From Elusimicrobiota bacterium (GTDB lineage: Bacteria > Elusimicrobiota > Endomicrobiia > CG1-02-37-114 > XYA2-FULL-39-19): a stretch of DNA of 35,801 bases. The stretch lies in assembly GCA_018816525.1 (NCBI GenBank), contig JAHIVV010000006.1:1-35801 (forward strand). Direction: 5' to 3'. A program made the position numbers and the translations under genes. This document shows, one piece after another, positions 1-35,801 of this stretch; the first letter of the stretch is position 1, and every line of letters starts with the position of its first letter. The notes beneath the pieces are model-generated. The model was not told where the DNA came from. It ran no database searches and worked only from the letters and a program-made list of their open reading frames with translations.

Positions 1-24
1 ATTTATTTTAAAAAAAACAATCCA

Positions 25-1737
25 TCATTCTATATATTCCTTTAACGTCTTGCTTCTTGATGAGTGGCGGAGTTTCCTGATGGCTTTTGCTTCTATTTGG
101 CGTACGCGCTCTCTGGTTACACCGAAAATTTCGCCGACTTCTTCAAGGGTCCTGGGATAACCGCCATCCAGCCCATGGCGCAATGTAAGTATTTTTTCTT
201 CCCTTTCGGAAAGGTTTGCAAGAACCTTTTTAATTTCTTCCCTGCGCATTTCCTGGAAAATACTTTTCACCGGATTGGACCCTCTTTTGTCTTCAATAAA
301 ATCTTTTAACGAGGATTCCTCATCTTCGTCAAGGGGTGTATCAAGGGAAATAGGTTCTTGAACCATTCTTAAAATATGTTTGATTTTAGTTATGGAAACT
401 CTAAGAGTTTTTGAATATTCTTCAATTGTCGGATCCCTGCCGATGGTCTGGCGGTACCTTTTTGACATTTTTAGCATCTTGGAAATAAGTTCTTTCATAT
501 GGACCGGTATTCTTATAGTCCTGGACTGGTCAGCAATAGCCCTGTTGATTGACTGCCTGATCCACCAGGTTGCATATGTAGAAAATTTGAAGCCGCGTTT
601 GTATTCAAATTTTTCGATGGCTTTCATTAATCCCAGGCTGCCTTCCTGAATAAGATCTGTCAGGTCCAGGCCGCTTGAAGTTGCATATTTTTTTGCTACG
701 GAAACTACAAGCCTCAGATTTGCTTTAATTAGTTTGAGTTTGTCTTCAAGGATAAGCCGTTCAAGTTCTTTAATTTTTATATAAGTGTCAAAAAGCTGGT
801 TATGGGTTACGGGTAGAGATGTGCCTGACCTGTTAGTTTTCTTGACGATATTTTTTAGATTGATTATGCTGGATTCGATGCCCGTAAATGTATACCCTGT
901 GGCATGCCTGAAAGCTGTGGGGGTAATCCTTTTCGCCTCGCACCTTCTATAGAGCCTGAATAAGTCTACATAAGACATTTTAAATCTTTTCTCATATTTT
1001 TTAATTTCGCCTTCCCACTGTTTAGCATGGCTGGCAAAAGTTTTTATCTTATTGATCAAACGTTTTATTTTGTCCTGGTTGAGGTTGAGCCCTATAATTT
1101 TGTCAATTATGTTCTGTCTTTCCTGGGCTATGCGATTGTAGAGAGCGGTCTGGTTTTTGTGTTTTTTTGCTTTTTTCTCAAGTTTTTTCACTTTTCTATC
1201 AGTATTATTGATATATTTTACGGTGGCTCTCATTTTCTGGCGCATACGGCTTAGTTGTGCTGAAGATTTCCGTCCTCTGGGCATAAGTTCCTTGGTAGTC
1301 ATTTCCTTCTGGTCAAGCAACAATTCCCAATTGCGAATTTCTTTTAGTGTGATTGGAGAGCCCAATACTATAAGTTTTAACTTTTTTTCATTTTCTCTTA
1401 TGCTTCTTGCGAGATTTACTTCTTCTTCGCGTTTGAGGAGCGGTTCCTTGCCCATCTCTGATAAATATAGCCTGACCGGGTTAGTCAGTTCTTCTTCATT
1501 TCCGTAAGAGTAAGTATGATGCGGTTCTGCGCGTTCCAGTTGATGGGGTTTAATGTTTGTTTCAGTTTCAGCTTTGTCTATAACGGGAATTCCCATATCC
1601 TCCAGCGTGCCGAAAAATTTATCAAGCTGTTCCGGAGATATAGTGTCCTCAGGCATAGCGCGGTTTATCTCATCGTAGGTTATGTATTCATTTTCTTTTG
1701 CATGCTGTAGCAATCCTTTAAAAATATCTTTATTCAT
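25..1737 (-). CDS. rpoD: Primary RNA polymerase sigma factor (sigma-70/RpoD)
   Basis: This is the housekeeping sigma factor that directs RNA polymerase to -35/-10 promoters. The 570-residue protein has the full primary-sigma layout. A region 1.1-like N-terminus covers about residues 1-60, and region 1.2 is at 86-118 ([11 protein letters not shown]). A long lysine-rich non-conserved region runs from about 119 to 330. Region 2 is at about 333-405, with [12 protein letters not shown] and the -10 recognition helix around [18 protein letters not shown]. Region 3 is at about 410-490, and region 4 at 500-565 has the helix-turn-helix [18 protein letters not shown]. Its ATG overlaps the dnaG stop by four bases (ATGA), so the two are probably translationally coupled. 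It is the last gene of the rpsU-dnaG-rpoD operon. The long non-conserved region resembles proteobacterial rather than Firmicute sigma-A. The assignment is secure. Confidence 0.97.
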
Positions 1738-3488
1738 TTTGTTAAGTGTCCTCCTGAGCCTTTCAATATAGTTCCTAATTTAGTCCATTCTTCTATTTTT
1801 ACAGGGTCAGATTTAATTTTGCCATCCAACATAGGAATAACTTCTTTTTCAAGCTCTTTTCTTCTTTTTTCATTTTGCTGGGCGTTTATGTCCCTCAGCA
1901 ATGTTTCCATTTGCTGTTTGGGGGAATTATGTTTTCCTGTTTCAAAAGCCAACTGCATAAACCATTTTGCGGCGTCTTCATCAAGCGTATCTGCTAGGGC
2001 TGCAAAAGGTACTCCTTTGTTTAACTGGTTTAACAAAGGGAAAATATGAGAGCATCTTTCGTCGTTAAAAATTTCCAAATTTACCATTTTTATTAGTTCG
2101 GGATTCTGTACGCAAAGGCATATGATTTCTTCTTCAAGGCTTCTTATAGTGCTGACAACTGCTGTTGGATTCGCGCTTTTATCCTGGAAGCCAATTTTTT
2201 TCTTGAAAGAAACTTTTCTAAGTTCAGAAATTATCAGGGATTCGTCTATTTCCAGCTTCTGTGAAATAAATTTTATCATCTCATGCCTGAAAACCTGGTC
2301 TTTGACTTTGGCTATAGTTTCAAGGGCATTCTTAATAAATTTCGATTTATTCTCCGGCGTAGAAATGTCATTTTTCAGGGTGAATAAATACGCTTTAAAT
2401 TCAACCGGATTAACTCCTGTCAGGACAAGTTTGTCGAATGCTTCCCTGCCATTGTGAATCAAATATTCATCAGGATCCATTTTTTCCGGCAGCGAGACAA
2501 TTTTGCAGAAAATGTCATTTTCCAGGCAAAGCTCGCCCGCTCTTACTGCTGCTTCGCGACCGCTGTCATCCGAATCAAAGATCAATAAAGCCATCTCGAT
2601 AAATCTTTTTATAAACTTAAGCTGGTCCGCTGTCAGTGATGTCCCTAAGGGCGCTACAGCATTATCCAGGCCGTATTGATGGCACATCAGGACATCCATA
2701 TAGCCTTCAAGAATTATTACTTTCTTAGTTTTGCTGATGCCTGACTTTGCTTGAAATAACCCGTATAAAGACCTGGATTTGCTGTAAAGCATGCTGTCCG
2801 GGGTATTCAAGTAAAGCGGCTGAACGTCTTTTTTTAAGGTTCTTCCGCCGAAAGCAATTGGATTTCCGGAAAAATCGTAAATGGGGAATACAATCCTGTC
2901 GCGCATGAAGTCATAAGGTTTGCCATTCCTTTCCGAGACAGCTATAAGCCCGCTTTTCTGTAAAAGTTCCTGGCTGTACTTTTTACGCGACTGATTCAGG
3001 AAATCGTTTCCTTCAGGCGCATAACCAAGTTGGAATCTTTCGATGGTATCTTTATTTATCCCGCGTTTTTCAAGGTAACTGCGTGCAAATGATGCTTTCT
3101 CGGATTCCAGAAGGTACTTATGATAAAACTTGACAGTAGCGCTTAGTATTTCCAGTACGTCTTTCTTATCCGCCGGTATTTCTTCGTCGATTTCTTTTAT
3201 TATTATACCGGCCCTTGAAGCAAGTTTTTTTATCGCTTCAGGATAGGAGATGTTATCATACAACATGACAAACTTGAATACATCTCCGCCGGCTTTACAG
3301 CCGAAACAATGAAAAATATTTTTTGACGGGCTTATGTAAAAAGAGGGGGCTTTTTCTGAATGAAAAGGGCAAAGCGCCGTATAGTCTTTACCGACCCTTC
3401 TTAAATTCGGTATATATTCATTGATTAACTCAACAATATTTACCGAATCCCGTAAATTGTCAATAGTTTCTTTTGGAATTCTCGACAT
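1734..3488 (-). CDS. dnaG: DNA primase DnaG
   Basis: DnaG makes the RNA primers for chromosome replication. The 584-residue protein starts with the CHC2 zinc-binding domain; ligands C40, H43, C61 and C64 are visible in [12 protein letters not shown] and FHCFGC. The catalytic core follows, and the TOPRIM motifs are intact: EGYMD at 261-265 and DSDDSG at 305-310, which hold the metal-binding acidic residues. The C-terminal part, from about residue 430, is poorly conserved and should be the helicase-binding domain. It lies 23 bases after the NIF3-like gene and overlaps rpoD by four bases. Length and order fit the family, with nothing broken. Confidence 0.96.
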
Positions 3489-3511
3489 AGTTTCACTGTA
3501 AAACGCTTCGT

Positions 3512-4477
3512 TTAGGCGTTTCTGCGAATACGGGTAAAACCCGAACAGCCGAAAAATTCGATTTTACCGAACTTTTTTTCAACTTCATCGAAAAGAAGGT
3601 TTAGTCCTAATGTATCCGATGAAATGTGCCCGGCAATAACAACATTTATATGGAATTTTTCTGCGTTTTTATAATGTTCGTCCGACATATGCATGCCTAC
3701 AATGGTGCCGACTCCGGCGGTTGCAAGTTTTTCAAAAACTTCGATAGAGCCTTCCGTTCCGCCGGTCATATCAGCAAATATCTTTCCGGCATGCTTGTCT
3801 TTTGACCCTACAAAAATAGTAGGCCCGCAATTATTTGTTACCGCGTTTTTATACTCGGGTATTTTTTTTAGCATTTTCAATACATCATCCAGCGTTTCGG
3901 GAGGATTTTTATCAAAAAGTTTCTGCAAATAGTCGTTGACGCAGTTATCAGCCGGGGTATGCACATTCATAAAGGGAATATCAAGCAATCTGGCCGCATC
4001 TGAAGCCCTAGTGTGGTTTTGAGGCATGACTTTGCGTGAAACTTCTTTTATTCTGGGTTCCATGATTGCTTCTGCGATATTGATAGGAACACCGAATTTA
4101 TGCAGGATGTCAGCCTGCATGTTCATTACTTCGTAGAAGTTGGCATAGGCCCTACCTTCAGGATGATGCGCTATAGCCAGGTCTATTTTTTTTCCGCTTT
4201 TTCTCAACGAATCCATCAGCAAAAGTTCCGGAGTTTCCACATCAACGCCTAATAGTACCGATTTCACTTCTGTGTCTTCTTTGCCGTTTAATATCCGTGA
4301 ATCGGCATAGGGATTGGAGAGTCTTTCTTTGTCAAAGCCGCTTTTTTCATCATCGGTAAGCTTATCGAACTTTTTTTGTTCGGTTTTAAGAGCTTTTTGA
4401 ATTATATCATTGCCCCGAGGGTCTTTCTTCTTGCCGGTTTCAATAACAAACTCGTAAAGAGATCTTAATTTAACCAT
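3512..4477 (-). CDS. NIF3-like dinuclear-metal protein
   Basis: The 321-residue protein looks like a member of the NIF3/YbgI family (DUF34), metal-binding proteins often loosely annotated as GTP cyclohydrolase I type 2. Signs of the family are an AIAHHPEG motif (H104, H105) in the place of the usual HHP metal ligands, NVHTPADN (H173, D177), and a C-terminal GMHMSDEHY followed by AGHISSD (H284). These match the family's late His and acidic ligands in position but not in every residue. The first 70 residues, charged and helical, are an extension not usual in short NIF3 proteins. The cellular role of NIF3 proteins is uncertain, so I give none. It sits inside the rpsU-dnaG-rpoD operon, 14 bases after rpsU, and must be co-transcribed. 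The family is moderately sure. Confidence 0.65.
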   Translation of the reverse strand: MVKLRSLYEFVIETGKKKDPRGNDIIQKALKTEQKKFDKLTDDEKSGFDKERLSNPYADSRILNGKEDTEVKSVLLGVDVETPELLLMDSLRKSGKKIDLAIAHHPEGRAYANFYEVMNMQADILHKFGVPINIAEAIMEPRIKEVSRKVMPQNHTRASDAARLLDIPFMNVHTPADNCVNDYLQKLFDKNPPETLDDVLKMLKKIPEYKNAVTNNCGPTIFVGSKDKHAGKIFADMTGGTEGSIEVFEKLATAGVGTIVGMHMSDEHYKNAEKFHINVVIAGHISSDTLGLNLLFDEVEKKFGKIEFFGCSGFTRIRRNA

Positions 4478-4491
4478 GGGATTGTTTCTCC

Positions 4492-4689
4492 TTAGTAGCT
4501 TTTTTTGAAATATCTTCTTGACTTTCTGCGGCGAGATTCTGCAAGTTTTTCCTTGCGCACAACGCTCGGCGGTTTATAGAATTCTCTTCTTTTAATTTCC
4601 TGAAGGATACCGTCTCTTTCACAGCCGCGTTTAAAACGCCTCAGTGCTTCTTCAATTGATTCGCCTTCTCTTACTTTAACTCCAACCAT
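4492..4689 (-). CDS. rpsU: 30S ribosomal protein S21
   Basis: S21 is a small basic protein of the 30S subunit, near the anti-Shine-Dalgarno end of 16S rRNA. The 65-residue sequence begins [19 protein letters not shown], which is diagnostic, has the conserved core KRGCERDGI and ends in an Arg/Lys-rich tail. A purine-rich ribosome binding site (GGGAAGG) lies about 8 bases before the ATG. It heads the rpsU - NIF3-like - dnaG - rpoD operon, the classic macromolecular-synthesis arrangement, and its own promoter can be read just upstream. Confidence 0.97.
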
Positions 4690-4712
4690 TAATTTTCACC
4701 TTCCCTTTCGTA

Positions 4713-4741
4713 ATAATATATTTTTTTAGCCCCAAAACCAA
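4713..4741 (-). promoter_or_regulatory. Predicted sigma-70 promoter of the rpsU-dnaG-rpoD operon
   Basis: On the minus strand, TTGGTT (4741-4736) and TATTAT (4718-4713) are separated by exactly 17 bases. Predicted transcription start is near 4706, giving a 17-base leader that contains the rpsU ribosome binding site. The -35 box overlaps the loop and near arm of a 9-bp inverted repeat. This is by-eye matching only. Confidence 0.5.
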
Positions 4742-4759
4742 TCAGGTAGCGGTTTTGGG
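4731..4759 (-). terminator. Hairpin after the HIT gene, possible terminator or operator
   Basis: A perfect 9-bp inverted repeat (CCCAAAACC ... GGTTTTGGG) with an 11-base loop follows the HIT stop codon by 14 bases. On the minus strand it is followed by GCTAAAAAAA rather than a T run, so it is not a textbook intrinsic terminator in that direction. Its distal arm is shared with the -35 box of the rpsU promoter, so it may instead be an operator. Confidence 0.4.
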
Positions 4760-4773
4760 ATTTCGCACTTTGC

Positions 4774-5118
4774 TCAACCTGGGGGCCAGCCTAGTTTCCT
4801 TTTTCCAAGCAGGTGGAAATGCAGATGGCCTACTGCCTGGCCGGCATCCGGGCCGTTATTAACAATTAAGCGAAACCCGGTTTCCGATACTTTTTCTTTT
4901 ACCGCTAAAGCTTGCGCAACCAAATGAATTTTTCCGATCAATTCCCGGTCCTTGTCTTTTAAGTCCATTACCGATGGAATATGCTTTTTTGGGATAATCA
5001 ATATGTGGACTGGCGCCTGGGGATTTACGTCATTGAAAGCAAATATTTCATCATCTTCGAAAACAGCAGCCGCCGGTATTTTTTTCTCCGCAATTTTACA
5101 AAAAATACAATCAGACAT
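4774..5118 (-). CDS. HIT-family (HINT/PKCI-type) nucleotide-binding protein
   Basis: HIT proteins of this type hydrolyse AMP-lysine and other nucleoside phosphoramidates. The start is the ATG at 5118, giving 114 residues beginning MSDCIFCKIAEKKIPA, the standard HINT N-terminus. An AAGGAC ribosome binding site stands about 9 bases before it. The open frame continues 32 codons further upstream, but those residues are not family-like. The catalytic histidine triad is intact (HLHFHLLG near the C-terminus), as is the N-terminal Cys pair CIFC. It is on the same strand as ssrA, 171 bases after it, and a separate promoter is visible in the gap. Family certain, substrate unknown. Confidence 0.93.
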   Translation of the reverse strand: MSDCIFCKIAEKKIPAAAVFEDDEIFAFNDVNPQAPVHILIIPKKHIPSVMDLKDKDRELIGKIHLVAQALAVKEKVSETGFRLIVNNGPDAGQAVGHLHFHLLGKRKLGWPPG

Positions 5119-5223
5119 CTTTTTTGTCCTTGTTATAGTTTCCAAAATCGTAAATATCTTTGTGCTTGTAACCCGAACTCTAAAAAGGTTTGTATATTGG
5201 CAGGCCAGATACAACTTAATACT

Positions 5224-5251
5224 ATATTAACAATATTTGCAGAAAAGTCAA
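5224..5251 (-). promoter_or_regulatory. Predicted promoter of the HIT gene
   Basis: On the minus strand, TTGACT (5251-5246) and TAATAT (5229-5224) are 16 bases apart, with TG one base before the -10 box (TGTTAATAT), an extended -10. The predicted start is near 5217, leaving a 100-base untranslated leader before the HIT start at 5118. Confidence 0.45.
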
Positions 5252-5289
5252 GGGGTTTGCAAAAAATAGTTAATAATTATTAAATTATA

Positions 5290-5642
5290 TGGTGGAGGTG
5301 CGGGGAATTGAACCCCGGTCCAGAAATACGCAAATAAGGCGCCTACAGGCTTAGTTCAGATTTTTTTTGCCGTTTTCAGTTTGTCTCTGAACCTGACGCT
5401 GAAAACGGTCCCCAATTTATTTTGTCCTTCTAAAAGCTGTCGGGGCATCAAATTTTAGAAGTAAGCCTATTTAGACGCTGTCCGTTTTATAGGCGTCAAA
5501 CAGCAGCGTGCCGCCATCAATTAGGCAGCGTATGCATAAGTGTTTGCACTTATTTGTAGTGGCCGATTGTTAACGTGGCCTTCGGCCAACCACGGCCTGC
5601 AACCATTATTTACACTACCCCTGTCGAACCCTGTTCACCCCC
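5290..5642 (-). ncRNA. ssrA: Transfer-messenger RNA (tmRNA)
   Basis: tmRNA rescues stalled ribosomes and tags their unfinished proteins. The 5' end GGGGGTG pairs with CACCTCC near the 3' end as a 7-bp acceptor stem with one G-U. The T-arm CGGGG TTCAATT CCCCG is perfect, and the conserved 5' stretch reads GGTTCGACAGGGG. CCA is encoded at 5292-5290. The tag-coding segment lies at 5547-5521. Several GC-rich stems with pseudoknot potential follow it, for example GCCGTTTTCAG with its complement around 5370-5410. The 353-base length fits a one-piece tmRNA. It begins two bases after the stop of a small ORF and has no clear promoter of its own, so it may be processed from the tadA transcript. Confidence 0.95.
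5521..5547 (-). other. tmRNA proteolysis-tag reading frame (ANTYAYAA)
   Basis: Inside ssrA, the frame GCA AAC ACT TAT GCA TAC GCT GCC TAA encodes the eight-residue tag ANTYAYAA and stop. The Ala-Asn start after AAGT and the terminal Ala-Ala match known tags. Most bacterial tags are longer (10 or more residues) and end LAA or VAA, so the short length and YAA ending are unusual. Confidence 0.85.
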
Positions 5643-5644
5643 AG

Positions 5645-5785
5645 CTATTTACTATCTCGGCGATCATCAATGCGGCGCTCACCCTTTCTTCTGTTGTATG
5701 ACGGTTCTGTACCGCCCAGCCAACGCTTGTCTGAACTTTTTCTTCTTTGACTTTTTCTGGTGCTTTTATTAATTTTGTTAGCCAT
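5645..5785 (-). CDS. Small basic hypothetical protein between tadA and ssrA
   Basis: A 46-codon ORF begins MANKINKSTRKSQRRK and ends in NRRKGERRIDDRRDSK. It is very rich in Arg, Lys and Ser, with no membrane segment and no cysteine, so a nucleic-acid-binding role is possible but not shown. The ATG is six bases after the tadA stop. The ribosome binding site GAGG overlaps the end of tadA, which suggests translational coupling. The stop TAG is two bases before the first base of tmRNA. I do not recognise a family. The repeated Arg-Arg pairs resemble low-complexity linkers seen elsewhere and are weak evidence. It could be chance, but start, ribosome binding site and tight fit favour a real gene. 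Confidence 0.55.
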   Translation of the reverse strand: MANKINKSTRKSQRRKSSDKRWLGGTEPSYNRRKGERRIDDRRDSK

Positions 5786-5791
5786 AATACC

Positions 5792-6259
5792 TCACTTTAT
5801 TCTGCGCGCGTTTCTCGCTTTTTTAAAAAAATCTTTCATCATTTTTGAGCATTTTTCTTGGATGGTTATATCCGGTATTTGTACAAGTTCGGGTTTTTTT
5901 AAAGAACGATTCGTGTACATTTTATTAAAAGAAGCACACCCGAATACAATTTTTTTTATTCTTGCCAAATGGATGGCAGTCAGGCACATGGCGCATGGTT
6001 CTACGGTCACATAAAGAGTTGAATCTGACAGCCTCCAATTGCCTGTTTTTCGGCCAGCTTTACGTATCGCAAGTATTTCCGCATGTGCTGTCGCATCATT
6101 TTCCGTTTCTATGCGATTATAAGCTTTTGCAATTATTTTGTCGTTTTTTGCAATTACTGCGCCTACGGGAACTTCACTGTTTTTCAATGATCTTTGCGCT
6201 TCTTCAATAGCTTTTTCCATGAAGAACCCGTCGTTATTGTTTGATGAAATCATATACAA
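5792..6259 (-). CDS. tadA: tRNA-specific adenosine deaminase TadA
   Basis: TadA deaminates A34 of tRNA-Arg(ACG) to inosine so it can read CGU, CGC and CGA. The 155-residue protein has the zinc-dependent deaminase signatures HAE (59-61, catalytic Glu61) and PCAMC (88-92), with SEVPVGAVI upstream and a basic C-terminal helix. Family length is about 150-165. No strong ribosome binding site precedes the ATG at 6259. A second ATG two codons on, or the Met at residue 14, could be the true start. Its substrate tRNA-Arg(ACG) is encoded 25 bases upstream on the same strand. It is followed by the small ORF and ssrA. Confidence 0.93.
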   Translation of the reverse strand: MYMISSNNNDGFFMEKAIEEAQRSLKNSEVPVGAVIAKNDKIIAKAYNRIETENDATAHAEILAIRKAGRKTGNWRLSDSTLYVTVEPCAMCLTAIHLARIKKIVFGCASFNKMYTNRSLKKPELVQIPDITIQEKCSKMMKDFFKKARNARRIK

Positions 6260-6284
6260 AAAGTTTCCGTTTTAAAAATTAAAA

Positions 6285-6358
6285 TGCGCCCAGCAGGATT
6301 TGAACCTGCAGCCTAACGGTTCGTAGCCGTTCGCTCTATCCAATTGGGCTATGGGCGC
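6285..6358 (-). tRNA. tRNA-Arg(ACG)
   Basis: A full cloverleaf: acceptor GCGCCCA/TGGGCGC, anticodon arm AACGG-CTACGAA-CCGTT with anticodon ACG, T-arm GCAGG-TTCAAAT-CCTGC, discriminator A. CCA is not encoded. The D-stem GCCC/GAGC has one C-A mismatch (12-23), where a U-A pair is usual. It begins 18 bases after the nadA stop, with no promoter in between, so it is probably part of the cysE-nadA-tadA transcript. Its A34 is the TadA target. Confidence 0.95.
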
Positions 6359-6376
6359 GCATGCATAATTACGCAG

Positions 6377-7297
6377 TTATGCGACAATTTCAATCATTCT
6401 GTTTACGGATTTCAGTGCTTTTTCTCTTGTTTCTTTTGAAACTTTTACTTCCGGTTTCATTTCTTCAAGTGACCAAAGAACCTTCTCAAGAGTAATAAGC
6501 TTCATGTTAGGGCATACGGCTAATTCACTGGCTGGAACAAAAACTTTATCGGGGTTGTCTTTTTTAAGTTTATGCAAAAGGCCCACTTCGGTGCCGATAA
6601 TAAAAGTTTTTAAATTTGATTCTTTGGCATAACGTATCATTCCGCTTGTTGAAAGTACTTCGTCAGCAAGTTTAACAACTTCCATATGGCATTCAGGGTG
6701 TACTAAAACTTTTGAATCCGGATATTTTGTTTTCAGTTTTTTGATATCTTCCGGAAGTATTTTTAAATGCGTGGGGCAGTAGCCGTTCCACATAATTATT
6801 TTTTTATCGGATTTAGACTGCACGTAACTGGCAAGATATTTGTCCGGGACAAAAATAACTTCTTTTTCTTTAAGGGAAGCAATTACTTTTTCTGCATTTG
6901 CCGATGTGCAGGCGATATCTGTTTCGGCTTTTACGGCAGCCGAGGTATTTACATAACTTACAACAGGTACTCCGGGGTATTTTTTCTTTAAACTTCTCAC
7001 ATCTTCAGACGTTATTGTATTTGCCAAAGGGCATCCCGCGTTTGCATCAGGAAGAAGTATGGTTTTATCCGGGGACAAAATCGCGGCGGTTTCAGCCATA
7101 AAATGAACCCCGCAAAAAACGATAACGTCCGCATCGGTTTTTGCTGCTTTTCTTGAAAGCTCAAGCGAATCTCCTGATAAATCAGCAATATCCTGAACCT
7201 CAGGCAGCTGGTAATTGTGTACCAGAATTACCGCATTTCTTTTAGTCTTTAATTCCTGGATTTTTTCGGTTATTTTTTTATTTGAATTATTATTCAT
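6377..7297 (-). CDS. nadA: Quinolinate synthase NadA
   Basis: NadA condenses iminoaspartate with dihydroxyacetone phosphate to quinolinate in de novo NAD synthesis, using a [4Fe-4S] cluster. The 306-residue protein has the three cluster cysteines C89 (AGCPLANT), C174 (NGYCPTHL) and C262 (AVCPNMK). It also has the family motifs ILVHNYQLPEVQDIAD, GVHFMAETAAIL and HPECHMEV. Length is typical of the short, cluster-compact form. It starts one base after the cysE stop. Neither nadB nor nadC is nearby, so the partners lie elsewhere. Confidence 0.96.
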   Translation of the reverse strand: MNNNSNKKITEKIQELKTKRNAVILVHNYQLPEVQDIADLSGDSLELSRKAAKTDADVIVFCGVHFMAETAAILSPDKTILLPDANAGCPLANTITSEDVRSLKKKYPGVPVVSYVNTSAAVKAETDIACTSANAEKVIASLKEKEVIFVPDKYLASYVQSKSDKKIIMWNGYCPTHLKILPEDIKKLKTKYPDSKVLVHPECHMEVVKLADEVLSTSGMIRYAKESNLKTFIIGTEVGLLHKLKKDNPDKVFVPASELAVCPNMKLITLEKVLWSLEEMKPEVKVSKETREKALKSVNRMIEIVA

Positions 7298-7298
7298 T

Positions 7299-7931
7299 TT
7301 ATTTCTTTCTTTTTATTTCCTCTTCAAGTTTGTCAATTCTTTTAGTAAGAAAATCGAATCCTTCTGCTATCGGGTCAGGTAATTTGTTGTGTTCAAGTTT
7401 GTTAAGGTCTTCTTGTGAAAATCCAACTACTACTCTTCCGGGAACTCCTACAACAGTAGCTCCGTTTGGTACTTCTTTTAGTACCACGGAGCCCGCGCCG
7501 ACTCTTGCCTGGTCGCCTATTTTAATAGCTCCGAGTACAATTGCATTTGAGCCTATTACCACATTGTTTCCGATAGTAGGATGCCTTTTGCCTTTGCTTA
7601 AAGTTGTTCCGCCGAGGACAACTCCTTTGTACATAAGAACGTTGTCGCCTATTTCCGTGGTTTCGCCTATTACAACTCCCATTCCATGGTCAATAAAAAA
7701 ATTCTTCCCTATTTTTGCGCCGGGATGAATTTCAATCCCGGTAAAATGCCTGTTTATCTGGGATATAATGCGGGCTAACGTAAAATATTTTTTATTATAA
7801 AGTTTATGCGCAATGCGGTGAAGAATGATCGCATGCAGGCCGGGATAGCAAAGCAGAACCTCAATAAAGTTTCTTGCTGCCGGGTCTTTCTCAAAAATAG
7901 TTTTTACGTCTTCCCTTAATGTTTTAAACAT
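7299..7931 (-). CDS. cysE: Serine O-acetyltransferase CysE
   Basis: CysE makes O-acetylserine from serine and acetyl-CoA, the committed step of cysteine synthesis. The 210-residue protein has an alpha-helical N-terminus and then a left-handed beta-helix of hexapeptide repeats ([30 protein letters not shown]). D81-H82 in [11 protein letters not shown] and H117 in KGKRHPTIG are the expected active-site residues. A short charged helix ends it. This is the compact bacterial form without the long N-terminus of the E. coli enzyme. It has a good promoter and a structured leader and heads an operon with nadA. Confidence 0.94.
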
Positions 7932-7941
7932 TGATTGCCCC

Positions 7942-7974
7942 GTTCAAACCCCGCTCAGGTGGGGTAAATTGAAC
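7942..7974 (-). promoter_or_regulatory. Hairpin at the 5' end of the cysE mRNA
   Basis: On the minus strand, GTTCAA (7974-7969) pairs with TTGAAC (7947-7942), and an inner CCCC pairs with GGGG. The hairpin begins almost exactly at the predicted start of transcription and ends about 10 bases before the cysE start, over its ribosome binding region. It could stabilise the mRNA or tune translation. It does not match a riboswitch I know. Confidence 0.45.
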
Positions 7975-7978
7975 GCAA

Positions 7979-8007
7979 ATTATACATAATTATAATTTCA
8001 TTTGCAA
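7979..8007 (-). promoter_or_regulatory. Predicted sigma-70 promoter of the cysE-nadA operon
   Basis: On the minus strand, TTGCAA (8007-8002) and a perfect TATAAT (7984-7979) are 17 bases apart. Predicted start is near 7972. It is divergent from the promoter of the PP-loop gene, and the two -35 boxes are 17 bases apart. Confidence 0.65.
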
Positions 8008-8024
8008 CAAAACCCCTAATCAAT

Positions 8025-8053
8025 TTGACGGTTTTGAATTTTTTTGATATATG
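8025..8053 (+). promoter_or_regulatory. Predicted promoter of the MnmA/ThiI-like gene
   Basis: TTGACG (8025-8030) and TATATG (8048-8053) are 17 bases apart. The start would fall at about 8060, one base before the ATG, so the mRNA would be leaderless. The -10 is a weak match. TATGTT two bases on is an alternative. Confidence 0.4.
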
Positions 8054-8060
8054 TTAAATA

Positions 8061-9083
8061 ATGCTAACAAATGAAAAACCGGCTCCAAGAGCCATCGTTT
8101 TATATTCCGGCGGACTGGATTCAACTCTTGCCGTTTTAGTTTTAAAAAGGCTCGGAGTCGAAGTTATTGCTGTTAATTTTACAACTTCTTTCGGGTGTTC
8201 ACCGCAGGATAGGTCTTCATGTTCTCATGCAGACGATTCTGTAGCCGAAAAATTCGGGTTCACGTTGAAATATTACCCGCTTGGGGAAGAATTCTGGAAC
8301 ATTGTAAAACACCCTGCCCATGGTTACGGGAAAAATATGAATCCGTGCATAGATTGCCGTATACTCATGCTTAAAGAAGCAAAAAAAATAATGGATGCAA
8401 CACAAGCGGATTTCATCGCAACCGGAGAAGTATTAGGCCAACGGCCTATGTCCCAGCATATAAGGGCTTTAAATATGATTGAAAGGGAATCCGGGCTTAA
8501 GGGCTATCTGCTAAGGCCTTTGTCAGCCAAATTATTGCATCCAACGATTCCTGAACAAAACGGCTTTATTGACAGAGATAAATTGTTGGGTTTATTGGGG
8601 AGAACCAGAAAACCGCAGTTTGCTTTAGCGAAGGAGTTTGGTTTATTGAAAATTCCCCAGCCTGCGTCAGGATGCCTGCTAACAGACCCTGATTATTCCC
8701 GCAAATTAAAGGACTTGCTAAAATACAGTCCTGATTGTGATGGCAGAGACATTGAGCTGCTGAAAGTTGGCAGGCATTACAGGCTGGCAGAAAATTCCAA
8801 ACTGATTATCGGCAGAAACTTTAAGGATAATTGTAAAATTGAAAAACTTTTTAAGTATGGGGATGTGCTGCTTTCTCCGGGAGACGATATTCCTGGGCCT
8901 ACGGCTCTTTTACTTGAAAAGAATATTAACGATGTTCATATCGGACTTTCAGCAAAAATATTTGCAAGGTTTTCCGATGGGAAAAAATCAGTAGTATCGG
9001 TCCTAATTAAAAACTCCGGTAATGAGATTTTGATAAATGCACAATCAATGGCTGAAGATGAATTAAACCAAATGAAAATATGA
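8061..9083 (+). CDS. MnmA/ThiI-like PP-loop tRNA thiolation protein
   Basis: The 340-residue protein has an N-terminal PP-loop ATP-binding motif (SGGLDST at 16-22), as in tRNA sulfur-transfer enzymes that adenylate a uridine before thiolation. Further family features are GKNMNPCIDCR (C96, C99), TGEVLGQRPMSQ at about 121-132 and PASGCLLT (C205). C96 and C205 match in position the catalytic pair of MnmA-type enzymes. The last 100 or so residues do not look like the MnmA beta-barrel. They resemble the NFACT-R-like C-terminus of a widespread uncharacterised MnmA-related family, so target base and tRNA are unknown. No ribosome binding site precedes the ATG. The gene overlaps the next by ATGA. Confidence 0.75.
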   Translation: MLTNEKPAPRAIVLYSGGLDSTLAVLVLKRLGVEVIAVNFTTSFGCSPQDRSSCSHADDSVAEKFGFTLKYYPLGEEFWNIVKHPAHGYGKNMNPCIDCRILMLKEAKKIMDATQADFIATGEVLGQRPMSQHIRALNMIERESGLKGYLLRPLSAKLLHPTIPEQNGFIDRDKLLGLLGRTRKPQFALAKEFGLLKIPQPASGCLLTDPDYSRKLKDLLKYSPDCDGRDIELLKVGRHYRLAENSKLIIGRNFKDNCKIEKLFKYGDVLLSPGDDIPGPTALLLEKNINDVHIGLSAKIFARFSDGKKSVVSVLIKNSGNEILINAQSMAEDELNQMKI

Positions 9084-9475
9084 ACCAGAAAGCCCTTGTC
9101 AGTGCCTGCCTTTGCGGCGATAAATGCCGTTATGACTCCAAAGGGTTAAAGATCATTCCCAAAATAAAAAAATTAAAGAACATTTTTAAAGTGTGCCCGG
9201 AAAAATTAGGTGGTTTGCCCGTCCCAAGAAAAAAATCATTTATTGTAAATGGCAACGGGAGGGCAGTTTTGCAAGGGTGTGCGAAAGTTGTAGATGAAAA
9301 AGGTAAGGATGTTACGGCTAATTTTTTGAAAGGTGCACAAAAAGTTTTAAACCTGGTTCAAAAAAATGGAATCAGGAAGGCGATTATGAAAGCAAGAAGC
9401 CCTTCCTGTGGAAAAGACGGGGTAACATTTGCACTGCTGAAACTAAATAAAATCAAAATTGAGATAGTGGATTAG
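9080..9475 (+). CDS. DUF523 (YbbK-like) protein
   Basis: The 131-residue protein carries the DUF523 signature: SACLCGDKCRYD near the start, VCPEKLGGLPVPR in the middle and KARSPSCGKDGV towards the end, with conserved cysteines that could bind metal or a cluster. No function is established for the family. The ATGA overlap with the preceding PP-loop gene implies coupling and, by inference, a link to sulfur or tRNA chemistry. Confidence 0.88.
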   Translation: MNQKALVSACLCGDKCRYDSKGLKIIPKIKKLKNIFKVCPEKLGGLPVPRKKSFIVNGNGRAVLQGCAKVVDEKGKDVTANFLKGAQKVLNLVQKNGIRKAIMKARSPSCGKDGVTFALLKLNKIKIEIVD

Positions 9476-9520
9476 AATGGGCGAAATAAAACCGGCACAA
9501 CCGGTAAAATTAATAGTTGT

Positions 9521-9549
9521 TTGACAAGTTATTCTGATATTTGTAGAAT
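9521..9549 (+). promoter_or_regulatory. Predicted sigma-70 promoter of the kinase/phosphatase operon
   Basis: A perfect TTGACA (9521-9526) and TAGAAT (9544-9549) are 17 bases apart. The predicted start is near 9556, about 41 bases before the first gene. A small inverted repeat (ACCGG-CACAA-CCGGT, 9491-9505) lies just upstream, after the DUF523 gene, and could be a weak terminator. Confidence 0.65.
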
Positions 9550-9596
9550 GATTTCGTTTCAATAGTTAAAGTCCAAAAGCATCAGCATAAAAGAAT

Positions 9597-10043
9597 ATGG
9601 ACAGATATTTAACAGACCAGGAAAAATTACTGGCAAAAAGTCTATTGAAAAACATAGATTTTCTCAAAGACCTCCCGGATCCGGAGCTGGACCAGCTGGC
9701 TAATTCGCTTGAAAAGAAAAATTTTAAGCCTGAACAAACTGTTGTTTTTCAGGGCGAGATTTCCAGCAAACTTTATATTGTTTGCGATGGTCTGGTGGGG
9801 GTTTTTGTAAGAATCGGCGGAGAGAAAAAGAAGGTGGCGGAGTTAAGGGTGGGGGATTATTTCGGGGAAATGTCATTGCTTGAACCTGCGACCGCCAGCG
9901 CTACAATTCGCGCAGAAAAACCATCCGTAATATGCGCCATATCCTGTGATAATTTTAAAAAAATAGTTGAAAAAAATACGGTTGCACTTGAAACCTTAAA
10001 GAAAAAAATAACTGCAAGAAAAGAAGCTTCAAAACCTAAATGA
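9597..10043 (+). CDS. Cyclic-nucleotide-binding-fold regulator without DNA-binding domain
   Basis: The 148-residue protein is a stand-alone cNMP-binding (Crp-type) beta-roll, about residues 20-125, with VVFQGEISSKLYIVCDGLVGV and the phosphate-cassette region YFGEMSLLE. A helix-turn-helix is absent, so it is not a transcription factor by itself. The cassette Glu (E91) is present. At the place of the Arg that contacts the cyclic phosphate in CAP (R82) the sequence has Ala (A100 in TASATIRA), so cAMP or cGMP binding is doubtful. It is the first gene of the operon and overlaps the kinase gene by ATGA, which suggests it controls or scaffolds the kinase. No clear ribosome binding site precedes its ATG. 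Confidence 0.85.
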   Translation: MDRYLTDQEKLLAKSLLKNIDFLKDLPDPELDQLANSLEKKNFKPEQTVVFQGEISSKLYIVCDGLVGVFVRIGGEKKKVAELRVGDYFGEMSLLEPATASATIRAEKPSVICAISCDNFKKIVEKNTVALETLKKKITARKEASKPK

Positions 10044-12604
10044 CCAAAAAGAAATCAACAGGATTGTTGTCGGATTTACTGATAGGGCTGATAATTTCCC
10101 TGGTTTTAATAGGTGCGTTTTTATTGCAGGTCTCCTTTTTTGAAGGTTTCGAATATAAATTTTATGACATGCGCGCAAAACTGCGCAAAAGCAAAGGCCC
10201 CAGTAATAAAATCGCTATTGTAACTATTGACGATCAAAGTATTGCCAACATAGGCAGGTGGCCCTGGCCGCGCGCGGTTATTGCGGAATTAATCAACCAG
10301 ATTGCCAAATCCAATCCGAAAGTTATAGGTTTGAATATTTTGTTCACTGAGCCGGATAGAAACCAGGGTTTGGAAGAGTTAAAGAAACTTAAAGAGAGTT
10401 ATATAGCAATTATTTTCCAGACCCAGGGTAAACTGAAATTGAAAAAAGATAAAGAACTGCTGATGAATTTCATGCAGTCTTTAAGCGAAGCAGAAGCAAG
10501 TATAGATAATGACACAATTCTTACTACATCCATCGAATCAGCCCAAAATATAGTCCTTCCGATGTTTTTCACTTTAGGTAAACCTCTCTCTACAGAACAA
10601 GCAGGAGGAGAGTCTTCTGTATTATCCAGCAATACTATAACCAATGTAACAAAAGTGGATGAAAAAGACCAAAAAAAGCTAGCTGTGCTTGAAGGATATA
10701 TGCCTACAACACCGCTCGATTTATTTGCAGAAGTTTCTGCGGGCATCGGGCATTCAAATCTTGTTGCGGATTTGGATGGTGTAGTCAGGCGCGAATGTCC
10801 GGTGATAAAATGCAATGACAAATATTATCCGTCATTTGCTTTACAGCTTGTCAGGATTTATCTTGGATTGCCGCTTGATGGGATAAAATTAAGCCCGGGC
10901 AGAGAGCTGTCTTTCGGCAGCGCAAATATTCCGCTTGGAAATAATAACTCAATGCTGATTGACTTCAGCGGTCCGGTGCAAACCTACCAGTATAATTCTG
11001 TTTTTGACGTTTTGACAGAAAAAATACCCTCGGATGTATTCAAAGACAAGATTGTACTTGTCGGCTATATGGCTACCGGATTAACGGAATTAAATACGGT
11101 CCCGGCCGGAAACAATTTCCCAAGTACGGAAATTATTGCCAATTCAATTCAAAATATTATTGAACAAAAATTTATCATGCGGCCTAAATGGTCTTTTGCT
11201 GTTGAGCTTGGAAGTTTGTTGGTTTGCGCTGCATTTATTACTTTCCTGCTTCCAAAACTCAAAGCCAAATGGGGCGCCATATTTTCAGTTGTTTTGCTTT
11301 TAATAATTTTAGGCGCGGGAACTTATTTCTTCGTTTTCAACGGTTTATGGATAAAAGTTTTTTATCCGTCGTTTTTGCTGATATTCGGCTACACAGTAAT
11401 TACATCAAAACGTTTCCTCTTGACAGAAAAAAGAAAAGAGCTTGTTGAAGCAGAAAGTATTGAAACTAATAAGATGCTCGGGCTTTCTTTTCAGGGGCAG
11501 GGTATGCTGGACCTGGCGTTTGAAAAATTTAGAAAATGCCCTCTTGATGACACAGTCAAAGATTTACTTTACAACCTGGGCCTTGATTTTGAAAGAAAAA
11601 GGCAATTCAATAAAGCTGCTTCAGTTTATGAGCATGTCGCAACAGCCGACCCGAAGTTTAAAGACATTGAAGAGCGCATGAAAACTCTTAAAGCGGTCAG
11701 TGAAGGCATGATGATGGGTTCTGTGCCGGGTTCCAAGAGAACCAAAGGTGATACAGTCATAATGGAAGGCCTTGCAAACCAGGCTCCTACGCTTGGCAGG
11801 TATGAAATAGTAAAAGAATTGGGCCATGGCGCCATGGGAACAGTTTATCTGGGCAAAGACCCTAAAATTAACCGGTTGGTAGCTATAAAAACAGTACGTT
11901 TTGAGGATGATTTACCTGAAGAAGAGATGAAAGCGATAAAACAAAGATTTTTCCGCGAAGCGGAATCCGCAGGCAATCTTTCTCATCCGAATATTATCCG
12001 AATTTTTGATGCCGGCGAGGATTATGACGTTTCCTATATAGCCATGGAATTGTTGGAAGGCGAAGATTTGAAAAAGTACGGTGAAAAAGCAAACCTGCTT
12101 CCAATAAAAGACGTAATAAATATTTTGATAAGGGTTGCAGATGGTTTGGATTTTGCCCACAAACAGGGTGTTGTTCATAGAGATATAAAACCTGCGAATA
12201 TTATGATGCTTAAGGATGGTTCAATAAGAATTACTGATTTTGGCATAGCCCGCGTTATGGCATCATCAAAAACGCAGACAGGAACTGTTCTTGGGACGCC
12301 GTCCCATATGTCTCCGGAGCAGGTTGCCGGGAAAAAGGTTGACGGAAGGGCTGATCTTTTTTCTTTCGGCGTGATGATGTTTGAACTGTTGACGGGCCAG
12401 AAACCATTCCAGGGTGACAGCATAGCAACATTGATTTACCGGATAGCCAATGAAAAACACCCGGATCCAAAATCAATCAGAACTGATTTTCCTGATTGTT
12501 TAGTACCTGTAATAGATAAAGCATTGCAGAAAGACCCGAATAACCGTTACCAGACAGGGAAAGAAATCGTGGATGATTTGACAGTCTGTTTAGGAAAACT
12601 ATAA
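10040..12604 (+). CDS. CHASE2-TPR transmembrane Ser/Thr protein kinase
   Basis: An 854-residue Hanks-type kinase with an extracytoplasmic CHASE2 sensor. TM1 is at about 10-30. The CHASE2 domain (about 35-380) starts FEYKFYDMRAKLRK and has IAIVTIDDQSIANIGRWPWPR and a terminal KDKIVLVGYMATGL. Three helices at 386-405, 411-432 and 437-455 return the chain to the cytoplasm. A TPR-like linker at 478-550 (MLGLSFQGQGMLDLAFEKF) precedes the kinase domain (586-854). All catalytic motifs are present: GHGAMG 595-600, Lys617 in VAIK, HRDIKPAN with D715, DFG D733 and SPE 758-760. It should be active. The CHASE2 domain is enlarged by a charged segment at about 125-215. Partners are the PP2C and FHA genes downstream. 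The signal sensed is unknown. Confidence 0.95.
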   Translation: MTKKKSTGLLSDLLIGLIISLVLIGAFLLQVSFFEGFEYKFYDMRAKLRKSKGPSNKIAIVTIDDQSIANIGRWPWPRAVIAELINQIAKSNPKVIGLNILFTEPDRNQGLEELKKLKESYIAIIFQTQGKLKLKKDKELLMNFMQSLSEAEASIDNDTILTTSIESAQNIVLPMFFTLGKPLSTEQAGGESSVLSSNTITNVTKVDEKDQKKLAVLEGYMPTTPLDLFAEVSAGIGHSNLVADLDGVVRRECPVIKCNDKYYPSFALQLVRIYLGLPLDGIKLSPGRELSFGSANIPLGNNNSMLIDFSGPVQTYQYNSVFDVLTEKIPSDVFKDKIVLVGYMATGLTELNTVPAGNNFPSTEIIANSIQNIIEQKFIMRPKWSFAVELGSLLVCAAFITFLLPKLKAKWGAIFSVVLLLIILGAGTYFFVFNGLWIKVFYPSFLLIFGYTVITSKRFLLTEKRKELVEAESIETNKMLGLSFQGQGMLDLAFEKFRKCPLDDTVKDLLYNLGLDFERKRQFNKAASVYEHVATADPKFKDIEERMKTLKAVSEGMMMGSVPGSKRTKGDTVIMEGLANQAPTLGRYEIVKELGHGAMGTVYLGKDPKINRLVAIKTVRFEDDLPEEEMKAIKQRFFREAESAGNLSHPNIIRIFDAGEDYDVSYIAMELLEGEDLKKYGEKANLLPIKDVINILIRVADGLDFAHKQGVVHRDIKPANIMMLKDGSIRITDFGIARVMASSKTQTGTVLGTPSHMSPEQVAGKKVDGRADLFSFGVMMFELLTGQKPFQGDSIATLIYRIANEKHPDPKSIRTDFPDCLVPVIDKALQKDPNNRYQTGKEIVDDLTVCLGKL

Positions 12605-12616
12605 CCGGAGCTATGG

Positions 12617-13432
12617 ATGAAATTGATTATTGCTGGCAAAACAGATAAAGGTGTGGTGCGGCAAAATAACGAGGATGCTTACGCCGTTGACGAAGAGATT
12701 AAATTATTGGTAGTTTGCGATGGTGCCGGCGGTCAGGCAACAGGAGAAGTAGCGAGCAAGATAGCAACAGACGTTATACCTACACAGATGCGCCGAGCTC
12801 TTATAAATAAAGAAAGAACGATATTCGGAGAAAAAAATCCGAATTTTTCTGATGAGACAAATTTTCTTGCTTCAAGCATAAGATTTGCAAATCAGGTGAT
12901 ATTTGAAGCGGCAAGGAAATACCCGCAAAATTCCGGGATGGCTACAACTGTAGTTTCAGTGCTGGTTAAAGATGACACTATTTCTTATTGTAATGTTGGT
13001 GACAGCCGGATCTATTTAATAAGGGAAGGGACATTTAAACAACTGACTAATGACCATTCGCTGGTTATGGAACAGTTAAGAAGATGTTTAATAACAAAGG
13101 ACCAGGCAGAAAAATCGGAATATAAAAATATTTTAGTAAGAGCGCTGGGGCCCAAACAGGATGTGGAAGTTGATATGCAGGAGATGCCGGCAAAAGAGGG
13201 GGATTTGCTCATGCTTTGTTCTGACGGTTTAACTCACATGACCAAGGATTCAGAAATATTTGAAAAAATAAAGAATGGCCAGGTTCCAGAAGAAATTTGT
13301 GAAAAATTAATTAATCTGGCAAACGATGCCGGCGGGAAAGACAACATAACCGTAATAGCAGCAAAATTAACTAAAGAAGAAGGAATATTGAAAAATTTCG
13401 TTTCTTTTATTAGGGGAAAATATGCCTCCTAA
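12617..13432 (+). CDS. PP2C-family Ser/Thr protein phosphatase
   Basis: The 271-residue protein is a bacterial PP2C (Stp/PrpC type) that should reverse phosphorylation by the kinase encoded just upstream. Metal-binding motifs are intact: RQNNEDAY (E19, D20), CDGAGG (D35), VGDSR (D129), CSDGLT (D203) and GKDNIT (D242). There is no transmembrane segment. The start ATG at 12617 has a GGAG ribosome binding site six bases upstream, 12 bases after the kinase stop. The last 11 bases overlap the FHA gene. The kinase-phosphatase-FHA order is a common regulatory cassette. Confidence 0.95.
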   Translation: MKLIIAGKTDKGVVRQNNEDAYAVDEEIKLLVVCDGAGGQATGEVASKIATDVIPTQMRRALINKERTIFGEKNPNFSDETNFLASSIRFANQVIFEAARKYPQNSGMATTVVSVLVKDDTISYCNVGDSRIYLIREGTFKQLTNDHSLVMEQLRRCLITKDQAEKSEYKNILVRALGPKQDVEVDMQEMPAKEGDLLMLCSDGLTHMTKDSEIFEKIKNGQVPEEICEKLINLANDAGGKDNITVIAAKLTKEEGILKNFVSFIRGKYAS

Positions 13433-14174
13433 ATTTTTACTAAAATTCAATGCAGCAGTAATCAAAGAAATCCCAATTCCTGAAAGCGTAAAATTATTAA
13501 CTATCGGCAGGAAACCTGATAACGACATCGTTATTGACAATCCTGCAATTTCAGGGCACCATTGCAAAGTAACAAAGTTCGGAAATGTTTATTTTGTTGA
13601 AGATTTAGGCAGTACAAACGGTACTTACATTAAAGGTAAAAAAATCATTAAAGCAGAAATCCATCACAACGACCAGATTGACCTGGCGAAGCACTCATTA
13701 CAGTTTTTTTACGAAGAAGAGCTCAAGGAACAAGGCCCGGCTGATAAAACAGTTGTTTTAAATTCGGAAGCGCAAAAAGAAATTCTTGAAAGGTATGCAC
13801 AATCGGCGCAGCCGGCATCCTCCCCGCTTCCAATCCCGGATATTCCTTCTACTGACAAAACCGCATATTTAAAAGTGGTTGATGGGGTTGTTGACAAGAC
13901 AGAAATTGATATCACAACAATAGTAACTTATATCGGTACTACTGACGCAGCCGCGATAAAATATAAACCAGGAAGCGGTATTTTTGCAGGCGGAGCACCG
14001 GAAATAGCCGGGCTTATTAATAAAAGGCCGGAAGGGTATATTCTTAAAGCTTTAAAGAGCGGGTTCCCAAAAGTAAACAGCCAGCCGGTAAAAGACCAGA
14101 TTTTGTTAAAAGAATGGGATGTAATTGAGGTTGGCAAGACAAAATTGATATTGCTCTCAAAAGACAGAACCTGA
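13422..14174 (+). CDS. FHA-domain protein with a second degenerate FHA-like domain
   Basis: FHA domains bind phosphothreonine peptides and so read out kinase activity. The first domain (about 25-95) has all key residues: IGR at 28-30, S44 and H47 in ISGHH, and STNGTY with N66. The C-terminal region (about 160-245) has the same strand pattern (TYIGTTDAAAIKY ... NSQPVKDQILLKEWDVIEVG) but lacks the consensus binding residues. The linker holds DKTVVL (T110) and DKTAYL (T147). Both have the form Thr-x-x-Leu expected of FHA ligands and may be targets of the neighbouring kinase. A strong ribosome binding site (AGGGGA) lies inside the end of the PP2C gene, which it overlaps by 11 bases. Last gene of the operon. 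Confidence 0.9.
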   Translation: MPPKFLLKFNAAVIKEIPIPESVKLLTIGRKPDNDIVIDNPAISGHHCKVTKFGNVYFVEDLGSTNGTYIKGKKIIKAEIHHNDQIDLAKHSLQFFYEEELKEQGPADKTVVLNSEAQKEILERYAQSAQPASSPLPIPDIPSTDKTAYLKVVDGVVDKTEIDITTIVTYIGTTDAAAIKYKPGSGIFAGGAPEIAGLINKRPEGYILKALKSGFPKVNSQPVKDQILLKEWDVIEVGKTKLILLSKDRT

Positions 14175-14259
14175 CAAACCAGCACTACGACATAGAAATA
14201 ACCAACATACAAGTAATGAGTGGCCGCGTACATTTTTTCAGAAATCACTTGACATTACC

Positions 14260-14288
14260 TTGATTGTTTTTAAAACCAATGTTATAAT
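14260..14288 (+). promoter_or_regulatory. Predicted promoter giving a leaderless mRNA for the HAD phosphatase
   Basis: TTGATT (14260-14265) and a perfect TATAAT (14283-14288) are 17 bases apart, with TG one base before the -10. Seven bases after the -10 box is 14295, the A of the start codon. No ribosome binding site is present. A TTGACA at 14249-14254 is too far from the -10 box to serve it. Confidence 0.6.
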
Positions 14289-14294
14289 AGTCCA

Positions 14295-14966
14295 ATGAAA
14301 ATGAGTAAAATTAAATTATTAATTTTTGACCTGGATGGCACGCTGGTAGATTCGAAGCTGGACCTGGCTAATGCGGTAAATTATGCTTTAAAGTCTCTTG
14401 ATTTACCGCCCGTAAGAAATAAAATAATTTACGATTTTATCGGAGATGGCGTATGGCAATTAGTAGAAAGGTCTTTTGGGCCAAAAAATTCTGATAAAGT
14501 AGAGGAAGGGTTTAAATTGTTCAGAGACTATTATAAGGAACACTTGCTTGATACAACTGTGCTTTATCCCGGTGTTGAAGATACGTTAAAGTGTTTCAAG
14601 AAATTGAGAAAATGTGTTGTTACCAACAAATCTGAAGCTTTTTCAAAAACTATAATAAACGGGCTTAACATTGAACATTATTTTGATTTAGTTTACGGCG
14701 GAGATACATTTGATAAGCGCAAACCGGACCCTTTTGCTTTACTAAAAGCTATAGAAGAACTCAAAGTAAGCCCGTCTGAAACAATCATGATCGGTGACAG
14801 CAGGAACGATATCCTGGTGGCGAAGGCTGCAAATACGGTAAGCTGTGCAGTAGGATATGGCCTTGAAGACAGGGAAACGTTATTGAGCAACAAACCGGAT
14901 TTTTTTATTGAAAGCATAACAGAGCTGAGAAATATTTTGAAAGGCAATATTTTGAAAGGCTATTGA
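14295..14966 (+). CDS. gph: HAD-family phosphatase, phosphoglycolate-phosphatase-like
   Basis: The 223-residue protein is a HAD hydrolase of the Gph/PgmB group. Motif I is FDLDGTLVDS, motif II is CVVTNKSEAF, motif III includes KRKPDP, and motif IV is IGDSRNDI. The cap sits between motifs I and II, as in phosphoglycolate phosphatase, which removes 2-phosphoglycolate. Related substrates are possible. Its last residues, NILKGNILKGY, come from a perfect 15-base tandem duplication. It has its own promoter and seems leaderless. Its stop codon lies inside the -35 box of the next promoter. Confidence 0.88.
   Translation: MKMSKIKLLIFDLDGTLVDSKLDLANAVNYALKSLDLPPVRNKIIYDFIGDGVWQLVERSFGPKNSDKVEEGFKLFRDYYKEHLLDTTVLYPGVEDTLKCFKKLRKCVVTNKSEAFSKTIINGLNIEHYFDLVYGGDTFDKRKPDPFALLKAIEELKVSPSETIMIGDSRNDILVAKAANTVSCAVGYGLEDRETLLSNKPDFFIESITELRNILKGNILKGY
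14931..14960 (+). repeat. Perfect 15-bp tandem repeat at the end of gph
   Basis: AATATTTTGAAAGGC occurs twice in a row, encoding NILKG-NILKG at the extreme C-terminus. The length keeps the frame. Confidence 0.95.
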
Positions 14967-14991
14967 TTTATTTGTAAATTCGGGGTATACT
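14963..14991 (+). promoter_or_regulatory. Predicted promoter of the FecR/outer-membrane operon
   Basis: TTGATT (14963-14968) and TATACT (14986-14991) are 17 bases apart. The start is near 14998, followed by a short leader with the GAGAGG ribosome binding site of the FecR gene. The -35 box overlaps the gph stop codon. Confidence 0.55.
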
Positions 14992-15018
14992 AGTGTAGGA
15001 AATAAAAGAGAGGTGTCT

Positions 15019-16755
15019 ATGAAAAAAATATACCTTTTGGTTTTATCAATTATGTTTTTTTCTTCGCAGGCATTTTGTGATCTTATCATTACGAAAATAT
15101 CAGGTAAAGTAGGAGTCATGTCCGGCGTTAATAAAAGCTGGGTTACTCCAAAACCTTACCAGAAACTTGACCAGGATGATGTTGTGAAAACATTTTCTAA
15201 CGGCAAAGTGGAGCTTCTTTTCGAAGACGGCACTACGGTCTGGCTGAAAGAAAACACGCAGCTGCAGATTGCCCGGTTGCAGAGCGATTCCAGGACTATA
15301 GTATTACAAGCAGGCAGGATCCGCACAAAGGTAATTCCCTTAAAATTCGGTATGAAATTTTCTGCAAAAACGCCGACAGCTGTAGCTTCAGTCCGCGGGA
15401 CCGAGTTTATTTTACTCATGGATGAATCTGTGAGCCAATTACTGGTCATTGCAGGCAAGGTTGATTTTGGGAGCCTTGTATCCCAGCTCACGTCTTTAGT
15501 TGAAGCAGGCAATTCTTCTTTATCTGATTCCCTGGGTAAGATGACTCCGCCACAGCAGATTGAAGGAAATGACCTGCAAGTCGTAAACGATAATAGCTGG
15601 ACCGATTTCAGCGCTCCTGCAGAACAACAAACTGAAGGAACTCCTGCACCTGAGGAACAAAAAACACAAAAAGAAGAAATGAAACAGGATCTGGCTGAAT
15701 TAAGGCAGGAAATCCGCGAGTTGGTTATGGATGTAAAAACGGATGTCGCAACAGCGAAAGAATATACAGACGAAATAAAAGAATCAGATATTTCAACCGG
15801 CAGGACCCTGCGGGATAATTTTGGGAATGTAGTCAGAGTGGAACAAATGATGCTCCGCCCGGACACCAAAACACTGCAATTTATTAATATCACCAAAAGA
15901 AGCGATTATTCATACAAGGGCTATTTCACCTATGACGGGCCTTCCACTGCGCGCATAGATTCAATTGACGCTAAGATAACTTTTAACTTAGCTATGCCTG
16001 AAGATATTACCGACTGGCCTTCTTTTGCTTCTAACAACGATTCCTTGAAGCCTGTAAGCATGACAGTGAAGTTTTCTAACGGCAAAGATTCAATATTGAT
16101 GGATAATACATATTTGGGTGAAAAAACCGATGCCCATGGTAATACGTCAGAAGAATGGGCTCATTCCACGTTGTTTAAAGGTAAAGACGGTGAATGGAAA
16201 TTAGATGATGAGGATTATGAGAAAACGGATTCGTTATATTTTGACCCGGGGGAAGGCATAGACAGCAGCGGAGATGATGTTTTCTGGTCCTGGGCCATTT
16301 CCCCGAAAATAAGGCTTTACCGTGACTTGAACAATGACGGTAAATTCAGCTCCGGCGATACTATTAAATATGTTTATATGGGCAGCGAAGCATACCTTAT
16401 AAATAACAGCGGCGGTATTTTAGCTGCCGCTAATTTTTCTGATTCCAGCGTAAATCCTTTTGTTCTCCTCAAAGAAATAGCTTTTCAGAATGTTATGTTT
16501 TGCAGGATAGGCGACAGCGGCAGCCTGCTGTTTGCAGGAATAAAGGGAGTAGATTCTGAAGATATTCCTATAACTGTGAAGGATACTGTCAGGAACAATT
16601 ACGGTAATTTGAATAATTTTTTTGAGCGGGGCAATCTGGACCTGGTTTACACGCCGGATATTTTCATACCGATAGCCCAGAAGATTGCTTCACAGTTTGA
16701 TAAAATTGATACAGGTTCGAAAAGCGACAAAAATAATAATAGCATGCGTTTATAA
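15019..16755 (+). CDS. Secreted FecR-domain protein
   Basis: The 578-residue protein begins with a signal peptide (MKKIYLLVLSIMFFSSQAFC) and then a FecR domain (about 20-150). That domain has ISGKVGVMSG, FSNGKVELLFEDGTTVWLKE and FSAKTPTAVASVRGTEF. A Pro/Glu-rich stretch and a charged coiled-coil-like helix follow (about 205-255, KQDLAELRQEIRELVMDV). A long unrecognised C-terminal domain (about 260-560) carries an EF-hand-like DLNNDGKFSSGD. In other bacteria FecR domains sense periplasmic signals or bind surface polymers. Here no partner sigma factor is nearby. I chose ATG 15019 because GAGAGG lies five bases before it; the in-frame GTG at 15013 sits inside that ribosome binding site. First gene of an operon with three outer-membrane-type proteins. 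Confidence 0.82.
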   Translation: MKKIYLLVLSIMFFSSQAFCDLIITKISGKVGVMSGVNKSWVTPKPYQKLDQDDVVKTFSNGKVELLFEDGTTVWLKENTQLQIARLQSDSRTIVLQAGRIRTKVIPLKFGMKFSAKTPTAVASVRGTEFILLMDESVSQLLVIAGKVDFGSLVSQLTSLVEAGNSSLSDSLGKMTPPQQIEGNDLQVVNDNSWTDFSAPAEQQTEGTPAPEEQKTQKEEMKQDLAELRQEIRELVMDVKTDVATAKEYTDEIKESDISTGRTLRDNFGNVVRVEQMMLRPDTKTLQFINITKRSDYSYKGYFTYDGPSTARIDSIDAKITFNLAMPEDITDWPSFASNNDSLKPVSMTVKFSNGKDSILMDNTYLGEKTDAHGNTSEEWAHSTLFKGKDGEWKLDDEDYEKTDSLYFDPGEGIDSSGDDVFWSWAISPKIRLYRDLNNDGKFSSGDTIKYVYMGSEAYLINNSGGILAAANFSDSSVNPFVLLKEIAFQNVMFCRIGDSGSLLFAGIKGVDSEDIPITVKDTVRNNYGNLNNFFERGNLDLVYTPDIFIPIAQKIASQFDKIDTGSKSDKNNNSMRL

Positions 16756-16780
16756 AATTTAAGAAAGGTAGACATTTATT

Positions 16781-17530
16781 TTGGTAAGATTAATTGTTGC
16801 TTTCCTGGTTATACTGTCCGCGCAAACCTGCCTTTATTGCGGTGATGATTTTGCATCTTCTGATATAGGCAAGGAAGCGATAAATCTGGGTTTAAAGTTT
16901 TTGGATAATCCCGGAGATTTTCTGTTTAACCTTCATTCCGACAATGTCGATTTCACCCCTGTAATTAAAGATAAAAACGTAACATTAAGGACTAATTTTT
17001 ACCCAACCACTTTTCCAACAACCTGGCTGAATATGAATTTAAAGGTAAAAATACTTTCAGACGGCGGTTTTAGCCCGTGGGTGCCGCAGGTTGATTTATT
17101 GGGCGAATATGGGAAAATGGCGGTTCTTGACATGGTCGCCAGCAGTGCAACAAAACTTTCTAACTCGGATTATGCCATCGGGGTGGTTGTCACCAAAGAA
17201 GTTGCAGAAAACACCAGGCTTTATGCCGGTATAAATTATTCGAAAACAGAACTCATAACCAATTTTGATAAACCTATAGAATTCGGCGCATTCAAATTAA
17301 GCCAGCTTTCAGTAAATGTAGGAGATACATTTATTTTCACGGGTATTGAAAATCAAGTCCGGGAAGACCCGCCAAAACGTGTAGTTGCGCATTTAGGTTA
17401 TGGTTTAAAAACAAAAAAAGTAGTTTCCAGGGTTGCGTGGTATACAAAAAACCTTGAATTAGGTTTTAATATTTATCCCGAGGGCCTGTTTGTAGTTCAC
17501 CCTTTTCTGGCCTGGCATTGGTACTTTTGA
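16781..17530 (+). CDS. Exported protein, probable small outer-membrane beta-barrel
   Basis: The 249-residue protein starts with a TTG codon, supported by AAGAAAGGT about 10 bases upstream and by the hydrophobic N-terminus it gives (VRLIVAFLVILSAQTCLYC), a signal peptide. The rest alternates polar and hydrophobic residues in strand-like blocks (NMNLKVKILSDGG, YAIGVVVTKEVAEN, RVAWYTKNLELGFNIYP) and ends in the aromatic WHWYF, as outer-membrane barrels do. I recognise no family. It lies between the FecR gene and another barrel in the same operon. Confidence 0.65.
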   Translation: MVRLIVAFLVILSAQTCLYCGDDFASSDIGKEAINLGLKFLDNPGDFLFNLHSDNVDFTPVIKDKNVTLRTNFYPTTFPTTWLNMNLKVKILSDGGFSPWVPQVDLLGEYGKMAVLDMVASSATKLSNSDYAIGVVVTKEVAENTRLYAGINYSKTELITNFDKPIEFGAFKLSQLSVNVGDTFIFTGIENQVREDPPKRVVAHLGYGLKTKKVVSRVAWYTKNLELGFNIYPEGLFVVHPFLAWHWYF

Positions 17531-17545
17531 GGAATAATTTTTAAA

Positions 17546-18754
17546 ATGCAAAATACAAAGATAAAAATTCTTACAATCCTTTTGCCGCTTATGCTCTGTT
17601 GCTCACTGCTTAGAGCGGCGTCGGTTGCGCCCTATTACGATTTTCAGTTTACCCAAGGCGCGGCGATACCTTCAAGAGGCAGTTCAGAATTTTCCTTGAA
17701 TCTGGTAAATGATGTCGGCCTGCTTGCTAAAATTCATCCCAGGCATACTTTAGTCGGTTTTTACGAAATAAAATATGTAGGGCCGGGGTTGACGCAGGAA
17801 GAAGGTGAAAGTTTCTCTGACAGGTATATGGACTATTTGTTGGTAGTAAGGCATAACTGGGTTTATAATAACAAGTACACTTTTAAGGCGCAATTGGACA
17901 ATATGATTGAAAACCGCAGAACCGGCGCCAATGAAGCCTGGGGTTACGGCCTATATGATTATGTCAGATCCGGGGGTATGGTTGATGCAGAAATAAATTT
18001 TGAAACTTTTAAATTGGATTCAGCAATTCAATACAGCGTTTTGACTTTTCCTAACTATACCGATCTCGTTTCTGAATTGCAGTCCGGTTCAGCTGATGCA
18101 GAATCCCAGTCCGGGAAACAGGACCATAACCTTATACAGATCCGGTCCAATTTGGATTATGAGGAAAACAGGTTTAGTTTCGGCCTTACCCTTCAAAACT
18201 ATATAAAACAGAAAGTCATAACAAATGTTACTCAGCCTGACGGTACCTATTATTCTTCCGACCTGCAGAGGGACATTATCTTGAACCTGGGGGCGGAAAG
18301 AACCCAAAAGTTTTCTGAAAGCATAATAATGAATATGTTTATTAGTTACAAAAACAGAGGGTCAAACCAGAACTATCAGCATTTTTTAACAGCCGGGTCA
18401 ACCGTTCCAGTATCCTATCAGGCTGATTTTAACAGTTACTCTGAAATATCGGCTGGTTTTCCGGTTACTTTTGCTTTGGCAAAAAAATGGGATTTTGTTT
18501 TCAGTCCGGAATACAAATATAAATTTTATTCCTCCCGTTCTCCGAGAGATGAAAATAATTTATTTGTCGGCGGCAGGCAGAGCACTACATTGTTCTTGTT
18601 GTCTTTTGCATTTAATAAAAAGTCAAGCGATGTTTCCACCACCTCTCTTTTCTACACTTTCCAGCAGCAATCTTCAAATATGAAGTTTGAAAAGTACATG
18701 CCTTATAACTATTCAGGCCACTTTATTGGGATAAGATACTCCTTAAGATATTAA
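17546..18754 (+). CDS. Exported protein, probable outer-membrane beta-barrel
   Basis: The 402-residue protein has a signal peptide (KIKILTILLPLMLCCSLLRA) and then many amphipathic strands, such as FSLNLVNDVGLLAKI, RFSFGLTLQNYI and SIIMNMFISYKNRG. The C-terminus is FIGIRYSLRY, with a final aromatic residue. This pattern suggests a barrel of perhaps 14-16 strands, but I do not recognise a family or substrate. A GAGGAATAA ribosome binding site overlaps the end of the preceding gene, and spacing of 15 bases puts it in the same operon. Confidence 0.65.
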   Translation: MQNTKIKILTILLPLMLCCSLLRAASVAPYYDFQFTQGAAIPSRGSSEFSLNLVNDVGLLAKIHPRHTLVGFYEIKYVGPGLTQEEGESFSDRYMDYLLVVRHNWVYNNKYTFKAQLDNMIENRRTGANEAWGYGLYDYVRSGGMVDAEINFETFKLDSAIQYSVLTFPNYTDLVSELQSGSADAESQSGKQDHNLIQIRSNLDYEENRFSFGLTLQNYIKQKVITNVTQPDGTYYSSDLQRDIILNLGAERTQKFSESIIMNMFISYKNRGSNQNYQHFLTAGSTVPVSYQADFNSYSEISAGFPVTFALAKKWDFVFSPEYKYKFYSSRSPRDENNLFVGGRQSTTLFLLSFAFNKKSSDVSTTSLFYTFQQQSSNMKFEKYMPYNYSGHFIGIRYSLRY

Positions 18755-18784
18755 AATCTGCTGTAAATCATGGGGGATAATTCT

Positions 18785-20428
18785 ATGTTCTCAAAAAAAA
18801 TTGTTTTAAAAACAACAATGGTTTTTTCGTTGTTGGTTTTTTCAACGGGAACTTTATTTTGTACTCCGTTTATCGTTGCAGGCCCCAGGGCTTTGGGCCT
18901 GGGCGGGGCTTATACAGCTATCGCCCAAACATCTTTGGGCGCCTACTGGAACCCGGGAGCCTTGGATTTACAGGAGGGGTTTGATTTGAAATTTAATTTT
19001 GGCGCCGGCGCGGAAATTACGGGGAATTTGTTGGAAAATGCAAATAATATTGTAAAATTCAGCGATCAGTTTTCACAATTACAGAGTTCCCAGAAAAACG
19101 GCAGCGGGCTGGATATTAAACAAATAGGCGCCATTTCTTCCGCAATAAAAAACCTTAAGGGCGTAGGCGCTGCGGGCAATGGAACGATTATAAATATTGC
19201 AGGAGGTTTAGGTGTAAGAGTAGGTAAATATGTGCTGACTGTGAATAATTACTCGTTAATCGGCATCAGGCCTTATACGGAAATTTATGGTTTTTACCTT
19301 GGTTCAGGCACGTTCAATGTGCCGACAGGTTCCAGATTAAGGTCAGGTATCTTGTCTCACGGAGACAGCAGCCAGAATTTTGAAGGTATCAACATCAGCA
19401 CTGAATTCATTAATTCCCCGGATGCGCAATATACTGATGAAACAGCACAGATAAAGACACAGCTTGACTGGTTGTTGCTCGATTTGAAAAAAGCTGGTGT
19501 TGAAGTTCCAGCAACTTTGCCAGACGGTACTCCTTTTACAACAGATATGATTGCGAATGTTCTTGTAAACACAGCAGTCAATAACGGCTCCACCGAACAG
19601 GACTTGAAAGATTCAATAGCCATTATAGAAGAAAGCAAGCCTATCCTTGAACTTGTTTTAGGTTCGGCAGATCCCCGGAATTCTTTTTCCAATAATAAGT
19701 CAAACCTTACTATACGCGGTTTAAGTGTTACTGAAATTGGTTTAAGCGCAGCTTGGCCGCTATACTTTAAGGATTTATACTTGGGCGGTACATTAAAGAT
19801 GATGATGGGCCAGACAGGATTTTATAGAAAACTTCTTTTTGAAAATACCGGCGGTGATAACAAAGTTGGCCTTGATGATTCTGTGTCGGATATGTCAAAA
19901 AATACAAAAAATTCATCCCAGTTTGGTTTTGACCTTGGTTTTTTCTATGATAAAAAGCAGGATTGGCGTTCATCTTTTGGTTTGACTCTAAAAAATATCA
20001 ACAGCCCGAAATTCGCAATGCCTGAAGCTGCGCTTTCATACGGAGAGGACACAATTACCCTTGACCCTCAGATAAGAGCCGGTGCGGCTTTTTATCCTTT
20101 AAACTGGATTTTGCTTTCAAGCGATATTGATATTACAAATAATACAACGCTGATTCCGGATTATAACAGCAGGTATTGGTCCCTGGGAGTGGAAATTAAT
20201 TTAGTAAATGAATCTTATTTCAATCTGCCCCTGCGTTTTGGTATGATGAAAAATCTTGCCTCAACCAAGGATACTTCAGCATATACTGCAGGAATAGGTT
20301 TAAATCTGGGCCGCTTTGTTATAGATTTGTCAGGGGCTATGAGTACTACAATGACAAAGATTGATACGGATTCTTCAGGAATCCCTTCAAACGTTTCCGG
20401 CCAGTTGGGCCTGGGGCTTGAATTTTGA
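18785..20428 (+). CDS. PorV/TraF-like outer-membrane barrel protein
   Basis: The 547-residue protein has a signal peptide (about 1-27) and then GPRALGLGGAYTAIAQTSLG with AYWNPGAL. This N-terminal motif is shared by PorV-type, FadL-type and TraF_2 (PF13729-like) barrel proteins. The C-terminus GQLGLGLEF ends in an aromatic. A non-barrel insertion of about 100 residues (roughly 200-290, rich in D, T and S) lies between strands. In Bacteroidota, PorV is the shuttle that binds the SprA translocon, and a SprA-like gene is close by here, but the link is inference. I chose ATG 18785 because GGGGGAT lies about seven bases before it; the ATG at 18770 includes that site. It ends one base from the lptG stop (convergent). 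Confidence 0.7.
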   Translation: MFSKKIVLKTTMVFSLLVFSTGTLFCTPFIVAGPRALGLGGAYTAIAQTSLGAYWNPGALDLQEGFDLKFNFGAGAEITGNLLENANNIVKFSDQFSQLQSSQKNGSGLDIKQIGAISSAIKNLKGVGAAGNGTIINIAGGLGVRVGKYVLTVNNYSLIGIRPYTEIYGFYLGSGTFNVPTGSRLRSGILSHGDSSQNFEGINISTEFINSPDAQYTDETAQIKTQLDWLLLDLKKAGVEVPATLPDGTPFTTDMIANVLVNTAVNNGSTEQDLKDSIAIIEESKPILELVLGSADPRNSFSNNKSNLTIRGLSVTEIGLSAAWPLYFKDLYLGGTLKMMMGQTGFYRKLLFENTGGDNKVGLDDSVSDMSKNTKNSSQFGFDLGFFYDKKQDWRSSFGLTLKNINSPKFAMPEAALSYGEDTITLDPQIRAGAAFYPLNWILLSSDIDITNNTTLIPDYNSRYWSLGVEINLVNESYFNLPLRFGMMKNLASTKDTSAYTAGIGLNLGRFVIDLSGAMSTTMTKIDTDSSGIPSNVSGQLGLGLEF

Positions 20429-20429
20429 T

Positions 20430-21530
20430 TTATTTCGAAATTTTGGTGAAGAGTGTTATTCCGGTCAGCAGGAATACAATATTGCACAACCACGCGCCAA
20501 GAACAGGCGGCAGGATTCTGGCCTCGCCTAAAACCCTTCCTAAAGACATCAGCGTCCAGTAAAAGAAGGATATAACAAGTACATACCCAACCCCTCTTAC
20601 TTTTGCATATTTCCCGCCTAATCCCAGGGCCAAAGGCAATCCTAAAAACATAACAACCAGGCTTGAAAACGGGTATGAAAATCTTAATTGGTAGGCTACT
20701 GTCTGTTTAATAGCCGGTTGTGACGCATTTTTCAGCCTCATTATTTCATCTTTAAGCTCATAAGTGGTCAATAAATCAATATCAGTTTTTGCCGGGATAA
20801 AATCTTCCGGTTTTTCAGGTATAGTAAGTACTTTTTCTGCCAGTTTCTTTTCGGAGAGCAGTTCCCTGCCGCCGTCAGTAAATTTGCGTTCCGTAACATA
20901 TTTTAAAACCCATTTTCCGTTGTTGTAAATCATCTGCCTGGCGAAAGTTTGTTCAATCAATGAATATTTAGAATTGAATTTATCTATTATGACATTATAA
21001 ATTATGCCGGTTTTTGGGTCAAAAGCATCAATGGAAAAGTTCCTGCCGTCTAAACTATGGTAAACAATTCCTTTATGTTGAAGCGCGGGGCCTTCGGCCT
21101 GTTTATTGTAAAGCCCGATTTCGCGCATCTGGATTGTTTTAGCAAATCCCCTGGGTACAAGTTCGTTATTGAGGACTATTCCAAAGAGAACCAGCACTAA
21201 CCCTGCCAAAAATACGGGCGCAAAAAGAGAAGGCAGGTTTATTCCACAGGACTTGATTGCGGTAATTTCGTTATCATGGGACAAGCGGTTTAAAGAAAAA
21301 ACAATGCCTACCAGCACGGCAACAGGCATAGAATCCTTCAGCCACATGGGCAGAAGAGCCCCCATATATTTTAGAATAAAGGCAAACGAAGCCTTGAAAC
21401 TTATAAAGTCAGGCAGGCGGAAGAAAAATTCAGAGAGAAGAAAGATTAAACAAAAAAATGCCAGCCCGAACAGGAAAGATTCCAGGAATTCTTTTAGTAT
21501 GTATTTTTTTAAGATATTTTTTTTGTTCAT
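20430..21530 (-). CDS. lptG: LPS export permease LptG-like
   Basis: The 366-residue protein is a YjgP/YjgQ-family permease that, with LptF and the ATPase LptB, extracts LPS from the inner membrane. It has the usual plan: three N-terminal helices, with FLFGLAFFCLIFLLSEFF, a conserved MPVAVLVGIVFSLNRLSHDNE, a periplasmic jelly-roll (about 130-270) and three C-terminal helices, with PFSSLVVMFLGLPLALGLGG. The start at 21530 overlaps the upstream lptF stop by ATGA; the open frame runs 21 codons further upstream but lies inside lptF. Which of the pair is LptF and which LptG is assigned by order only. Confidence 0.88.
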   Translation of the reverse strand: MNKKNILKKYILKEFLESFLFGLAFFCLIFLLSEFFFRLPDFISFKASFAFILKYMGALLPMWLKDSMPVAVLVGIVFSLNRLSHDNEITAIKSCGINLPSLFAPVFLAGLVLVLFGIVLNNELVPRGFAKTIQMREIGLYNKQAEGPALQHKGIVYHSLDGRNFSIDAFDPKTGIIYNVIIDKFNSKYSLIEQTFARQMIYNNGKWVLKYVTERKFTDGGRELLSEKKLAEKVLTIPEKPEDFIPAKTDIDLLTTYELKDEIMRLKNASQPAIKQTVAYQLRFSYPFSSLVVMFLGLPLALGLGGKYAKVRGVGYVLVISFFYWTLMSLGRVLGEARILPPVLGAWLCNIVFLLTGITLFTKISK

Positions 21531-22624
21531 CTTTTTAATAATTTTATCATCAAAAATAATCCTACTGTAAAAGCGCAAATATTCGGCAGCCAAAGCACAA
21601 GAGCGATAGGCAGTTTCGGGATTCTTTCAGTTGCGGAAATGGAACCGATTAAAATAAAGTAGTATGCGCAGATTATTCCCAGGCTAAGGGCGAACCCTAC
21701 GGTTCTTCCGCCCCGATTTGTTATTATGCCCGTAGGCAAGCCGATAAGCACCAGGCATAATGCGGCAAAACCTATTACCCACCTTAAATTATATTCGGTT
21801 TCAAATCGCGCTGTTTCTGTTTTATGCTCCCTGGCAAATTTAATTTCTTTCAACAGGTCTTCCGAGGAAATTTCTCTTAAGGTCGAAGCTGCCTGTGCAT
21901 TATTTTTTTGTTCTTCGAACAAAGAAATAGTTATGAGGTAATTATCAAAAGCAAATTGAGTGAGTTTTTCTGAATCGTCAGAAGAGGTGGCCTGCAATAT
22001 TCCGTCTTTTAAATTGAAAGTTATAGCGTTTTCTGCGATGTTCGCAGTACCTGATTTTGCAATTATCTGCGTATTTCCAGCAGGGGGTGATATTTTATAA
22101 ATATTCACGCCGCGGAGCTCATTAGCGTTGTTATCTATTTCATTGATATAAATACGGTAGTTTCCCAGTTTGGTAAGGGCCTTTTCCTCAAATTTCATTA
22201 GGGGTTGTTTTTTCGCAATCGTAAAATATATACGTGAAAATTCAGAATGTATTTTCGGAAGCACTTCAAGATTCAGCCAGGAAAGCATAAGGCTTAAAAC
22301 AAGAGCCAGCAGTAACGGCTGGAAAGTAAACCTGAAAGTATTGATGCCCGCGGAACTAAGGGCTGTTATTTCACGGTCTTCTGACATTCTTCCATAGGTA
22401 AGCAGTACAGAAAAAAGCAGAGACATCGGCACCGTGACGGTGAAAAGCGACATGACAAGGTATGTTATTAACTGTGTAACAACCAATACTCCTGCGCCCT
22501 TGTTTATCAATAAATCCATAAGTTGGAACAGATTGTTCAGCACTAACACGAAAGTAAAGACAATCATTCCAATAACGAAGGATTTTATTGATTCTTTATA
22601 AATATATTTCGTCAAAATATTCAT
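21527..22624 (-). CDS. lptF: LPS export permease LptF-like
   Basis: The 365-residue protein is the first gene of the LptF/LptG pair. N-terminal helices include SFVIGMIVFTFVLVLNNLF and the conserved VPMSLLFSVLLTYGRMSEDRE. A periplasmic beta domain covers about 125-250, and the three C-terminal helices include GFAALCLVLIGLPTGI. Together with LptG it forms the transmembrane part of the LPS transporter; lptB, lptC and lptA are not in the window. The predicted start of transcription is two bases before the ATG, from a promoter divergent from sprA. Confidence 0.88.
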   Translation of the reverse strand: MNILTKYIYKESIKSFVIGMIVFTFVLVLNNLFQLMDLLINKGAGVLVVTQLITYLVMSLFTVTVPMSLLFSVLLTYGRMSEDREITALSSAGINTFRFTFQPLLLALVLSLMLSWLNLEVLPKIHSEFSRIYFTIAKKQPLMKFEEKALTKLGNYRIYINEIDNNANELRGVNIYKISPPAGNTQIIAKSGTANIAENAITFNLKDGILQATSSDDSEKLTQFAFDNYLITISLFEEQKNNAQAASTLREISSEDLLKEIKFAREHKTETARFETEYNLRWVIGFAALCLVLIGLPTGIITNRGGRTVGFALSLGIICAYYFILIGSISATERIPKLPIALVLWLPNICAFTVGLFLMIKLLKR

Positions 22625-22632
22625 ACTCAGAA

Positions 22633-22665
22633 ATTATAGCAAAAAAGCGAAAAATTCGCTATAAT
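22633..22665. promoter_or_regulatory. Mirror-symmetric divergent promoters of lptFG and sprA
   Basis: ATTATAGC (22633-22640) and GCTATAAT (22658-22665) form an inverted repeat whose arms contain the -10 boxes of the minus (22638-22633) and plus (22660-22665) promoters, 21 bases apart. Inside is a second inverted repeat, GCGAA-AAA-TTCGC. Each -35 region (TAGCAA and TAGCGA, poor matches) overlaps the opposite -10, so the two promoters cannot be bound by polymerase at the same time. Start sites fall at 22626 (minus) and 22672 (plus). Confidence 0.6.
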
Positions 22666-22671
22666 ATTCCC

Positions 22672-25600
22672 GTGAAAAAGGGATTTTTTAAGCTCCTAGT
22701 GCTGTCAATTCTACCAATTATTGCCGCAGTACCGGTATTTTCTGAGATAAGCTATATCCATCCACAGAGCCCATCGGTAGCTCAACCTCAGGTTGGCCAG
22801 GAAGAGCAGGTACAAATAGACACAACTTCTCCTTCGAATATCGATGACGAGTCTTTTTTCCAGTATACCCGCGATCAATGGCGCGAGATGCGCAAGGCTA
22901 TCGAAGAAGGCCGTAAACCGGGCGAAAAAGCTGAAAAATCGACAGTTGTTGTCATCGGGCCTGAACTGCCTCCGCCGTCTACAGGCGGTACCATTGAACT
23001 GCCCTATGAAACCAGGTTATCCATCCAGGGTTCGAAAGTCATCGGAATGAAATACTCTTTCAGGAAATACGACAACAATTCTTTGCCGGCAAACCAGGAT
23101 TCCGGCAGTTTTGAAATGGAACAATCTCTCGTAGTAAAAATCAGCGGACAGGTAGGCAAAAAAATAAAAGTTAACGTCAATTTTGATGATACCCAGCCTG
23201 ATGTGAGGGATATTTCGGTTGCTTATCACGGAGATCCTGATGAAGTTGTGCAGGAAGCGGTTTTCGGCGATATTATGCTTTCACTGCCGGGTACTGAATT
23301 CGTAGGATACGGCAGGCAGGCCTTCGGTATAAAATTGACCACAAAATATAAAAATTTAAGAACCTATTTTGTCGGCAGCCAGGCCAAAGGCACCCCGGTC
23401 AGCAAGAAATTTACAGGAAGCACCCAGATGGAAAAGCCCGTAATTCAGGATACTAGTTACGCCAAAAGAAAATATTACCAGTTAACTTTTTTTAGCACAG
23501 AAACCATTAACAATGACGGGAGCGAAGAAATTTACATAGATGATAAAAATCCAAATAATGACCTGGTTAATGGTTCTAAAGACCTGGCGTTTTCAAGTTA
23601 CACCACCCGCGATGTAATTATGGGGAGCGTTGGAAAATTTGACCGCCTCCTTTCTGCAAAGGGGGATTATACCATCGATTATTCAAAAGGAATTATTATT
23701 TTCCGAAATTCGCTCCAGGACAATGCGGTTGTAATCGTAAATTACAAAAGAACGGACGGCAGCCATCTGGTAAATACCCTGCCGGGCTCAACGAATTACA
23801 TTCTTATTAAAGACGATCAAAATACCTCTGGTATTACCAGAGAAATTAAATCTTACTATAACCTGAATAGGACGCAGATTGTACGGGATAACGACAGAGG
23901 AAATTTTTTCTTAAAAATTGTTAAGGATTCAGGGGAAGAACCTACACTTGCGGAATGGAAACGCGACACAGGACTGGATGCAATACCCAAGTACTCGGAG
24001 AATATAAAAATAGATTTTGAAAGCGGTGTTTTCAATATCGTTGACAGTTCAGGAAATCCCTGGAATGTTTTTCCGTCTCCCGCATACCAGGGTGTAGGTA
24101 CTCATGCTCTCTATAAGTTTTATATTGAATACAGGTTCAGAACCAAACAATTTGATTTAAATCCGCCCGGTTCCATGATTCCTCAATCCGAACAGATTGT
24201 AATGGATGGCAAAACATTGCAAAGGGATAAAGACTATATAATGGATTATGACCTAGGCAGGTTTACCTTCCTGAACGAAAACATGTTTAATGACAACAGC
24301 GTTATAGATGTCAATTACGAGTATGCGCTGTTTGGCGGACTGCAGGTCGGCGAGACGTTCGTAGGTATCCGCAACGAGCTTTCCCTTACGCGGAATATGT
24401 TTGTGGGTGTAAGTTATTTGAAAAATTTTCCTCCCCGGCCTCAATCCATACCTGACCTGAAATCAGTAGCGAGTGACCTGGAAATAAAAGAAATTGATTC
24501 TAGAATTCAGAACTTAAGATGGGGCCCGCTCTCTTTGGGTTTTGGCGGCGAGTATGCGCAAAGTTTGCGTAATATGAATACTTACGGAAAAGCTATGATA
24601 GATTCCATGGAGGGAATAAAACAGGCCGAAAGCCCTGCCTTAGCCAAAGATTCCTGGAAATACGGTTGGACAGTGCAGGATTACCCGCCTGATGCGGTAA
24701 CTTTAACCAATGAAGACCAATTATTGCGCGATATTTACGGGATCGATCAGGTCAAAGACGAGAAACAAAGCGTTTTGAAAGTAGCTTATGATTTAACCAG
24801 AGCTTCAGAATGCGCTGTGGCCCAATTGTTATCAGCCACCGGAATAGATTTTTCGAAAAAAACTTCTATGGAAATGAAATTGGCTGGCAGACAGACAGCC
24901 GGCGCGCAGTTTACTGATGATGACTTTATTACTATAGAATTCGGGAAATTCAATGAAGATGTTGATCATGACAAGTCATTCGATACTGAAGATATAAGCA
25001 CTAACAATGTATTGAACGATGGGGAGGATATAGGATGGCTTTTCAATGCGCCTGACTGGCCGTTAAAAAAAGACCAATTGAGAGTTGGGGCAAATAACGG
25101 CCTTATTGATTCAGAGGATTTAGACGGTGATCGCATTTTCAACACTAATGAGGCGGTAGACCAGGATAAAAAATTCGTAATAAAAATGAATGATTTCAAC
25201 AATTCCTGGGCCAGCATACAAAGGGATATTCAAAAAATTGATTCAAATACCTGGCTCTATATAAAAGAAATTAGAATAACCATCCACGCACCGGGAAAGG
25301 TTGGAGAAATCAGGATTGCAAAAATGGATGCAGTAGGCAATAAGTGGGAAAATTTGACCCCCACAGGGCTTGTTCTTAAAGCTGTTAATAATTACGATGA
25401 TAAACGCTATCGCGACCATGCCCTCAACCAGGAAGGCGGGCCTATGCTGTCCGAATATGAAAGCTTGTACGGTAAACAAACTATCAGGACTTTCAAGCAG
25501 GAACAGGCTCTTGAAATGAACTACGAATTTTCCTACAGTACCGCAATTCCCGTGATATCGACAGGCGCTTTTGTCGCAAAGTTGAGTTTAGGAGCAGGAG

Positions 25601-27969
25601 AAGATTTTTCAGTTCACCAGAAATTGAAATTTTTCGTCTATGGCGATAATAAGGGCGAAATATTAGTTTTAAGAGCCAACACGGATAATGATGGAAACTA
25701 TTTTGAGTATAAAAGACTCGTAGATTGGTCCGGTTGGAAAGAGATAACAATCAACCAGGTTGATGTTAACGGCGACAAAATTCCTGAAATCTGGCAGGCA
25801 GAACAGGGAGTAACCGCTGAATGTTCCGGTAAAGGGTTTGGAGTAGGATCTCCGAATCTTGCAAAGGTTAGTTATTTGCAGTTTTTAATTGTAAGTTCAG
25901 GTACTATTGGCAGTACTTCCTATCCGCCCATTCCAGCCCAACAGCCCAGCTATATCTGGATTGATGAAATTCACATGACAGATTCTATATCCAGGCAGGG
26001 TGATGCGTACAAAATTTATGCGAACATGGGAATAGACGGGTGGGCAACTTTTGGAGGAACATACAAATATAAAGACCCCAATTTTGAAACTTTTGACGCC
26101 CGGGCTGTAGGTACCCAGCAATCTTTTGAACAATCGGGAAACCTCAATTTTACCCGGCTGGGTTTTATGCCTATGAATTTTTCCGGAGGCAGGACAGAAA
26201 CACGCACTACCAGCATAGACAAATCGGCAGATTATGTATCTATACTTCAAAAAGGAAGAGTAATCACAACCAATTTCACTGCAGGTACCAGGCTTAATAT
26301 TAACCGGCTGCCAAGTTTGTCCTATAATTATTCAGTCAATACAACCAGTTCATCTAACGAAGCATCTAAGTACTTTTTAACTAACACAAGGGAATCGCAG
26401 GATGCAAGTTTAAATTATTCAATCGGTAAATTAACAAAGTTTGATCCCATCGACTCTTTTATACCTCAAAGCCTAGCTTTAGGCGGAGGCCGCACAATTA
26501 ACAGGGACGAACCCTGGCTAGTTATGCGTGATACCGGGCAAAATCCGGTTAAGCTGGAATACACGGAAAGATATAATGTATCGGCACCTTTCCAGATGTT
26601 CTGGAACAGGTTTTCGCTCAACCCGTCCTATTCGCATACAAATTCCTATGAAGAAAGAAGGATCCCGAATTTTCCAAAATATGACAAAACAGCCGGTCAG
26701 ACAATAGGTTTGGGGACTTCTTTAACAGTTACAGACTGGTTTGTTCCCCGGGCCAATTATTCTTTGTCTACAAATGAAAATTTTGATTTTACCGGTATTA
26801 CCGACCCTGATAAAATATCAAAAACAAAATCCGTACAAAGAAACGGGTCTGCCAGTGTTTCTGCGGATTTTGGGATAGGGAGAATTTTTCCTAAATTTAA
26901 CCCGACAAAATCTTTAAGTTTAAACTCCAGTTATTCAATCCAGGATGGAGATCAATACAGCCGGGTGGGCAGTACCTATCCTGCATTAAACGATATCTGG
27001 ATAAGAGAGCCTCTTAAGAACGGGACTTTGACTTCATTGACAAGAAGCGACACAATAAGTTCCTCCGGCAGGTGGAATCTTTTTGAAGGCCTTCCTTTGC
27101 CGGGTAAATTATCGCCCTTGAGCAAGACTTCAACTTCTGTGGGCTATTCAGAACAAAAATCGTTTTCGTTTAGCGGGTCTAAATCACGGAACCGGGTCCT
27201 TACCTGGCCCGACCTTACAGTATCTCTTTACGATATGGAAAAAATGTTCGGCGGCGACAAATATATTTCCGACACAAGCCTGACCCTGACTAATAGGTAT
27301 AAACAGAACAATTCTTATAATGTTATCGATGATACCGACGTACCGCAGATAGAAAACAGGAATATTGATAATGCTGTCAGCATGCATTTTAATTCAAAAC
27401 GGTATATAAAATCACTTTCATTGACTTTTGGCGACTCAAGAGCCCGGGATTACAGTTACATTGATAAAAAATTTACCAGGGTTTCAATATCCTTCAATTA
27501 TTCAGTTCAGCCCAGCTTTGACGCTTTAGGCATGACCCTTACGCCCAGTTATTCTTATTCTGAAAATAAGGCCTGGGCGGGCGACCCCGATGATCTTGAT
27601 CCTTCAGAAAGCGCAAGAATCAAAAAAAATCCTACTAGTGATTTACGTACGGAAACAGCGAGCATAAGTTTTTATAAAGACGCATCATTTCCCGGCGGTA
27701 TGTTTATACCCATCATAGGAAAAACACTGCCCTTAACAAACAGGTTTATTTTCAATGCCAGCCTTTCTTATTCAAAAACGGACTCGGATATAAATATCGG
27801 TAATTCAAAAACTACCACGTATGGGTTAACCCTCAGCGGTAATTACACTATTTCGGACAATCTGTCATCCGAACTTGGCGCCGGGTATAATCGTTTTATG
27901 AACAGGGAAGTAAGCGATAAAAACTGGACCTCATACAGTATAAACGCCAGGCTGACGATCTCCTTCTAA
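22672..27969 (+). CDS. sprA: SprA-like giant outer-membrane translocon protein
   Basis: A 1765-residue protein beginning at GTG 22672, which gives a clean signal peptide (VKKGFFKLLVLSILPIIAA); the frame is open 28 codons further upstream, but that reads through the promoter. SprA/Sov is the huge beta-barrel that exports proteins in type IX secretion. SprA-type marks are GKKIKVNVNFD at about 162-172, DPDEVVQEAVFGD at 188-200 and GRQAFGIKL at 214-222. VGSPNL starts at 1058 and YIWIDEIHM at 1094. After that come about 650 residues of alternating strands ending in an aromatic (LTISF). An acidic Asp-rich stretch at about 760-840 (EDLDGDRIFNTNE) looks calcium-binding. It is shorter than typical Bacteroidota SprA (over 2300). 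Partners GldKLMN are absent here. Confidence 0.82.
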   Translation: MKKGFFKLLVLSILPIIAAVPVFSEISYIHPQSPSVAQPQVGQEEQVQIDTTSPSNIDDESFFQYTRDQWREMRKAIEEGRKPGEKAEKSTVVVIGPELPPPSTGGTIELPYETRLSIQGSKVIGMKYSFRKYDNNSLPANQDSGSFEMEQSLVVKISGQVGKKIKVNVNFDDTQPDVRDISVAYHGDPDEVVQEAVFGDIMLSLPGTEFVGYGRQAFGIKLTTKYKNLRTYFVGSQAKGTPVSKKFTGSTQMEKPVIQDTSYAKRKYYQLTFFSTETINNDGSEEIYIDDKNPNNDLVNGSKDLAFSSYTTRDVIMGSVGKFDRLLSAKGDYTIDYSKGIIIFRNSLQDNAVVIVNYKRTDGSHLVNTLPGSTNYILIKDDQNTSGITREIKSYYNLNRTQIVRDNDRGNFFLKIVKDSGEEPTLAEWKRDTGLDAIPKYSENIKIDFESGVFNIVDSSGNPWNVFPSPAYQGVGTHALYKFYIEYRFRTKQFDLNPPGSMIPQSEQIVMDGKTLQRDKDYIMDYDLGRFTFLNENMFNDNSVIDVNYEYALFGGLQVGETFVGIRNELSLTRNMFVGVSYLKNFPPRPQSIPDLKSVASDLEIKEIDSRIQNLRWGPLSLGFGGEYAQSLRNMNTYGKAMIDSMEGIKQAESPALAKDSWKYGWTVQDYPPDAVTLTNEDQLLRDIYGIDQVKDEKQSVLKVAYDLTRASECAVAQLLSATGIDFSKKTSMEMKLAGRQTAGAQFTDDDFITIEFGKFNEDVDHDKSFDTEDISTNNVLNDGEDIGWLFNAPDWPLKKDQLRVGANNGLIDSEDLDGDRIFNTNEAVDQDKKFVIKMNDFNNSWASIQRDIQKIDSNTWLYIKEIRITIHAPGKVGEIRIAKMDAVGNKWENLTPTGLVLKAVNNYDDKRYRDHALNQEGGPMLSEYESLYGKQTIRTFKQEQALEMNYEFSYSTAIPVISTGAFVAKLSLGAGEDFSVHQKLKFFVYGDNKGEILVLRANTDNDGNYFEYKRLVDWSGWKEITINQVDVNGDKIPEIWQAEQGVTAECSGKGFGVGSPNLAKVSYLQFLIVSSGTIGSTSYPPIPAQQPSYIWIDEIHMTDSISRQGDAYKIYANMGIDGWATFGGTYKYKDPNFETFDARAVGTQQSFEQSGNLNFTRLGFMPMNFSGGRTETRTTSIDKSADYVSILQKGRVITTNFTAGTRLNINRLPSLSYNYSVNTTSSSNEASKYFLTNTRESQDASLNYSIGKLTKFDPIDSFIPQSLALGGGRTINRDEPWLVMRDTGQNPVKLEYTERYNVSAPFQMFWNRFSLNPSYSHTNSYEERRIPNFPKYDKTAGQTIGLGTSLTVTDWFVPRANYSLSTNENFDFTGITDPDKISKTKSVQRNGSASVSADFGIGRIFPKFNPTKSLSLNSSYSIQDGDQYSRVGSTYPALNDIWIREPLKNGTLTSLTRSDTISSSGRWNLFEGLPLPGKLSPLSKTSTSVGYSEQKSFSFSGSKSRNRVLTWPDLTVSLYDMEKMFGGDKYISDTSLTLTNRYKQNNSYNVIDDTDVPQIENRNIDNAVSMHFNSKRYIKSLSLTFGDSRARDYSYIDKKFTRVSISFNYSVQPSFDALGMTLTPSYSYSENKAWAGDPDDLDPSESARIKKNPTSDLRTETASISFYKDASFPGGMFIPIIGKTLPLTNRFIFNASLSYSKTDSDINIGNSKTTTYGLTLSGNYTISDNLSSELGAGYNRFMNREVSDKNWTSYSINARLTISF

Positions 27970-27971
27970 TA

Positions 27972-28679
27972 ATGTTTAAAAAAATAACAAACTTCATCTT
28001 TCCTATTACCTGTTCAGCTTGCGGCGCATATATCCAGGATGGCAATAAAAGAATCTGCCCGGAATGTATAAAAAAAATAGAATTCATTGAGACATTATTT
28101 TGCCAAAAATGCGGCCTGCCTTTGCATAGCGGCGGGGCTCATTGTTATAATTGCCTTCACCCCGAAGGCAAAATTTACTATGAATATAACCGCGGTGTGT
28201 GTGTTTTTAAAGGTATAATCAAGGATTTAATACATTCTTTCAAATACTCAGGAAAAGAGTATCTAAATAAAACCTTCGGCAATATGCTTGTAAACTATAT
28301 TCAGAAGTACGACGACCTGCTAAATGTCGACATGCTAGTTCCTGTTCCTCTTCACTGGTATAAAAAGTTCAAAAGAGGTTATAATCAATCCGAACTTCTA
28401 GCAAATGAGGTTGCTCTGTATTACAGAAAGCCTCTGGTCACGAGAGAAATTTGCAGAAAGAAATATACAAAGCCCCAGGCAAAATTAAAAAGAAAAGATC
28501 GGCTGATTAATGTTAATGATGCTTTTGGTTTAAAACAACCCGGCATATTTAAAGGCAAAACAATTCTTGTTATTGATGATGTATCAACTACAGGTGAAAC
28601 CATCAACCAGTGCGCTAAATTGTTAAAATCCGCCGGAGCAGATAAGGTTTTCGGCCTCACCCTCGCAAGAGATGTTTGA
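27972..28679 (+). CDS. comF: ComF-family phosphoribosyltransferase-like protein
   Basis: The 235-residue protein has an N-terminal zinc-ribbon part (C14, C17, C29, C32, then CQKCG and CYNC) and a C-terminal PRTase fold with the PRPP-binding motif VIDDVSTTGET. ComF-type proteins act in DNA uptake in competent bacteria. The central GYNQSELLA and KRKDRLINVNDAF are family motifs. It starts two bases after the sprA stop, probably read from the same mRNA, with no ribosome binding site. It is followed by a strong hairpin. Confidence 0.92.
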   Translation: MFKKITNFIFPITCSACGAYIQDGNKRICPECIKKIEFIETLFCQKCGLPLHSGGAHCYNCLHPEGKIYYEYNRGVCVFKGIIKDLIHSFKYSGKEYLNKTFGNMLVNYIQKYDDLLNVDMLVPVPLHWYKKFKRGYNQSELLANEVALYYRKPLVTREICRKKYTKPQAKLKRKDRLINVNDAFGLKQPGIFKGKTILVIDDVSTTGETINQCAKLLKSAGADKVFGLTLARDV

Positions 28680-28709
28680 ACTTGCCCTTCAGCCACCATG
28701 GCTTCAGGA

Positions 28710-28740
28710 CAAGTTTCTCCAATTGAGTTGGAGAAACTTG
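28710..28740 (+). terminator. 13-bp perfect hairpin after comF
   Basis: CAAGTTTCTCCAA and TTGGAGAAACTTG form a perfect 13-bp stem around a 5-base loop, 31 bases after the comF stop. A T-tract is lacking downstream on the plus strand, so termination may be Rho-assisted, or the hairpin may be an operator. A weaker alternative hairpin (28681-28713) shares its first bases. Its 3' arm runs into the gap -35 box. Confidence 0.6.
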
Positions 28741-28766
28741 ACATCATTTTGCATGTTTTATATAAT
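28738..28766 (+). promoter_or_regulatory. Perfect consensus sigma-70 promoter of gap-pgk-secG
   Basis: TTGACA (28738-28743) and TATAAT (28761-28766) are 17 bases apart: all 12 positions match the consensus. The start is near 28773, leaving a 65-base leader with a strong GGAGG ribosome binding site before gap. Confidence 0.85.
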
Positions 28767-28837
28767 ACTTTCAGTCAAATTGGGCACCTACCTTAATAAC
28801 CCAAATTAATCAAAACAATTTTACATAGGAGGAATTT

Positions 28838-29890
28838 ATGGCAGTAAAAATCGGTATTAATGGTTTTGGAAGAATAGGCCGGCTGGTATCAAGAAGCTTA
28901 CTGGAAAGAAACTCGAAGAATATGGAGCTGGTTGCGGTTAACGATTTAACGGATGCAAAAACAAATGCGCATCTCTTAAAGTACGATTCGGTTCACGGCC
29001 AGTTTAATGGCAAAGTAGAAGCTACGGGAGAAGATGAAATCTCAGTTAACGGCAAAAAAATAAAAATATTTAAGAAAACAGACCCGGCGGAATTACCCTG
29101 GAAAGATGTCGGGGTAGATATTGTAGTTGAATCAACCGGGCTTTTCACAATAAAAAAAGACGGTGTAAATAAAAAAGGTAAAGTGGTAAAGGGAGCAGAA
29201 AACCATATAACAAAAGGCGGAGCAAAAAAAGTAATTATATCAGCTCCGGCAGAAGGCGAAGATATTACAATAGTTCTCGGAGTAAATGAAGGCAAATATG
29301 ACCCGAAGAACCACCATGTAATTTCAAATGCCAGCTGTACCACAAACTGCCTGGGCCCTATAGCGAAGATAATCCATGAAAACTGGAAAATTGAAAAAGG
29401 TTTAATGACAACCATTCACGCTTATACAAATGATCAGAAAATCCAGGATATGGCGCACTCAGATTTAAGGCGCTCAAGGGCAGCAGCCTTATCGATGATA
29501 CCAACTTCTACCGGCGCGGCAAAAGCTATCGGATTGGTTATGCCTGAATTAAAAGGAAAACTTGACGGTTTTTCTATCCGTGTCCCTACGCCGAATGTTT
29601 CTGTTGTTGATCTGACAGCCCTGCTTTCAAAATCCACAACGGATAAAGAAATCAATGAAGCCTTAAAAAAAGCTTCTGAAACCACGCTTAAAGGGATTCT
29701 CGGCTACACCGAAGAACCTCTTGTTTCAATTGATTTCAACCATTGCCCGCTCAGTTCTTTTGTTGATGCAAAGAGCACAAAAGTGATTGAAGGCAATTTT
29801 ATAAAAGTTTTAGCCTGGTATGACAATGAATGGGGTTATTCAAACAGAGTAATCGACCTTATTGAATACGTTATCTCAAAAGGGCTATAA
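28838..29890 (+). CDS. gap: Glyceraldehyde-3-phosphate dehydrogenase
   Basis: GAPDH converts glyceraldehyde 3-phosphate to 1,3-bisphosphoglycerate in glycolysis. The 350-residue protein has the Rossmann start INGFGRIGR, the catalytic SNASCTTNC with C167, and H194 in TTIHAYT. Asp36 in VAVNDLTD suggests NAD rather than NADP. It is about 15 residues longer than most, from an insertion at about 105-120 ([14 protein letters not shown]). A textbook TAGGAGG ribosome binding site lies before the ATG. First gene of gap-pgk-secG. Confidence 0.97.
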
Positions 29891-29898
29891 GGAAAATC

Positions 29899-31089
29899 AT
29901 GAAGAAGACAATCAAAGATGTAAATTTAAAAAATAAAAGGGTAATCGTCAGGGTTGATTTCAATGTTCCTTTAGATGCAAACCTGAACATCACTGATGAT
30001 ACACGCATTCGCGAAACTTTACCGACAATTAATTATCTCAAAAGAGAAAGTGCAAAGATAATTTTGATGTCGCATCTGGGCAGGCCCAAAAGCAAGCCGG
30101 AAGAAAAATACAGTATGAAACCCTGCGCCAAGAGGCTTTCTGAATTGTTAAAGCAGGAAGTCAAAATGGCCCCGGGATGTATCGATCCGGAAACAAAAAA
30201 ACTTGCCATGAACCTTCAGTCCGGAGAAATTTTGCTGCTTGAAAACCTGAGGTTTAACGAAGGCGAAGAAAAAAATGACCCTAATTTCGCTAACGAACTG
30301 GCTTCAATGGCTGAAGTATTTGTCCAGGATGCATTTGGTACGGTTCACAGAGCCCATGCTTCAACAGCAGGAATAGCAAAATACCTGCCTTCCTGCGCTG
30401 GTTTCCTGCTTGAAAAAGAAATAGTTTACTTTTCGAAAGCCCTGGAGAATCCCGAAAAATCTTATGTTGCTATTTTGGGCGGAGCGAAAGTTTCAGATAA
30501 AATTATGGTAATTGAGAATCTGCTCAACAAAGTAGATGCGTTGATTATCGGCGGAGCCATGGCATACACTTTTCTTAAAGCAAAAGGCATAAGTATTGGA
30601 AATTCGCTGGTTGAACAGGAAAAAGTTGACATTGCCGCAAAAATATTAAAGAAAGCGGATGATAAGAATATCAACCTGTTTGTTCCTATCGACCATATAA
30701 TTACAACAAAAATTGACGGTTCTGCAGAATCTAAGGAAACAGCAGGTGTTGAAATTCCGGACGGTTGGATAGGAGTAGATATTGGCAAAATGACTATTGA
30801 GAGGATATCTTCCGTTATTCTCTCAGCAAAAACCATAGTCTGGAACGGCCCCATGGGAGTGTTTGAAGTGGATAAATTTGCCAACGGCACGCTTCAGATA
30901 GCGAAACTTATTGCCCAGGCGACAGCCAAAGGCGCAATCTCAATTGTGGGCGGCGGTGATTCAGTCGCAGCGGTGAAAAAGATGGGATTATCCGACAAGA
31001 TGTCTCATATTTCAACCGGCGGCGGCGCAAGCCTGGAGTTACTTGAAGGCAAAATACTGCCTGGCATAGCAGTTTTACCGGAGAAATAA
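29899..31089 (+). CDS. pgk: Phosphoglycerate kinase
   Basis: PGK makes ATP from 1,3-bisphosphoglycerate. The 396-residue protein has VIVRVDFNVPLD, the substrate residues in SHLGRPKSKPEEKYS, LLENLRFNEGEE, WNGPMGVFE and the C-terminal GGGDSVAAV. Length is standard. It begins eight bases after gap and its stop touches the secG ATG, so the three genes form one operon. A tpi gene, often found at this place, is missing. Confidence 0.97.
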   Translation: MKKTIKDVNLKNKRVIVRVDFNVPLDANLNITDDTRIRETLPTINYLKRESAKIILMSHLGRPKSKPEEKYSMKPCAKRLSELLKQEVKMAPGCIDPETKKLAMNLQSGEILLLENLRFNEGEEKNDPNFANELASMAEVFVQDAFGTVHRAHASTAGIAKYLPSCAGFLLEKEIVYFSKALENPEKSYVAILGGAKVSDKIMVIENLLNKVDALIIGGAMAYTFLKAKGISIGNSLVEQEKVDIAAKILKKADDKNINLFVPIDHIITTKIDGSAESKETAGVEIPDGWIGVDIGKMTIERISSVILSAKTIVWNGPMGVFEVDKFANGTLQIAKLIAQATAKGAISIVGGGDSVAAVKKMGLSDKMSHISTGGGASLELLEGKILPGIAVLPEK

Positions 31090-31431
31090 ATGTATACATT
31101 ACTTTTGATAATAAATATCATTGCGGCAGTTTTTCTGATTCTGATAATTTTGATGCAGACAGGCAAGGCCGGCGGAATTGGCGGTGTTTTGGGCGGCGGT
31201 GGCGGTTCGGATCAGCTTTTTAGTACGCCATCAGGTTCTGAATTTTTACGTAAAACTACGATCATTGCTGCAGCCATATTTTTCATTTCGACAATAGGGC
31301 TCACATATTTCGGTTATCGTGAAAAGATAAGAACAGTTACAAGCCAGATGCCTCAAGCACCGGTCTCTGCGCCTTCTGCAGAGGCTCCTGCTCCGCAGGC
31401 TCCAACTGGGGCACCTGCGCCAGCAAAATAA
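31090..31431 (+). CDS. secG: Protein translocase subunit SecG
   Basis: SecG is the small helper subunit of the SecYEG channel. The 113-residue protein has two membrane helices (about 3-21 and 53-72) around the conserved loop LMQTGKAGGIGG and GGGGGSDQLFSTPSG. It ends in an Ala/Pro-rich tail (about 88-113) that looks unstructured. The ATG follows the pgk stop directly, with CCGGAG in the end of pgk as ribosome binding site. Confidence 0.95.
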   Translation: MYTLLLIINIIAAVFLILIILMQTGKAGGIGGVLGGGGGSDQLFSTPSGSEFLRKTTIIAAAIFFISTIGLTYFGYREKIRTVTSQMPQAPVSAPSAEAPAPQAPTGAPAPAK

Positions 31432-31440
31432 AAAACCCTC

Positions 31441-31522
31441 GCCGGGGTGGTGGAATTGGCAGACACGTACGTTTAAGGGGCGTATGCTTTACGGCATGCG
31501 GGTTCAAGTCCCGCCCTCGGCA
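31441..31522 (+). tRNA. tRNA-Leu(AAG)
   Basis: Class II cloverleaf: acceptor GCCGGGG/CCTCGGC with one G-U, D-arm GTG/CAC, anticodon arm TACGT-TTAAGGG-GCGTA with anticodon AAG and G37, variable stem TGC/GCA, T-arm GCGGG-TTCAAGT-CCCGC, discriminator A. CCA is not encoded. Ten bases follow the secG stop, with no separate promoter seen, so it is probably in the gap operon transcript. The A34 is unusual for a bacterial leucine tRNA. Confidence 0.9.
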
Positions 31523-31618
31523 TTTACTCATAATTTCTTCTACTGAACACCTATCTATTGTTTCCTGATTTGCTTCAATAATACTATTGATGTTCCTGTT
31601 GTAAGCACCATTGGTTAT

Positions 31619-32158
31619 TTAGCCGGTTCGATGGATGAATAAATCCCAAAAGAAAAACCCGCAAACTTCGGCCAATCTGATAAAAATTCCCAAGGAAAGA
31701 AAGAAACAGTAGGGCAGGTAAATAGTTGATTCTTTGTCGACGGGGACAACTGTTTTTAGGGTGAAAAGAAATAAAAAGAAATGAAAAACTTTCTTTAAAG
31801 ATTTTAACAGTGTCCCTTTTAAAGCCATGATTATTATTGCCGCTATTCCTGCAATGATCGCGCCGTAGATTCCTCCAAAAAGAGTAAAATTCCATCCTTT
31901 AAGGCTTCCTACTGCTATCATAAACTTAACATCGCCTGCGCCCAGGCCTCCAAGTAAATAAAAACCGATAAGCAGAACCAGTCCTAACAGGGCTCCTAAT
32001 AAGCTGTCTAGCAAGCCCATGCGGCCATAAAAAATTGTGTTAAATATTATTCCGGAAAATATTATCGGATAAGTTACAGCGTTGTAGGCTTTACGAAAAA
32101 GCAGGTCAGTGGTTGAACAGGTTACAAGGAAGGCAATAAGAATTAGATTTAGGAACAT
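31619..32158 (-). CDS. A24-family prepilin peptidase (CpaA-type)
   Basis: The 179-residue protein is a polytopic aspartic peptidase that cleaves leader peptides of type IV pilins and related proteins. The catalytic aspartates are D18 (TCSTTDLLFRK) and D76 in the GAGDVK motif (73-78), both next to membrane helices. It lacks the N-terminal methylase domain of full-length PilD, so it is the short CpaA/archaeal-like type. No pilin or assembly genes are nearby. The gene starts eight bases after tRNA-Leu(TAA). Confidence 0.88.
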   Translation of the reverse strand: MFLNLILIAFLVTCSTTDLLFRKAYNAVTYPIIFSGIIFNTIFYGRMGLLDSLLGALLGLVLLIGFYLLGGLGAGDVKFMIAVGSLKGWNFTLFGGIYGAIIAGIAAIIIMALKGTLLKSLKKVFHFFLFLFTLKTVVPVDKESTIYLPYCFFLSLGIFIRLAEVCGFFFWDLFIHRTG

Positions 32159-32166
32159 ATAATTTA

Positions 32167-32252
32167 TGGGCGGAGAGGGAATTGAACCCTCACATCCCCT
32201 AAGAGACTCAGGATTTTAAGTCCTGTGCGTCTGCCAGTTCCGCCATCCGCCC
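32167..32252 (-). tRNA. tRNA-Leu(TAA)
   Basis: Class II cloverleaf: acceptor GGGCGGA/TCCGCCC, anticodon arm CAGGA-CTTAAAA-TCCTG with anticodon TAA, a long variable arm (about 15 bases) and T-arm GAGGG-TTCAATT-CCCTC, discriminator A. CCA is not encoded. It reads UUA and UUG. Two promoters are visible upstream. Confidence 0.95.
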
Positions 32253-32309
32253 ATTTTCGCATAGTACGAACCTCAAAATTCTTTCAAAATAATTTTGGGG
32301 CTAAGTCAT

Positions 32310-32338
32310 AATATAACAAACTTTAAATAGAAAATCAA
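32310..32338 (-). promoter_or_regulatory. Proximal promoter of tRNA-Leu(TAA)
   Basis: Minus strand TTGATT (32338-32333) and TATATT (32315-32310) are 17 bases apart, with extended -10 TG. The start is near 32303, 51 bases before the tRNA. Confidence 0.55.
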
Positions 32339-32362
32339 AAATTATATATGAGAATTACGGCC

Positions 32363-32389
32363 AAAGATAACCGGCTGGTTTTTATCTTT
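32363..32389. repeat. Imperfect inverted repeat between two promoters
   Basis: AAAGATAACC (32363-32372) and GGTTTTTATCTTT (32377-32389) can form a hairpin with a small bulge. On the plus strand it is followed by a T-rich run, so it could be a terminator in that direction, but no plus-strand gene precedes it. It lies in the 276-base intergenic gap, where I see no ORF. Confidence 0.35.
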
Positions 32390-32448
32390 TCTTTGTATTT
32401 TAAAGGAAAGCTTTTTTTAAATCTTAAATTTCGTATGGACATAGAAAG

Positions 32449-32477
32449 AGTATAACAAACTTTTATTTAAAAATCAA
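32449..32477 (-). promoter_or_regulatory. Distal copy of the tRNA-Leu promoter
   Basis: Minus strand TTGATT (32477-32472) and TATACT (32454-32449) are 17 bases apart, in a direct repeat of the proximal promoter (shared TATAACAAACTTT on the plus strand, 139 bases apart). The start is near 32442. Confidence 0.5.
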
Positions 32478-32493
32478 AAAACGGGTGTTGTAG

Positions 32494-32522
32494 TTTACAA
32501 ACTGAGCGTAATTTGTTATAAA
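32494..32522 (+). promoter_or_regulatory. Predicted promoter giving a leaderless mRNA for the methyltransferase
   Basis: TTTACA (32494-32499) and TATAAA (32517-32522) are 17 bases apart, with TG one base before the -10. The start falls on 32529, the A of the ATG. No ribosome binding site is visible. Confidence 0.55.
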
Positions 32523-32528
32523 ATTACC

Positions 32529-33743
32529 ATGAACATTAACGCGAGAATTGTCACACTAAAGCAGGAACGGTCGCAAAGAATTATTCAAAACCGGCATCCC
32601 TGGGTTTTCTCCGGAGCCATAGAAAACGTAAGTAAAGGCATGGAAGACGGGGAAATCGCTTCAATTGCAGACACAACAGGTAAAATATTCGCCCAGGGCG
32701 CTTACAATTTAAACAGCGATATTCGTTTAAGAATAATGTCCTGGAAAACGGAAGAGAAAATTGCTGATGACTGGTTTTCAAAAAATGTAAAGAATCTTGC
32801 AAAAACAAAAGAAAAGTTGCTCGGAATAAGCAGTTTATCTGAAGAAAAAAAGAATTACCGCCTGGTATTTTCCGAATGCGACAATATCCCCGGCCTAGTC
32901 ATTGACCGCTATGGGCTGATTTTTGTTATTCAATTGCACACGTTATTTGCGGATAAAAAGAGGGAATTATGGATTTCAATAATAAAGCAATTGTGGAACC
33001 CTGTTGCAATTTATGAACGCAGTGATATTGACGTAAGAAAAAAAGAAGGCCTTGCTACGATGCCTACAGGTATTTTGCACGGCAAGCTGCCTGAAAAACA
33101 TATAATTGAGGAAGATGGCCTTAAAGCCGTTGTCGATATAAGGATGGGGCAAAAAACCGGGTATTTCCTGGACCTCAGGCAGGTTAGAAACAAAATCGAA
33201 AAATGGTGTAAAAATATGGATGTTAAGTTTTTGCAGAATTATTTCGGCTATACAGGCAGTTTCAATCAGTATGCGGCCCGGGCCGGGGTTGAAAAAATAG
33301 AACATATTGACAGCTCAGATACAGCAAATGAAATTGCAAAAGAAAACGCAAAATTAAACGGTTTTGGTAATAGAATTAGAACGATTCATTCTGACATTTA
33401 CGAGTATTTAACGCAGGTTATAAATGATAATGTCGATGCAATAGTACTTGACCCGCCGTCATTTGTAAAAAGCAAAGACAAAATCAGGAATGCTTTGGAA
33501 GGGTATAAGCGGCTCAATTCAATAGCTATGAAAAAGCTGAAAAGCAGCGGGATACTGTTTAGTTTGAGCTGCAGTTCTTATGTATCAGAAGATGATTTTC
33601 AAAAAATGCTTTTTAATTCCGCTATTTCAAGCGGTTGTAAAATAAAAGTGCTTGAAAAATTCGGGCATGATGTTGACCACGCCTGGCCTTTGACCTTCCC
33701 CGAAGGCCGTTACCTGCAGTGCTGGATCCTCCAGAAACAATAA
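32529..33743 (+). CDS. RlmI/RlmK-like rRNA (cytosine-C5) methyltransferase
   Basis: The 404-residue protein has an N-terminal PUA-like RNA-binding domain (about 5-80, NRHPWVFSGAIENV). An EEHUD-type middle follows with IDRYG, and then a SAM-dependent Rossmann domain. That domain includes KTGYFLDLRQVR, NYFGYTGSFNQYAARAG and the catalytic LDPPSFVKSKDK, with SLSCSSYVSEDDF near the end. This is the layout of RlmI-type m5C methyltransferases of 23S rRNA. The exact target base cannot be read from sequence. Predicted to be leaderless. Convergent with ftsB, four bases between stops. Confidence 0.88.
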   Translation: MNINARIVTLKQERSQRIIQNRHPWVFSGAIENVSKGMEDGEIASIADTTGKIFAQGAYNLNSDIRLRIMSWKTEEKIADDWFSKNVKNLAKTKEKLLGISSLSEEKKNYRLVFSECDNIPGLVIDRYGLIFVIQLHTLFADKKRELWISIIKQLWNPVAIYERSDIDVRKKEGLATMPTGILHGKLPEKHIIEEDGLKAVVDIRMGQKTGYFLDLRQVRNKIEKWCKNMDVKFLQNYFGYTGSFNQYAARAGVEKIEHIDSSDTANEIAKENAKLNGFGNRIRTIHSDIYEYLTQVINDNVDAIVLDPPSFVKSKDKIRNALEGYKRLNSIAMKKLKSSGILFSLSCSSYVSEDDFQKMLFNSAISSGCKIKVLEKFGHDVDHAWPLTFPEGRYLQCWILQKQ

Positions 33744-33747
33744 ATAT

Positions 33748-34041
33748 TTACTTTTTCTTGTTTGTGGGGAAACGGTATTCGATTTCGCCTTCTTTTATGT
33801 AGCCCAGGCCCCTTCTGATGCGATAATCAATATAAGCTTCGTTGCTGTCAAGAAGGTATATCTCTTTTCTTAAACGCGCATTTTCAAGCTGGAGTTTAAC
33901 AACTTCCTTCTTAATCTTATAAACTTCAATATTTCTCTTAACAAGATTGAAAAATCCTCTGTTAAAAATCAAAACCGCTGCGATAATTACAGCTATGAGA
34001 ATTTTTCTATTCTTTTTTGAGAATATTGCCCGGAAATTCAT
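33748..34041 (-). CDS. ftsB: FtsB/DivIC-like septum protein
   Basis: The 97-residue protein has a short basic cytoplasmic N-terminus, one membrane helix (about 14-28, [12 protein letters not shown]), a coiled-coil (about 35-65, [21 protein letters not shown]) and a small C-terminal part with [11 protein letters not shown]. This is the FtsB/DivIC pattern of the septal FtsQLB complex. Its ATG overlaps the eno stop by four bases. The eno-ftsB order occurs in many bacteria, which supports the call. Confidence 0.9.
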
Positions 34042-35327
34042 CTCTTAAATCCGACAAATTTAGCTTTTGAACCAAGCTCCTCTTCAATTCTCATTAACTG
34101 GTTATATTTGCAAACCCTGTCTGTCCTTGAAGCAGAACCTGTTTTAATCTGCCCGGTATTCAAAGCTACTGATAAATCAGCAATGAAAGAATCTTCAGTT
34201 TCACCTGACCTGTGCGAAATAACCGCAGTATAACCTGATTTAAAAGCCAGTTGGACAGCTTCCACTGTTTCAGTTAAAGAACCAATCTGATTTACTTTAA
34301 TTAATATAGAATTTGCAATGCCTTTTTTTATTCCTTCGGTAAAAATCTTAGTATTTGTTACAAAAATATCGTCGCCGATAATCTGTATTTTTTTACCGAG
34401 TTTTTCTGTCATTTTTTTCCAGCCGTCCCAATCAGCTTCGGATAATCCGTCCTCAATGGAAACTACCGGATATTTGCCTATCAGGTTGTCATAGAAATCT
34501 ATCATCTGCTCTGATGTTTTCGTCTTGTCTTTCGGTTCGCCTTCAAGAGTATAAACCTTATTTTCATAAAGTTCGCTGGCCGCGCTGTCAAGCGCAAGGT
34601 AGACGTCTTTTCCGGGTTTATATCCGGCTTTTTCTATTGCTTCAACTATAGATGAAAGCGCCTCTTCGTTTGAACTCAAATTAGGGGCAAATCCGCCTTC
34701 ATCGCCGACTGAGGTGTTGTAACCTTTCTTTTTTAATACTGATTTCAGGTTATGGAAAACTTCCGCGCCCATTCTTAAAGATTCAGCAAATTTGTTTGCG
34801 CCTGAAGGAACAATCATAAATTCCTGAAGATCAACGTTGTTGTCCGCATGTTCGCCGCCGTTTAAAATATTCATCAGTGGAACGGGGAGAATATAATCAT
34901 TTGATTTAATGCTGTAGCATTTGCGAATATATTCATAAAGCGGCATTTTCTGCGATATGCTTTCCGCTCTGCAAAGTGCAAGAGACACTCCAAGAATTGC
35001 ATTAGCGCCAAGTTTTGATTTATTTTCAGTGCCGTCCATTGAAATCATCAGCCTGTCGATTTCAATCTGTTTTCCGGAGTCCAGTCCTATTAATTTTTCT
35101 GCGATTGTATCGTTAACGTGGCCTACTGCTTTTAATACGCCCTTGCCCAGGTAACGGGATTTGTCGCCGTCTCTCATTTCGAGGGCTTCCCGGGTTCCTG
35201 TTGATGCGCCGGACGGGACCATTGCCCTGCCTAAAACCCCGTTTTCTAATATTACATCCACTTCTACTGTTGGGTTTCCTCTTGAATCAAGGATTTCACG
35301 TGCATGAACATTCTTAATCTTTGACAT
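34038..35327 (-). CDS. eno: Enolase
   Basis: Enolase converts 2-phosphoglycerate to phosphoenolpyruvate. The 429-residue protein has the N-terminal [28 protein letters not shown], the magnesium-binding [17 protein letters not shown] and the catalytic [15 protein letters not shown]. Length is standard. A strong AAAGGAGAG ribosome binding site precedes the ATG. It is 44 bases after the TPR gene, with no clear promoter in the gap, so it may be co-transcribed with it. Confidence 0.97.
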
Positions 35328-35371
35328 AAATTCTCTCCTTTTGTTTCCTCAAAAATTAATTTGCAATCCGT

Positions 35372-35801
35372 CTATTTTATCTTTTTTTGGAGTATTTGTA
35401 AATTGTTTTCTGCTATTTTTTGGTCTTCAGGTTTTGGCAGGCCCAATTTCACAGCCAACTCCCAGTATTTTTGCGCCTGCAAAAAATCATTTTTCATCCA
35501 GTAACAATTACCCAGGCAGTTATAAACCTCTCCGTAATTCCTGGCGCCTACGGAAATGTTATAGGCGCGGATAGCATCATCAATTCTGCCTGTTTTGCGG
35601 TAAATTTCACCCAAATCAAAAGCGCTTCTTTCCGAATGGGCTTTATCCATGGATATTGATTTCTCATAATAATTAACCGCTTTGTTTAAGCCAGTCCTCT
35701 GGAATTCTCCGAGCGTAAGCTCGAGAGATGGATAACATTCCAATATCTTCGTATAATTGGAGTATGGAATATAAACGGCTGAGCCATAGTGTTTACAAAT
35801 G
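35372..35801 (-). CDS. TPR-repeat protein, truncated at the right edge
   Basis: The reading frame is open from the window's right end to a stop at 35372, so the start lies outside; the visible 142 or so residues are the C-terminus. The TTG at 35743 is probably an internal codon. The visible part has three to four TPR units (LNKAVNYYEKSISMDKAH, IDDAIRAYNISV, FLQAQKYWELAVKLG). TPR proteins mediate protein contacts, and the function is unknown. It is upstream of eno on the same strand. Confidence 0.75.
   Translation of the reverse strand, partial: ICKHYGSAVYIPYSNYTKILECYPSLELTLGEFQRTGLNKAVNYYEKSISMDKAHSERSAFDLGEIYRKTGRIDDAIRAYNISVGARNYGEVYNCLGNCYWMKNDFLQAQKYWELAVKLGLPKPEDQKIAENNLQILQKKIK

What the first reader, a model, noticed from the sequence alone, without database searches (positions are those of the whole stretch)
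22672..27969. SprA-type type IX translocon protein with a reduced size and a novel neighbourhood
The sequence shows a 1765-residue signal-peptide protein with SprA-like N-terminal repeats, VGSPNL/YIWIDEIHM motifs, a long beta-strand region and an aromatic end. Established knowledge: SprA is the outer-membrane channel of type IX secretion in Bacteroidota. Here it is shorter, begins at GTG, and neighbours lptFG, a PorV-like barrel and comF rather than gld genes. Inference: a divergent, minimal or unrelated-use SprA secretion route in this lineage.
Basis: partly seen in the sequence, partly recalled or inferred. Interest (0 to 1): 0.78.

Follow-up and report, generated by a model that had tools for sequence, protein, structure and literature searches.

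The report
Protein-secretion channel in an unexpected phylum

Summary
In detail: 22672-27969 (+) is a 1765-residue SprA homologue. It matches TIGR04189 at E=1.4e-30, though below its cut-off. A family profile finds F. johnsoniae SprA in the PDB (E=6e-26), and a confident model of residues 571-1765 matches the four SprA structures best (E 1e-30 to 1e-37). The host is Elusimicrobiota. The protein is conserved through the phylum at about 1800 residues, with the same lptF/lptG | sprA-comF order, so neither size nor neighbourhood is a local oddity. Of the 150 best sorting-domain hits, 34 end within 600 bp upstream of a PorV gene (0.2 expected). Of 40 other PorVs, 27 follow a cargo gene. Paired carriers and sorting domains diverge together within genomes (r=0.87). 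I infer a SprA/PorV/CTD secretion route with many dedicated carriers. GldK/L/M/N and PorU were not detected, but these tests lacked positive controls. Some relatives place a FliF-FliG fusion with MotA and two MotB genes beside PorV, a speculative motor. In the papers I could search, type IX secretion is described only in the FCB superphylum.

The parts
22672..27969 (+). sprA homologue, 1765 aa, GTG start, signal peptide, C-terminal beta-strand ending in F; outer-membrane translocon
   Evidence: TIGR04189 E=1.4e-30; profile A1 vs PDB SprA E=6e-26; AlphaFold model of residues 571-1765 (pLDDT 83.8) best matches 8gl8, 8gl6, 6h3i, 6h3j
21527..22624 (-). LptF/LptG permease, divergent from sprA
   Evidence: PF03739 245 bits; conserved beside sprA through the phylum
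20430..21593 (-). second LptF/LptG permease
   Evidence: PF03739 260 bits
27972..28679 (+). ComF-family protein directly downstream of sprA
   Evidence: TIGR00201 E=8e-33; next to sprA in 45 loci
18770..20428 (+). PorV/TraF-like outer-membrane barrel; in relatives the homologue lies beside a CTD-bearing M6 protease at the sprA locus
   Evidence: TraF_2 73 bits; PorV_fam 41 bits, below cut-off; cluster 19
17546..18754 (+). 402-aa protein without Pfam family, probably an outer-membrane barrel (inferred), related to the gene before a PorV at G000:C70
   Evidence: BLASTP E=3e-10 to L128:9777-10991
16781..17530 (+). 249-aa secreted protein conserved in the same module
   Evidence: cluster 30
15013..16755 (+). 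FecR-domain protein; a FecR gene also lies in the cargo-FecR-x-PorV module at G000:C70
   Evidence: PF04773
22646..22665 (+). likely sprA promoter: inverted repeat AGCGAAAAATTCGCT (22646-22660) running into TATAAT (22660-22665); the start codon lies 6 nt after TATAAT, with no Shine-Dalgarno site
   Evidence: sequence; inference

Best explanation
This is the translocon (SprA) of a type IX-like secretion route found through the phylum Elusimicrobiota. Likely working: cargo proteins with a signal peptide cross the inner membrane by Sec. Their folded C-terminal Ig-like domain (CTD) enters the SprA barrel and binds a PorV-family carrier at the side opening. The CTD-PorV complex then leaves sideways into the outer membrane with the cargo outside. 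Unlike F. johnsoniae, where one PorV serves all type A cargo, many cargos are encoded directly upstream of their own PorV. So the carrier is probably specific and may stay as the surface anchor. Shown by computation: SprA homology and fold, CTD homology and fold, PorV family, pairing, co-divergence. Inferred: transport itself, lateral exit, anchoring, and use of a power source other than GldLM.
For: SprA. Present in 46 of 60 relatives and 203 genome-collection stretches. PorV family: 14 matches in this genome, 2-41 in sprA+ genomes and 0-2 in sprA- genomes (p=2e-4). CTD: TIGR04183 in 34 of 40 genomes, 13 in this one. The CTD profile's best PDB hits are PorZ (7e-9) and PorU (2e-8), ahead of FlgD, and it also hits CTDs solved in the SprA translocon, 8glk_D and 8glj_D. 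The CTD model (pLDDT 90.6) best matches the PorU CTD (TM 0.78). Pairing: 34 CTD hits within 600 bp upstream of a PorV against 0.23 expected and 0 in the three other orientations; of 40 further PorVs, 23 of 33 same-strand upstream ORFs end in a CTD and 4 more have one two genes away. Co-divergence within genomes r=0.87, p=2e-4. Cargos are a subtilase, beta-helix/Ig, carboxypeptidase-regulatory-like and fn3 proteins, several with a signal-peptide-like start. An M6 metalloprotease with HExxH and a CTD sits at the sprA locus in relatives.
Against: No transport was shown. GldK/L/M/N and PorU were not detected, and T9SS as known needs the motor. The CTD also resembles the FlgD Ig domain. The sprA-/PorV-/CTD- genomes are probably also reduced symbionts, so that co-loss is confounded by genome reduction. 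Co-divergence could come from duplication of whole pairs without specificity. The PorV-like gene in this window is below the PorV_fam cut-off.
Confidence: 0.85

Rival explanations
1. Complete, ordinary T9SS whose motor, ring and sortase are present but too divergent for the Bacteroidota models.
For: None of the GldL, GldM, GldN and PorU models scored above its cut-off in any control genome, so absence is untested; even SprA scores below its curated cut-off.
Against: Carrier expansion and cargo-carrier pairing differ from the single PorV for type A cargo described in F. johnsoniae (PMC12618676); PorU's C25 domain, a catalytic domain, is missed in all 40 genomes.
Confidence: 0.3
2. The SprA homologue serves lipopolysaccharide or outer-membrane assembly with the neighbouring LptF/LptG, in place of LptD.
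For: sprA lies beside lptF/lptG through the phylum; the LptD Pfam model hits 5 of 60 genomes, all weakly; a paper reports LptD absent from Endomicrobiaceae (PMC11257099).
Against: Fold search ranks SprA first by about 25 orders of magnitude over LptD; PorV and CTD cargo are present and paired; at least three of the genomes with an LptD-like hit (G019, G031, G033) also carry near-full-length SprA.
Confidence: 0.05
3. The PorV family and FlgD-like C-terminal domains form a secretion or anchoring system that does not use SprA; SprA has a separate role.
For: The pairing evidence concerns PorV and CTD; SprA is linked to them only by genome co-occurrence and by the sprA-locus protease/PorV-like genes.
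Against: The CTD profile hits CTDs solved inside SprA complexes; the PorV-like and CTD-protease genes lie at the sprA locus in about a dozen relatives.
Confidence: 0.08

Closest known systems
Type IX secretion system of Bacteroidota (SprA/Sov, PorV, type A CTD; TIGR04189, NF033709, TIGR04183)
   Same: Homologous translocon with SprA fold, PorV-family carriers, Ig-like C-terminal signal on Sec-exported surface proteins.
   Different: Outside the FCB superphylum; SprA about 640 residues shorter; 14-41 PorV matches in many genomes, frequently encoded directly after a cargo; no detected GldKLMN or PorU; CTD with a WDGKN / FlgD-like core.
Type B cargo with PorP/SprF shuttles in F. johnsoniae (PMC12618676)
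   Same: Cargo genes linked to their own shuttle gene, cognate pairs.
   Different: Here the carriers are PorV family and the CTDs are mostly type A-like; in F. johnsoniae all type A CTDs use one PorV.
FlgD Ig-like domain (PF13860)
   Same: Same Ig-like fold and WDGKN core as the cargo C-terminus.
   Different: Here it is the extreme C-terminus of surface proteins and is closer to the PorZ/PorU CTDs.
Flagellar rotor/stator (FliF, FliG, MotA, MotB)
   Same: FliG_M/FliG_C with a FliF C-terminal fragment, MotA, and two MotB proteins with OmpA ends in one block.
   Different: FliF-FliG in one short protein, two MotB genes, block often beside PorV/CTD genes.

Membership tests
SprA/Sov translocon | Sequence homology to SprA/Sov | tested here: met
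   TIGR04189 E=1.4e-30, below the curated 200-bit cut-off; all 19 homologues hit; PDB SprA E=6e-26 with four collinear blocks
SprA/Sov translocon | SprA barrel fold | tested here: met
   Residues 571-1765 only; top four PDB matches are the SprA structures; the full 36-strand count was not testable (length limit)
SprA/Sov translocon | Side opening occupied by PorV or Plug | not testable with these tools
Type IX secretion system | PorV-family carrier | tested here: met
   14 matches in this genome, 8 over the NF033709 cut-off
Type IX secretion system | Cargo with C-terminal sorting domain | tested here: met
   13 TIGR04183 hits in this genome; homology and fold to PorU/PorZ CTDs
Type IX secretion system | GldL/GldM motor | tested here: inconclusive
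   No GldM; one sub-threshold GldL hit in 40 genomes; no control genome scored above cut-off
Type IX secretion system | GldK/GldN ring | tested here: inconclusive
   GldN none; GldK model matches only below cut-off, as it also does in control genomes such as B. subtilis
Type IX secretion system | PorU sortase (C25) | tested here: inconclusive
   0 of 40 genomes, no positive control
Type IX secretion system | SprE/PorW, PorD, SkpA, PPI, PorT, PorG | not tested
Type IX secretion system | SprA-dependent export of cargo | not testable with these tools
   Needs experiment
LptD | LptD sequence or fold | tested here: not met
   LptDE structures appear only at E about 3e-4, far behind SprA

The most novel reading that the evidence does not exclude
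Elusimicrobiota run a type IX-like system without GldLM: each cargo leaves with its own single-use PorV that stays as anchor, and in part of the class the power comes from a stripped-down flagellar-type motor (FliF-FliG fusion, MotA, two MotB) encoded beside PorV genes.
Probability: 0.15. Interest if true: 0.92.

Novelty: new variant of a known kind. Interest (0 to 1): 0.72.

Why it matters
A 2024 paper states that T9SS genes are absent outside the FCB phyla (PMC11285876), and a detailed Endomicrobia genome paper does not mention secretion or SprA (PMC11257099). SprA, PorV and CTD cargo across Elusimicrobiota would push the origin of the SprA route back before FCB or reveal an old transfer. 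It gives a natural test of which parts are the core (SprA-PorV-CTD) and which are additions (motor, ring, sortase). The paired carriers supply many natural CTD-PorV pairs for working out recognition rules. It also predicts the surface proteome of a mostly uncultured phylum.

Tried and rejected
SprA_N (PF14349) search of the genome and protein: no hit, but 1 of 19 homologues hits, so not a refutation. phmmer with the single protein against the PDB gave only noise; the profile was needed. The 'novel neighbourhood' as evidence of new function: rejected, conserved across the phylum and T9SS genes are scattered in P. gingivalis. The FliF-FliG/MotAB block as the general SprA motor: rejected as general, because family f4 (Endomicrobiaceae-like) genomes with sprA mostly have a single MotA/ExbB protein of TolQ size. 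GldK hits in relatives: treated as background, since the model also hits B. subtilis and Methanosarcina. The Autotransporter hit on the C-terminus (PF03797, 26.4 bits): generic barrel similarity. The literature search for FliG with Elusimicrobi is not informative, since 'flig' also matches 'flight'.

Full report
The ORF is real and at the stated place: GTG at 22672, stop at 27967-27969, 1765 residues, signal-peptide-like start and C-terminal F. The start codon lies 6 nt after a TATAAT and has no Shine-Dalgarno site, so the message may be leaderless (inference). Neighbours are as described: two LptF/LptG permeases on the other strand, ComF downstream, and a barrel gene upstream.

IT IS SprA. 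TIGR04189 matches at E=1.4e-30 but at 105 bits against a curated cut-off of 200. SprA_N of Pfam does not hit this protein but hits one of 19 homologues at 3e-12. TIGR04189 hits all 19. A profile of the family finds F. johnsoniae SprA among all PDB sequences at E=6e-26 and nothing else, with four collinear blocks: profile 129-240, 489-569, 792-984 and 1024-1122 onto SprA 151-264, 697-778, 1158-1400 and 1473-1576. Comparing the spacings shows that the missing ~640 residues are spread between blocks. An AlphaFold model of residues 571-1765 (pLDDT 83.8, pTM 0.50) matches the four SprA structures at E 1e-30 to 1e-37; the next match is at 1.7e-6. The full chain exceeds the length limit, so the 36-strand count was not tested.

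HOST AND SPREAD. Relatives found by protein search are nearly all Elusimicrobiota MAGs (the same-genus hit is RIFOXYB2_FULL_48_7). SprA is in 46 of 60 related genomes. Median length is 1798 aa. lptF/lptG lie beside it in 51 loci and comF directly follows in 45. So both the size and the neighbourhood are phylum traits. In P. gingivalis T9SS genes are scattered as well, and none of the adjacent genes encodes cargo (PMC5445135).

CARRIERS. The PorV/PorQ family model finds 14 matches in this genome, 8 over its curated cut-off, and 2-41 in other sprA-bearing genomes. The five genomes without sprA among 40 have 0-2 (p=2e-4; within one family p=5e-4). These genomes are probably reduced symbionts, so co-loss alone is weak evidence. 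Some carriers are fused to TPR, LamG or OmpA domains.

CARGO SIGNAL. The type A sorting domain TIGR04183 is found in 34 of 40 genomes, 13 times here and 91 times in the same-genus genome. The Elusimicrobiota domains share PNP, IYNxxGELV, WDGKN and a basic C-terminal strand. As a profile their best PDB hits are the C-termini of PorZ (7e-9) and PorU (2e-8), then FlgD (3e-6) and the cargo CTDs 8glk_D and 8glj_D solved with the SprA translocon. The predicted fold (pLDDT 90.6) is closest to the PorU CTD (TM 0.78, rmsd 1.9 A). FlgD-like Ig domains are close, so the domain alone would not prove type IX use. Cargo bodies in this genome include a subtilase, a beta-helix/Ig protein and carboxypeptidase-regulatory-like and fn3 proteins.

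PAIRING. Among the 150 best CTD hits, 34 lie within 600 bp upstream of a listed PorV gene on the same strand, in 15 genomes; 0.23 are expected and the three other orientations give none. I then took 40 PorV genes outside that set and used a CTD model built only from nine proteins of this genome: 23 of 33 same-strand upstream ORFs end in a CTD, and four more have one two genes upstream. Distances among paired PorVs and among their CTDs correlate (r=0.75 overall; r=0.87 for pairs within one genome, p=2e-4). This fits cognate specificity, though duplication of whole pairs would also give it. In F. johnsoniae all type A CTDs use one PorV, and only type B cargo has linked shuttles (PMC12618676).

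THE sprA LOCUS. In about a dozen relatives an M6 metalloprotease with intact HExxH and a CTD, next to PorV-like genes, sits just upstream of lptF/lptG. The window keeps the PorV-like gene and its companions (FecR, 249-aa and 402-aa genes) but not the protease. A similar module (CTD cargo, FecR, 406-aa protein, PorV) lies at G000:C70.

WHAT WAS NOT FOUND. GldM, GldN and PorU: no hits in 40 genomes; GldL: one sub-threshold hit; GldK: only matches below its cut-off, as in control genomes. None of the GldL, GldM, GldN and PorU models scored above its cut-off in any control genome, so I treat these as inconclusive.

A POSSIBLE MOTOR. In G000 and several relatives one block encodes a short FliF-FliG fusion, MotA and two MotB proteins with OmpA ends. 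A PorV gene lies near 6 of 11 such blocks (0.72 expected, P=2e-5). The expectation used approximate densities and the blocks were found partly by noticing PorV neighbours, so this P value is optimistic. Family f4 genomes with sprA mostly have a single TolQ-sized MotA/ExbB protein, so this block cannot be the general motor.

MECHANISM. In F. johnsoniae the cargo CTD binds PorV loops inside SprA and the complex leaves through the side opening, with energy needed for release (PMC10994853). I infer the same core here, with many dedicated carriers. Without a detected PorU, the carrier plausibly remains the anchor. The power source is unknown.

NOVELTY. A 2024 paper says T9SS genes are absent outside FCB phyla (PMC11285876). 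The searched open library holds no paper reporting T9SS in Elusimicrobiota among the five plus three papers that mention both terms; those I opened mention them apart, and a detailed Endomicrobia genome paper does not mention secretion. Subscription papers and preprints were not searchable, so priority is not certain.

Noticed in passing
L198:2814-6529 (G000:C23); also L192, L193, L194, L195, L201, L210, L211, L212, L213, L215: Block of FliF-FliG fusion, MotA and usually two MotB-like proteins with OmpA ends; PorV (often TPR-fused) lies near 6 of 11. Whether these genomes are flagellated was not tested.
   Followed up: partly
L033:3683-5542, L034:4493-6169, L050:5728-7368, L080:2716-4449 and others: Active-site-intact M6 metalloprotease with type IX sorting domain at the sprA locus of relatives; absent from this spot in the window.
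   Followed up: partly
L196:2476-9937 (G016:C110): ExbB-like, two ExbD-like, PorV, 282 aa, CTD cargo, PorV, PorV in one row: another motor-like set beside carriers.
   Followed up: no
L202:258-2429; L204:139-2322; L129:14887-16458; L130:6170-8270: PorV-family barrels fused (or, in L130, adjacent) to Ig plus OmpA, TPR or LamG domains, suggesting fixed anchoring.
   Followed up: partly
genomes G000-G059: LptD (PF04453) detected in only 5 of 60 genomes, weakly, although the model hits E. coli and Caulobacter; lptF/lptG are conserved next to sprA.
   Followed up: partly
window 22646-22672: Inverted repeat AGCGAAAAATTCGCT running into TATAAT 6 nt before the GTG start: possible leaderless, regulated sprA transcript.
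   Followed up: no
window 9597-14174: Cyclic-nucleotide-binding protein, 854-aa protein with C-terminal Ser/Thr kinase, PP2C phosphatase and FHA protein in a row.
   Followed up: no
L102: A contig labelled Caldiserica (QMOP01000082) carries a SprA homologue at 31% identity; misassigned MAG or a further phylum.
   Followed up: no

Follow-up and report, generated by a model that had tools for sequence, protein, structure and literature searches.

Leucine tRNAs with adenosine at the wobble position (A34) are already known as a kind from Lactobacillales, where TadA converts A34 to inosine (I34) and the resulting tRNA-Leu(IAG) has been reported (excerpt of PMC13249217). According to the same excerpt, bacterial tRNA-Leu(AAG) genes lie almost all in Bacilli, with Mycoplasma and Prochlorococcus also named. 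In Streptococcus pyogenes, the tRNA-Leu carries full I34, which is made by the S. pyogenes TadA and not by that of E. coli (excerpt of PMC11472039); where the anticodon is AAG, altering position 32, 37 or 38 stopped E. coli TadA in every case tested (excerpt of PMC11066159). Oenococcus oeni edits two of its four A34 tRNAs and leaves two unmodified (excerpt of PMC11066159), and its A34 tRNA-Leu is among those edited in the cell (cited in the excerpts of PMC11066159 and PMC11472039). On the enzyme side, K110 of E. coli TadA (K106 of SaTadA) helps to hold the backbone of the tRNA loop and D108 (D104 of SaTadA) bonds the ribose of U33; an N at position 108 of some natural TadA proteins has also been noted (excerpt of PMC10586758). 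The view that bacteria normally keep A34 to tRNA-Arg, from which an earlier note on this DNA had started, is thus incomplete, given the Lactobacillales exceptions (excerpts of PMC13249217 and PMC11472039) and the further cases found by the scan described below.

The locus described here lies in a stretch of 35,801 nucleotides from an Elusimicrobiota bacterium, called the window. As in Streptococcaceae and Lactobacillaceae, A34 stands in place of the GAG anticodon and tRNA-Leu(UAG) and others stay (excerpts of PMC13249217 and PMC11472039), and in both cases TadA must accept a second tRNA. Unlike these families, the window belongs to another phylum, its gene occupies a secG site, no clear codon reprogramming accompanies it, and its inosine is predicted. 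The S. pyogenes tRNA-Leu loop differs from that of its own tRNA-Arg only at positions 35 and 37, whereas the two window tRNAs differ at 32, 35, 37 and 38; likewise, the TadA of S. pyogenes has N108 with K110 retained, whereas the window TadA has S108 and, by plain reading, no basic residue at 110. The window genome shares with O. oeni an A34 tRNA-Leu outside the arginine box, but holds two A34 tRNAs among the 40 tRNAs found, against the four described for O. oeni. The eukaryotic tRNA deaminase ADAT2/3 is a heterodimer, said to take several A34 tRNAs, one for leucine among them; the window genome, by contrast, holds a single TadA match at E below 1e-15. Comparison shows that G34 changed to A34 in place; the account that we consider probable is that TadA would convert A34 to inosine, and that the tRNA would read CUU and CUC instead of the lost tRNA-Leu(GAG). 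The window-family tRNA would then work like the tRNA-Leu(IAG) of Lactobacillales, most likely with an independent origin.

The tRNA-Leu(AAG) gene and the leucine tRNA set

The A34 leucine tRNA is real (Table 1). The anticodon AAG proposed in the earlier note is the one assigned by ARAGORN, and only its placement at 31474-31476 was one base low, 31474 being U33. Read from the sequence, the anticodon stem has five base pairs (U27-A43, A28-U42, C29-G41, G30-C40 and U31-G39) and the loop is UUAAGGG (U32 U33 A34 A35 G36 G37 G38), with both the U33 and the G37 said to flank the anticodon; the loop of the window tRNA-Arg(ACG) is CUACGAA. The Rfam tRNA model, whose cut-off is 29 bits, matches the gene over its full span when the search is run on a short stretch or on the own genome, and the gene is missing from the default Rfam scan of the whole window. 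Single-strand folding did not return a cloverleaf as its minimum and was set aside. The same A34 is found in two other genomes of the family, which points to more than chance or a sequencing error.

Table 1. Features of the window discussed in the text
Feature	Coordinates	Strand	Evidence
tadA, presumed A34 deaminase	5792..6259	-	PRK10860 and PDB TadA matches; HAE and PCxxC
tadA beta4-beta5 loop codons, GCASFNKMYTNRSL	5900..5941	-	alignments, translation
tRNA-Arg(ACG), canonical TadA substrate, directly upstream of tadA	6285..6358	-	ARAGORN; Rfam 66.1 bits
secG, directly upstream of tRNA-Leu(AAG)	31090..31431	+	Pfam SecG 67.9 bits
tRNA-Leu(AAG), without encoded CCA	31441..31522	+	ARAGORN (tRNA-Leu, aag); Rfam RF00005 45.3 bits; sequence
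anticodon AAG, A34 = 31475	31475..31477	+	ARAGORN and sequence
tRNA-Leu(UAA)	32166..32253	-	ARAGORN, Rfam; neighbour also in two family relatives

The own genome (1,595,353 bases in 93 contigs, 98.55% complete) gives 40 matches above the cut-off of the Rfam tRNA model. Its leucine set, as called by ARAGORN, consists of AAG, UAA, CAA, UAG and CAG, and A34 occurs in Arg(ACG) and Leu(AAG) only. No tRNA for Tyr, Asn, Thr(GGU), Gly(UCC) or Arg(CCU) turned up in it, which reflects assembly gaps, so that the absence of GAG from this single assembly is weak evidence on its own. The window family comprises the own genome (G000) and two relatives (G001 and G002), all of them gapped assemblies. No tRNA-Leu(GAG) was found in the own genome by Rfam and ARAGORN, nor in any of the three by a pattern allowing A or G at position 34, which matched once in each genome, at the AAG gene. 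The loss of tRNA-Leu(GAG) that the earlier note had raised as a check is therefore what the searches return, and CUC needs another reader. Its suggestion that CUN decoding is widened is open to doubt, since tRNAs of their own (UAG and CAG) already serve CUA and CUG; the exchange of G34 for A34 or I34 mainly concerns CUU and CUC.

A weak match to the tRNA model (19.2 bits) lies elsewhere in the own genome, at positions 1354-1441 (-) of locus L037 on contig C42. Its 3' part resembles an acceptor stem and T-arm, ARAGORN calls nothing there, and Rfam returns sub-threshold matches only. Further tRNA-model matches below the cut-off are present in G001 to G004.

Origin of A34 at the secG site

A secG gene lies upstream of the tRNA-Leu, on the same strand, in all 30 loci read in the class, and within about 100 bases in 27 of them. 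These loci, the own genome included, comprise 3 with AAG (G000, G001 and G002) and 27 with GAG. The genes of G001 and G002 are 99% and 93% identical to the window gene, and G003, which has the same order and belongs to a sister family, carries GAG; in G004, a 79% complete genome of another family, the CUY-reading tRNA-Leu was not found. Of 340 genomes of the phylum, a strict AAG pattern picked out 3, every one from the window's family; this pattern misses D-arms of the YATAC kind, which are common in the class and, where read, belong to GAG genes. A pattern allowing A or G matched 286 of the 340, with GAG throughout the matches listed, in families outside the class. The constant position behind secG establishes an origin in place: tRNA-Leu(AAG) is the ancestral secG-linked tRNA-Leu(GAG) with G34 changed to A34. 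By comparison, this change to the CUY-reading tRNA took place in the ancestor of one family.

A TadA with a remodelled tRNA-contact loop

The best NCBIfam family for the window TadA is PRK10860 TadA (E 3.8e-36), which remains its top family although the score of 124.4 bits lies below the equivalog cut-off of 150 bits; this miss says little, since the cut-off is reached by no more than 5 of the 14 named control genomes. The HAE and PCxxC motifs (zinc, catalytic) are intact. The gene stands directly next to tRNA-Arg(ACG), its presumed first substrate, and is followed by tmRNA and a HIT-family gene (4774-6358 in all). The order tRNA-Arg(ACG), tadA, tmRNA recurs in G002 and G004, where enzyme and substrate genes also adjoin; G003 has tRNA-Arg(ACG) and tmRNA on one contig in another arrangement.

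The specificity loops of TadA, which the earlier note had advised examining, do differ: in the window enzyme the tRNA-contact loop is altered and D108 and K110 are lost. The loop GCASFNKMYTNRSL stands where most class relatives have D-x-K-x-G-A-C. There the window TadA reads G-C-A-S-F-N-K, that of G002 G-C-A-S-L-E-N and that of G004 G-C-R-S-P-V-Q, all three with S for D108 and no basic residue at 110; for the window this follows plain reading, which sets the numbering, as the aligner's gaps in the window row shift and give either S or a gap at 108. A search of the class gave a TadA match in 36 of 39 genomes, and 30 loci were aligned; no TadA match was found in G001. Leaving out G000, G002 and G004, 27 reference rows (22 from GAG genomes and 5 with the anticodon unread) have D108 in 26 cases, K110 in 27, N127 in 26 and H128 in 25. 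Ten conserved positions (E. coli 105-126) are kept to the number of 4 in the window, 1 in G002, 2 in G004 and 10 in G003, while G005, G012 (anticodon unread), G016 and G017 keep 6 or 7, all with K110. A tree built with the loop masked and G012 left out unites G000, G002 and G004 in one clade (99/95); their branches are long, and G003 falls outside.

The own TadA, with its rebuilt anticodon-loop-binding beta4-beta5 loop, is the enzyme that most likely deaminates A34 to inosine. Since G004, from another family, shares the TadA change and its CUY-reading tRNA-Leu was not among the genes found, the loop change may have preceded the step from G34 to A34.

A34 tRNA-Leu in other bacterial lineages

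A collection of 84,980 species genomes was scanned with a restricted AAG pattern, which returned at least 119 stretches, 80 of them examined as loci. ARAGORN calls tRNA-Leu(aag) in 76 of the 80, and in the other four the tRNA is cut by the end of the locus. Among the matches listed are Caldisericota, Cryosericum, Nitrospirales, one genome labelled Nitrospinaceae, Vampirovibrionales, Melainabacteria, Caenarcaniphilales, Firestonebacteria, Desantisbacteria, Puniceicoccales and many Clostridia. Of 116 Clostridiaceae genomes searched, 79 had a match, and 18 of these are AAG by the pattern; in an evenly spread sample from the surrounding phylum (169 searched, 123 matched), only the centre genome has AAG. 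A secG gene lies upstream in 14 of the 80 loci, all of Caldiserica type or Cryosericum, which suggests that the same site may have switched to AAG there too.

The occurrence of A34 tRNA-Leu in Caldisericota, Nitrospirales, Melainabacteria-type genomes, Firestonebacteria, Desantisbacteria and many Clostridia appears to be new, judged from these gene calls. Literature titles and the beginnings of abstracts included none on A34 tRNA-Leu in Elusimicrobiota and none linking TadA position 110 with tRNA-Leu(AAG), and priority is uncertain given the earlier bacterial survey by Rafels-Ybern 2018. The exchange of G34 for A34 in the window family, together with a TadA that looks remodelled where it grips the tRNA, suggests that inosine decoding may have spread beyond arginine in bacteria on more occasions than had been assumed. 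If so, leucine wobble inosine would have arisen many times and would be no speciality of lactic bacteria.

Five loci from Nitrospirales and the Nitrospinaceae-labelled genome (L156, L164, L193, L195 and L202) carry A34 tRNA-Leu. The single TadA read from this group (G342, the genome of L156) is canonical, with D108, K110 and NH kept, which makes the group a candidate for an A34 that naturally stays unmodified or that reaches inosine by a different route. In a clostridial locus (L232), a tRNA called Arg(UCG) accompanies tRNA-Leu(AAG); if CGN codons are read there by UCG and not by ACG, TadA might serve leucine alone.

TadA position 110 and A34 tRNA-Leu

For 30 of the 80 AAG loci the TadA was sought, giving 28 genomes with a match and 26 readable sequences. 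Position 110 is K in 3 of these 26 and not basic in 23, and position 108 is D in 19, E in 4, S in 2 and N in 1. In a sample of GAG genomes from the phylum of Clostridium bovifaecis (80 TadA rows from 78 genomes), 110 is K or R in 77 rows and D108 is present in 73. Among the AAG genomes outside Clostridiaceae, a basic 110 is found in 3 of 23, versus the 77 of 80 rows of this sample (Fisher p 2.7e-15, a value that ignores kinship and compares different taxa). Within Clostridiaceae, where 19 AAG genomes (18 by pattern plus 1) and 14 of 61 GAG genomes were compared, the corresponding figures are 0/19 and 4/14 (Fisher p 0.024), with D108 kept in all 19 AAG genomes; the loop is thus eroded in both kinds there.

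None of the three positions considered serves as a code. Loss of K110 fails as a strict mark of AAG, as 10 of the 14 GAG Clostridiaceae have no basic 110 and three AAG genomes keep K110. D108 fails as a general one, D or E being kept in 23 of the 26 AAG genomes; cases that lack D108 include S. pyogenes (N108) and the window family (S108). A small residue at position 152 (C35 pocket) was considered since S. pyogenes has G there and G000, G002 and G004 have A, T and A; it fails too, as K, R, L or I occupies this position in 18 of 23 AAG genomes outside Clostridiaceae. A fair reading of the alignments is an association between the TadA loop and A34 tRNA-Leu, perhaps a permissive state, and not a code. 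Only tentatively, loss of the K110 clamp and rebuilding of the beta4-beta5 loop might be a recurrent, convergent step or precondition for leucine inosine in many phyla, of which the window family, having lost D108 too, would be the extreme case. If this were true, natural TadA variants with broad substrate range would be recognisable from one sequence loop, simple in vitro assays could address how TadA widened its range, and base editing would gain a relevant set of natural enzymes. The change of D108 to N is reportedly what opened the way to adenine base editors.

Codon usage and alternative explanations

CUC makes up 7.4% of 5789 leucine codons sampled in G000. In the sampled stretches, CTC/(CTC+CTT) is 0.20, 0.29 and 0.12 in G000, G001 and G002, and the corresponding values for G003 and G004 are 0.28 and 0.35. 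For the same five genomes in this order, the share of CTT is 0.29, 0.28 and 0.30, then 0.23 and 0.27, and that of CTC is 0.07, 0.11 and 0.04, then 0.09 and 0.15. The gap, pgk and eno genes hold 10 CTC versus 28 CTT. In ribosomal-protein operons, where G000 offers few codons, CTC/(CTC+CTT) is 0.12, 0.22 and 0.11, and the values of eight others run from 0.05 to 0.43. CTC shares in these operons lie between 0.05 and 0.36 in seven other genomes of the class, of which five were read as GAG, so that a low share is no mark of A34. Codon usage was accordingly dropped as a read-out of inosine, as it shows no clear rise of CUC and no usable signal. A34 and I34 are indistinguishable by it, beyond the regular use of CUC with no G34 tRNA found.

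That A34 is an assembly or sequencing error, or the gene a pseudogene, is as good as refuted: AAG and GAG are one base apart, and the assembly is in 93 contigs with several expected tRNAs not found, but A34 recurs in three separate assemblies of one family in which the gene has changed elsewhere, and the gene fits the tRNA model along its whole length. Acquisition of the gene by horizontal transfer from another A34 lineage is very improbable as well; nearly identical anticodon arms do occur in Desantisbacteria and Caldisericota records, but the window gene occupies the conserved position behind secG, and its identity to GAG genes within the class reaches 90%.

An unmodified A34, which would read CUU by A-U pairing and CUC weakly, perhaps with help from tRNA-Leu(UAG), the TadA loop having changed otherwise, is a more serious contender, which we nevertheless regard as unlikely. 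The CTC/(CTC+CTT) values of the AAG genomes, set beside those of G003 and G004, would suit it, unmodified A34 mostly reads U-ending codons, and U32, G37 and G38 make a poor loop for an E. coli-type TadA (excerpt of PMC11066159). Against it stand the regular use of CUC, in glycolytic genes too, with no G34 tRNA found to read it, the equally low CTC shares of GAG genomes in the class, and the great rarity of unmodified A34 tRNAs (excerpt of PMC11066159). Inosine made by TadA has points counting against it too: position 110 is non-basic in 10 of 14 GAG Clostridiaceae, D108 is kept in all 19 AAG ones, K110 is kept in three AAG genomes and in S. pyogenes, some class relatives deviate in the loop region as well, and G004 shares the TadA change with no CUY-reading tRNA-Leu found. 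The lack of a clear rise in CUC, the differences of the tRNA-Leu loop from that of tRNA-Arg(ACG), at positions where changes stopped E. coli TadA, and the two unmodified A34 tRNAs of O. oeni (excerpt of PMC11066159) count against it likewise. Under the inosine reading that we favour, tRNA-Leu(IAG) would read CUU and CUC, and could read CUA, in place of tRNA-Leu(GAG).

Other genes in the window

Two further regions of the window are recorded here. A protein of 1793 amino acids (22588-27969) has a marginal match to an autotransporter beta-domain at its C-terminus only. A CHASE2-domain protein kinase (region 10040-14174) is followed by phosphatase-like and FHA-like genes, the last two recognised by eye.
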